From: Henricia sp. BOLD:AAB3569
Taxonomy: Eukaryota > Echinodermata > Asteroidea > Spinulosida > Echinasteridae
Assembly: GCA_037783545.1 (NCBI GenBank)
Contig: JBBELK010000509.1
Span: forward strand, 372,001-436,000
Direction of reading: 5' to 3'
Length of the DNA: 64,000 nt
The notes beneath the pieces are model-generated. The model did not search any database. It had not been told where the DNA came from and was given only the letters and a program-made list of their open reading frames with translations. The first letter of the stretch is position 1. Each line of letters opens with the position of its first letter. Shown here one piece after another: positions 1-64,000 of the stretch. The position numbers and the translations under genes are program-made.

Positions 1-7
1 CGTAGGC
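1..7 (+). rRNA. 3' end of a 5S rRNA gene cut by the window edge
   Basis: The first seven bases match gene positions 112-118 of the following copies and are followed by the usual ACTTTT terminator. The gene body lies outside the window. Confidence 0.85.
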
Positions 8-45
8 ACTTTTGTTTTTAGTAAAATATTGTTCTTCAGTAAACG

Positions 46-55
46 TTTCAAATTA
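46..55 (+). promoter_or_regulatory. TATA-like upstream element of 5S gene 1
   Basis: TTTCAAATTA occupies -30 to -21 relative to the 5S start at 76. Every unit has this element as either TTTCAAATTA or TTTAAAATTA, differing only at -27. TATA-like boxes near -30 assist Pol III transcription of 5S genes in insects, fungi and plants; that it does so here is inferred from position and composition. Confidence 0.5.
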
Positions 56-75
56 CGCAAACCTGTTAAGCATTC

Positions 76-193
76 GTCTACGACCATACCACATTGAATA
101 CACCGGTTCCCGTCTGATCACCGCAGTTAAGCAACGTTGGGCTCGGTCAGTACTTCGGTGGGAGACCACCTGGGAAAACCGAGTGTCGTAGTC
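76..193 (+). rRNA. 5S ribosomal RNA (copy 1, used as reference for numbering)
   Basis: 5S rRNA of the large ribosomal subunit, transcribed by Pol III. The copy starts GTCTACGACC and ends GTCGTAGTC; the ends pair as helix I. The internal promoter fits animal 5S genes: box A at gene positions 50-64 (125-139, containing GTTAAGCAACG), intermediate element at 67-72, box C at 80-97 (155-172, containing GGGAGACCACCTG). Loop E is present as AGTA (74-77) opposite GGAGAC. The length of 118 nt is close to the usual ~120. This copy belongs to a 16-member class with T102A and G117T; G117T replaces a U-G pair in helix I with U-U. The predominant copies end GTAGGC. Confidence 0.95.
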
Positions 194-200
194 ACTTTTG
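194..200 (+). terminator. Pol III T-run terminator of 5S gene 1
   Basis: ACTTTTG follows the gene, giving a run of four T immediately 3' of the mature end, backed up a few bases later by a second T run. The arrangement is shared by nearly all copies. Eight copies have only TTT in the first run (see gene 8). Confidence 0.75.
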
Positions 201-450
201 TTTTGTCGAGTAAAATATTGTTCTTCAGTAAACGTTTAAAATTACGCAAACCTGTTAAGCATTCGTCTACGACCATACCACATTGAATACACCGGTTCCC
301 GTCTGATCACCGCAGTTAAGCAACGTTGGGCTCGGTCAGTACTTCGGTGGGAGACCACCTGGGAATACCGAGTGTCGTAGGCACTTTTGTTTTTAGTAAA
401 ATATTGTTCTTCAGTAAACGTTTCAAATTACGCAAACCTGTTAAGCATTC

Positions 451-568
451 GTCTACGACCATACCACATTGAATACACCGGTTCCCGTCTGATCACCGCA
501 GTTAAGCAACGTTGGGCTCAGGCATTACTTCGGTGGGAGACCACCTGGGAATACCGAGTGTCGTAGGC
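451..568 (+). rRNA. 5S rRNA copy 3, loop-E variant
   Basis: This copy reads CTCAGGCATTAC where the common form reads CTCGGTCAGTAC, giving G70A, T72G and G75T. G75 is the bulged G of the loop-E motif contacted by TFIIIA and ribosomal protein in well-studied 5S RNAs. Twelve copies share G75T (starts 451, 2130, 9221, 11278, 12028, 15771, 20066, 21182, 21740, 22487, 39287, 40596). They may be pseudogenes or a minor 5S type; sequence alone does not decide. Confidence 0.85.
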
Positions 569-1383
569 ACTTTTGTTTTGTCGAGTAAAATATTGTTCTT
601 CAGTAAACGTTTAAAATTACGCAAACCTGTTAAGCATTCGTCTACGACCATACCACATTGAATACACCGGTTCCCGTCTGATCACCGCAGTTAAGCAACG
701 TTGGGCTCGGTCAGTACTTCGGTGGGAGACCACCTGGGAATACCGAATGTCGTAGGCACTTTTGTTTTTAGTAAAATATTGTTCTTCAGTAAACGTTTAA
801 AATTACGCAAACCTGTTAAGCATTCGTCTACCACCGTACCACATTGAATACACCGGTTCCCGTCTGATCACCGCAGTTAAGCAACGTTGGGCTCGGTCAG
901 TACTTCGGTGGGAGACCACCTGGGAATACCGAGTGTCGTAGGCACTTTTGTTTTTAGTAAAATATTGTTCTTCAGTAAACGTTTCAAATTACGCAAACCT
1001 GTTAAGCATTCGTCTACGACCATACCACATTGAATACACCGGTTCCCGTCTGATCACCGCAGTTAAGCAACGTTGGGCTCGGTCAGTACTTCGGTGGGAG
1101 ACCACCTGGGAATACCGAGTGTCGTAGGCACTTTTGTTTTTAGTAAAATATTGTTCTTCAGTAAACGTTTCAAATTACGCAAACCTGTTAAGCATTCGTC
1201 TACGACCATACCACATTGAATACACCGGTTCCCGTCTGATCACCGCAGTTAAGCAACGTTGGGCTCGGTCAGTACTTCGGTGGGAGACCACATGGGAATA
1301 CCGAGTGTCGTAGGCACTTTTGTTTTTAGTAAAATATTGTTCTTCGGTAAACGTTTAAAATTACGCAAACCTGTTAAGCATTC

Positions 1384-1501
1384 GTCTACGACCATACCAC
1401 ATTGAATACACCGGTTCCCGTCTGATCACCGCAGTTAAGCAACGTTGGGCTCGGTCAGTACTTCGGTGGGAGACCACCTGGGAATACCGAGTGTCGTAGG
1501 C
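1384..1501 (+). rRNA. 5S rRNA copy 8, shortened first terminator
   Basis: The gene body is ordinary, but the following spacer reads CACTTTGTTTTT instead of CACTTTTGTTTTT, so the first T run has three rather than four T. Animal Pol III usually needs at least four, so termination should shift to the T5 run a few bases on and give a slightly longer transcript. The same change follows the genes at 3063, 4742, 5674, 8661, 10718, 13339 and 16332, so it has spread by duplication. Confidence 0.85.
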
Positions 1502-4500
1502 ACTTTGTTTTTAGTAAAATATTGTTCTTCATTAAACGTTTCAAATTACGCAAACCTGTTAAGCATTCGTCTACGACCATACCACATTGAATACACCGGT
1601 TCCCGTCTTATCACCGCAGTTAAGCAACGTTGGGCTCGGTCAGTACTTCGGTGGGAGACCACATGGGAATACCGAGTGTCGTAGGCACTTTTGTTTTTAG
1701 TAAAATATTGTTCTTCAGTAAACGTTTCAAATTACGCAAACCTGTTAAGCATTCGTCTACGACCATACCACATTGAATACACCGGTTCCCGTCTGATCAC
1801 CGCAGTTAAGCAACGTTGGGCTCGGTCAGTACTTCGGTGGGAGACCACCTGGGAATACCGAGTGTCGTAGGCACTTTTGTTTTGTCGAGTAAAATATTGT
1901 TCTTCAGTAAACGTTTAAAATTACGCAAACCTGTTAAGCATTCGTCTACGACCATACCACATTGAATACACCGGTTCCCGTCTGATCACCGCAGTTAAGC
2001 AACGTTGGGCTCGGTCAGTACTTCGGTGGGAGACCACCTGGGAATACCGAGTGTCGTAGGCACTTTTGTTTTTAGTAAAATATTGTTCTTCAGTAAACGT
2101 TTCAAATTACGCAAACCTGTTAAGCATTCGTCTACGACCATACCACATTGAATACACCGGTTCCCGTCTGATCACCGCAGTTAAGCAACGTTGGGCTCAG
2201 GCATTACTTCGGTGGGAGACCACCTGGGAATACCGAGTGTCGTAGGCACTTTTGTTTTGTCGAGTAAAATATTGTTCTTCAGTAAACGTTTAAAATTACG
2301 CAAACCTGTTAAGCATTCGTCTACGACCATACCACATTGAATACACCGGTTCCCGTCTGATCACCGCAGTTAAGCAACGTTGGGCTCGGTCAGTACTTCG
2401 GTGGGAGACCACCTGGGAATACCGAATGTCGTAGGCACTTTTGTTTTTAGTAAAATATTGTTCTTCAGTAAACGTTTAAAATTACGCAAACCTGTTAAGC
2501 ATTCGTCTACGACCGTACCACATTGAATATACCGGTTCCCGTCTGATCACCGCAGTTAAGCAACGTTGGGCTCGGTCAGTACTTCGGTGGGAGACCACCT
2601 GGGAATACCGAGTGTCGTAGGCACTTTTGTTTTTAGTAAAATATTGTTCTTCAGTAAACGTTTCAAATTACGCAAACCTGTTAAGCATTCGTCTACGACC
2701 ATACCACATTGAATACACCGGTTCCCGTCTGATCACCGCAGTTAAGCAACGTTGGGCTCGGTCAGTACTTCGGTGGGAGACCACCTGGGAATACCGAGTG
2801 TCGTAGGCACTTTTGTTTTTAGTAAAATATTGTTCTTCAGTAAACGTTTCAAATTACGCAAACCTGTTAAGCATTCGTCTACGACCATACCACATTGAAT
2901 ACACCGGTTCCCGTCTGATCACCGCAGTTAAGCAACGTTGGGCTCGGTCAGTACTTCGGTGGGAGACCACATGGGAATACCGAGTGTCGTAGGCACTTTT
3001 GTTTTTAGTAAAATATTGTTCTTCGGTAAACGTTTAAAATTACGCAAACCTGTTAAGCATTCGTCTACGACCATACCACATTGAATACACCGGTTCCCGT
3101 CTGATCACCGCAGTTAAGCAACGTTGGGCTCGGTCAGTACTTCGGTGGGAGACCACCTGGGAATACCGAGTGTCGTAGGCACTTTGTTTTTAGTAAAATA
3201 TTGTTCTTCATTAAACGTTTTAAATTACGCAAACCTGTTAAGCATTCGTCTACGACCATACCACATTGAATACACCGGTTCCCGTCTGATCACCGCAGTT
3301 AAGCAACGTTGGGCTCGGTCAGTACTTCGGTGGGAGACCACCTGGGAAAACCGAGTGTCGTAGTCACTTTTGTTTTGTCGAGTAAAATATTGTTCTTCAG
3401 TAAACGTTTAAAATTACGCAAACCTGTTAAGCATTCGTCTACGACCATACCACATTGAATACACCGGTTCCCGTTTGATCACCGCAGTTAAGCAACGTTG
3501 GGCTCGGTCAGTACTTCGGTGGGAGACCACCTGGGAATACCGAGTGTCGTAGGCACTTTTGTTTTTAGTAAAATATTGTTCTTCAGTAAACGTTTCAAAT
3601 TACGCAAACCTGTTAAGCATTCGTCTACGACCGTACCACATTGAATACACCGGTTCCCGTCTTATCACCGCAGTTAAGCAACGTTTGGCTCGGTCAGTAC
3701 TTCGGTGGGAGACCACATGGGAATACCGAGTGTCGTAGGCACTTTTGTTTTTAGTAAAATATTGTTCTTCAGTAAACGTTTCAAATTACGCAAACCTGTT
3801 AAGCATTCGTCTACGACCATACCACATTGAATACACCGGTTCCCGTCTGATCACCGCAGTTAAGCAACGTTGGGCTCGGTCAGTACTTCGGTGGGAGACC
3901 ACCTGGGAATACCGAGTGTCGTAGGCACTTTTGTTTTGTCGAGTAAAATATTGTTCTTCAGTAAACGTTTAAAATTACGCAAACCTGTTAAGCATTCGTC
4001 TACGACCATACCACATTGAATACACCGGTTCCCGTCTGATCACCGCAGTTAAGCAACGTTGGGCTCGGTCAGTACTTCGGTGGGAGACCACCTGGGAATA
4101 CCGAGTGTCGTAGGCACTTTTGTTTTTAGTAAAATATTGTTTTTCAGTAAACGTTTCAAATTACGCAAACCTGTTAAGCATTCGTCTACGACCATACCAC
4201 ATTGAATACACCGGTTCCCGTCTGATCACCGCAGTTAAGCAACGTTGGGCTCGGTCAGTACTTCGGTGGGAGACCACCTGGGAATACCGAGTGTCGTAGG
4301 CACTTTTGTTTTTAGTAAAATATTGTTCTTCAGTAAACGTTTCAAATTACGCAAACCTGTTAAGCATTCGTCTACGACCATACCACATTGAATACACCGG
4401 TTCCCGTCTTATCACCGCAGTTAAGCAACGTTGGGCTCGGTCAGTACTTCGGTGGGAGACCACATGGGAATACCGAGTGTCGTAGGCACTTTTGTTTTTA

Positions 4501-4555
4501 GTAAAATATTGTTCTTCAGTAAACGTTTCAAATTACGCAAACCTGTTAAGCATTC

Positions 4556-7500
4556 GTCTACGACCATACCACATTGAATACACCGGTTCCCGTCTGATCA
4601 CCGCAGTTAAGCAATGTTGGGCTCGGTCAGTACTTCGGTGGGAGACCACCTGAGAATACCGAGTGTCGTAGGCACTTTTGGTTTTAGTAAAATATTGTTC
4701 TTCGGTAAACGTTTAAAATTACGCAAACCTGTTAAGCATTCGTCTACGACCACACCACATTGAATACACCGGTTCCCGTCTGATCACCGCAGTTAAGCAA
4801 CGTTGGGCTCGGTCAGTACTTCGGTGGGAGACCACCTGGGAATACCGAGTGTCGTAGGCACTTTGTTTTTAGTAAAATATTGTTCTTCATTAAACGTTTC
4901 AAATTACGCAAACCTGTTAAGCATTCGTCTACGACCATACCACATTGAATACACCGGTTCCCGTCTGATCACCGCAGTTAAGCAACGTTGGGTTCGGTCA
5001 GTACTTCGGTGGGAGACCACCTGGAAAAACCGAGTGTCGTAGTCACTTTTGTTTTGTCGAGTAAAATATTGTTCTTCAGTAAACGTTTAAAATTACGCAA
5101 ACCTGTTAAGCATTCGTCTACGACCATACCACATTGAATACACCGGTTCCCGTCTGATCACCGCAGTTAAGCAACGTTGGGCTCGGTCAGTACTTCGGTG
5201 GGAGACCACCTGGGAATACCGAGTGTCGTAGGCACTTTTGTTTTTAGTAAAATATTGTTCTTCATTAAACGTTTCAAATTACGCAAACCTGTTAAGCATT
5301 CGTCTACGATCATACCACATTGAATACACCGGTTCCCGTCTGATCACCGCAGTTAAGCAACGTTGGGCTCGGTCAGTACTTCGGTGGGAGACCACCTGGG
5401 AATACCGAGTGTCGTAGGCACTTTTGTTTTTAGTAAAATATTGTTCTTCAGTAAACGTTTAAAATTACGCAAACCTGTTAAGCATTCGTCTACGACCATA
5501 CCACATTGAATACACCGGTTCCCGTCTGATCACCGCAGTTAAGCAATGTTGGGCTCGGTCAGTACTTCGGTGGGAGACCACCTGAGAATACCGAGTGTCG
5601 TAGGCACTTTTGGTTTTAGTAAAATATTGTTCTTCGGTAAACGTTTAAAATTACGCAAACCTGTTAAGCATTCGTCTACGACCACACCACATTGAATACA
5701 CCGGTTCCCGTCTGATCACCGCAGTTAAGCAACGTTGGGCTCGGTCAGTACTTCGGTGGGAGACCACCTGGGAATACCGAGTGTCGTAGGCACTTTGTTT
5801 TTAGTAAAATATTGTTCTTCATTAAACGTTTCAAATTACGCAAACCTGTTAAGCATTCGTCTACGACCATACCACATTGAATACACCGGTTCCCGTCTGA
5901 TCACCGCAGTTAAGCAACGTTGGGCTCGGTCAGTACTTCGGTGGGAGACCACCTGGAAAAACCGAGTGTCGTAGTCACTTTTGTTTTGTCGAGTAAAATA
6001 TTGTTCTTCAGTAAACGTTTAAAATTACGCAAACCTGTTAAGCATTCGTCTACGACCATACCACATTGAATACACCGGTTCCCGTCTGATCACCGCAGTT
6101 AAGCAACGTTGGGCTCGGTCAGTACTTCGGTGGGAGACCACCTGGGAATACCGAGTGTCGTAGGCACTTTTGTTTTTAGTAAAATATTGTTCTTCATTAA
6201 ACGTTTCAAATTACGCAAACCTGTTAAGCATTCGTCTACGATCATACCACATTGAATACACCGGTTCCCGTCTGATCACCGCAGTTAAGCAACGTTGGGC
6301 TCGGTCAGTACTTCGGTGGGAGACCACCTGGGAATACCGAGTGTCGTAGGCACTTTTGTTTTTAGTAAAATATTGTTCTTCAGTAAACGTTTAAAATTAC
6401 GCAAACCTGTTAAGCATTCGTCTACGACCATACCACATTGAATACACCGGTTCCCGTCTGATCACCGCAGTTAAGCAACGTTGGGCTCGGTCAGTACTTC
6501 GGTGGGAGACCACCTGGGAATACCGAGTGTCGTAGGCACTTTTGTTTTTAGTAAAATATTGTTCTTCAGTAAACGTTTCAAATTACCCAAACCTGTTAAG
6601 CATTCGTCTACGACCATACCACATTGAATACACCGGTTCCCGTTTGATCACCGCAGTTAAGCAACGTTGGGCTCGGTCAGTACTTCGGTGGGAGACCACC
6701 TGGGAATATCGAGTGTCGTAGGCACTTTTGTTTTGTCGAGTAAAACATTGTTCTTCAGTAAACGTTTAAAATTACGCAAACCTGTTAAACATTCGTCTAC
6801 GACCATACCACATTGAATACACCGGATCCCGTCTGATCACCGCAGTTAAGCAACGTTGGGCTCGGTCAGTACTTCGGTGGGAGACCACCTGGGAATACCG
6901 AGTGTCGTAGGCACTTTTGTTTTTAGTAAAATATTGTTCTTCAGTAAACGTTTCAAATTACGCAAACCTGTTAAGCATTCGTCTACGACCATACCACATT
7001 GAATACACCGGTTCCCGTCTGATCACCGCAGTTAAGCAACGTTGGGCTCGGTCAGTACTTCGGTGGGAGACCACCTGGGAAAACCGAGTGTCGTAGTCAC
7101 TTTTGTTTTGTCGAGTAAAATATTGTTCTTCAGTAAACGTTTAAAATTACGCAAACCTGTTAAGCATTCGTCTACGACCATACCACATTGAATACACCGG
7201 TTCCCGTCTGATCACCGCAGTTAAGCAACGTTGGGCTCGGTCAGTACTTCGGTGGGAGACCACCTGGGAATACCGAATGCCGTAGGCACTTTTGTTTTTA
7301 GTAAAATATTGTTCTTCGGTAAACGTTTAAAATTACGCAAACCTGTTAAGCATTCGTCTACGACCATACCACATTGAATACACCGGTTCCCGTCTGATCA
7401 CCGCAGTTAAGCAACGTTGGTCTCGGTCAGTACTTCGGTGGGAGACCACCTGGGAATACCGAGTGTCGTAGGCACTTTTGTTTTGTCGAGTAAAATATTG

Positions 7501-7848
7501 TTCTTCAGTAAACGTTTAAAATTACGCAAACCTGTTAAGCATTCGTCTACGACCATACCACATTGAATACACCGGTTCCCGTCTGATCACCGCAGTTAAG
7601 CAACGTTGGGCTCGGTCAGTACTTCGGTGGGAGACCACCTGGGAATACCGAGTGTCGTAGGCACTTTTGTTTTTAGTAAAATATTGTTCTTCAGTAAACG
7701 TTTCAAATTACGCAAACCTGTTAAGCATTCGTCTACGACCATACCACATTGAATACACCGGTTCCCGTCTGATCACCGCAGTTAAGCAACGTTGGGCTCG
7801 GTCAGTACTTCGGTGGGAGACCACCTGGGAATACCGAGTGTCGTAGGC
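4556..7848 (+). rRNA. 5S rRNA genes 25-42
   Basis: Starts: 4556, 4742, 4927, 5116, 5302, 5488, 5674, 5859, 6048, 6234, 6420, 6606, 6795, 6981, 7170, 7356, 7545, 7731. Genes 25-29 and 30-34 form a five-unit tandem duplication (offset 932) marked by AATGTTGGG in genes 25 and 30. Genes 26 and 31 have the three-T terminator; genes 27, 32 and 38 carry the G117T end. Genes 29 and 34 read CTACGATC (C9T, still able to pair as U-G in helix I). Gene 36 is preceded by the ATTACCC spacer variant and gene 37 contains GGATCCC. Confidence 0.95.
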
Positions 7849-7916
7849 ACTTTTGTTTTTAGTAAAATATTGTTCTTCAGTAAACGTTTCAAATTACGCA
7901 AACCTGTTAAGCATTC

Positions 7917-10900
7917 GTCTACGACCATACCACATTGAATACACCGGTTCCCGTCTTATCACCGCAGTTAAGCAACGTTGGGCTCGGTCAGTACTTCGGT
8001 GGGAGACCACATGGGAATACCGAGTGTCGTAGGCACTTTTGTTTTTAGTAAAATATTGTTCTTCAGTAAACGTTTCAAATTACGCAAACCTGTTAAGCAT
8101 TCGTCTACGACCATACCACATTGAATACACCGGTTCCCGTCTGATCACCGCAGTTAAGCAACGTTGGGCTCGGTCAGTACTTCGGTGGGAGACCACCTGG
8201 GAATACCGAGTGTCGTAGGCACTTTTGTTTTTAGTAAAATATTGTTCTTCAGTAAACGTTTCAAATTACGCAAACCTGTTAAGCATTCGTCTACGACCAT
8301 ACCACATTGAATACACCGGTTCCCGTCTGATCACCGCAGTTAAGCAACGTTGGGCTCGGTCAGTACTTCGGTGGGAGACCACATGGGAATACCGAGTGTC
8401 GTAGGCACTTTTGTTTTTAGTAAAATATTGTTCTTCAGTAAACGTTTAAAATTACGCAAACCTGTTAAGCATTCGTCTACGACCATACCACATTGAATAC
8501 ACCGGTTCCCGTCTGATCACCGCAGTTAAGCAACGTTGGGCTCGGTCAGTACTTCGGTGGGAGACCACCTGAGAATACCGAGTGTCGTAGGCACTTTTGG
8601 TTTTAGTAAAATATTGTTCTTCGGTAAACGTTTAAAATTACGCAAACCTGTTAAGCATTCGTCTACGACCATACCACATTGAATACACCGGTTCCCGTCT
8701 GATCACCGCAGTTAAGCAACGTTGGGCTCGGTCAGTACTTCGGTGGGAGACCACCTGGGAATACCGAGTGTCGTAGGCACTTTGTTTTTAGTAAAATATT
8801 GTTCTTCATTAAACGTTTCAAATTACGCAAACCTGTCAAGCATTCGTCTACGACCATACCACATTGAATACACCGGTTCCCGTCTGATCACCGCAGTTAA
8901 GCAACGTTGGGCTCGGTCAGTACTTCGGTGGGAGACCACCTGGGAAAACCGAGTGTCGTAGTCACTTTTGTTTTGTCGAGTAAAATATTGTTCTTCAGTA
9001 AACGTTTAAAATTACGCAAACCTGTTAAGCATTCGTCTACGACCATACCACATTGAATACACCGGTTCCCGTTTGATCACCGCAGTTAAGCAACGTTGGG
9101 CTCGGTCAGTACTTCGGTGGGAGACCACCTGGGAATACCGAGTGTCGTAGGCACTTTTGTTTTTAGTAAAATATTGTTCTTCAGTAAACGTTTCAAATTA
9201 CGCAAACCTGTTAAGCATTCGTCTACGACCGTACCACATTGAATACACCGGTTCCCGTCTGATCACCGCAGTTAAGCAACGTTGGGCTCGGGCATTACTT
9301 CGGTGGGAGACCACCTGGGAATACCGAGTGTCGTAGGCACTTTTGTTTTGTCGAGTAAAATATTGTTCTTCAGTAAACGTTTAAAATTACGCAAACCTGT
9401 TAAGCATTCGTCTACGACCATACCACATTGAATACACCGGTTCCCGTCTGATCACCGCAGTTAAGCAACGTTGGGCTCGGTCAGTACTTCGGTGGGAGAC
9501 CACCTGGGAATACCGAGTGTCGTAGGCACTTTTGTTTTGTCGAGTAAAATATTGTTCTTCAGTAAACGTTTAAAATTACGCAAACCTGTTAAGCATTCGT
9601 CTACGACCATACCACATTGAATACACCGGTTCCCGTCTGATCACCGCAGTTAAGCAACGTTGGGCTCGGTCAGTACTTCGGTGGGAGACCACCTGGGAAT
9701 ACCGAGTGTCGTAGGCACTTTTGTTTTTAGTAAAATATTGTTCTTCAGTAAACGTTTCAAATTACGCAAACCTGTTAAGCATTCGTCTACGACCATACCA
9801 CATTGAATACACCGGTTCCCGTCTGATCACCGCAGTTAAGCAACGTTGGGCTCGGTCAGTACTTCGGTGGGAGACCACCTGGGAATACCGAGTGTCGTAG
9901 GCACTTTTGTTTTGTCGAGTAAAACATTGTTCTTCAGTAAACGTTTAAAATTACGCAAACCTGTTAAACATTCGTCTACGACCATACCACATTGAATACA
10001 GCGGATCCCGTCTGATCACCGCAGTTAAGCAACGTTGGGCTCGGTCAGTACTTCGGTGGGAGACCACCTGGGAATACCGAGTGTCGTAGGCACTTTTGTT
10101 TTTAGTAAAATATTGTTCTTCAGTAAACGTTTCAAATTACGCAAACCTGTTAAGCATTCGTCTACGACCATACCACATTGAATACACCGGTTCCCGTCTG
10201 ATCACCGCAGTTAAGCAACGTTGGGCTCGGTCAGTACTTCGGTGGGAGACCACCTGGGAATACCGAGTGTCGTAGGCACTTTTGTTTTTAGTAAAATATT
10301 GTTCTTCAGTAAACGTTTCAAATTACGCAAACCTGTTAAGCATTCGTCTACGACCATACCACATTGAATACACCGGTTCCCGTCTGATCACCGCAGTTAA
10401 GCAACGTTGGGCTCGGTCAGTACTTCGGTGGGAGACCACATGGGAATACCGAGTGTCGTAGGCACTTTTGTTTTTAGTAAAATATTGTTCTTCAGTAAAC
10501 GTTTAAAATTACGCAAACCTGTTAAGCATTCGTCTACGACCATACCACATTGAATACACCGGTTCCCGTCTGATCACCGCAGTTAAGCAACGTTGGGCTC
10601 GGTCAGTACTTCGGTGGGAGACCACCTGAGAATACCAAGTGTCGTAGGCACTTTTGGTTTTAGTAAAATATTGTTCTTCGGTAAACGTTTAAAATTACGC
10701 AAACCTGTTAAGCATTCGTCTACGACCATACCACATTGAATACACCGGTTCCCGTCTGATCACCGCAGTTAAGCAACGTTGGGCTCGGTCAGTACTTCGG
10801 TGGGAGACCACCTGGGAATACCGAGTGTCGTAGGCACTTTGTTTTTAGTAAAATATTGTTCTTCATTAAACGTTTCAAATTACGCAAACCTGTTAAGCAT

Positions 10901-13084
10901 TCGTCTACGACCATACCACATTGAATACACCGGTTCCCGTCTGATCACCGCAGTTAAGCAACGTTGGGCTCGGTCAGTACTTCGGTGGGAGACCACCTGG
11001 GAAAACCGAGTGTCGTAGTCACTTTTGTTTTGTCGAGTAAAATATTGTTCTTCAGTAAACGTTTAAAATTACGCAAACCTGTTAAGCATTCGTCTACGAC
11101 CATACCACATTGAATACACCGGTTCCCGTTTGATCACCGCAGTTAAGCAACGTTGGGCTCGGTCAGTACTTCGGTGGGAGACCACCTGGGAATACCGAGT
11201 GTCGTAGGCACTTTTGTTTTTAGTAAAATATTGTTCTTCAGTAAACGTTTCAAATTACGCAAACCTGTTAAGCATTCGTCTACGACCGTACCACATTGAA
11301 TACACCGGTTCCCGTCTGATCACCGCAGTTAAGCAACGTTGGGCTCGGGCATTACTTCGGTGGGAGACCACCTGGGAATACCGAGTGTCGTAGGCACTTT
11401 TGTTTTGTCGAGTAAAATATTGTTCTTCAGTAAACGTTTAAAATTACGCAAACCTGTTAAGCATTCGTCTACGACCATACCACATTGAATACACCGGTTC
11501 CCGTCTGATCACCGCAGTTAAGCAACGTTGGGCTCGGTCAGTACTTCGGTGGGAGACCACCTGGGAATACCGAGTGTCGTAGGCACTTTTGTTTTGTCGA
11601 GTAAAATATTGTTCTTCAGTAAACGTTTAAAATTACGCAAACCTGTTAAGCATTCGTCTACGACCATACCACATTGAATACACCGGTTCCCGTCTGATCA
11701 CCGCAGTTAAGCAACGTTGGGCTCGGTCAGTACTTCGGTGGGAGACCACCTGGGAATACCGAGTGTCGTAGGCACTTTTGTTTTTAGTAAAATATTGTTC
11801 TTCAGTAAACGTTTCAAATTACGCAAACCTGTTAAGCATTCGTCTACGACCATACCACATTGAATACACCGGTTCCCGTCTGATCACCGCAGTTAAGCAA
11901 CGTTGGGCTCGGTCAGTACTTCGGTGGGAGACCACATGGGAATACCGAGTGTCGTAGGCACTTTTGTTTTTAGTAAAATATTGTTCTTCAGTAAACGTTT
12001 CAAATTACGCAAACCTGTTAAGCATTCGTCTACGACCGTACCACATTGAATACACCGGTTCCCGTCTGATCACCGCAGTTAAGCAACGTTGGGCTCGGGC
12101 ATTACTTCGGTGGGAGACCACCTGGGAATACCGAGTGTCGTAGGCACTTTTGTTTTGTCGAGTAAAATATTGTTCTTCAGTAAACGTTTAAAATTACGCA
12201 AACCTGTTAAGCATTCGTCTACGACCATACAACATTGAATACACCGGTTCCCGTCTGATCACCGCAGTTAAGCAACGTTGGGCTCGGTCAGTACTTCGGT
12301 GGGAGACCACCTGGGAATACCGAGTGTCGTAGGCACTTTTGTTTTGTCGAGTAAAATATTGTTCTTCAGTAAACGTTTAAAATTACGCAAACCTGTTAAG
12401 CATTCGTCTACGACCATACCACATTGAATACACCGGTTCCCGTCTGATCACTGCAGTTAAGCAACGTTGGGCTCGGTCAGTACTTCGGTGGGAGACCACC
12501 TGGGAATACCGAGTGTCGTAGGCACTTTTGTTTTGTCGAGTAAAATATTGTTCTTCAGTAAACGTTTAAAATTACGCAAACCTGTTAAGCATTCGTCTAC
12601 GACCATACCACATTGAATACACCGGTTCCCGTCTGATCACTGCAGTTAAGCAACGTTGGGCTCGGTCAGTACTTCGGTGGGAGACCACCTGGGAATACCG
12701 AGTGTCGTAGGCACTTTTGTTTTTAGTAAAATATTGTTCTTCAGTAAACGTTTCAAATTACGCAAACCTGTTAAGCATTCGTCTACGACCATACCACATT
12801 GAATACACCGGTTCCCGTCTGATCACCGCAGTTAAGCAACGTTGGGCTCGGTCAGTACTTCGGTGGGAGACCACCTGGGAATACCGAGTGTCGTAGGCAC
12901 TTTTGTTTTTAGTAAAATATTGTTCTTCAGTAAACGTTTCAAATTACGCAAACCTGTTAAGCATTCGTCTACGACCATACCACATTGAATACACCGGTTC
13001 CCGTCTGATCACCGCAGTTAAGCAACGTTGGGCTCGGTCAGTACTTCGGTGGGAGACCACATGGGAATACCGAGTGTCGTAGGC
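7917..13084 (+). rRNA. 5S rRNA genes 43-70
   Basis: Starts: 7917, 8103, 8289, 8475, 8661, 8846, 9035, 9221, 9410, 9599, 9785, 9974, 10160, 10346, 10532, 10718, 10903, 11092, 11278, 11467, 11656, 11842, 12028, 12217, 12406, 12595, 12781, 12967. Genes 44-53 and 55-64 are an 11-unit duplication with offset 2,057. Genes 50-52 recur again as 65-67. Genes 67 and 68 share a private C47T and are a one-unit tandem duplication. Loop-E variants are 50, 61 and 65; C95A copies are 43, 45, 56, 64 and 70; three-T terminators follow 47 and 58. Confidence 0.95.
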
Positions 13085-13152
13085 ACTTTTGTTTTTAGTA
13101 AAATATTGTTCTTCAGTAAACGTTTCAAATTACGCAAACCTGTTAAGCATTC

Positions 13153-16100
13153 GTCTACGACCATACCACATTGAATACACCGGTTCCCGTCTGATCACCG
13201 CAGTTAAGCAACGTTGGGCTCGGTCAGTACTTCGGTGGGAGACCACCTGAGAATACCGAGTGTCGTAGGCACTTTTGGTTTTAGTAAAATATTGTTCTTC
13301 GGTAAACGTTTAAAATTACGCAAACCTGTTAAGCATTCGTCTACGACCATACCACATTGAATACACCGGTTCCCGTCTGATCACCGCAGTTAAGCAACGT
13401 TGGGCTCGGTCAGTACTTCGGTGGGAGACCACCTGGGAATACCGAGTGTCGTAGGCACTTTGTTTTTAGTAAAATATTGTTCTTCATTAAACGTTTCAAA
13501 TTACGCAAACCTGTTAAGCATTCGTCTACGACCATACCACATTGAATACACCGGTTCCCGTCTGATCACCGCAGTTAAGCAACGTTGGGCTCGGTCAGTA
13601 CTTCGGTGGGAGACCACCTGGAAAAACCGAGTGTCGTAGTCACTTTTGTTTTGTCGAGTAAAATATTGTTCTTCAGTAAACGTTTAAAATTACGCAAACC
13701 TGTTAAGCATTCGTCTACGACCATACCACATTGAATACACCGGTTCCCGTCTGATCACCGCAGTTAAGCAACGTTGGGCTCGGTCAGTACTTCGGTGGGA
13801 GACCACCTGGGAATACCGAGTGTCGTAGGCACTTTTGTTTTTAGTAAAATATTGTTCTTCATTAAACGTTTCAAATTACGCAAACCTGTTAAGCATTCGT
13901 CTACGATCATACCACATTGAATACACCGGTTCCCGTCTGATCACCGCAGTTAAGCAACGTTGGGCTCGGTCAGTACTTCGGTGGGAGACCACCTGGGAAT
14001 ACCGAGTGTCGTAGGCACTTTTGTTTTTAGTAAAATATTGTTCTTCAGTAAACGTTTAAAATTACGCAAACCTGTTAAGCATTCGTCTACGACCATACCA
14101 CATTGAATACACCGGTTCCCGTCTGATCACCGCAGTTAAGCAACGTTGGGCTCGGTCAGTACTTCGGTGGGAGACCACCTGGGAATACCGAGTGTCGTAG
14201 GCACTTTTGTTTTTAGTAAAATATTGTTCTTCAGTAAACGTTTCAAATTACCCAAACCTGTTAAGCATTCGTCTACGACCATACCACATTGAATACACCG
14301 GTTCCCGTTTGATCACCGCAGTTAAGCAACGTTGGGCTCGGTCAGTACTTCGGTGGGAGACCACCTGGGAATATCGAGTGTCGTAGGCACTTTTGTTTTG
14401 TCGAGTAAAACATTGTTCTTCAGTAAACGTTTAAAATTACGCAAACCTGTTAAACATTCGTCTACGACCATACCACATTGAATACACCGGATCCCGTCTG
14501 ATCACCGCAGTTAAGCAACGTTGGGCTCGGTCAGTACTTCGGTGGGAGACCACCTGGGAATACCGAGTGTCGTAGGCACTTTTGTTTTTAGTAAAATATT
14601 GTTCTTCAGTAAACGTTTCAAATTACGCAAACCTGTTAAGCATTCGTCTACGACCATACCACATTGAATACACCGGTTCCCGTCTGATCACCGCAGTTAA
14701 GCAACGTTGGGCTCGGTCAGTACTTCGGTGGGAGACCACCTGGGAAAACCGAGTGTCGTAGTCACTTTTGTTTTGTCGAGTAAAATATTGTTCTTCAGTA
14801 AACGTTTAAAATTACGCAAACCTGTTAAGCATTCGTCTACGACCATACCACATTGAATACACCGGTTCCCGTCTGATCACCGCAGTTAAGCAACGTTGGG
14901 CTCGGTCAGTACTTCGGTGGGAGACCACCTGGGAATACCGAGTGTCGTAGGCACTTTTGTTTTTAGTAAAATATTGTTCTTCAGTAAACGTTTCAAATTA
15001 CCCAAACCTGTTAAGCATTCGTCTACGACCATACCACATTGAATACACCGGTTCCCGTTTGATCACCGCAGTTAAGCAACGTTGGGCTCGGTCAGTACTT
15101 CGGTGGGAGACCACCTGGGAATATCGAGTGTCGTAGGCACTTTTGTTTTGTCGAGTAAAACATTGTTCTTCAGTAAACGTTTAAAATTACGCAAACCTGT
15201 TAAACATTCGTCTACGACCATACCACATTGAATACACCGGATCCCGTCTGATCACCGCAGTTAAGCAACGTTGGGTTCGGTCAGTACTTCGGTGGGAGAC
15301 CACCTGGGAATACCGAGTGTCGTAGGCACTTTTGTTTTTAGTAAAATATTGTTCTTCAGTAAACGTTTCAAATTACGCAAACATGTTAAGCATTCGTCTA
15401 CGACCATACCACATTGAATACACCGGTTCCCGTCTGATCACCGCAGTTAAGCAACGTTGGGCTCGGTCAGTACTTCGGTGGGAGACCACCTGGGAAAACC
15501 GAGTGTCGTAGTCACTTTTGTTTTGTCGAGTAAAATATTGTTCTTCAGTAAACGTTTAAAATTACGCAAACCTGTTAAGCATTCGTCTACGACCATACCA
15601 CATTGAATACACCGGTTCCCGTCTGATCACCGCAGTTAAGCAACGTTGGGCTCGGTCAGTACTTCGGTGGGAGACCACCTGGGAATACCGAGTGTCGTAG
15701 GCACTTTTGTTTTTAGTAAAATATTGTTCTTCAGTAAACGTTTCAAATTACGCAAACCTGTTAAGCATTCGTCTACGACCATACCACATTGAATACACCG
15801 GTTCCCGTCTGATCACCGCAGTTAAGCAACGTTGGGCTCAGGCATTACTTCGGTGGGAGACCACCTGGGAATACCGAGTGTCGTAGGCACTTTTGTTTTG
15901 TCGAGTAAAATATTGTTCTTCAGTAAACGTTTAAAATTACGCAAACCTGTTAAGCATTCGTCTACGACCATACCACATTGAATACACCGGTTCCCGTCTG
16001 ATCACCGCAGTTAAGCAACGTTGGGCTCGGTCAGTACTTCGGTGGGAGACCACCTGGGAATACCGAATGTCGTAGGCACTTTTGTTTTTAGTAAAATATT

Positions 16101-16449
16101 GTTCTTCAGTAAACGTTTAAAATTACGCAAACCTGTTAAGCATTCGTCTACGACCGTACCACATTGAATACACCGGTTCCCGTCTGATCACCGCAGTTAA
16201 GCAACGTTGGGCTCGGTCAGTACTTCGGTGGGAGACCACCTGGGAATACCGAGTGTCGTAGGCACTTTTGTTTTTAGTAAAATATTGTTCTTCAGTAAAC
16301 GTTTCAAATTACGCAAACCTGTTAAGCATTCGTCTACGACCATACCACATTGAATACACCGGTTCCCGTCTGATCACCGCAGTTAAGCAACGTTGGGCTC
16401 GGTCAGTACTTCGGTGGGAGACCACCTGGGAATACCGAGTGTCGTAGGC
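13153..16449 (+). rRNA. 5S rRNA genes 71-88
   Basis: Starts: 13153, 13339, 13524, 13713, 13899, 14085, 14271, 14460, 14646, 14835, 15021, 15210, 15396, 15585, 15771, 15960, 16146, 16332. Genes 71-79 repeat genes 30-38 with a constant offset of 7,665, and genes 85-88 repeat genes 3-6 with offset 15,320, so long-range copying has occurred in the same orientation. Genes 77-80 and 81-84 are a four-unit tandem duplication (750 bp). Three-T terminators follow 72 and 88. Genes 73, 79 and 83 carry the G117T end; gene 85 is a loop-E variant. Confidence 0.95.
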
Positions 16450-16516
16450 ACTTTGTTTTTAGTAAAATATTGTTCTTCATTAAACGTTTCAAATTACGCA
16501 AACCTGTTAAGCATTC

Positions 16517-19439
16517 GTCTACGACCATACCACATTGAATACACCGGTTCCCGTCTGATCACCGCAGTTAAGCAACGTTGGGCTCGGTCAGTTCTTCGGT
16601 GGGAGACCACCTGGGAATACCGAGTGTCGTAGGCACTTTTGTTTTTAGTAAAATATTGTTCTTCAGTAAACGTTTCAAATTACGCAAACCTGTTAAGCAT
16701 TCGTCTACGACCATACCACATTGAATACACCGGTTCCCGTCTGATCACCGCAGTTAAGCAACGTTGGGCTCGGTCAGTACTTCGGTGGGAGACCACCTGG
16801 GAATACCGAGTGTCGTAGGCACTTTTGTTTTTAGTAAAATATTGTTCTTCAGTAAACGTTTCAAATTACCCAAACCTGTTAAGCATTCGTCTACGACCAT
16901 ACCACATTGAATACACCGGTTCCCGTCTGATCACCGCAGTTAAGCAACGTTGGGCTCGGTCAGTACTTCGGTGGGAGACCACCTGGGAATATCGAGTGTC
17001 GTAGGCACTTTTGTTTTGTCGAGTAAAACATTGTTCTTCAGTAAACGTTTAAAATTACGCAAACCTGTTAAACATTCGTCTACGACCATACCACATTGAA
17101 TACACCGGATCCCGTCTGATCACCGCAGTTAAGCAACGTTGGGCTCGGTCAGTACTTCGGTGGGAGACCACCTGGGAATACCGAGTGTCGTAGGCACTTT
17201 TGTTTTTAGTAAAATATTGTTCTTCAGTAAACGTTTAAAATTACGCAAACCTGTTAAGCATTCGTCTACGACCATACCACATTGAATACACCGGTTCCCG
17301 TCTGATCACCGCAGTTAAGCAACGTTGGGCTCGGTCAGTACTTCGGTGGGAGACCACCTGGGAATACCGAGTGTCGTAGGCACTTTTGTTTTTAGTAAAA
17401 TATTGTTCTTCAGTAAACGTTTCAAATTACGCAAACCTGTTAAGCATTCGTCTACGACCATACCACATTGAATACACCGGTTCCCGTCTGATCACCGCAG
17501 TTAAGCAACGTTGGGCTCGGTCAGTACTTCGGTGGGAGACCACCTGGGAATACCGAGTGTCGTAGGCACTTTTGTTTTTAGTAAAATATTGTTCTTCAGT
17601 AAACGTTTCAAATTACCCAAACCTGTTAAGCATTCGTCTACGACCATACCACATTGAATACACCGGTTCCCGTCTGATCACCGCAGTTAAGCAACGTTGG
17701 GCTCGGTCAGTACTTCGGTGGGAGACCACCTGGGAATATCGAGTGTCGTAGGCACTTTTGTTTTGTCGAGTAAAACATTGTTCTTCAGTAAACGTTTAAA
17801 ATTACGCAAACCTGTTAAACATTCGTCTACGACCATACCACATTGAATACACCGGATCCCGTCTGATCACCGCAGTTAAGCAACGTTGGGCTCGGTCAGT
17901 ACTTCGGTGGGAGACCACCTGGGAATACCGAGTGTCGTAGGCACTTTTGTTTTTAGTAAAATATTGTTCTTCAGTAAACGTTTAAAATTACGCAAACCTG
18001 TTAAGCATTCGTCTACGACCATACCACATTGAATACACCGGTTCCCGTCTGATCACCGCAGTTAAGCAACGTTGGGCTCGGTCAGTACTTCGGTGGGAGA
18101 CCACCTGGGAATACCGAGTGTCGTAGGCACTTTTGTTTTTAGTAAAATATTGTTCTTCAGTAAACGTTTCAAATTACCCAAACCTGTTAAGCATTCGTCT
18201 ACGACCATACCACATTGAATACACCGGTTCCCGTCTGATCACCGCAGTTAAGCAACGTTGGGCTCGGTCAGTACTTCGGTGGGAGACCACCTGGGAATAT
18301 CGAGTGTCGTAGGCACTTTTGTTTTGTCGAGTAAAACATTGTTCTTCAGTTAACGTTTAAAATTACGCAAACCTGTTAAACATTCGTCTACGACCATTCC
18401 ACATTGAATACACCGGATCCCGTCTGATCACCGCAGTTAAGCAACGTTGGGCTCGGTCAGTACTTCGGTGGGAGACCACCTGGGAATACCGAGTGTCGTA
18501 GGCACTTTTGTTTTTAGTAAAATATTGTTCTTCAGTAAACGTTTCAAATTACGCAAACCTGTTAAGCATTCGTCTACGACCATACCACATTGAATACACC
18601 GGTTCCCGTCTGATCACCGCAGTTAAGCAACGTTGGGCTCGGTCAGTACTTCGGTGGGAGACCACCTGGGAAAACCGAGTGTCGTAGTCACTTTTGTTTT
18701 GTCGAGTAAAATATTGTTCTTCAGTAAACGTTTAAAATTACCCAAACCTGTTAAGCATTCGTCTACGACTATACCACATTGAATACACCGGTTCCCGTCT
18801 GATCACCGCAGTTAAGCAACGTTGGGCTCGGTCAGTACTTCGGTGGGAGACCACCTGGGAATACCGAGTGTCGTAGGCACTTTTGTTTTTAGTAAAATAT
18901 TGTTCTTCATTAAACGTTTCAAATTACGCAAACCTGTTAAGCATTCGTCTACGATCATACCACATTGAATACACCGGTTCCCGTCTGATCACCGCAGTTA
19001 AGCAACGTTGGGCTCGGTCAGTACTTCGGTGGGAGACCACCTGGGAATACCGAGTGTCGTAGGCACTTTTGTTTTGTCGAGTAAGATATTGTTCTTCAGT
19101 AAACGTTTAAAATTACGCAAACCTGTTAAGCATTCGTCTACGACCATACCACATTGAATACACCGGTTCCCGTCTGATCACCGCAGTTAAGCAACGTTGG
19201 GCTCGGTCAGTACTTCGGTGGGAGACCACCTGGGAATACCGAGTGTCGTAGGCACTTTTGTTTTTAGTAAAATATTGTTCTTCAGTAAACGTTTAAAATT
19301 ACGCAAACCTGTTAAGCATTCGTCTACGACCATACCACATTGAATACACCGGTTCCCGTCTGATCACCGCAGTTAAGCAACGTTGGGCTCGGTCAGTACT
19401 TCGGTGGGAGACCACCTGGGAATACCGAGTGTCGTAGGC
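16517..19439 (+). rRNA. 5S rRNA genes 89-104 (first part)
   Basis: Starts: 16517, 16703, 16889, 17078, 17264, 17450, 17636, 17825, 18011, 18197, 18386, 18572, 18761, 18947, 19136, 19322. A two-gene cassette (ATTACCC spacer, GAATATCGAG, long spacer with AAACATTG, then GGATCCC in the next gene) occurs three times, at genes 91-92, 95-96 and 98-99, spaced by four and three units. Gene 100 carries the G117T end. After 19136 the long GTCGAG spacer is almost absent until about 25 kb. Confidence 0.95.
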
Positions 19440-19507
19440 ACTTTTGTTTTTAGTAAAATATTGTTCTTCAGTAAACGTTTCAAATTACCCAAACCTATTA
19501 AGCATTC

Positions 19508-22500
19508 GTCTACGACCATACCACATTGAATACACCGGATCCCGTCTGATCACCGCAGTTAAGCAACGTTGGGCTCGGTCAGTACTTCGGTGGGAGACCA
19601 CCTGGGAATACCGAGTGTCGTAAGCACTTTTGTTTTTAGTAAAATATTGTTCTTCATTAAACGTTTCAAATTACGCAAACCTGTTAAGCATTCGTCTACG
19701 ACCATACCACATTGAATACACCGGTTCCCGTCTGATCACCGCAGTTAAGCAGCGTTGGGCTCGGTAAGTACTTCGGTGGGAGACCACCTGGGAATACCGA
19801 GTGTCGTAGGCACTTTTGTTTTTAGTAAAATATTGTTCTTCAGTAAACGTTTAAAATTACGCAAACCTGTTAAGCATTCGTCTGCGACCATACCACATTG
19901 AATACACCGGTTCCCGTTTGATCACCGCAGTTAAGCAACTTTGGGCTCGGTCAGTACTTCGGTGGGAGACCACCTGGGAATACCGAGTGTCGTAGGCACT
20001 TTTGTTTTTAGTAAAATATTGTTCTTCAGTAAACGTTTCAAATTACGCAAACCTGTTAAGCATTCGTCTACGACCATACCACATTGAATACACCGGTTCC
20101 CGTCTGATCACCGCAGTTAAGCAACGTTGGGCTCGGGCATTACTTCGGTGGGAGACCACCTGGGAATACCGAGTGTCGTAGGCACTTTTGTTTTTAGTAA
20201 AATATTGTTCTTCAGTAAACGTTTCAAATTACGCAAACCTGTTAAGCATTCGTCTACGACCATACCACATTGAATACACCGGTTCCCGTCTGATCACCGC
20301 AGTTAAGCAACGTTGGGCTCGGTCAGTACTTCGGTGGGAGACCACCTGGGAATACCGAGTGTCGTAGGCACTTTTGTTTTTAGTAAAATATTGTTCTTCA
20401 GTAAACGTTTAAAATTACGCAAACCTGTTAAGCATTCGTCTACGACCATACCACATTGAATACACCGGTTCCCGTCTGATCACCGCAGTTAAGCAACGTT
20501 GGGCTCGGTCAGTACTTCGGTGGGAGACCACCTGGGAATACCGAGTGTCGTAGGCACTTTTGTTTTTAGTAAAATATTGTTCTTCAGTAAACGTTTCAAA
20601 TTACCCAAACCTGTTAAGCATTCGTCTACGACCATACCACATTGAATACACCGGATCCCGTCTGATCACCGCAGTTAAGCAACGTTGGGCTCGGTCAGTA
20701 CTTCGGTGGGAGACCACCTGGGAATACCGAGTGTCGTAAGCACTTTTGTTTTTAGTAAAATATTGTTCTTCATTAAACGTTTCAAATTACGCAAACCTGT
20801 TAAGCATTCGTCTACGACCATACCACATTGAATACACCGGTTCCCGTCTGATCACCGCAGTTAAGCAGCGTTGGGCTCGGTAAGTACTTCGGTGGGAGAC
20901 CACCTGGGAATACCGAGTGTCGTAGGCACTTTTGTTTTTAGTAAAATATTGTTCTTCAGTAAACGTTTAAAATTACGCAAACCTGTTAAGCATTCGTCTG
21001 CGACCATACCACATTGAATACACCGGTTCCCGTTTGATCACCGCAGTTAAGCAACTTTGGGCTCGGTCAGTACTTCGGTGGGAGACCACCTGGGAATACC
21101 GAGTGTCGTAGGCACTTTTGTTTTTAGTAAAATATTGTTCTTCAGTAAACGTTTCAAATTACGCAAACCTGTTAATCATTCGTCTACGACCATACCACAC
21201 TGAATACACCGGTTCCCGTCTGATCACCGCAGTTAAGCAACGTTGGGCTCGGGCATTACTTCGGTGGGAGACCACCTGGGAATACCGAGTGTCGTAGGCA
21301 CTTTTGTTTTTAGTAAAATATTGTTCTTCAGTAAACGTTTCAAATTACGCAAACCTGTTAAGCATTCGTCTACGACCATACCACATTGAATACACCGGTT
21401 CCCGTCTGATCACCGCAGTTAAGCAACGTTGGCCTCGGTCAGTACTTCGGTGGGAGACCAGCTGGGAATACCGAGTGTCGTAGGCACTTTTGTTTTTAGT
21501 AAAATATTGTTCTTCAGTAAACGTTTAAAATTACGCAAACCTGTTAAGCATTCGTCTACGACCATACCACATTGAATACACCGGTTCCCGTTTGATCACC
21601 GCAGTTAAGCAACGTTGGGCTCGGTCAGTACTTCGGTGGGAGACCACCTGGGAATACCGAGTGTCGTAGGCACTTTTGTTTTTAGTAAAATTTTGTTCTT
21701 CAGTAAACGTTTCAAATTACGCAAACCTGTTAAGCATTCGTCTACGACCATACCACATTGAATACACCGATTCCCGTCTGATCACCGCAGTTAAGCAACG
21801 TTGGGCTCGGGCATTACTTCGGTGGGAGACCACCTGGGAATACCGAGTGTCGTAGGCACTTTTGTTTTGTCGAGTAAAATATTGTTCTTCAGTAAACGTT
21901 TAAAATTACGCAAACCTGTTAAGCATTCGTCTACGACCATACCACATTGAATACACCGGTTCCCGTCTGATCACCGCAGTTAAGCAGCGTTGGGCTCGGT
22001 CAGTACTTCGGTGGGAGACCACCTGGGAATACCGAGTGTCGTAGGCACTTTTGTTTTTAGTAAAATATTGTTCTTCAGTAAACGTTTAAAATTACGCAAA
22101 CCTGTTAAGCATTCGTCTGCGACCATACCACATTGAATACACCGGTTCCCGTTTGATCACCGCAGTTAAGCAACTTTGGGCTCGGTCAGTACTTCGGTGG
22201 GAGACCACCTGGGAATACCTAGTGTCGTAGGCACTTTTGTTTTTAGTAAAATATTGTTCTTCAGTAAACGTTTCAAATTACGCAAACCTGTTAAGCATTC
22301 GTCTGCGACCATACCACATTGAATACACCGGTTCCCGTTTGATCACCGCAGTTAAGCAACTTTGGGCTCGGTCAGTACTTCGGTGGGAGACCACCTGGGA
22401 ATACCGAGTGTCGTAGGCACTTTTGTTTTTAGTAAAATATTGTTCTTCAGTAAACGTTTCAAATTACGCAAACCTGTTAAGCATTCGTCTACGACCATAC

Positions 22501-23534
22501 CACATTGAATACACCGGTTCCCGTCTGATCACCGCAGTTAAGCAACGTTGGGCTCGGGCATTACTTCGGTGGGAGACCACCTGGGAATACCGAGTGTCGT
22601 AGGCACTTTTGTTTTTAGTAAAATATTGTTCTTCAGTAAACGTTTCAAATTACGCAAACCTGTTAAGCATTCGTCTACGACCATACCACATTGAATACAC
22701 CGGTTCCCGTCTGATCACCGCAGTTAAGCAACGTTGGCCTCGGTCAGTACTTCGGTGGGAGACCAGCTGGGAATACCGAGTGTCGTAGGCACTTTTGTTT
22801 TTAGTAAAATATTGTTCTTCAGTAAACGTTTAAAATTACGCAAACCTGTTAAGCATTCGTCTACGACCATACCACATTGAATACACCGGTTCCCGTTTGA
22901 TCACCGCAGTTAAGCAACGTTGGGCTCGGTCAGTACTTCGGTGGGAGACCACCTGGGAATACCGAGTGTCGTAGGCACTTTTGTTTTTAGTAAAATATTG
23001 TTCTTCAGTAAACGTTTCAAATTACGCAAACCTGTTAAGCATTCGTCTACGACCATACCACATTGAATACACCGGTTCCCGTCTGATCACCGCAGTTAAG
23101 CAACTTTGGGCTCGGTCAGTACTTCGGTGGGAGACCACCTGGGAATACCGAGTGTCGTAGGCACTTTTGTTTTTAGTAAAATATTGTTCTTCGGTAAACG
23201 TTTAAAATTACGCAAACCTGTTAAGCATTCGTCTACGACCATACCACATTGAATACACCGGTTCCCGTCTGATCACCGCAGTTAAGCAACGTTGGGCTCG
23301 GTCAGTACTTCGGTGGGAGACCACCTGGGATTACCGAGTGTCGTAGGCACTTTTGTTTTTAGTAAAATATTGTTCTTCATTAAACGTTTCAAATTACACA
23401 AACCTGTTAAGCATTCGTCTACGACCATACCACATTGAATACACCGGTTCCCGTCTGATCACCGCAGTTAAGCAATGTTGGGCTCGGTCAGTACTTCGGT
23501 GGGAGACCACCTGGGAATACCGAGTGTCGTAGGC
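19508..23534 (+). rRNA. 5S rRNA genes between 19508 and 23534 (22 copies)
   Basis: Starts: 19508, 19694, 19880, 20066, 20252, 20438, 20624, 20810, 20996, 21182, 21368, 21554, 21740, 21929, 22115, 22301, 22487, 22673, 22859, 23045, 23231, 23417. A six-unit duplication (offset 1,116) is marked by GTCGTAAGC at the ends of the genes at 19508 and 20624. A seven-unit repeat (offset 1,305) is marked by GACCAGCTGG in the genes at 21368 and 22673. G61T (GCAACTTTGG) occurs at 19880, 20996, 22115, 22301 and 23045. Loop-E variants start at 20066, 21182, 21740 and 22487. Confidence 0.95.
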
Positions 23535-23602
23535 ACTTTTGTTATTAGTAAAATATTGTTCTTCAGTAAACGTTTCAAATTACGCAAACCTGTTAAGCAT
23601 TC

Positions 23603-26600
23603 GTCTACGACCATACCACATTGAATACACCGGTTCCCGTCTGATCACCGCAGTTAAGCAACGTTGGACTCGGTCAGTACTTCGGTGGGAGACCACCTGG
23701 GAATACCGAGTGTCGTAGGCACTTTTGTTTTTGGTAAAATATTGTTCTTCGGTAAACATTTAAAATTACGCAAACCTGTTAAGCATTCGTCTACGACCAT
23801 ACCACATTGAATACACCGGTTCCCGTCTGATCACCGCAGTTAAGCAACGTTGGGCTCGGTCAGTACTTCGGTGGGAGACCACCTGGGAATACCGAGTGTC
23901 GTAGGCACTTTTGTTTTTAGTAAAATATTGTTCTTCAGTAAACGTTTAAAATTACGCAAACCTGTTAAGCATTCGTCTACGACCATACCACATTGAATAC
24001 ACCGGTTCCCGTCTGATCACCGCAGTTAAGCAACGTTGGGCTCGGTCAGTACTTCGGTGGGAGACCACCTGGGAATACCGAGTGTCGTAGGCACTTTTGT
24101 TTTTATTAAAATATTGTTCTTCAGTAAACGTTTCAAATTACGCAAACCTGTTAAGCATTCGTCTACGACCATACCACATTGAATACACCGGTTCCCGTCT
24201 GATCACCGCAGTTAAGCAACGTTGGGCTCGGTCAGTACTTCGGTGGGAGACCACCTGGGAATACCGAGTGTCGTAGGCACTTTTGTTTTTAGTAATATAT
24301 TGTTCTTCGGTAAACGTTTAAAATTACGCAAACCTGTTAAGCATTCGTCTGCGACCATACCACATTGAATACACCGGTTCCCGTTTGATCACCGCAGTTA
24401 AGCAACTTTGGGCTCGGTCAGTTCTTCGGTGGGAGACCACCTGGGAATACCGAGTGTCGTAGGCACTTTTGTTTTTAGTAAAATATTGTTCTTCAGTAAA
24501 CGTTTAAAATTACGCAAACCTGTTAAGCATTCGTCTACGACCATACCACATTGAATACACCGGTTCCCGTCTGATCACCGCAGTTAAGCAACGTTGGGCT
24601 CGGTCAGTACTTCGGTGGGAGACCACCTGGGAATACCGAGTGTCGTAGGCACCTTTGTTTTTAGTAAAATATTGTTCTTCAGTAAACGTTTAAAATTACG
24701 CAAACCTGTTAAGCATTCGTCTACGACCATACCACATTGAATACACCGGTTCCCGTCTGATCACCGCAGTTAAGCAACGTTGGGCTCGGTCAGTACATCG
24801 GTGGGAGACCACCTGGGAATACCGAGTGTCGTAGGCACTTTTGTTTTTAGTAAAATATTGTTCTTCAGTAAACGTTTCAAATTACCCAAACCTGTTAAGC
24901 ATTCGTCTACGACCATACCACATTGAATACACCGGTTCCCGTCTGATCACCGCCTTTAAGCAACGTTGGGCTCGGTCAGTACTTCGGTGGGAGACCACCT
25001 GGGAATATCGAGTGTCGTAGGCACTTTTGTTTTGTCGAGTAAAACATTGTTCTTCAGTAAACGTTTAAAATTACGCAAACCTGTTAAACATTCGTCTACG
25101 ACCATACCACATTGAATACACCGGATCCCGTCTGATCACCGCAGTTAAGCAACGTTGGGCTCGGTCAGTACTTCGGTGGGAGACCACCTGGGAATACCGA
25201 GTGTCGTAGGCACTTTTGTTTTTAGTAAAATATTGTTCTTCAGTAAACGTTTCAAATTACGCAAACCTGTTAAGCATTCGTCTACGACCATGCCACATTG
25301 AATACACCGGTTCCCGTCTGATCACCGCAGTTAAGCAACGTTGGGCTCGGTCAGTACTTCGGTGGGAGACCACCTGGGAAAACCGAGTGTCGTAGTCACT
25401 TTTGTTTTGTCGAGTAAAATATTGTTCTTCAGTAAACGTTTAAAATTACGCAAACCTGTTAAGCATTCGTCTACGACCATACCACATTGAATACACCGGT
25501 TCCCGTCTGATCACCGCAGTTAAGCAACGTTGGGCTCGGTCAGTACTTCGGTGGGAGACCACCTTGGAATACCGAGTGTCGTAGGCACTTTTGTTTTTAG
25601 TAAAATATTGTTCTTCATTAAACGTTTCAAATTACGCAAACCTGTTAAGCATTCGTCTACGACCATACCACATTGAATACACCGGTTCCCGTCTGATCAC
25701 CGCAGTTAAGCAGCGTTGGGCTCGGTCAGTACTTCGGTGGGAGACCACCTGGGAATACCGAGTGTCGTAGGCACTTTTGTTTTTAGTAAAATATTGTTCT
25801 TCAGTAAACGTTTCAAATTACGCAAACCTGTTAAGCATTCGTCTACGACCATACCACATTGAATACACCGGTTCCCGTCTGATCACCGCAGTTAAGCAAC
25901 GTTGGGCTCGGTCAGTACTTCGGTGGGAGACCACCTGGGAATACCGAGTGTCGTAGGCACTTTTGTTTTGTCGAGTAAAATATTGTTCTTCAGTAAACGT
26001 TTCAAATTACCCAAACCTGTTAAGCATTCGTCTACGACCATACCACATTGAATACACCGGTTCACGTCTGATCACCGCAGTTAAGCAACGTTGGGCTCGG
26101 TCAGTACTTCGGTGGGAGACCACCTGGGAAAATCGAGTGTCGTAGGCACTTTTGTTTTGTCGAGTAAAACATTGTTCTTCAGTAAACGTTTAAAATTACG
26201 CAAACCTGTTAAACATTCGTCTACGACCATACCACATTGAATACACCGGATCCCGTCTGATCACCGCAGTTAAGCAACGTTGGGCTCGGTCAGTACTTCG
26301 GTGGGAGACCACCTGGGAATACCGAGTGTCGTAGGCACTTTTGTTTTGTCGAGTAAAATATTGTTCTTCAGTAAACGTTTAAAATTACGCAAACCTGTTA
26401 AGCATTCGTCTACGACCATGCCACATTGAATACACCGGTTCCCGTCTGATCACCGCAGTTAAGCAACGTTGGGCTCGGTCAGTACTTCGGTGGGAGACCA
26501 CCTGGGAATACCGAGTGTCGTAGGCACTTTTGTTTTTAGTAAAATATTGTTCTTCATTAAACGTTTCAAATTACGCAAACCTGTTAAGCATTCGTCTACG

Positions 26601-29333
26601 ATCATACCACATTGAATACACCGGTTCCCGTCTGATCACCGCAGTTAAGCAACGTTGGGCTCGGTCAGTACTTCGGTGGGAGACCACCTGGGAATACCGA
26701 GTGTCGTAGGCACTTTTGTTTTGTCGAGTAAGATATTGTTCTTCAGTAAACGTTTAAAATTACGCAAACCTGTTAAGCATTCGTCTACGACCATACCACA
26801 TTGAATACACCGGTTCCCGTCTGATCACCGCAGTTAAGCAACGTTGGACTCGGTCAGTACTTCGGTGGGAGACCACCTGGGAATACCGAGTGTCGTAGGC
26901 ACTTTTGTTTTTGGTAAAATATTGTTCTTCGGTAAACATTTAAAATTACGCAAACCTGTTAAGCATTCGTCTACGACCATACCACATTGAATACACCGGT
27001 TCCCGTCTGATCACCGCAGTTAAGCAACGTTGGGCTCGGTCAGTACTTCGGTGGGAGACCACCTGGGAATACCGAGTGTCGTAGGCACTTTTGTTTTTAG
27101 TAAAATATTGTTCTTCAGTAAACGTTTAAAATTACGCAAACCTGTTAAGCATTCGTCTACGACCATACCACATTGAATACACCGGTTCCCGTCTGATCAC
27201 CGCAGTTAAGCAACGTTGGGCTCGGTCAGTACTTCGGTGGGAGACCACCTGGGAATACCGAGTGTCGTAGGCACTTTTGTTTTTATTAAAATATTGTTCT
27301 TCAGTAAACGTTTCAAATTACGCAAACCTGTTAAGCATTCGTCTACGACCATACCACATTGAATACACCGGTTCCCGTCTGATCACCGCAGTTAAGCAAC
27401 GTTGGGCTCGGTCAGTACATCGGTGGGAGACCACCTGGGAATACCGAGTGTCGTAGGCACTTTTGTTTTTAGTAAAATATTGTTCTTCAGTAAACGTTTC
27501 AAATTACCCAAACCTGTTAAGCATTCGTCTACGACCATACCACATTGAATACACCGGTTCCCGTCTGATCACCGCCTTTAAGCAACGTTGGGCTCGGTCA
27601 GTACTTCGGTGGGAGACCACCTGGGAATATCGAGTGTCGTAGGCACTTTTGTTTTGTCGAGTAAAACATTGTTCTTCAGTAAACGTTTAAAATTACGCAA
27701 ACCTGTTAAACATTCGTCTACGACCATACCACATTGAATACACCGGATCCCGTCTGATCACCGCAGTTAAGCAACGTTGGGCTCGGTCAGTACTTCGGTG
27801 GGAGACCACCTGGGAATACCGAGTGTCGTAGGCACTTTTGTTTTTAGTAAAATATTGTTCTTCAGTAAACGTTTCAAATTACGCAAACCTGTTAAGCATT
27901 CGTCTACGACCATGCCACATTGAATACACCGGTTCCCGTCTGATCACCGCAGTTAAGCAACGTTGGGCTCGGTCAGTACTTCGGTGGGAGACCACCTGGG
28001 AAAACCGAGTGTCGTAGTCACTTTTGTTTTGTCGAGTAAAATATTGTTCTTCAGTAAACGTTTAAAATTACGCAAACCTGTTAAGCATTCGTCTACGACC
28101 ATACCACATTGAATACACCGGTTCCCGTCTGATCACCGCAGTTAAGCAACGTTGGGCTCGGTCAGTACTTCGGTGGGAGACCACCTTGGAATACCGAGTG
28201 TCGTAGGCACTTTTGTTTTTAGTAAAATATTGTTCTTCATTAAACGTTTCAAATTACGCAAACCTGTTAAGCATTCGTCTACGACCATACCACATTGAAT
28301 ACACCGGTTCCCGTCTGATCACCGCAGTTAAGCAGCGTTGGGCTCGGTCAGTACTTCGGTGGGAGACCACCTGGGAATACCGAGTGTCGTAGGCACTTTT
28401 GTTTTTAGTAAAATATTGTTCTTCAGTAAACGTTTCAAATTACGCAAACCTGTTAAGCATTCGTCTACGACCATACCACATTGAATACACCGGTTCCCGT
28501 CTGATCACCGCAGTTAAGCAACGTTGGGCTCGGTCAGTACTTCGGTGGGAGACCACCTGGGAATACCGAGTGTCGTAGGCACTTTTGTTTTGTCGAGTAA
28601 AATATTGTTCTTCAGTAAACGTTTCAAATTACCCAAACCTGTTAAGCATTCGTCTACGACCATACCACATTGAATACACCGGTTCACGTCTGATCACCGC
28701 AGTTAAGCAACGTTGGGCTCGGTCAGTACTTCGGTGGGAGACCACCTGGGAAAATCGAGTGTCGTAGGCACTTTTGTTTTGTCGAGTAAAACATTGTTCT
28801 TCAGTAAACGTTTAAAATTACGCAAACCTGTTAAACATTCGTCTACGACCATACCACATTGAATACACCGGATCCCGTCTGATCACCGCAGTTAAGCAAC
28901 GTTGGGCTCGGTCAGTACTTCGGTGGGAGACCACCTGGGAATACCGAGTGTCGTAGGCACTTTTGTTTTGTCGAGTAAAATATTGTTCTTCAGTAAACGT
29001 TTAAAATTACGCAAACCTGTTAAGCATTCGTCTACGACCATGCCACATTGAATACACCGGTTCCCGTCTGATCACCGCAGTTAAGCAACGTTGGGCTCGG
29101 TCAGTACTTCGGTGGGAGACCACCTGGGAATACCGAGTGTCGTAGGCACTTTTGTTTTTAGTAAAATATTGTTCTTCATTAAACGTTTCAAATTACGCAA
29201 ACCTGTTAAGCATTCGTCTACGATCATACCACATTGAATACACCGGTTCCCGTCTGATCACCGCAGTTAAGCAACGTTGGGCTCGGTCAGTACTTCGGTG
29301 GGAGACCACCTGGGAATACCGAGTGTCGTAGGC
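23603..29333 (+). rRNA. 5S rRNA genes between 23603 and 29333 (31 copies)
   Basis: Starts: 23603, 23789, 23975, 24161, 24347, 24533, 24719, 24905, 25094, 25280, 25469, 25655, 25841, 26030, 26219, 26408, 26594, 26783, 26969, 27155, 27341, 27527, 27716, 27902, 28091, 28277, 28463, 28652, 28841, 29030, 29216. The 17 units from 23603 to 26782 are repeated as 14 units from 26783 to 29404. The length difference (3,180 versus 2,622) is exactly three 186-bp units. Private markers include CGCCTTTAAG (24952, 27574), GTACATCGG (24796, 27418) and GGACTCGG (23666, 26846). Confidence 0.95.
27341..27458 (+). rRNA. Chimeric 5S rRNA gene from unequal exchange
   Basis: The spacer upstream of this gene carries the private TTTTTATTAAAAT change otherwise found only before the gene at 24161. 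The gene itself carries GTACATCGG, otherwise found only in the gene at 24719. It therefore joins the left side of the 24161 unit to the right side of the 24719 unit, and the three intervening units are missing from this duplicate block. The crossover must lie within the spacer or the first ~77 bases of the gene. The product is still a full-length 5S gene. Confidence 0.8.
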
Positions 29334-29404
29334 ACTTTTGTTTTGTCGAGTAAGATATTGTTCTTCAGTAAACGTTTAAAATTACGCAAACCTGTTAAGC
29401 ATTC

Positions 29405-32400
29405 GTCTACGACCATACCACATTGAATACACCGGTTCCCGTCTGATCACCGCAGTTAAGCAACGTTGGGCTCGGTCAGTACTTCGGTGGGAGACCACCT
29501 GGGAATACCGAGTGTCGTAGGCACTTTTGTTTTTAGTAAAATATTGTTCTTCAGTAGACGTTTAAAATTACGCAAACCTGTTAAGCATTCGTCTACGACC
29601 ATACCACATTGAATACACCGGTTCCCGTCTGATCACCGCAGTTAAGCAACGTTGGGCTCGGTCAGTACTTCGGTGGGAGACCACCTGGGAATACCGAGTG
29701 TCGTAGGCACTTTTGTTTTTAGTAAAATATTGTTCTTCAGTAAACGTTTCAAATTACCCAAACCTGTTAAGCATTCGTCTACGATCATACCACATTGAAT
29801 ACACCGGTTCCCGTCTGATCACCGCAGTTAAGCAACGTTGGGCTCGGTCAGTACTTCGGTGGGAGACCACCTGGGAATACCGAGTGTCGTAGGCACTTTT
29901 GTTTTGTCGAGTAAGATATTGTTCTTCAGTAAACGTTTAAAATTACGCAAACCTGTTAAGCATTCGTCTACGACCATACCACATTGAATACACCGGTTCC
30001 CGTCTGATCACCGCAGTTAAGCAACGTTGGGCTCGGTCAGTACTTCGGTGGGAGACCACCTGGGAATACCGAGTGTCGTAGGCACTTTTGTTTTTAGTAA
30101 AATATTGTTCTTCAGTAAACGTTTCAAATTACCCAAACCTGTTAAGCATTCGTCTACGGCCATACCACATTGAATACACCGGATCCCGTCTGATCACCGC
30201 AGTTAAGCAACGTTGGGCTCGGTCAGTACTTCGGTGGGAGACCACCTGGGAATACCGAGTGTCGTAGGCACTTTTGTTTTTAGTAAAATATTGTTCTTCA
30301 GTAAACGTTTCAAATTACCCAAACCTGTTAAGCATTCGTCTACGGCCATACCACATTGCATACACCGGATCCCGTCTGATCACCGCAGTTAAGCAACGTT
30401 GGGCTCGGTCAGTACTTCGGTGGGAGACCACCTGGGAATACCGAGTGTCGCAGGCACTTTTGTTTTTAGTAAAATATTGTTCTTCAGTAAACGTTTCAAA
30501 TTACGCAAACCTGTTAAGCATTCGTCTACGACCATGCCACATTGAATACACCGGATCCCGTCTGATCACCGCAGTTAAGCAACGTTGGGCTCGGTCAGTA
30601 CTTCGGTGGGAGACCACCTGGGAATACCGAGTGTCGTAGGCACTTTTGTTTTGTCGAGTAAGATATTGTTCTTCAGTAAACGTTTAAAATTACGCAAACC
30701 TGTTAAGCATTCGTCTACGACCATACCACATTGAATACACCGGTTCCCGTCTGATCACCGCAGTTAAGCAACGTTGGGCTCGGTCAGTACTTCGGTGGGA
30801 GACCACCTGGGAATACCGAGTGTCGTAGGCACTTTTGTTTTTAGTAAAATATTGTTCTTCAGTAAACGTTTCAAATTACCCAAACCTGTTAAGCATTCGT
30901 CTACGGCCATACCACATTGAATACACCGGATCCCGTCTGATCACCGCAGTTAAGCAACGTTGGGCTCGGTCAGTACTTCGGTGGGAGACCACCTGGGAAT
31001 ACCGAGTGTCGTAGGCACTTTTGTTTTTAGTAAAATATTGTTCTTCAGTAAACGTTTCAAATTACCCAAACCTGTTAAGCATTCGTCTACGGCCATACCA
31101 CATTGCATACACCGGATCCCGTCTGATCACCGCAGTTAAGCAACGTTGGGCTCGGTCAGTACTTCGGTGGGAGACCACCTGGGAATACCGAGTGTCGCAG
31201 GCACTTTTGTTTTTAGTAAAATATTGTTCTTCAGTAAACGTTTCAAATTACGCAAACCTGTTAAGCATTCGTCTACGACCATGCCACATTGAATACACCG
31301 GATCCCGTCTGATCACCGCAGTTAAGCAACGTTGGGCTCGGTCAGTACTTCGGTGGGAGACCACCTGGGAAAACCGAGTGTCGTAGTCACTTTTGTTTTG
31401 TCGAGTAAAATATTGTTCTTCAGTAAACGTTTAAAATTACGCAAACCTGTTAAGCATTCGTCTACGACCATACCACATTGAATACACCGGTTCCCGTCTG
31501 ATCACCGCAGTTAAGCAACGTTGGGCTCGGTCAGTACTTCGGTGGGAGACCACCTGGGAATACCGAGTGTCGTAGGCACTTTTGTTTTTAGTAAAATATT
31601 GTTCTTCATTAAACGTTTCAAATTACGCAAACCTGTTAAGCATTCGTCTACGACCATACCACATTGAATACACCGGTTCCCGTCTGATCACCGCAGTTAA
31701 GCAACGTTGGGCTCGGTCAGTACTTCGGTGGGAGACCACCTGGGAATACCGAGTGTCGTAGGCACTTTTGTTTTTAGTAAAATATTGTTCTTCAGTAAAC
31801 GTTTCAAATTACCCAAACCTGTTAAGCATTCGTCTAAGGCCATACCACATTGAATACACCGGATCCCGTCTGATCACCGCAGTTAAGCAACGTTGGGCTC
31901 GGTCAGTACTTCGGTGGGAGACCACCTGGGAATACCGAGTGTCGTAAGCACTTTTGTTTTTAGTAAAATATTGTTCTTCATTAAACGTTTCAAATTACGC
32001 AAACCTGTTAAGCATTCGTCTACGACCATACCACATTGAATACACCGGTTCCCGTCTGATCACCGCAGTTAAACCGCGTTGGGCTCGGTCAGTACTTCGG
32101 TGGGAGACCACCTGGGAATACCGAGTGTCGTAGGCACTTTTGTTTATAGTAAAATATTGTTCTTCAGTAAACGTTTCAAATTACGCAAACCTGTTAAGCA
32201 TTCGTCTACGACCATACCACATTGAATACACCGGTTCCCGTCTGATCACCGCAGTTAAGCAACGTTGGGCTCGGTCAGTACTTCGGTGGGAGACCACCTG
32301 GGAATACCGAGTGTCGTAGGCACTTTTGTTTTTAGTAAAATATTGTTCTTCAGTAAACGTTTCAAATTACCCAAACCTGTTAAGCATTCGTCTACGACCA

Positions 32401-32882
32401 TACCACATTGAATACACCGGTTCCCGTCTGATCACCGCAGTTAAGCAACGTTGGGCTCGGTCAGTACTTCGGTGGGAGACCACCTGGGAATATCGAGTGT
32501 CGTAGGCACTTTTGTTTTGTCGAGTAAAACATTGTTCTTCAGTAAACGTTTAAAATTACGCAAACCTGTTAAACATTCGTCTACGACCATACCACATTGA
32601 ATACACCGGATCCCGTCTGATCACCGCAGTTAAGCAACGTTGGGCTCGGTCAGTACTTCGGTGGGAGACCACCTGGGAATACCGAGTGTCGTAGGCACTT
32701 TTGTTTTTAGTAAAATATTGTTCTTCATTAAACGTTTCAAATTATGCAAACCTGTTAAGCATTCGTCTACGATCATACCACATTGAATACACCGGTTCCC
32801 GTCTGATCACCGCAGTTAAGCAACGTTGGGCTCGGTCAGTACTTCAGTGGGAGACCACCTGGGAATACCGAGTGTCGTAGGC
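29405..32882 (+). rRNA. 5S rRNA genes between 29405 and 32882 (19 copies)
   Basis: Starts: 29405, 29591, 29777, 29966, 30152, 30338, 30524, 30713, 30899, 31085, 31271, 31460, 31646, 31832, 32018, 32204, 32390, 32579, 32765. A four-unit tandem duplication (offset 747) joins 29966-30712 to 30713-31459, marked by CATTGCATAC and GTCGCAGGC in the genes at 30338 and 31085. Several copies here have CTACGGCC, the more usual animal 5S start (A8G, pairing as G-U in helix I). The gene at 31832 has CTAAGGCC and that at 32018 has AAACCGCG in box A, both likely damaging. Confidence 0.95.
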
Positions 32883-32950
32883 ACTTTTGTTTTTAGTAAA
32901 ATATTGTTCTTCATTAAACGTTTCAAATTACGCAAACCTGTTAAGCATTC

Positions 32951-35114
32951 GTCTACGATCATACCACATTGAATACACCGGATCCCGTCTGATCACCGCA
33001 GTTAAGCAACGTTGGGCTCTGTCAGTACTTCGGTGGGAGACCACCTGGGAATACCGAGTGTCGTAGGCACTTTTGTTTTTAGTAAAATATTGTTCTTCAG
33101 TAAACGTTTCAAATTACGCAAACATGTTAAGCATTCGTCTACGATCATACCACATTGAATACACCGGATCCCGTCTGATCACCGCAGTTAAGCAACGTTG
33201 GGCTCTGTCAGTACTTCGGTGGGAGACCACCTGGGAATACCGAGTGTCGTAGGCACTTTTGTTTTTAGTAAAATATTGTTCTTCAGTAAACGTTTCAAAT
33301 TACCCAAACCTGTTAAGCATTCGTCTACGACCATACCACATTGAATACACCGGATCCCGTCTGATCACCGCAGTTAAGCAACGTTGGGCTCGGTCAGTAC
33401 TTCGGTGGGAGACCACCTGGGAATACCGAGTGTCGTAAGCACTTTTGTTTTTAGTAAAATATTGTTCTTCATTAAACGTTTCAAATTACGCAAACCTGTT
33501 AAGCATTCGTCTACGACCATACCACATTGAATACACCGGTTCCCGTCTGATCACCGCAGTTAAGCAGCGTTGGGCTCGGTCAGTACTTCGGTGGGAGACC
33601 ACCTGGGAATACCGAGTGTCGTAGGCACTTTTGTTTTTAGTAAAATATTGTTCTTCAATAAACGTTTCAAATTACGCAAACCTGTTAAGCATTCGTCTAC
33701 GACCATACCACATTGAATACACCGGTTCCCGTCTGATCACCGCAGTTAAGCAACGTTGGGCTCGGTCAGTACTTCGGTGGGAGACCACCTGGGAATACCG
33801 AGTGTCGTAGGCACTTTTGTTTTTAGTAAAATATTGTTCTTCAGTAAACGTTTAAAATTACGCAAACCTGTTAAGCATTCGTCTACGACCATACCACATT
33901 GAATACACCGGTTCCCGTCTGATCATCGCAGTTAAGCAACGTTGGGCTCGGTCAGTACTTCGGTGGGAGACCACCTGGGAATACCGAGTGTCGTAGGCAC
34001 TTTTGTTTTTAGTAAAATATTGTTCTTCAGTAAACGTTTCAAATTACCCAAACCTGTTAAGCATTCGTCTACGGCCATACCACATTGAATACACCGGATC
34101 CCGTCTGATCACCGCAGTTAAGCAACGTTGGGCTCTGTCAGTACTTCGGTGGGAGACCACCTGGGAATACCGAGTGTCGTAGGCACTTTTGTTTTTAGTA
34201 AAATATTGTTCTTCAGTAAACGTTTCAAATTACGCAAACATGTTAAGCATTCGTCTACGATCATACCACATTGAATACACCGGATCCCGTCTGATCACCG
34301 CAGTTAAGCAACGTTGGGCTCTGTCAGTACTTCGGTGGGAGACCACCTGGGAATACCGAGTGTCGTAGGCACTTTTGTTTTTAGTAAAATATTGTTCTTC
34401 AGTAAACGTTTCAAATTACCCAAACCTGTTAAGCATTCGTCTACGACCATACCACATTGAATACACCGGATCCCGTCTGATCACCGCAGTTAAGCAACGT
34501 TGGGCTCGGTCAGTACTTCGGTGGGAGACCACCTGGGAATACCGAGTGTCGTAAGCACTTTTGTTTTTAGTAAAATATTGTTCTTCATTAAACGTTTCAA
34601 ATTACGCAAACCTGTTAAGCATTCGTCTACGACCATACCACATTGAATACACCGGTTCCCGTCTGATCACCGCAGTTAAGCAGCGTTGGGCTCGGTCAGT
34701 ACTTCGGTGGGAGACCACCTGGGAATACCGAGTGTCGTAGGCACTTTTGTTTTTAGTAAAATATTGTTCTTCAATAAACGTTTCAAATTACGCAAACCTG
34801 TTAAGCATTCGTCTACGACCATACCACATTGAATACACCGGTTCCCGTCTGATCACCGCAGTTAAGCAACGTTGGGCTCGGTCAGTACTTCGGTGGGAGA
34901 CCACCTGGGAATACCGAGTGTCGTAGGCACTTTTGTTTTTAGTAAAATATTGTTCTTCAGTAAACGTTTAAAATTACGCAAACCTGTTAAGCATTCGTCT
35001 ACGACCATACCACATTGAATACACCGGTTCCCGTCTGATCATCGCAGTTAAGCAACGTTGGGCTCGGTCAGTACTTCGGTGGGAGACCACCTGGGAATAC
35101 CGAGTGTCGTAGGC
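32951..35114 (+). rRNA. 5S rRNA genes between 32951 and 35114 (12 copies)
   Basis: Starts: 32951, 33137, 33323, 33509, 33695, 33881, 34067, 34253, 34439, 34625, 34811, 34997. The first six are repeated as the last six with offset 1,116, marked by GGCTCTGTC in the genes at 32951, 33137, 34067 and 34253 and by GATCATCGC at 33881 and 34997. The gene at 34067 combines a CTACGGCC 5' part with the CTCTGTC 3' part and looks like a second recombinant. All spacers here are the 186-bp unit type. Confidence 0.95.
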
Positions 35115-35182
35115 ACTTTTGTTTTTAGTAAAATATTGTTCTTCAGTAAACGTTTCAAATTACCCAAACCTGTTAAGCATTC

Positions 35183-38100
35183 GTCTACGGCCATACCACA
35201 TTGAATACACCGGATCCCGTCTGATCACCGCAGTTAAGCAACGTTGGGCTCGGTCAGTACTTCGGTGGGAGACCACCTGGGAATACCGAGTGTCGTAAGC
35301 ACTTTTGTTTTTAGTAAAATATTGTTCTTCATTAAACGTTTCAAATTACGCAAACCTGTTAAGCATTCGTCTACGACCATACCACATTGAATACACCGGT
35401 TCCCGTCTGATCACCGCAGTTAAGCAGCGTTGGGCTCGGTCAGTACTTCGGTGGGAGACCACCTGGGAATACCGAGTGTCGTAAGCACTTTTGTTTTTAG
35501 TAAAATATTGTTCTTCATTAAACGTTTCAAATTACGCAAACCTGTTAAGCATTCGTCTACGACCATACCACATTGAATACACCGGTTCCCGTCTGATCAC
35601 CGCAGTTAAGCAGCGTTGGGCTCGGTCAGTACTTCGGTGGGAGACCACCTGGGAATACCGAGTGTCGTAGGCACTTTTGTTTTTAGTAAAATATTGTTCT
35701 TCAGTAAACGTTTAAAATTACGCAAACCTGTTAAGCATTCGTCTACGATCATACCACATTGAATACACCGGTTCCCGTCTGATCACCGCAGTTAAGCAAC
35801 GTTGGGCTCGGTCAGTACTTCGGTGGGAGACCACCTGGGAAAACCGAGTGTCGTAGTCACTTTTGTTTTGTCGAGTAAAATATTGTTCTTCAGTAAACGT
35901 TTAAAATTACGCAAACCTGTTAAGCATTCGTCTACGACCATACCACATTGAATACACCGGTTCCCGTCTGATCACCGCAGTTAAGCAACGTTGGGCTCGG
36001 TCAGTACTTCGGTGGGAGACCACCTGGGAATACCGAGTGTCGTAGGCACTTTTGTTTTTAGTAAAATATTGTTCTTCATTAAACGTTTCAAATTACGCAA
36101 ACCTGTTAAGCATTCGTCTACGATCATACCACATTGAATACACCGGTTCCCGTCTGATCACCGCAGTTAAGCAACGTTGGGCTCGGTCAGTACTTCGGTG
36201 GGAGACCACCTGGGAATACCGAGTGTCGTAGGCACTTTTGTTTTGTCGAGTAAGATATTGTTCTTCAGTAAACGTTTAAAATTACGCAAACCTGTTAAGC
36301 AATCGTCTACGACCATACCACATTGAATACACCGGTTCCCGTCTGATCACCGCAGTTAAGCAACGTTGGGCTCGGTCAGTACTTCGGTGGGAGACCACCT
36401 GGGAATACCGAGTGTCGTAGGCACTTTTGTTTTTAGTAAAATATTGTTCTTCAGTAAACGTTTAAAATTACGCAAACCTGTTAAGCATTCGTCTACGACC
36501 ATACCACATTGAATACACCGGTTCCCGTCTGATCACCGCAGTTAAGCAACGTTGGGCTCGGTCAGTACTTCGGTGGGAGACCACCTGGGAATACCGAGTG
36601 TCGTAGGCACTTTTGTTTTTAGTAAAATATTGTTCTTCAGTAAACGTTTCAAATTACGCAAACCTGTTAAGCATTCGTCTACGACCATACCACATTGAAT
36701 ACACCGGTTCCCGTCTGATCATCGCAGTTAAGCAACGTTGGGCTCGGTCAGTACTTCGGTGGGAGACCACCTGGGAATACCGAGTGTCGTAGGCACTTTT
36801 GTTTTTAGTAAAATATTGTTCTTCAGTAAACGTTTCAAATTACCCAAACCTGTTAAGCATTCGTCTACGGCCATACCACATTGAATACACCGGATCCCGT
36901 CTGATCACCGCAGTTAAGCAACGTTGGGCTCGGTCAGTACTTCGGTGGGAGACCACCTGGGAATACCGAGTGTCGTAAGCACTTTTGTTTTTAGTAAAAT
37001 ATTGTTCTTCATTAAACGTTTCAAATTACGCAAACCTGTTAAGCATTCGTCTACGACCATACCACATTGAATACACCGGTTCCCGTCTGATCACCGCAGT
37101 TAAGCAGCGTTGGGCTCGGTCAGTACTTCGGTGGGAGACCACCTGGGAATACCGAGTGTCGTAAGCACTTTTGTTTTTAGTAAAATATTGTTCTTCATTA
37201 AACGTTTCAAATTACGCAAACCTGTTAAGCATTCGTCTACGACCATACCACATTGAATACACCGGTTCCCGTCTGATCACCGCAGTTAAGCAGCGTTGGG
37301 CTCGGTCAGTACTTCGGTGGGAGACCACCTGGGAATACCGAGTGTCGTAGGCACTTTTGTTTTTAGTAAAATATTGTTCTTCAGTAAACGTTTAAAATTA
37401 CGCAAACCTGTTAAGCATTCGTCTACGATCATACCACATTGAATACACCGGTTCCCGTCTGATCACCGCAGTTAAGCAACGTTGGGCTCGGTCAGTACTT
37501 CGGTGGGAGACCACCTGGGAAAACCGAGTGTCGTAGTCACTTTTGTTTTGTCGAGTAAAATATTGTTCTTCAGTAAACGTTTAAAATTACGCAAACCTGT
37601 TAAGCATTCGTCTACGACCATACCACATTGAATACACCGGTTCCCGTCTGATCACCGCAGTTAAGCAACGTTGGGCTCGGTCAGTACTTCGGTGGGAGAC
37701 CACCTGGGAATACCGAGTGTCGTAGGCACTTTTGTTTTTAGTAAAATATTGTTCTTCATTAAACGTTTCAAATTACGCAAACCTGTTAAGCATTCGTCTA
37801 CGATCATACCACATTGAATACACCGGTTCCCGTCTGATCACCGCAGTTAAGCAACGTTGGGCTCGGTCAGTACTTCGGTGGGAGACCACCTGGGAATACC
37901 GAGTGTCGTAGGCACTTTTGTTTTGTCGAGTAAGATATTGTTCTTCAGTAAACGTTTAAAATTACGCAAACCTGTTAAGCAATCGTCTACGACCATACCA
38001 CATTGAATACACCGGTTCCCGTCTGATCACCGCAGTTAAGCAACGTTGGGCTCGGTCAGTACTTCGGTGGGAGACCACCTGGGAATACCGAGTGTCGTAG

Positions 38101-40902
38101 GCACTTTTGTTTTTAGTAAAATATTGTTCTTCAGTAAACGTTTAAAATTACGCAAACCTGTTAAGCATTCGTCTACGACCATACCACATTGAATACACCG
38201 GTTCCCGTCTGATCACCGCAGTTAAGCAACGTTGGGCTCGGTCAGTACTTCGGTGGGAGACCACCTGGGAATACCGAGTGTCGTAGGCACTTTTGTTTTT
38301 AGTAAAATATTGTTCTTCAGTAAACGTTTCAAATTACCCAAACCTGTTAAGCATTCGTCTACGGCCATACCACATTGAATACACCGGATCCCGTCTGATC
38401 ACCGCAGTTAAGCAACGTTGGGCTCGGTCAGTACTTCGGTGGGAGACCACCTGGGAATACCGAGTGTCGTAAGCACTTTTGTTTTTAGTAAAATATTGTT
38501 CTTCATTAAACGTTTCAAATTACGCAAACCTGTTAAGCATTCGTCTACGACCATACCACATTGAATACACCGGTTCCCGTCTGATCACCGCAGTTAAGCA
38601 GCGTTGGGCTCGGTCAGTACTTCGGTGGGAGACCACCTGGGAATACCGAGTGTCGTAGGCACTTTTGTTTTTAGTAAAATATTGTTCTTCAGTAAACGTT
38701 TCAAATTACGCAAACCTGTTAAGCATTCGTCTACGACCATACCACATTGAATACACCGGTTCCCGTCTGATCACCGCAGTTAAGCAACGTTGGGCTCGGT
38801 CAGTACTTCGGTGGGAGACCACCTGGGAATACCGAGTGTCGTAGGCACTTTTGTTTTTAGTAAAATATTGTTCTTCAGTAAACGTTTCAAATTACCCAAA
38901 CCTGTTAAGCATTCGTCTACGACCATACCACATTGAATACACCGGATCCCGTCTGATCACCGCAGTTAAGCAACGTTGGGCTCGGTCAGTACTTCGGTGG
39001 GAGACCACCTGGGAATACCGAGTGTCGTAAGCACTTTTGTTTTTAGTAAAATATTGTTCTTCATTAAACGTTTCAAATTACGCAAACCTGTTAAGCATTC
39101 GTCTACGACCATACCACATTGAATACACCGGTTCCCGTCTGATCACCGCAGTTAAGCAGCGTTGGGCTCGGTCAGTACTTCGGTGGGAGACCACCTGGGA
39201 ATACCGAGTGTCGTAGGCACTTTTGTTTTTAGTAAAATATTGTTCTTCAGTAAACGTTTCAAATTACGCAAACCTGTTAAGCATTCGTCTACGACCATAC
39301 CACATTGAATACACCGGTTCCCGTCTGATCACCGCAGTTAAGCAACGTTGGGCTCGGGCATTACTTCGGTGGGAGACCACCTGGGAATACCGAGTGTCGT
39401 AGGCACTTTTGTTTTGTCGAGTAAAATATTGTTCTTCAGTAAACGTTTAAAATTACGCAAACCTGTTAAGCATTCGTCTACGACCATACCACATTGAATA
39501 CACCGGTTCCCGTCTGATCACCGCAGTTAAGCAACGTTGGGCTCGGTCAGTACTTCGGTGGGAGACCACCTGGGAATACCGAGTGTCGTAGGCACTTTTG
39601 TTTTTAGTAAAATATTGTTCTTCATTAAACGTTTCAAATTACGCAAACCTGTTAAGCATTCGTCTACGATCATACCACATTGAATACACCGGTTCCCGTC
39701 TGATCACCGCAGTTAAGCAACGTTGGGCTCGGTCAGTACTTCGGTGGGAGACCACCTGGGAATACCGAGTGTCGTAGGCACTTTTGTTTTGTCGAGTAAG
39801 ATATTGTTCTTCAGTAAACGTTTAAAATTACGCAAACCTGTTAAGCATTCGTCTACGACCATACCACATTGAATACACCGGTTCCCGTCTGATCACCGCA
39901 GTTAAGCAACGTTGGGCTCGGTCAGTACTTCGGTGGGAGACCACCTGGGAATACCGAGTGTCGTAGGCACTTTTGTTTTTAGTAAAATATTGTTCTTCAG
40001 TAAACGTTTAAAATTACGCAAACCTGTTAAGCATTCGTCTACGACCATACCACATTGAATACACCGGTTCCCGTCTGATCACCGCAGTTAAGCAACGTTG
40101 GGCTCGGTCAGTACTTCGGTGGGAGACCACCTGGGAATACCGAGTGTCGTAGGCACTTTTGTTTTTAGTAAAATATTGTTCTTCAGTAAACGTTTCAAAT
40201 TACCCAAACCTGTTAAGCATTCGTCTACGACCATACCACATTGAATACACCGGATCCCGTCTGATCACCGCAGTTAAGCAACGTTGGGCTCGGTCAGTAC
40301 TTCGGTGGGAGACCACCTGGGAATACCGAGTGTCGTAAGCACTTTTGTTTTTAGTAAAATATTGTTCTTCATTAAACGTTTCAAATTACGCAAACCTGTT
40401 AAGCATTCGTCTACGACCATACCACATTGAATACAGCGGTTCCCGTCTGATCACCGCAGTTAAGCAGCGTTGGGCTCGGTCAGTACTTCGGTGGGAGACC
40501 ACCTGGGAATACCGAGTGTCGTAGGCACATTTTGTTTTTAGTAAAATATTGTTCTTCAGTAAACGTTTCAAATTACGCAAACCTGTTAAGCATTCGTCTA
40601 CGACCATACCACATTGAATACACCGGTTCCCGTCTGATCACCGCAGTTAAGCAACGTTGGGCTCGGGCATTACTTCGGTGGGAGACCACCTGGGAATACC
40701 GAGTGTCGTAGGCACTTTTGTTTTGTCGAGTAAAATATTGTTCTTCAGTAAACGTTTAAAATTACGCAAACCTGTTAAGCATTCGTCTACGACCATACCA
40801 CATTGAATACACCGGTTCCCGTCTGATCACCGCAGTTAAGCAATGTTGGGCTCGGTCAGTACTTCGGTGGGAGACCACCTGGGAATACCGAGTGTCGTAG
40901 GC
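35183..40902 (+). rRNA. 5S rRNA genes between 35183 and 40902 (31 copies)
   Basis: Starts: 35183, 35369, 35555, 35741, 35930, 36116, 36305, 36491, 36677, 36863, 37049, 37235, 37421, 37610, 37796, 37985, 38171, 38357, 38543, 38729, 38915, 39101, 39287, 39476, 39662, 39851, 40037, 40223, 40409, 40596, 40785. A nine-unit duplication has offset 1,680 (35183 matches 36863, and so on to 36491 matching 38171). A private CAATCGTC change sits at 36305 and 37985. Several copies end GTCGTAAGC (G116A, a C-A mismatch in helix I). Loop-E variants start at 39287 and 40596. Confidence 0.95.
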
Positions 40903-40970
40903 ACTTTTGTTTTTAGTAAAATATTGTTCTTCGGTAAACATTTAAAATTACGCAAACCTGTTAAGCATTC

Positions 40971-41070
40971 GTCTACGACCATACCACATTGAATACACCG
41001 GTTCCCGTCTGATCACCGCAGTTAAGCAACGTTGGGCTCGGTCAGTACTTCGGTGGGAGACCACCTGGAA
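40971..41070 (+). pseudogene. 3'-truncated 5S rRNA gene at the array edge
   Basis: Normal from position 1 through about 98 (CCACCTGG), then the sequence departs into ATGGGCTACGA followed by poly-C. The copy keeps box A, the intermediate element and box C but lacks the 3' strand of helix I and the terminator, so it cannot give normal 5S rRNA. The spacer before it is ordinary apart from AACATTT for AACGTTT. It marks either the true right edge of the array or an assembly junction at the adjacent homopolymer. Confidence 0.9.
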
Positions 41071-41081
41071 ATGGGCTACGA

Positions 41082-41104
41082 CCCCCCCCCCCCCCCCCCC
41101 CCCC
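41082..41104. repeat. Poly-C tract of 23 bases
   Basis: An uninterrupted run of 23 C lies 12 bases after the end of the truncated 5S gene. Such a run is difficult to sequence, and its placement at a junction makes the join less certain. Confidence 0.95.
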
Positions 41105-43008
41105 GAGGACCTTCCCTGGGACCCGATCACCGGAAATCACCACCCAGATCACCGGAAATCACCTTTGTGAAAGGTGGCGGTGATTTCAAAAGGCAAAATT
41201 ATAGATTTAACTATTGTTACAACCATAAAAGCCTCTTTAACGCGTCCCCATTCACGACATGTTTAAGCATTGTTTATTTTATAAATTGGCTAATGTCTGC
41301 CCAAATTTACCAAAATCATTACAGATTTAGAATTGTGGATGCAAATGTTTACAGAGTTTAACTTGTATCAGTGTTTGAAATCACTTTGTATAAACTTTAG
41401 TGGTTAAATCAGTGTTTAACTTGTATGAACTTCAATATAAACAAATTGAGTGATTTAAACTGAGATCTAAACTGAGTCTTGCTTTAAGAGAGAAAATTAG
41501 CTCCTCATATTAAAATCATAGCTCTGTCATTTTACAATTTAAAATCATTATTAAAATCATTAAAAGCACAACACAGTGTAGATTTTAAAAGACAAGTATT
41601 TTATTTGTTTTCACCTCTTATGCATTCTCTTTAAAACAAGAGAAAGTTCGTGACAAGAACAATACTGTTAATCTACAAAAATTACTCCCTATTGGATTGG
41701 ACAGTAGGCTTTCACTTTCATGTACCCATCCCTCCCTCTCCACCCCATGTGTTGGCAAGGCCTACTCCCTCCCATGTATACCGTACTGACTCCAGCATAA
41801 CCCCACTCAAAGTACATACACAGCACAACCTGGCATTGATCTCTTGGCATGTATTGCAAGTGGGACTACACTGGAGTCAGGACGGTTTACCCCTCCCTCC
41901 CTCACCCACCCCCACCCCCAGGATGTGTGCTTCCTCTGCGTGTATACCGTATAGACCCGCTGACTTCAGAATAATCCCACCGGCAGTACACATGCCTATA
42001 CACCACATAACCTGGCATTGATCTCTTAGCATGTACTGCAAGTGGGATTACACTGGAGTCAGTAGGGTTTACCCCTCCCTCCCTACCTCTCTCCCCCTTG
42101 TGTACTCGGTCTAATGAATATAGGGCCTACTGTACTGTCTTCAGTATAATCCAACCTGCAGTACATACACAGCACTCTAGCATTGATTTCTTACCATGTA
42201 CTGCAAGTGGATCTACACTGCATCTGTATGGTTTACCCCTCCCTCCCTCCCTTCACCCACTTTGTGTGAAAAATTACGTATGGTACATCAAAATATGATA
42301 TTTCTGTACTATTTCCGAAGTAGGCGGACATTTTGCCCCAACCGGATGGATGTAACACACACGGAGTACGCACCAGTCTTCACTCCGCACCCATTCTATT
42401 GTTTACATCCCTGTGAAGACATATTTTGTTATTTCCTTTATTTTCCATGTAGTTAGCAACCTCCCATAGACTTTGTAGACAAAATTCCTAGAGAAGTAGT
42501 ATGAACAAATGCTGCAAAATCTAGTAGACTAACTATTTAAGGACGAATCATCTGCTTGGCCAATAACCGTAAGATTACCATAACAAACCTGTCTCAGCTC
42601 GATACATTATAATTTAACTCAATGGCGAAAATTATTTAGTTCCCTTTGTTATCCCTTATTGCTTATCCATGTTTTGTTTTTTGCCTTCGCCTTTTGCATG
42701 AATCTATGTGATTTGAGTTCAGCAGAGCTGCATGGCTGGCTAGCACTGTTGATTTTTTGGGTAGGAATATCACCAAAATTTGAGGTGATCTCGATCCGGG
42801 ATTCAGCAGATGACTGGCCAGGCATGTTGTTCTTTTTCTTCATGCATGCTCTATTTTTATTTTTTTATTTTTCTCCTCAGCGGAGCTTGTGTTCTGTGTT
42901 CTGTCCGTTGTTTTGTTCGTTGCTTATATTGGATTATTTCATTTGCTTAAATTGTCTTAAATTGTTTTTTGTTTTGATTTAATTGCTTTATTTCGTAGTT
43001 GTGTACTA
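41105..43008. other. Non-coding region between 5S array and LINE
   Basis: No gene recognised. It opens with a short doubled segment containing ATCACCGGAAATCACC, then about 550 bp of AT-rich DNA, then the ~170-bp repeat described separately, then unremarkable sequence with T-rich stretches near 42845-42880. Open frames of 60-120 codons exist but have low-complexity, T-rich or C-rich composition and no recognisable domain. Part of the right side (roughly after 42850) may be the 5' untranslated region of the LINE starting at 43009. Confidence 0.6.
41744..42257. repeat. Three-copy degenerate tandem repeat, unit about 160-177 bp
   Basis: Each copy ends with a block containing CATGT(A)TTGCAAGTGG or a close relative, then ACACTG, then GGTTTACCCCTCCCTCCCT. 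These blocks lie near 41848-41915, 42029-42097 and 42194-42262. Shared upstream words include GTACATACACAGCAC and TAGCATTGAT/TGGCATTGAT. The copies differ by numerous substitutions and small indels, so this is an older minisatellite unrelated to the 5S or right-hand satellite units. Confidence 0.75.
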
Positions 43009-44068
43009 ATGCCAGTTAAGTTTTCATGCTCTTCTTGTGAACGACCAGTGAAAGTAAATCAAAATGGGATATTATGCGCTATTTGTGACAACTGGATTCA
43101 CTTAAAATGTACAAACCTAGATATTGAAGATTACAACCAACTTACTAATTGTAGTGATACTTGGATATGCCCCACTTGTTTGTCAGATATTCTACCTTTT
43201 AACAGTATAGACAATATTGAATTCCAAGATATTAATTGCTGTAATTCATTAGAGGCCTCCTTAAATAGCATGGAAGAAATTAATTTACGGTTTTGTGAAT
43301 TGCCAAGTATCTCGGATGAAGACGATAGTGAGCATATTCAGATAAATGCAGATAATTGCGTGTATCTAAGCCCTTCAGATTTCGTAAAGAATCAAAATTC
43401 CAATGACGAACATTTTAGTACAATCCATTTTAATATCAGGAGTCTTTCAAAACACTTTGAAGACTTTAGAATGTTAATTCAATCTTTATGTGAATTTTCT
43501 ATAATTGCTCTAACTGAAACTTGGCTTAAGAATCCATCTCCTAACGAATTTACTCTACCTGGTGTAAACTTGTCACAGTAAATAGACCTGATAAAATTGG
43601 TGGGGGTGTTGCACTGTACATCAAAACCGGTATTGACTATGAAATATTGAAAGACTTTAGTGATTACTCACCATCCATGGAATCCTTGTTTGTTGAAATT
43701 AGAAATCCTTCTGGAAAAAATATTATATTTGGAGTAGTTTATAAACCACCAAGTGCACCCTTTAACGAATTTATGGATAGATTAGAGATCATATCAATAA
43801 TATCGATGAGTGGTAAACAATGCTTACTCTGTGGTGACTTTAATATAAATTTAATGGACCAAGAAAATAGTTGTACTCAAACATTTTTGGATATTATGTA
43901 CTCTTATACTCTTATTCCCTTAATAAATAAACCAACTAGGATTACCAAAAATTCAGCTACATTAATCGACAATATATTTACCAATATATTACCGGTGCCC
44001 AAATCAACAATCTTAATTTCTGACCTAAGTGACCACCTACCAGTATCTACAACATTATCTTTAGTTAA
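43009..44068 (+). pseudogene. LINE ORF, 5' part: PHD finger plus endonuclease (frameshifted)
   Basis: The first 190-codon frame (43009-43581) begins with a zinc-binding PHD-type pattern: C7, C10, C23, C26, H31, C34, C54, C57 with W52 two residues before C54. An acidic linker follows, then the start of an apurinic-type endonuclease domain (HFNIRSL, IIALTETWL). Near 43563 the frame shifts, consistent with loss of one base. The endonuclease continues in another frame to 44068 with GGGVALY, GVVYKPP, GDFNIN and the catalytic-His motif SDHLPV. This order is typical of jockey-superfamily non-LTR elements (CR1 and relatives); the exact clade is not assigned. The frame is then interrupted by the Harbinger insertion and resumes at 49298. 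Confidence 0.85.
44066..44068. other. Left target-site duplication (TAA) of the Harbinger element
   Basis: TAA precedes the left terminal repeat and TAA (49295-49297) follows the right one. PIF/Harbinger elements duplicate a three-base TWA target. Removing the element and one TAA makes the LINE frame continuous across the junction, which confirms both boundaries. Confidence 0.85.
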
Positions 44069-44617
44069 TGGGCCAGTCACAAATCAGTTGCGATGCGTCG
44101 GCGATGGGTAAAACCGGGAAATTTGAACAAAATCTTGAGACAGATCTCACGATTTTGCACCCGTCGGAGGCGCTCTCCGGACGCCTGCGGCTTGTCGCAG
44201 ATTTTTTTGGCATCGCCACACCCGTCGCGGTCCCCAACTTTGAACTTAAAATTGTAAGATTGCTCGCAAGATTTTTCACCCATTTTGGGCATCCCAGACA
44301 CAATCTCTGATGACCTACGATGCCCTCCGATTAATCGGAGGCGTCCTCCGAATAATCTGAGACTAGTCGCAAGATTCTGTGTGGGATTGGAAATTCAGGT
44401 TGAGATTCAATGTCTGCGAGTGGTCTCCGGCGCCCTCCGACTGAATCGGAGGCGCCCTGCGACGATTCGTACGCTTTCTGTGATCGTCTCCGACGAATCG
44501 TACGGTGGAATCGTAGTAAATCGCCGTGTATATAAGGGCGCCTCCGATCGGATCGCTAAAAGTTTGAGACGCTCTTGCTGCAGGAGGCTGTGACAGAAGA
44601 TTTTGAAGATTTTGAAG
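44069..44617. promoter_or_regulatory. Left end of Harbinger: TIR, subterminal palindromes, TATA box
   Basis: After the TIR, GTCGGCGAT occurs near both element ends. A perfect 18-bp palindrome spans 44324-44341 (CCTCCGATT / AATCGGAGG). A second imperfect one lies at 44429-44456 (GGCGCCCTCCGA / TCGGAGGCGCC), followed by CGATTCGTACG and CGACGAATCGTACG. The core TCGGAGGCG recurs at the right end. TATATAAG at 44529-44536 lies about 85 bp before the MADF gene's ATG and is the likely core promoter. These are candidate binding sites for the element's own proteins, inferred from position and symmetry. Confidence 0.65.
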
Positions 44618-46731
44618 ATGCCAAGGGGAGGACCAAGGGGAGGAGGCAGGGGAGGAGGCAGAGGAGGAGGCAGAGGAGGAGGAAAGGGGAAAGCAGGAGG
44701 CAGGGGGAAGGCAAAAAACAGGCAGCCAGAGACCCCAGAAGAGGAGCAGGCTCCCCCAGAGGTGCAGGATCAGGAGAGTGGAGACAGATCTGAGGAGCAG
44801 GAAGAGGTTCTAGAGAGGCCTGATGCCAGTCACCATGAGGAGGAGGAGGAGGATGATGGAGTTGTGCAGGATGATGGAGAAGCATGGGACAGGGAGAGGC
44901 AAGCTGCAGAGGAGAAGATCGCCGATTTCTATGAGGCACGTCCCTATTTCTTCGACAAGCGCCATGATCTCTACAAAAACAAGAAGAAACAAAGGTCTGA
45001 ACTGGCAAAACTCTCACAGGAGCTCGGGGGAATCTACAAACGTAAGTTCCAAATTGTTACAATTTTTTCTGTATATATTTTCATGTATATATTTTGTTTT
45101 GTATATTGAAATGTACTTTTTGTACTCATTAATAATGAAATGTACTTAATTGTTTTTCTCTTCTTCTGTATGTTACAGCTGACTACATTGACACCAGGAA
45201 AAGAAGTAACAGGACTGATTATGGGAAGTTGCTGGAAAAGGTGAAGAATAGCAAGAGCGGCTCGGGAACTGCTGGGTTAACTGCTGTGCAGAAATGGAAG
45301 CTCCGGAGGTGGAGTTTTGTGGAGCCCTACATCAAGAAACGCAAGCAGAGCAAGTCAGCAGAGCTTGGCCAGGTAAGCATTTGCAATACTGCAGATTATC
45401 CCTTATTATCCTTCCTTATTCTTATCCCTCTTATCCCTTTTTGCTAGTATGGCTTCTTATCCACATACAGGACTTTATAACTAATATTTGTCTTGCAAAT
45501 CTGTTGTATTGCTTATGCTTAGGTGCAGCGGAGTTCTGCAGGATCATTCAGTACACAGAGAGCTGATGAGGAGGAAGAGGAGGGTGATGGTGATGACCTG
45601 GCTGAGCCCTCCCCCAGCACCAACACCGCTGTCCGCTCCACCCAACCAGCCAGCAAGAAGGCCAAGAAGAGCCCAGGGGACCTGGCTTCAGTCCTCTCAG
45701 AGTACCTTGCCCAGAGCAGGAAGGAGCAGGAAGCGGTGAACGCCCAGGTAATTATATGTTACTGTTGTTGTCATGAAATACCATGAAATTGTTTGTTCTT
45801 ATTTCCATATTTCCTTATTTATGCATGACAATAACATGACCATCTTCATCTGTTTCAGTTGAGGGAGATAGTGCAGCCGGAGGCAGAGAACCCCCGCACC
45901 AACTGGGCCAACTGGTTGTCTTCTGTTTGCATGGAGGTGCCGTCGGAGACCTTCCGACAGTTCCAGTCTGAGAGCTTCCAGTTGGCCATGCGGTTTCTGC
46001 CCTCCAGGCCCGTCCCTGCCCCATCTCTCGATGTTCCCCCTCCGCAGAGCCGCCACCAGCAGCAGCAGCAGCAGGCGGCCTCCTCCAGCGGCACCGGCAG
46101 CTACCTCAGCATGCTGACCAGTGGCACAGGGCTGACTTCGCCTGGTCAGCAGCAGCAGCAGCAGCAGCGGGCTCTCCCGCAGATGCAGCAGGCTCCGCTT
46201 CTACAGTATGGCCAGCACCAGCAGCAGCAGCAGCAGACACATCAACCTGTAAGTATAATTTGAACCTTAACAGAATTTTCCAATTGTGTCATATTTTATC
46301 CCATTCACATACAATACTATCTCCTATATACAATACTGTATAACTAATATTTGTCTTCCAAATTTGTCTGATTGCAGATCATCACCCTAGGCCAGCCTGT
46401 TGACGCCATGAGGCCACTCTCAGCCCCTGGGGACATCTTGTCCTTTGCGTACAACACCACCATAGGGGCCTCCAGCTCCAGCTCCAGCTCCAGACCCCCC
46501 TCTGCTGCTCTGGGCGCTCCCCCTTTTGCCCCTGCTCCTGGCCGCTGGTCAACAGAGTCGAACCTCAACATAAGTGGACTGAGTCAGCTGAATGCAAGTC
46601 AGACCAGCAACCCAAGTATCAGCTCCATCCTGTTACAAGGCAACCAGGACATGGATTATGGACTAAACACCCACCCGCTCACACAGGATCGCTCAGGATC
46701 CAACACCCCCACTGCACAGGATAAACAGTGA
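44618..46731 (+). CDS. Harbinger accessory DNA-binding protein (MADF domain), five exons
   Basis: Exons: 44618-45041, 45179-45372, 45523-45747, 45859-46248, 46378-46731; every intron begins GT and ends AG, and the joined frame encodes 528 residues. Start: ATG at 44618, preceded by a TATA box at 44529. Domains: an RG/GGR-rich basic tail (about 1-33), an acidic stretch (about 45-90), a MADF/SANT-like DNA-binding domain (about 98-200, with IADFYEARPYFFD, YKNKKKQ and WSFVEPYI), a Lys/Ser linker, a short conserved block at about 282-325 with the WANWL motif, and a Gln-rich tail from CAG runs. In Harbinger transposons a Myb/SANT-like partner helps bring the transposase to terminal DNA. The polyadenylation signal AATAAA is at 46842. 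Exon limits are inferred by eye. Confidence 0.85.
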
Positions 46732-47462
46732 CCTTTTGTGAACAGAGAACTTTTGTGAACTTTTGTGCCTCTGGCAGGACTGCTGATGTTTTGCGATTAT
46801 GTATTTTTATATTGTTTTGTGTTTGCAAAGAATGACACTGAAATAAAGTCTGGTCTGGTTTGAAATTAATATCATGTGTGACTCCATTTTCATGCCTACA
46901 TACAATTTGTTTTAAAAATAAACTTAGCACATAAACAGTTGCAAATATTATACTTTGAAATAAATAGGTAATATTAAAGAGGTAAAGTTCTTTGGGAAAA
47001 CTTCTTATAATAGCAAATAAAATACTTTATAAATGTGTAACTTTGGATCATTTAATTCTAAAAAATTGTAATTTTAGAAGAGAAGCTTTGCTAGAACTTT
47101 GAATTAAATTAAATATATTTACATTTATAAAGTACTTTATTTGCTATTATAATGTTTTCCCAAAAGAAATTGTAAATTTAGAAGAAGAAGCATTGCTACA
47201 ACTTGGAATAAGATTTAATATATTTATACTCTTCTATTTATTTCATTACATAGAAATTAAAAAAAAAACATAGACAGATATAGACTTCATACCAGAAATT
47301 TAGACTTTATTCATTCATGTAAAGGCAAGAAATATGAAATGAGTCATGAATTATTAACATACAAGACATTATAACTAATATTTTTTTCCAATGAGTCCAT
47401 AATGAGTCCATGTACAAGTACAGAAAATGTCACAAAAGTCACAAATATATACAAAGAGTCCA
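46732..47462. other. Convergent intergenic region of Harbinger
   Basis: This holds the 3' UTRs of both genes. AATAAA for the + gene is at 46842-46847. For the - gene AATAAA reads from 47311 to 47306, about 150 bases past its stop. Between them, AT-rich arms at about 46992-47037 and 47119-47163 form an imperfect inverted repeat (TTGGGAAAAC versus GTTTTCCCAA, and AATAGCAAATAAA versus TTTATTTGCTATT). Direct copies of a block with TTAGAAGA and GCTA follow each arm. No protein gene seen. Confidence 0.7.
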
Positions 47463-48849
47463 TCATCTTTCAAGTGCAGCTTCTTGCCAGGGCACACTCC
47501 CCACAGGGGAATTGTAGTAGTGGCGGAGATATGCACGGAGTTCCTTCCCCTCACGACTGGCCCTTGGACCGCGCCCCTCGTGCTCCACATCTGCCAGCAC
47601 CTCATGACCACGCCAGGCTCCTGGTTGCCCCTCTGGCACCTCAGGGATGTCTGCATTCTGGGCCTGGGGGTACCGGTCCCTCATGATGTTATGGAGGACC
47701 AGCATACCCTTCACCACTGAGATTGCGTTGTCTGGCTCAAGCTGAAGTGGAGTGTGGAGGCACCTCCACCGGGCGGAGAGAATGCCAAACGCATTTTCCA
47801 CCACACGCCGCCCCCTGGAGCACCTGTAGTTGAAGATGTCCTGGCCGTGGTCCAGGTACCTCTGGGCATAGGGCTTGATCATGTACCTGCGCAGAGGGAA
47901 CGCGTCGTCCCCTACCAGGAAGTAGGGGATGTCTCTGTTGTCCCCAGGCAGCGGAGCCGGATCAGGCAGGCCGAGTGTCCCCTCCCTCAGGGCGGGCTCC
48001 AGGTTGGACTCATTGAAGACACCGCAGTCCGACTCAGACCCAGGAGAGCCCACATTGGCCCAGATGAACTTGTAGTTGGCGTCGACGAGCCCAAGGAGGA
48101 TGATGGAGAAGAAGCCCTTGTGGCAGTAGAAGTCGCTGCCACTCTTCTTGGGCTTGACGATCCTCACATGCTTCCCGTCAAGGGCCCCACAGCAGTGGTG
48201 GAAGTTCCACCTGGCGCTGAAGACCCTCTCGACTTCCAGCCACTCAGCAGGGCTGGAGGGGGTAGTGAACTGCTCCTGCCTGTACTCCTCCACTATGGCG
48301 TCACAGACCTGGGGGATGAAGAGGGAGATGGTGTTGTGGGCAACACGGAAGCTGAATGCAAGGCTGTGGTAGGAGTGGCCAGTGGCGAGGAACCTCAGGG
48401 TGATGGCCAACTTCAGACCTGGCTCCAAGGGGGCTCTGTTCCTCACGTCCTTCTGTATCCTGGGCGCCACTCTGGCCAGGAGCTCGTGGAACATCTGAGG
48501 GTCTATTCTGAGGAAGCCCCTGAAACATACAACAGAGACAAATATTAAAGTAAAATGTCTAATATGTTGTACTAAAACATTAATAAAACATTAATAAAGT
48601 CAAACATTTCATACCACATGACATCATATAACATTGCATGAAATGTAAATCAAATTACCTGAAGTCCCCTCTTGCCTCCCTCTCCAGCTCGGCCATCAGC
48701 CTCTCGTACTGGCCGTACAGTGGCCTTCTCAGCAGCCAGGGCCGCACCCACATCTGTCTTGGTCTCCTGCGCCTTCTCTCAGCACGGATCCTCTCCTCCT
48801 CAGCCAGAAGGGCCAGCATCACTGCCTCATCCCTTCTCCTCAGACCCAT
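47463..48849 (-). CDS. PIF/Harbinger DDE transposase (HARBI1-like), two exons
   Basis: Exon 1 is 48849-48659 and exon 2 is 48519-47463, with a 139-bp intron (donor GTAATT, acceptor TTTCAG); the joined frame gives 415 residues. Exon 1 supplies the family N-terminus with WVRPWLLRRP. A helix-turn-helix region lies around residues 100-135. The DDE_Tnp_4 nuclease core shows D178 in GALDGKHV, D228 in PGSESDCGVF and E305 in RRVVENAFGIL, with the GDDAFPL segment near 268. It should cut and rejoin the element's ends in the nucleus. The frame is open upstream of 48849 to 48933 without another ATG, so a longer start through an upstream exon is possible. The long open frame opposite (47754-48548 +) is its shadow. 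Confidence 0.92.
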
Positions 48850-49294
48850 CAGCCTGGCCCTCAACTCTGCAACACGGCCCACAAGGAGCCTCTGGGGCGG
48901 AATCAGCGCCAGCTTCTCTGCAGAGTTGAAATGACTGTTCTATGTACAACCAGATGAGGGATACCACACTACAGTGTACAGGGAGAAATACAGATGACCG
49001 AGGTCAGAAAACCCTCCTTTTCCCCCACATATACCCGGGGGGGGGGGGGGGGGGGGTAAATTAAAAGAAAAGATGCTCGCAGATATCGTCTCCGATGCAA
49101 TCGGAGGCGATCGGAGGCTAATCCCACGATTTTTCGACAAAACCGGGTCAAAATCCTTGAAAAAATCTCAGACAATGTAACTGCTCCACTTTTATTAGGA
49201 TTATTGCTAGGATTGTTCAAGGCTTCTTTATTTTCTACGACGACCCCCCGCCAAAACTAATCCCCGACAGATCGCCGACATTGTGACTGGGCCA
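48850..49294. other. Right end of Harbinger: transposase upstream region and TIR
   Basis: No further gene. Includes a 20-base poly-G (49037-49056), the 17-bp near-palindrome CTCCGATGCAATCGGAG at 49090-49106 followed by GCGATCGGAGG, and GTCGGCGAT (reverse strand) just inside the terminal repeat at 49281-49294. The promoter of the - strand transposase must lie here, but I see no clear TATA box. Confidence 0.65.
49037..49056. repeat. Poly-G tract of 20 bases
   Basis: An uninterrupted run of G inside the right arm of the Harbinger element, between ATACCC and TAAATTAAAAG. It resembles the poly-C tract at the 5S array edge; both are prone to length error. Confidence 0.95.
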
Positions 49295-51049
49295 TAAACA
49301 GAATAAAAATCCAACCCTCTATTCGAATCGCATTTACTCAAATGAAAGTATAAATAAATTAAACGAAGACCTAACTATAGCAGACTGGTCCTCCGTATAT
49401 AATTCTAGTGACGTAAACGAAGCTTACAATCAATTTCATAACATCTTCTGGTGTTCGTACGATAAAAATATACCCCTAAGGAAGTCTAAAAAAAACAAGA
49501 ACAAGCCTAAAGCACCATGGTTAACACAATCCTTATTAAAATCAATTAATCTAAAGAATAAATTATATCGTAAATTTATCGCAAAGCCAAATGAAACCAA
49601 CCACGCTAATTACACCAGGTACAAAAATATATTGACCAATGTATTACGTGCAGCAAAAAAAACAGTATTACCATACTCAGTTTAATAAGGAAAGAGACAA
49701 CATAAAAAATACATGGAATATTATTAACTCAATCCTAAATAGAAACAACTCTAATCAGACTTTGACAACAATGAAAGTAAATGGAAATTCAGTTGATGAT
49801 CCAGCAACAATTGCTCATCACTTTAACAGTTATTTTGCTAACATAGGTCCTAATCTAGCTCACAATATTCCGGACAGTGAAACTGATTTTACAGAATATA
49901 TCTCTGAACCAAATAACAACAGTATGTTTTTAGCTCCCGCAACAAAATATGAGATACGAGATATTGTTATGAATCTTGCTAACAAAACAAGTTGTGGTAT
50001 GGATGGCATTAGCATGGCTACAATTAAAAAAGTTATTGATTCTATTTCTGAACCTCTTACGCATATAATAAATTTATCATTGTCAACTGGTGTTGTTCCT
50101 TCTGATTTAAAGATAGCTAAGGTTATTCCTATATTTAAAAATGGTGAGCCTGACCAATTAGGTAATTATAGACCGATATCGGTGTTACCTAGCTTTTCTA
50201 AAATACTTGAGAAGATTGTTCATATTAGAACTGTAGAGTTTTTGCAGATAAACAATATCTTATCAAATTTTCAATTTGGTTTTAGGTCTAAACACTCAAC
50301 GACTCACGCTATACTTCAGCTATGTAACACAATTACATCTGCATTTGAAAGTTCTAAGCACACTCTGGGTATTTTTCTTGACTTTTCAAAAGCGTTTGAT
50401 ACTCTAGATCATGACATACTTCTTCAAAAACTCTCCCATCATGGCATACGAGGTATTTTTCTTGACTGGTTCAGAAGCTATCTGTCGCAAAGAAAACAAA
50501 GAGTTGTAATTAATGGATACACATCTTCATTTCGTTCGGTAACATGTGGCGTTCCTCAGGGATCAATCCTTGGACCACTTCTTTTTTTAATATACATTAA
50601 CGATTTTACTAAATCTTCAGATATTTTAACATTTATACTTTTTGCCGATGATTCTAACTTATTCTTTAGTCATAAAAATATCTCTACTTTAATAAATGTA
50701 GTCAACAGTGAACTTAAAAATATATCTAACTGGATAAAGGCTAACAAACTATCGTTAAATATTAACAAAACCTGTTGTATGTTATTTAGTAATTCTCTAA
50801 GTAAGTTGCCGATAGACATTTGTATTGAAACTGACAAAATTAACGAAGTTGATAATGTGAAATTCCTGGGCATCTTTATTGACAACAAGCTTTCATGGAA
50901 AACGCATATAGATTATGTATGTAAAATTATCTCAAAAAATATAGGTGTAATTGCCAGACTTAGATCATTTTTACCTCCAAACATTTGTATTATATTGTAT
51001 AACAGTTTGGTTTTGCCTTATATCAACTATGGAATATTAGCCTGGGGCT
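49295..51049 (+). pseudogene. LINE ORF, 3' part: reverse transcriptase, frameshifted and truncated
   Basis: The LINE frame resumes after the TAA duplication (WSSVYNSS, then KAPWLT), shifts by one base in the run of eight A at 49653-49660, and continues to about 51049. The reverse transcriptase motifs are well preserved: NYRPISVLP, FLDFSKAFDTLDHD (about 50378), GVPQGSILGPLLFLIYINDF (about 50552) and the catalytic FADD (about 50641). The ATG at 49639 is incidental, because the protein reads through from upstream. The ORF breaks at SLVLPYINYGILAWG, well short of a usual end, where satellite sequence begins. Losing a LINE's 3' end is not ordinary 5' truncation, so a later break or insertion is implied. 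Confidence 0.88.
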
Positions 51050-51132
51050 ATTTGAAAGTGGTACAAGATATCTGGATGTGGTCAACTGTATTACACTTGG
51101 ACCTAGGGTGGTGTATCCAAAAAATATGGCCG

Positions 51133-51145
51133 TGACCTTTGACCT
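51133..51145. promoter_or_regulatory. DR1 nuclear-receptor type motif (first of about 41)
   Basis: TGACCTTTGACCT is the reverse complement of AGGTCAAAGGTCA, a perfect direct repeat of AGGTCA with one-base spacing. This is the consensus bound by RXR heterodimers, HNF4 and COUP-TF. By eye there are 41 exact copies from here to 63900, plus a few with one change such as TGACCTTGGACCT. Whether any protein binds is not shown. Confidence 0.6.
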
Positions 51146-51149
51146 TGCT

Positions 51150-51173
51150 CACTTCCGGTCGAAACCGGAAGTG
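51150..51173. promoter_or_regulatory. ETS-type palindrome of the B segment
   Basis: Arms CACTTCCGGT and ACCGGAAGTG are separated by CGAA, a perfect 10-bp inverted repeat containing two ETS core sites (CCGGAAGTG). It is unchanged in all 12 B segments, starting near 51150, 52245, 53266, 54292, 55313, 56338, 57473, 57889, 59087, 59502, 62211 and 62617. Confidence 0.65.
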
Positions 51174-52510
51174 GCCCTTAGTTTGAAAGTGAAAGGAGGT
51201 ATTGAGATAGGGTCAATGGTGTTATTACCAGAGGCCCTTAAGCTTTCCAAAAATATAAGTGATGACGTCATCGTAGGAAATAGCGCCCTCTAGCGACAAG
51301 ATGATTACGTAATTAAATATTCAAAAATCAATATAAAATCTACCGTTTGACCTACAAATTTGATTCCTTCTGCATATACGATCACTAACAAATGTCTTTA
51401 AGATGCGCACATGGCTTGACCTTTGACCTCGTTTCCTATTGGTCAAACAGATTTTGCCTTGCCATTTGAAAGGGGTACAATATATCACGATGGGGTCAAC
51501 TGTGTTACACTTCGACTAGGGTGGGGTATCCAAACATATAGCAACACCTTTGACCTTCCCTACATGTCAGATTAAAGTGGCATGTAATAATATTCAATAT
51601 TTAAAAATCGATAAAAACTCAACCGTTTGACATACGATCGTGATTTATTCATATACAATCACTAACAAAGGTCATCCCGAACACCACATATGTTTATAAA
51701 AAGGAGGGGAACAGCCATGTGTTCGTTTTCAACGAACACATTTCTAGTTTTTGGCTGTTCCGATTCGGGTCGGAACAGCCTTTGTTTTCGTTACGGTTTT
51801 TTTTTTTTTTTTTTTTTTTTTTATTCTTTTACTTCTTCCACTTTTTTCAGACGCTATTTCGGACACTTGCACATTGATGATTGACTTCAAACTTCACATG
51901 GACATTGGTCACTATGTGAAGTAGTGCATAGTACTAATGACGTAATCATGACGTCATCACGTGTCAGATTAAAGGGGTATGAAGTTTAATAAATTAAATA
52001 TTCAAAAATCAATAAAAAATCAACCGTTTGACCTACGATCTTGATTCCTTCGGCATATACGATGACTAACAAAGGTCTTTGAGATGCGCACACCCCTTGA
52101 CCTTTGACCTCGTTTCCTATTGGTCTAACAGATTTTGACTTGCCATTTGAAAGTGGTGCAAGATATTTGGACAAAGTCACTTGTGTTACACTTCGACTAG
52201 GGTGGGGTATCTAAAAAATATTTTTGTGACCTTTGACCTTGCTCACTTCCGGTCGAAACCGGAAGTGGCCCTTAGTTTGAAAGTGGTAGGAGGTATTGAG
52301 ATGGGGTCAATGGTGTTATTATCAGAGGCCCTTAAGCTTTCCAAAAATATAAGTAATGACGTCATCGTACGAAATAGCGCCCTCTAGCGACAAGATGATT
52401 ACGTAATTAAATATTCAAAAATCAATATAAAATCTACCGTTTGACCTACGAATTTGATTCCTTCTGCATATACGATCATTAACAAATGTCTTTAAGATGC
52501 GCACATGGCT

Positions 52511-55500
52511 TGACCTTTGACCTCGTTTCCTATTGGTCAAACAGATTTTGCCTTGCCATTTGAAAGGGGTACAATATACCACGATGGGGTCAACTGTGTT
52601 ACACTTCGACTAGGGTGGGGTATCCAAACATATAGCAACACCTTTGACTTTCCCTACATGTCAGATTAAAGGGGCATGTAATAATATTCAATATTTAAAA
52701 ATAGATAAAAACTCAACCGTTTGACCTACGATCGTGATTTATTCATATACGATCACTAACAAAGGTCATCCCGAACACCATATATGTTTATAAAAAGGAG
52801 GGGAACAGCCATGTGTTCGTTTTCAACGAACACATTTCTAGTTTATTCTTTTCCTTCTTCCATTTTTTTCAGACGCTATTTCGGACACTTGCACATTGAT
52901 GATTGACTTCAAACTTCACATGGACATTGGTCACTATGTGAAGTTGTGCACAGTACTAATGACGTCATGATGACGTCATCACGTGTCAGATTAAAGGGGT
53001 ATGAAGTTTAATAAATTAAATATTCAAAAATCAATAAAAAATCAACCGTTTGACCTACGATCTTGATTCCTTCGGCATATACGATGACTAACAAAGGTCT
53101 TTGAGATGCGCACACCCCTTGACCTTTGACCTCGTTTCCTATTGGTCAAACAGATTTTGCCTTGCCATTTGAAAGTGGTGCAAGATATTTGGACAAAGTC
53201 ACTTGTGTTACACTTCGACTAGGGTGGGGTATCTAAAAAAAAAATTTGTGACCTTTGACCTTGCTCACTTCCGGTCGAAACCGGAAGTGGCCCTTAGTTT
53301 GAAAGTGGTAGGAGGTATTGAGATGGGCTCAATGGTGTTATTATCAGAGGCCCTTAAGCTTTCCAAAAATATAAGTGATGACGTCATCGTACGAAATAGC
53401 GCCCTCTAGCGACAAGATGATTACGTAATGAAATATTGGAAAATCAATAAAAAATCAACCGTTTGACCTACGATCTTGATTCCTTCGGCATATACGATGA
53501 CTAACAAAGGTCTTTGAGATGCGCACACCCCTTGACCTTTGACCTCGTTTCCTATTGGTCTAACAGATTTTGCCTTGCCATTTGAAAGGGGTACAATATA
53601 CCACGATGGGGTCAACTGTGTTACACTTCGACTAGGGTGGGGTATCCAAACATATAGCAACACCTTTGACTTTCCCTACATGTCAGATTAAAGGGGCATG
53701 TAATAATATTCAATATTTAAAAATAGATAAAAACTCAACCGTTTGACCTACGATCGTGATTTCTTCATAAACAATCACTAACAAAGGTCATCCCGAACAC
53801 CACATATGTTTATAAAAAGGAGGGGAACAGCCATGTGTTCGTTTTCAACGAACACATTTCTAGTTTTTTATTCTTTTACTTCTTCCACTTTTTTCAGACG
53901 CTATTTCGGACACTTGCACATTGATGATTGACTTCAAACTTTACATGGACATTGGTCACTATGTGAATTAGTGCATAGTACTAATGACGTAATCATGACG
54001 TCATCACGTGTCAGATTAAAGGGGTATGAAGTTTAATAAATTAAATATTCAAAAATCAATAAAAATTCAACCGTTTGACCTACGATCTTGATTCCTTCGC
54101 CATATACGATGACTAACAAAAGTCTTTAAGATGCGCACACGCCTTGACCTTTGACCTCGTTTCCTATTGGTCAAACAGATTTTGCCTTGCCATTTGAAAG
54201 TGGTGCAAGATATTTGGACAAGGTCACTTGTGTTACACTTCGACTAGGGTGGGGTATCTAAAAAATATTTTTGTGACCTTTGACCTTGCTCACTTCCGGT
54301 CGAAACCGGAAGTGGCCCTTAGTTTGAAAGTGGTAGGAGGTATTGAGATGGGCTCAATGGTGTTATTATCAGAGGCCCTTAAGCTTTCCAAAAATATAAG
54401 TGATGACGTCATCGTACGAAATAGCGCCCTCTAGCGACAAGATGATTACGTAATGAAATATTGGAAAATCAATAAAAAATCAACCGTTTGACCTACGATC
54501 TTGATTCCTTCGGCATATACGATGACTAACAAAGGTCTTTGAGATGCGCACACCCCTTGACCTTTGACCTCGTTTCCTATTGGTCTAACAGATTTTGCCT
54601 TGCCATTTGAAAGGGGTACAATATACCACGATGGGGTCAACTGTGTTACACTTCGACTAGGGTGGGGTATCCAAACATATAGCAACACCTTTGACTTTCC
54701 CTACATGTCAGATTAAAGGGCATGTAATAATATTCAATATTTAAAAATAGATAAAAACTCAACCGTTTGACCTACGATCGTGATTTATTCATATACGATC
54801 ACTAACAAAGGTCATCCCGAACACCATATATGTTTATAAAAAGGAGGGGAACAGCCATGTGTTCGTTTTCAACGAACACATTTCTAGTTTATTCTTTTCC
54901 TTCTTCCATTTTTTTCAGACGCTATTTCGGACACTTGCACATTGATGATTGACTTCAAACTTCACATGGACATTGGTCACTATGTGAAGTTGTGCACAGT
55001 ACTAATGACGTCATGATGACGTCATCACGTGTCAGATTAAAGGGGTATGAAGTTTAATAAATTAAATATTCAAAAATCAATAAAAAATCAACCGTTTGAC
55101 CTACGATCTTGATTCCTTCGGCATATACGATGACTAACAAAGGTCTTTGAGATGCGCACACCCCTTGACCTTTGACCTCGTTTCCTATTGGTCAAACAGA
55201 TTTTGCCTTGCCATTTGAAAGTGGTGCAAGATATTTGGACAAAGTCACTTGTGTTACACTTCGACTAGGGTGGGGTATCTAAAAAAAAAATTTGTGACCT
55301 TTGACCTTGCTCACTTCCGGTCGAAACCGGAAGTGGCCCTTAGTTTGAAAGTGGTAGGAGGTATTGAGATGGGCTCAATGGTGTTATTATCAGAGGCCCT
55401 TAAGCTTTCCAAAAATATAAGTGATGACGTCATCGTACGAAATAGCGCCCTCTAGCGACAAGATGATTACGTAATGAAATATTGGAAAATCAATAAAAAA

Positions 55501-56604
55501 TCAACCGTTTGACCTACGATCTTGATTCCTTCGGCATATACGATGACTAACAAAGGTCTTTGAGATGCGCACACCCCTTGACCTTTGACCTCGTTTCCTA
55601 TTGGTCTAACAGATTTTGCCTTGCCATTTGAAAGGGGTACAATATACCACGATGGGGTCAACTGTGTTACACTTCGACTAGGGTGGGGTATCCAAACATA
55701 TAGCAACACCTTTGACTTTCCCTACATGTCAGATTAAAGGGGCATGTAATAATATTCAATATTTAAAAATAGATAAAAACTCAACCGTTTGACCTACGAT
55801 CGTGATTTCTTCATAAACAATCACTAACAAAGGTCATCCCGAACACCACATATGTTTATAAAAAGGAGGGGAACAGCCATGTGTTCGTTTTCAACGAACA
55901 CATTTCTAGTTTTTTATTCTTTTACTTCTTCCACTTTTTTCAGACGCTATTTCGGACACTTGCACATTGATGATTGACTTCAAACTTTACATGGACATTG
56001 GTCACTATGTGAATTAGTGCATAGTACTAATGACGTAATCATGACGTCATCACGTGTCAGATTAAAGGGGTATGAAGTTTAATAAATTAAATATTCAAAA
56101 ATCAATAAAAATTCAACCGTTTGACCTACGATCTTGATTCCTTCGCCATATACGATGACTAACAAAAGTCTTTAAGATGCGCACACGCCTTGACCTTTGA
56201 CCTCGTTTCCTATTGGTCAAACAGATTTTGCCTTGCCATTTGAAAGTGGTGCAAGATATTTGGACAAGGTCACTTGTGTTACACTTCGACTAGGGTGGGG
56301 TATCTAAAAAATATTTTTGTGACCTTTGACCTTGCTCACTTCCGGTCGAAACCGGAAGTGGCCCTTAGTTTGAAAGTGGTAGGAGGTATTGAGATGGGCT
56401 CAATGGTGTTATTATCAGAGGCCCTTAAGCTTTCCAAAAATATAAGTGATGACGTCATCGTACGAAATAGCGCCCTCTAGCGACAAGATGATTACGTAAT
56501 GAAATATTGGAAAATCAATAAAAAATCAACCGTTTGACCTACGATCTTGATTCCTTCGGCATATACGATGACTAACAAAGGTCTTTGAGATGCGCACACC
56601 CCTT
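52511..56604. repeat. Higher-order satellite repeat of about 2,046 bp, two copies
   Basis: A pair of modules (long plus 413 bp, about 1,022 bp, followed by a second slightly different pair of about 1,025 bp) is repeated almost without change. Matching landmarks at 53203 and 55249, and at 54228 and 56274, are both 2,046 bp apart. Markers of the first pair (CACCATATATG) and the second (TTCATAAACAATC) alternate. This is a recent duplication inside the satellite. Confidence 0.85.
52960..52985. promoter_or_regulatory. CRE and E-box cluster in the long module
   Basis: Two full CRE palindromes TGACGTCA (52960-52967 and 52971-52978) are followed at once by the E-box CACGTG (52980-52985). Long modules have either two CREs, or TGACGTAA plus one CRE, before the same E-box. 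The B segment has a further TGACGTCA. Binding is inferred from consensus only. Confidence 0.5.
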
Positions 56605-58445
56605 GACCTTTGACCTCGTTTCCTATTGGTCTAACAGATTTTGCCTTGCCATTTGAAAGGGGTACAATATACCACGATGGGGTCAACTGTGTTACACTTC
56701 GACTAGGGTGGGGTATCCAAACATATAGCAACACCTTTGACTTTCCCTACATGTCAGATTAAAGGGCATGTAATAATATTCAATATTTAAAAATAGATAA
56801 AAACTCAACCGTTTGACCTACGATCGTGATTTCTTCATAAACAATCACTAACAAAGGTCATCCCGAACACCACATATGTTTATAAAAAGGAGGGGAACAG
56901 CCATGTGTTCGTTTTCAACGAACACATTTCTAGTTTTCGTTACGATTTTTATTCCTTTTTTTTTTTTTTTGGGCTGTTCCAACACGGTTGGGAACAGCCT
57001 TTGTTTTCGTTAAGATTTTTTTTATTTTTTATTTTTTTTATTTTTATTTTTTTCTTTTCCTTCTTCCATTTTTTTCAGACGCTATTTCGGGCACTTGCAC
57101 ATTGATGATTGACTGCAAACTTCACATGGACATTGGTCACTATGTGAAGTAGTGCATAGTACTAATGACGTAATCATGACGTCATCACGTGTCAGATTAA
57201 AGGGGTATGAAGTTTAATAAATTAAATATTCAAAAATCAATAAAAATTCAACCGTTTGACCTACGATCTTGATTCCTTCGCCATATACGATGACTAACAA
57301 AAGTCTTTAAGATGCGCACACGCCTTGACCTTTGACCTCGTTTCCTATTGGTCAAACAGATTTTGCCTTGCCATTTGAAAGTGGTGCAAGATATTTGGAC
57401 AAAGTCACTTGTGTTACACTTCGACTAGGGTGGGGTATCTAAAAAATATGTTGGTGACCTTTGACCTTGCTCACTTCCGGTCGAAACCGGAAGTGGCCCT
57501 TAGTTTGAAAGTGAAAGGAGGTATTGAGATGGGGTCAATGGTGTTATTACCAGAGGCCCTTAAGCTTTCCAAAAATATAAGTGATGACGTCATCGTACGA
57601 AATAGCGCCCTCTACCGACAAGATGATTACGTAATTAAATATTCAAAAATCAATAAAAAATCAACTGTTTGACCTACGATCTTGATTCCTGTGGCATATA
57701 CGATCACTAACAAATGTCTTTAAGATGCGCACAGGGCTTGACCTTTGACCTCGTTTCCTATTGGTCTAACAGATTTTGCCTTGCCATTTGAAAGTGGTAC
57801 AAGATATCTGGATGTGGTCAACTGTATTACACTTGGACCTAGGGTGGTGTATCCAAAAAATATGGTCGTGACCTTTGACCTTGCTCACTTCCGGTCGAAA
57901 CCGGAAGTGGCCCTTAGTTTGTAAGTGAAAGGGGGTATTGAGATGTGGTCAATGGTGTTATTACCAGAGGCCCTTAACCTTTCCAAAAATATAAGTGATG
58001 ACGTTATCATACGAAATAGCGCCCTCTAGCGACAAGATGATTACGTAATTAAATATTAAAAAATCAATAAAAAATCTACTGTTTGACCTACGAATTTGAT
58101 TCCTTCTGCATATACGATCACTAACAAATGTCTTTAAGATGCGCACATGGCTTGACCTTTGACCTCGTTTCCTATTGGTCAAACAGATTTTGCCTTTCCA
58201 TTTGAAAGGGGTACAATATATCACGATGGGGTCAACTGTGTTACACTTCGACTAGGGTGGGGGTATCCAGACATATAGCAACACCTTTGACCTTCCCTAC
58301 ATGTCAGATTAAAGGGGCATGTAATAATATTCAATATTTAAAAATCCATAAAAACTCAACCGTTTGACCTACGATCGTGATTTCTTCATATACGATCACT
58401 AACAAAGGTCATCCCGAACACAATATATGTTTATAAAAAGGAGGG

Positions 58446-58665
58446 GAACAGCCATGTGTTCGTTGTCAAGAACGAACACAGGTCTAGTTGGCTGTTCCGA
58501 TACGGTCGGAACAGCCTTTGTTTTCGTTACGATAATTTTTGGCTGTTCCGATTCGGGTCGGAACAGCCTTTGTTTTCGTTCCGATTTTTTTTTCTTTTTG
58601 GCTGTTCCGATACGGTCGGAACAGCCTTTGTTTTCGTTAAGATTTTTTTTTTTTTTTTTTTTTTT
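58446..58665. repeat. Hairpin island with three tandem inverted repeats
   Basis: Three hairpins with arms GGCTGTTCCGA and TCGGAACAGCC at 58490-58516, 58541-58568 and 58600-58626 are separated by TTTGTTTTCGTT-type linkers and followed by a long T run. A preceding hairpin has arms TGTGTTCGTT and AACGAACACA (58455-58480), and GGAACAGCC just before it can also pair with GGCTGTTCC. Other long modules hold one copy (51751-51780, 56970-56998) or none. Confidence 0.8.
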
Positions 58666-60402
58666 ATTCTTTTCCTTCTTCCACTTTTTTCAGACGCTAT
58701 TTCGGACACTTGCACATTGATGATTGACTTCAAACTGCACATGGACATTGGTCACTATGTGAAGTTGTGCACAGTACTAATGACGTCATGATGACGTCAT
58801 CACGTGTCAGATTAAAGGGGTATGAAGTTTAATAAATTAAATATTGGAAAATCAATAAAAAATCAACCGTTTGACCTACGATCTTGATTCCTTCGGCATA
58901 TACGATGACTAATAAAGGTCTTTGAGATGCGCACACCCCTTGACCTTTGACCTCGTTTCCTATTGGTCTAACAGATTTTGCCTTGCCATTTGAAAGTGGT
59001 GCAAGATATTTGGACAAAGTCACTTGTGTTACACTTCGACTAGGGTGGGGTATCTAAAAAATATTTTTGTGACCTTTGACCTTGCTCACTTCCGGTCGAA
59101 ACCGGAAGTGGCCCTTAGTTTGAAAGTGAAAGGAGGTATTGAGATGGGGTCAATGGTGTTATTACCAGAGGCCCTTAAGCTTTCCAAAAATATAAGTGAT
59201 GACGTCATCGTACGAAATAGCGCCCTCTACCGACAAGATGATTACGTAATTAAATATTCAAAAATCAATAAAAAATCAACTGTTTGACCTACGATCTTGA
59301 TTCCTGTGGCATATACGATCACTAACAAATGTCTTTAAGATGCGCACAGGGCTTGACCTTTGACCTCGTTTCCTATTGGTCTAACAGATTTTGCCTTGCC
59401 ATTTGAAAGTGGTACAAGATATCTGGATGTGGTCAACTGTATTACACTTGGACCTAGGGTGGTGTATCCAAAAAATATGGCCGTGACCTTTGACCTTGCT
59501 CACTTCCGGTCGAAACCGGAAGTGGCCCTTAGTTTGAAAGTGAAAGGAGGTATTGAGATAGGGTCAATGGTGTTATTACCAGAGGCCCTTAAGCTTTCCA
59601 AAAATATAAGTGATGACGTCATCGTACGAAATAGCGCCCTCTAGCGACAAGATGATTACGTAATGAAATATTGGAAAATCAATAAAAAATCTACCGTTTG
59701 ACCTACAAATTTGATTCCTTCTGCATATACGATCACTAACAAATGTCTTTAAGATGCGCACATGGCTTGACCTTTGACCTCGTTTCCTATTGGTCAAACA
59801 GATTTTGCCTTGCCATTTGAAAGGGGTACAATATATCACGATGGGGTCAACTGTGTTACACTTCGACTAGGGTGGGGGTATCCAAACATATATCAACACC
59901 TTTGACCTTCCCTACATGTCAGATTAAAGTGGCATGTAATAATATTCAATATTTGAAAATCGATAAAAACTCAACCGTTTGACATACGATCGTGATTTAT
60001 TCATATACAATCACTAACAAAGGTCATCCCGAACACCACATATGTTTATAAAAAGGAGGGGAACAGCCATGTGTTCGTTTTCAACGAACACATTTCTAGT
60101 TTTTCTTTTTTTTCTTTTTGTTCTTTTCCTTCTTCCACTTTTTTCAGACGCTATTTCGGGCACTTGCACATTCATGATTGACTTCAAACTTCACATGGAC
60201 ATTGGTCACTATGTGAAGTTGTGCACAGCACTAATGACGTCATGATGACGTCATCACGTGTCAGATTAAAGGGGCATGAAGTTTAATAAATTAAATATTC
60301 AAAAATCATTAAAAAATCAACCGTTTGACCTACGATCTTGATTCCTTCGCCATATACGATGACTAACAAGGGTCTTTGAGATGCGCACACCCCTTGACCT
60401 TG

Positions 60403-61467
60403 GACCTCGTTTCCTATTGGTCAAACAGATTTTGCCTTGCCATTTGAAAGTGTTACAAGATATCTGGATGTGGTCAACTGTATTACACTTGGACATAGGG
60501 TGGTGTATCCCAAAAATTATGGTCGTGACCTTTGACCTCGTTTCCTATTGGTCTAACAGATTTTGCCTTGCCATTTGAAAGTGGTACAAGATATCTGCAT
60601 GTGGTCAACTGTATTACACTTGGACCTAGGGTGGTGTATCCAAAAAATATGGTCGTGACCTTTGACCTCGTTTCCTATTGGTCTAACAGATTTTGCCTTG
60701 CCATTTGAAAGTGGTACAAGATATGTGCATGTGGTCAACTGTATTACACTTGGACCTAGGGTGGTGTATCCAAAAAATATGGTCGTGACCTTTGACCTCG
60801 TTTCCTATTGGTCTAACAGATTTTGCCTTGCCATTTGAAAGTGTTACAAGATATCTGGATGTGGTCAACTGTATTACACTTGGACCTAGGGTGGTGTATC
60901 CAAAAAATATGGTCGTGACCTTTGACCTCGTTTCCTATTGGTCTAACAGATTTTGCCTTGCCATTTGAAAGTGGTACAAGATATCTGCATGTGGTCAACT
61001 GTATTACACTTGGACCTAGGGTGGTGTATCCAAAAAATATGGTCGTGACCTTTGACCTCGTTTCCTATTGGTCTAACAGATTTTGCCTTGCCATTTGAAA
61101 GTGGTACAAGATATGTGCATGTGGTCAACTGTATTACACTTGGATCTAGGGTGGTGTATCCAAAAAATATGGTCGTGACCTTTGACCTCGTTTCCTATTG
61201 GTCTAACAGATTTTGCCTTGCCATTTGAAAGTGGTACAAGATATCTGCATGTGGTCAACTGTATTACACTTTGACCTAGGGTGGTGTATCCAAAAAATAT
61301 GGTCGTGACCTTTGACCTCGGTTCCTATTGGTCTAACAGATTTTGCCTTGCCATTTGAAAGTGGTACAAGATATGTGCATGTGGTCAACGGTATTACACT
61401 TGGACCTAGGGTGGTGTATCCAAAAAATATGGTCATGACATTTGACCTCGTTTCCTATTGGTCTAAC
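60403..61467. repeat. 130-bp tandem repeat block (about eight copies)
   Basis: Period 130 bp, copies nearly identical. Variants alternate between ATATCTGCATG, ATATGTGCATG and ATATCTGGATG. Each unit is the satellite core with the B segment missing, joined exactly at TGACCTTTGACCT. The block passes into a long module near 61480. Confidence 0.92.
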
Positions 61468-63505
61468 AGATTTTGCCTTGCCATTTGAAAGGGGTACAAT
61501 ATATCACGATGGGGTCAACTGTGTTACACTTCGACTAGGGTGGGGTATCCAAACATATAGCAACACCTTTGACCTGTACATGTCAGATTAAAGGGGCATG
61601 TAATAATATTCAAAATTTAAAAATCGATAAAAACTCAACCGTTTGACATACGATCGTGATTTCTTCATATACGATCACTAACAAAGGTCATCCTGAACAC
61701 CATATATGTTTATAAAAAGGAGGGGAACAGCCATGTGTTCGTTGTCAAGAACGAACACAGGTCTAGTTTTTTTTCTTTTTTTTCTTTTTCTTCTTCCACT
61801 TTTTTCAGACGCTTTTTCGGGCACTTGCACATTCATGATTGACTTCAAACTCCACATGGACATTGGTCACTATGTGAAGTTGTGCATAGTACTAATGACG
61901 TAATCATGACGTCATCACGTGTCAGATTAAAGGGGTATGAAGTTTAATAAATTAAATATTCAAAAATCAATAAAAATTCAACCGTTTGACCTACGATCTT
62001 GATTCCTTCGCCATATACGATGACTAACAAAAGTCTTTAAGATGCGCACACGCCTTGACCTTTGACCTCGTTTCCTATTGGTCAAACAGATTTTGCCTTG
62101 CCATTTGAAAGTGGTGCAAGATATTTGGACAAAGTCGCTTGTGTTACACTTCGACTAGGGTGGGGTATCTAAAAAATATGTTGGTGACCTTTGACCTTGC
62201 TCACTTCCGGTCGAAACCGGAAGTGGCCCTTAGTTTGAAAGTGAAAGGAGGTATTGAGATGGAGTCAATGGTGTTATTACCAGAGGCCCTTAAGCTTTCC
62301 AAAAATATAAGTGATGACGTCATCGTACGAAATAGCGCCCTCTACCGACAAGATGATTACGTAATGAAATATTGGAAAATCAATACAAAATCAACCGTTT
62401 GACCTACGATCTTGATTCCTTCGCCATATACGATGATTAACAAGGGTCTTTGAGATGCGCACACCCCTTGACCTTGGACCTCGTTTCCTATTGGTCAAAC
62501 AGATTTTGCCTTGCCATTTGAAAGTGGTACAAGATATCTGGATGTGGTCAACTGTATTACACTTAGACCTAGGGTGGTGTATCCAAAAAATATGGTCGTG
62601 ACCTTTGACCTTGCTCACTTCCGGTCGAAACCGGAAGTGGCCCTTAATTTGAAAGTGGTAGGAGGTATTGAGATGGGGTCAATGGTGTTATTATCAGAGG
62701 CCCTTAAGCTTTCCAAAAATATAAGAGATGACGTCATCGTACGAAATAGCGCCCTCTAGCGACAAGATGATTACGTAATTAAATATTTAAAAATCAATAA
62801 AAAATCTACCGTTTGACCTACGAAATTGATTCCTTCTGCATATACGATCACTAACAAATGTCTTTAAGATGCGCACATGGCTTGACCTTTGACCTCGTTT
62901 CCTATTGGTCAAACAGATTTTGCCTTTCCATTTGAAAGGGGTACAATATATCACGATGGGGTCAACTGTGTTACACTTCGACTAGGGTGGGGTATCCAAA
63001 CATATATCAACACCTTTGACCTTCCCTACATGTCAGATTAAAGGGGCATGTAATAATATTCAATATTTAAAAATCGATAAAAACTCAACCGTTTGACATA
63101 CGATCGTGATTTCTTCATATACAATCACTAACAAAGGTCATCCCGAACAACACATATGTTTATAAAAAGGAGGGGAACAGCCATGTGTTCGTTGTCAAGA
63201 ACGAACACAGGTCTAGTTTTAATTCTTTTCCTTCTTCCACTTTTTTCAGACGCTATTTCGGACACTTGCACATTTATGATTGACTTCAAACTTCACATGG
63301 ACATTGGTCACTATGTGAAGTTGTGCACAGTACTAATGACGTCATGATGACGTCATCACGTGTCAGATTAAAGGGGCATAAAGTTTAATAAATTAAATAT
63401 TCAAAAATCATTAAAAAATCAACCGTTTGACCTACAATCTTGATTCCTTCGCCATATACGATGACTAACAAGGGTCTTTGAGATGCGCACACCCCTTGAC
63501 CTTGG

Positions 63506-64000
63506 ACCTCATTTCCTGTTGGTCAAACAGATTCTGCCTTGCCATTTGAAAGTGTTACAAGATATCTGGATGTGGTCAACTGTATTACACTTGGACCTAG
63601 GGTGGTGTATCCAAAAAATATGGTCGTGACCTTTGACCTCGTTTCCTATTGGTCTAACAGATTTTGCCTTGCCATTTGAAAGTGGTACAAGATATCTGCA
63701 TGTGGTCAACTGTATTACACTTGGACCTAGGGTGGTGTATACAAAAAATATGGTCGTGACCTTTGACCTCGTTTCCTATTGGTCTAACAGATTTTGCCTT
63801 GCCATTTGAAAGTGGTACAAGATATCTGCATGTGGTCAACTGTATTATACTTCGACCTAGGGTGGTGTATCCAAAAAATGTGGTCGTGACCTTTGACCTC
63901 GTTTCCTATTGGTCTAACAGATTTTGTCTTGCCATTTGAAAGTGGTACAATATATCTGCATGTGGTCAACTGTATTACACTTGGACCTAGGGTGGTGTAT
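63506..64000. repeat. Second 130-bp tandem repeat block, cut by the window edge
   Basis: The same 130-bp units as at 60403-61467; about 3.8 copies are visible and the block continues out of the window. It is preceded by the same long-module end, with the variant DR1 TGACCTTGGACCT, as the first block, so the two blocks probably share one origin by duplication. Confidence 0.9.

What the first reader, a model, noticed from the sequence alone, without database searches (positions are those of the whole stretch)
51133..63900. About 41 perfect DR1 (AGGTCAAAGGTCA) sites in 13 kb of satellite
The exact 13-bp nuclear-receptor DR1 consensus appears roughly every 300 bp and is kept in every module type while neighbouring bases vary. 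A dense DR1 array could act as a sink for HNF4, RXR or COUP-TF type factors, recruit them as an enhancer or heterochromatin nucleator, or simply reflect the founder sequence.
Basis: partly seen in the sequence, partly recalled or inferred. Interest (0 to 1): 0.7.

Follow-up and report, generated by a model that had tools for sequence, protein, structure and literature searches.

The report
Receptor-motif repeats carried by mobile element
A stretch of repetitive animal DNA that carries the same nuclear-receptor binding motif 41 times is a head-to-tail row of copies of a small jumping element, a family that accounts for most of the roughly twenty thousand such motifs in this genome; whether any receptor binds them is untested.

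Summary
This is not an independent satellite but a head-to-tail array of a ~1.0-1.7 kb non-autonomous Helentron (HINE-type rolling-circle transposon): 5' hairpin GGCTGTTCC..GGAACAGCC and T-rich tract, central 130/284/414-bp repeats carrying DR1, then GGAACAGCC, palindrome and CTAG. Uninterrupted paralogous sites show insertion at TT or in a T tract. Genome-wide there are 19,949 exact DR1s against 24 for the reversed motif; at least 14,807 lie in this family. DR1 is kept somewhat better than most columns in most comparisons, but not exceptionally: 9-13% of 13-column windows do as well. It is also the joint where unlike modules meet, and in diverged relatives 2 of 8 homologous sites are intact. 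HNF4 and COUP-TF DNA-binding domains are encoded in the genome. Most likely the DR1s are founder sequence amplified with the element, perhaps weakly constrained. Sink, enhancer or heterochromatin roles are untested.

The parts
51047..64000 (+). Head-to-tail array of the DR1-carrying non-autonomous Helentron (HINE-type): one 5'-truncated unit, nine complete bodies (5 of 1015-1016 bp, then 1434, 1431, 1644, 1433 bp) and a last unit cut by the window end
   Evidence: BLAST coverage, unit ends and starts; continues in L027/L028
51133..63899 (-). 41 exact DR1 sites AGGTCAAAGGTCA (29 in A-cells followed by CGTTTCCTATTGG-type sequence, 12 in B-cells followed by TGCTCACTTCCGG, read on the + strand)
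   Evidence: the 29/12 split is printed before that script failed; contexts
51047..51747 (+). First unit, 5'-truncated; abuts the LINE fragment in mid A-cell
51753..51780 (+). 5'-end hairpin GGCTGTTCC-GATTCGGGTC-GGAACAGCC (subTIR plus complementary inverted repeat), followed by TTTGTTTTCGTTACG and a T-rich tract
51826..52841 (+). First complete element body: CTT..CTTCTTCCACTTTTTTCAGACGCT ... central cells ... GGGGAACAGCC-palindrome-CTAG
52098..52226 (+). Example A-cell (129 bp): DR1, CCTATTGG (CCAAT box on the other strand)
52227..52510 (+). Example B-cell (284 bp): DR1, palindromic double ETS-like site CACTTCCGGTCGAAACCGGAAGTG, CRE TGACGTCA, CTCF-like GCGCCCTCTAGCG
52787..52841 (+). 3' end of one unit: TTTATAAAAAGG, subTIR GGAACAGCC, palindrome TGTTCGTT..AACGAACA, CTAG
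58490..58626 (+). Three 5'-end hairpins in a row (58490-58516, 58541-58568, 58600-58626) inside the array
43009..51046 (+). Flanking context: LINE with PHD finger, endonuclease and reverse transcriptase, truncated where the array begins and split by a PIF/Harbinger element (44069-49294)
   Evidence: Pfam PF00628, PF14529 (just over its cut-off), PF00078, PF13359; ORFs; ends read by eye

Best explanation
The array is a tandem row of a non-autonomous Helentron (HINE-type rolling-circle transposon). The DR1 sites are part of its central repeats and were multiplied with it in three ways: transposition of whole ~1-1.7 kb units to T-rich sites, head-to-tail multiplication of whole units, and internal duplication of 130/284/414-bp cells, in which the 13-bp DR1 is the stretch shared by unlike cells and so the likely point of unequal exchange. 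Shown here: both element ends, their pairing in single copies, insertion at TT or in a T tract with uninterrupted paralogous sites, the genome-wide copy number, and DR1 as the joint between module types. Inferred: mobilisation by one of the genome's own autonomous RepHel elements, exchange at DR1, and that DR1 was in the founder and is now mainly a passenger with at most modest constraint. Binding by HNF4, COUP-TF or RXR is possible on sequence grounds but untested.
For: Ends: 44 of 48 3'-end matches in the window and fetched loci end in CTAG, and all 44 are followed by TT; 70 matches to 5' hairpins, i.e. about 35 sites, since the palindrome matches on both strands. Genome-wide: 2,930 exact copies of the 3'-end 19-mer and 2,372 matches of the directional 5'-end pattern. 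Of the 100 listed 3' ends (of 2,930) I count 26 clusters (18 of 2-13 units, 8 single); 7 of the 8 single ones have a 5' hairpin 0.96-1.66 kb away in the right orientation, the eighth (C8:1209626) has none listed. Empty sites: the two flanks of the C2:327-335k array align next to each other, overlapping by TT, at 3 uninterrupted places (one in L014, two in L015), with a fourth where only 40 bases of the 5' flank align; these are copies about 2.35 kb apart of one local repeat. The flanks of the C1:852k copy align 4 bases apart within a T tract in L022. No ORF over 111 aa in the array. Possible autonomous partners: 150 Helitron_like_N matches scored of 173 candidates, many in frames over 3,000 aa; 3 kb upstream of one, in the same open frame, holds an OTU domain. 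DR1 as joint: of 247 sampled sites that begin TGACCT and have at most 1 mismatch, three left/right combinations account for 114, 69 and 51.
Against: The subTIR is only 9-10 bp identical, shorter than the 11-15 bp given for described HINEs. No autonomous element's termini were reached, so mobilisation is not shown. Only two insertions could be checked for empty sites, and the TT overlap in the first could also be read as a 2-bp duplication. DR1 conservation is slightly above average in most comparisons (not exact A-cells), which leaves room for selection on DR1 itself. Tandem multiplication of whole units is inferred from the end result.
Confidence: 0.78

Rival explanations
1. The DR1s are selected working parts of the element: the central cells are an enhancer-like cassette (DR1, CRE, double ETS, CCAAT, CTCF-like) that keeps the element in open germ-line chromatin or drives transcription, and the host may reuse it as in Alu/HNF4 or the Drosophila ISX element.
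For: One 1016-bp unit holds 3 DR1, 3 CRE, 2 ETS and 1 CTCF-like motif where 2,000 dinucleotide shuffles average 0.011 or fewer each; AGGTCA half-sites number 10 against 0.53. DR1 is better kept than average in most comparisons: 13 of 13 identical between one A and one B cell that are 60% identical in the following 93 columns; 60 of 65 bases in five diverged cells with 72-86% identity outside; 2,961 of 3,066 against 2,715 of 3,066 in B-cells. HNF4 and COUP-TF DNA-binding domains exist.
Against: Ranks are only in the top 9-13% of windows. In A-cells exact DR1 is kept less often than its neighbour (11,846 against 12,169). The A/B comparison also shows another identical run of 12 (TTTGAAAGTGGT), so DR1 is not unique. 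In diverged relatives 2 of 8 homologous sites are intact and one is deleted. TATAAAAR and CACGTG are not enriched (shares 0.16), nor are AP1, SP1, NRF1, TAATTA or GATA-type motifs; the motif list was recalled and chosen after reading the sequence. A DNA transposon without genes needs no transcription of its own.
Confidence: 0.2
2. Dense DR1 arrays act as a sink for HNF4, COUP-TF or RXR, or nucleate heterochromatin.
For: 19,949 exact DR1 sites in the assembled genome. The idea has been raised for HNF4-Alu sites (PMC3252374, section 14 read).
Against: The same section estimates ~225,000 HNF4 dimers per hepatocyte nucleus and judges 7,000-46,000 accessible Alu sites too few to matter in a normal cell, while allowing that it could matter if accessibility or protein level changed. 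No protein, chromatin or expression data exist here.
Confidence: 0.04
3. DR1 identity is preserved mainly because it is the recombination seam: unequal exchange and gene conversion between cells run through the stretch they share.
For: DR1 sits at the left edge of A/B homology: right arms are related (score 7.0 against a shuffled maximum of 3.0), left arms are not (score -14.0 against a shuffled mean of -10.6) (one unit). The 130-bp rows are joints of the left arm that normally precedes B with the right arm of A, 51 of 247 sites.
Against: Exchange in longer shared tracts could give the same joints; seam use is inferred from end products, and DR1 identity could be cause or consequence.
Confidence: 0.3
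4. It is a classical stand-alone satellite, unrelated to any transposon.
For: Long tandem arrays, at least about 33 kb here.
Against: Element ends, single copies with both ends, and empty sites.
Confidence: 0.02

Closest known systems
Cg_HINE elements of Crassostrea gigas (PMC7492417; abstract and outline, sections 7 and 9, and part 1 of 2 of section 10 read)
   Same: Satellite-like repeats are the central repeats of non-autonomous Helentrons with 5' subTIR plus complementary inverted repeat, a microsatellite, 3' subTIR, a palindrome, T-rich/TT insertion and no target-site duplication
   Different: Here whole elements also stand head to tail in long arrays (not described in the parts I read); the 5' hairpin can be repeated (11 matches in a row at C8:630386-631047); the repeats carry DR1/CRE/ETS motifs; the subTIR is shorter (9-10 bp against 11-12)
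DINE-1 and HINE-Mo Helentron derivatives (PMC4067079; 12 passages found by term only)
   Same: subTIRs, 3' palindrome, T-rich insertion, terminal Ts of varying number, tandem repeats in some copies
   Different: Different sequence; autonomous partners were identified there and not here
ISX element of Drosophila miranda dispersing binding sites of the dosage compensation complex (PMC4384637; abstract and outline read; that ISX derives from a Helitron is recalled)
   Same: A mobile element that spreads copies of one protein-binding motif
   Different: Binding and selection were shown there; nothing of the kind is shown here
HNF4 sites in Alu repeats (PMC3252374; abstract, outline and section 14 read)
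   Same: A repeat family that disperses HNF4-type sites genome-wide; sink hypothesis discussed
   Different: Alu is a SINE and the abstract speaks of low affinity sites; here the sites are perfect DR1 in a rolling-circle element

Membership tests
HINE (non-autonomous Helentron) | No coding capacity | tested here: met
   No ORF over 111 aa at 51200-64000
HINE (non-autonomous Helentron) | 5' subTIR with complementary inverted repeat, followed by a microsatellite | tested here: met
   GGCTGTTCC + 9-10 nt + GGAACAGCC, then TTTGTTTTCGTTA and a T-rich tract; the tract is T-rich rather than a 4-nt microsatellite
HINE (non-autonomous Helentron) | 3' subTIR matching the 5' one in inverted orientation, 11 bp or more | tested here: inconclusive
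   GGAACAGCC stands before the 3' palindrome in all 10 window units, but the identical stretch is 9-10 bp
HINE (non-autonomous Helentron) | Palindrome near the 3' terminus | tested here: met
   TGTTCGTT..AACGAACA; 44 of 48 matches then end in CTAG
HINE (non-autonomous Helentron) | Insertion at TT or in T-rich sequence without target-site duplication | tested here: met
   One insertion with TT overlap against three full and one partial uninterrupted copies of a local repeat, one within a T tract; small sample, and a 2-bp TT duplication cannot be told from terminal Ts of the element
HINE (non-autonomous Helentron) | Autonomous Helentron partner sharing the termini | tested here: inconclusive
   RepHel matches are abundant and one frame has an OTU domain, but no partner termini were read
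Canonical Helitron (Helitron1) | 5'-TC, 3'-CTRR after a hairpin, insertion between A and T (recalled) | tested here: not met
   3' hairpin plus CTAG is present, but the 5' end is GGCTGTTCC after Ts and insertion is at TT or in a T tract
Functional nuclear-receptor response element | Receptor occupancy or DR1-dependent activity | not testable with these tools
   Sequence only; HNF4 and COUP-TF DNA-binding domains are encoded
Functional nuclear-receptor response element | DR1 more conserved than neighbouring sequence | tested here: inconclusive
   Modest excess in most comparisons, reversed for exact A-cells, not exceptional

The most novel reading that the evidence does not exclude
A rolling-circle transposon has seeded this genome with some fifteen to twenty thousand perfect DR1 sites inside a conserved enhancer-like cassette (DR1, CRE, double ETS, CTCF-like), which is kept by selection and bound by HNF4 or COUP-TF type receptors, opening chromatin for the element and rewiring host regulation on a scale beyond the ISX case.
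Probability: 0.1. Interest if true: 0.8.

Novelty: new member of a known kind. Interest (0 to 1): 0.38.

Why it matters
It shows how a transposon can make what looks like a binding-site satellite, and gives a ready natural experiment: thousands of near-identical perfect DR1 copies, some single and some in long arrays, in a genome that also encodes HNF4 and COUP-TF. One CUT&RUN or ATAC data set would tell whether such copies are bound, ignored or silenced.

Tried and rejected
Classical satellite: rejected after element ends, single copies and empty sites were found. Retroelement LTR or LINE 5'-UTR monomers: considered because of the TATA-like and splice-acceptor-like stretches; dropped because of the rolling-circle ends, because TATA is not enriched in a unit (share 0.16), and because no TATA-like stretch is seen at the 3' end of the diverged L018 copy (read). 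Canonical Helitron: first suggested by hairpin plus CTAG; rejected by the 5' end and T-T insertion. Identifying the autonomous partner by its termini: not reached. Comparing RepHel positions with the listed 3' ends on C3, C7 and C8 by eye gave no shared element; only those three contigs were compared. Empty sites were sought for four arrays or copies: two gave them; the flanks of the C1:556-574k array had no paralog in the fetched loci; for C2:364-372k the script picked a wrong 3' flank, which I saw only on checking, so that array was not tested. The first alignment of A, B and fourth cells was spoiled by overlapping sequence and was redone. A paper search for satellite DNA + nuclear receptor + binding sites + sink found nothing; searches gave listings from which no paper was read. 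Species identity was not determined.

Rows dropped before counts: only nhmmer hits covering at least 70% of the model were kept (169 of 256 A, 66 of 326 B), and duplicates were collapsed to 100 and 46 distinct; L001-L008 were left out because they overlap other loci. One search tallied only sites beginning TGACCT. In one search only alignments of the native cell type with the full DR1 in the model line were counted, and the deleted site is outside its 60/65; two further broken B-cell sites (L018 ~6714, L026 ~551), visible, are also outside it.
Full report
Observation. The pattern AGGTCAAAGGTCA occurs exactly 41 times in the window, all on the minus strand between 51133 and 63899, and never in 100 dinucleotide shuffles. 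The spacings are 129/130, 284 and 414 bp plus longer steps of 608-788 bp. Other homologous positions hold near misses: 3 TGACCTTGGACCT, 1 TGACATTTGACCT and 10 degenerate fourth sites, so 41 of 55 are perfect.

Surroundings. Bases 1-41072 are a 5S rDNA array, about 220 copies of 186 bp (the six copies in the part scanned, 40000-41083, are called 5S rRNA). Then follows a LINE (PHD, endonuclease and reverse transcriptase domains), split by a PIF/Harbinger element (DDE_Tnp_4) and cut off at 51046, where the DR1 array starts in the middle of a cell. The array runs on for at least 20 kb beyond the window.

Genome-wide scale. The exact DR1 occurs 19,949 times (10,899 + 9,050), against 24 for the pattern read backwards. 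Intact A-cell sites with the exact 15-bp right flank number 11,846 and intact B-cell sites with the exact 23-bp right flank number 2,961. Thus at least 74% of all exact DR1s belong to this family. A minority lie elsewhere: of seven listed sites inspected outside this family on C1 and C2 (L019-L021, L023-L026), two share an unrelated repeat (L020, L025) and one is in another tandem repeat (L024).

What it is. Units of the array have a 3' end made of GGAACAGCC, a palindrome (TGTTCGTT..AACGAACA) and CTAG; 44 of 48 such matches in the window and fetched loci end in CTAG, each followed by TT. The 5' end is the hairpin GGCTGTTCC..GGAACAGCC followed by TTTGTTTTCGTTA and a T-rich tract; within arrays many units lack the hairpin (window: 5 hairpins, 10 body starts). 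Complete bodies in the window are five of 1015-1016 bp and then 1434, 1431, 1644 and 1433 bp. Genome-wide there are 2,930 exact 3'-end 19-mers and 2,372 matches of the 5'-end pattern. Among the 100 listed 3' ends I count 26 clusters: 18 tandem clusters of 2-13 units and 8 single copies; 7 of the 8 single copies have a 5' hairpin 0.96-1.66 kb away in the right orientation, one has none listed.

Mobility. The 120-bp flanks of the array at C2:327-335k align side by side, overlapping by TT, at three uninterrupted places (one in L014, two in L015); at a fourth only 40 bases of the 5' flank align. The four are about 2.35 kb apart and are copies of one local repeat, so they attest one insertion. The flanks of the copy at C1:852k align 4 bases apart in L022, within the T tract of another hairpin-ended repeat. 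So insertion is at TT or in a T tract, with no longer duplication; the TT may belong to the element, as described for Helentrons. The hairpin, T-rich tract, central repeats, subterminal repeat, palindrome and TT insertion are the features listed for HINE elements, the non-autonomous Helentrons, in PMC4067079 (passages) and PMC7492417 (sections 7 and 9). The subterminal repeat is shorter than usual (9-10 bp). The genome holds 150 scored Helitron_like_N matches, many in frames above 3,000 aa; 3 kb upstream of one, in the same open frame, has an OTU domain and a Herpes_teg_N match. I could not read element ends there, so the partner is not identified.

Is DR1 specially conserved? In 169 A-cells and 66 B-cells from the window and from sampled C1, C2 and C509 loci, DR1 columns have identity 0.978 and 0.995 against 0.927 and 0.949 overall. 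Counting changes on trees built without the DR1 columns, DR1 has 14 changes (A; 100 distinct) and 3 (B; 46 distinct). Of 13-column windows, 12.9% and 8.8% do as well or better; of random sets of 13 non-CpG columns, 20% and 9.6%. Genome-wide, given an intact right anchor, A-cells keep exact DR1 in 11,846 of 13,434 (88.2%), DR1 with T or G at the subfamily site in 12,661 (94.2%), and the next 13 bases on the other side of the anchor (one ambiguous site allowed) in 12,169 (90.6%). B-cells keep DR1 in 2,961 of 3,066 (96.6%) and the next 13 bases in 2,715 (88.6%); only one control 13-mer was counted for each. Between the related right arms of one A and one B cell, DR1 is identical while the following 93 columns are 60% identical, with another identical run of 12; the left arms are unrelated. 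In diverged relatives, DR1 bases match in 60 of 65 in five cells with 72-86% identity outside, two of them fully intact; a sixth cell has DR1 deleted, and two more are broken, so 2 of 8 sites are intact. Copies are related by recent amplification and are not independent, so the counts overstate the evidence. The fair reading is a fairly consistent but modest excess of conservation.

DR1 as a joint. Among 247 sampled sites that begin TGACCT and have at most one mismatch, three combinations of left and right neighbours account for 114, 69 and 51. The 51 join the left arm that normally precedes a B-cell to an A-cell and form the 130-bp rows. DR1 is therefore the stretch at which unlike modules meet. 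This explains why it appears in every module type while neighbours differ, without needing receptor binding. That exchange took place at DR1 is inference.

Possible regulation. One 1016-bp unit has 3 DR1, 3 TGACGTCA, 2 CCGGAAGTG and 1 CTCF-like core where 2,000 shuffles average 0.011 or fewer; AGGTCA half-sites (10 against 0.53), a CCAAT-type site (share 0.012) and ACAAAG (share 0.0105) are also in excess; TATAAAAR, CACGTG and GATA-type sites are not, and AP1, SP1, NRF1 and TAATTA motifs are absent. The motif list is recalled and was chosen after reading the sequence. Two receptor DNA-binding domains translated from the genome match HNF4-alpha (3cbb, E 8.4e-43) and COUP-TF1 (2ebl, E 1.4e-44) best among solved structures; 74 zf-C4 matches were found in all, of which 20 pieces were fetched and two tested. 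So two trans-factors exist, but no occupancy or expression data are at hand. The sink idea has a precedent for HNF4 and Alu, whose authors judged it unlikely in a normal hepatocyte (PMC3252374, section 14).

Verdict. The kind is known (Cg_HINE, DINE-1; TE-borne receptor sites in Alu; ISX, recalled to be Helitron-derived). The family and the scale of perfect DR1 dispersal are new to me: the paper searches listed no report of DR1 in a Helitron or Helentron (listings only; one search had 1,361 hits, of which 10 were listed).

Noticed in passing
window 1-41072: 5S rDNA tandem array of about 220 copies of a 186-bp unit
   Followed up: partly
window 44069-49294: PIF/Harbinger element (DDE_Tnp_4 on -, split Gly/Gln-rich ORFs on +) inside a LINE, apparently flanked by TAA with TIR TGGGCCAGTCACAA (read by eye)
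   Followed up: partly
window 41082-41104 and 49037-49056: C run directly after the last 5S copy and G run within the Harbinger element
   Followed up: no
G000:C480:926278-927627: Fragments of a nuclear-receptor zf-C4 exon repeated seven times at about 167-bp spacing, next to a fuller copy
   Followed up: no
G000:C8:630386-631047: Eleven 5'-end hairpins of the element in a row at the 5' edge of one array; how they multiply is unexplained
   Followed up: no
L020 and L025: Unrelated repeat family that also carries one perfect DR1; L024 has a third, tandem, repeat with DR1
   Followed up: partly
L022 (C1:848001-858000): Another hairpin-ended (AGGTGATCGG..CCGATCACCT) element family with a related 5' body holding TGACGTCA sites; the DR1 element is inserted in its T-rich tract
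   Followed up: partly
each unit, e.g. window 52787-52841: TATA-like TTTATAAAAAGG starting about 54 bp before the 3' terminus and pointing outward, and TTTTTTCAGACGC (splice-acceptor-like) near the 5' end, 10 of each in the window; could form a promoter across head-to-tail joints, not tested
   Followed up: no
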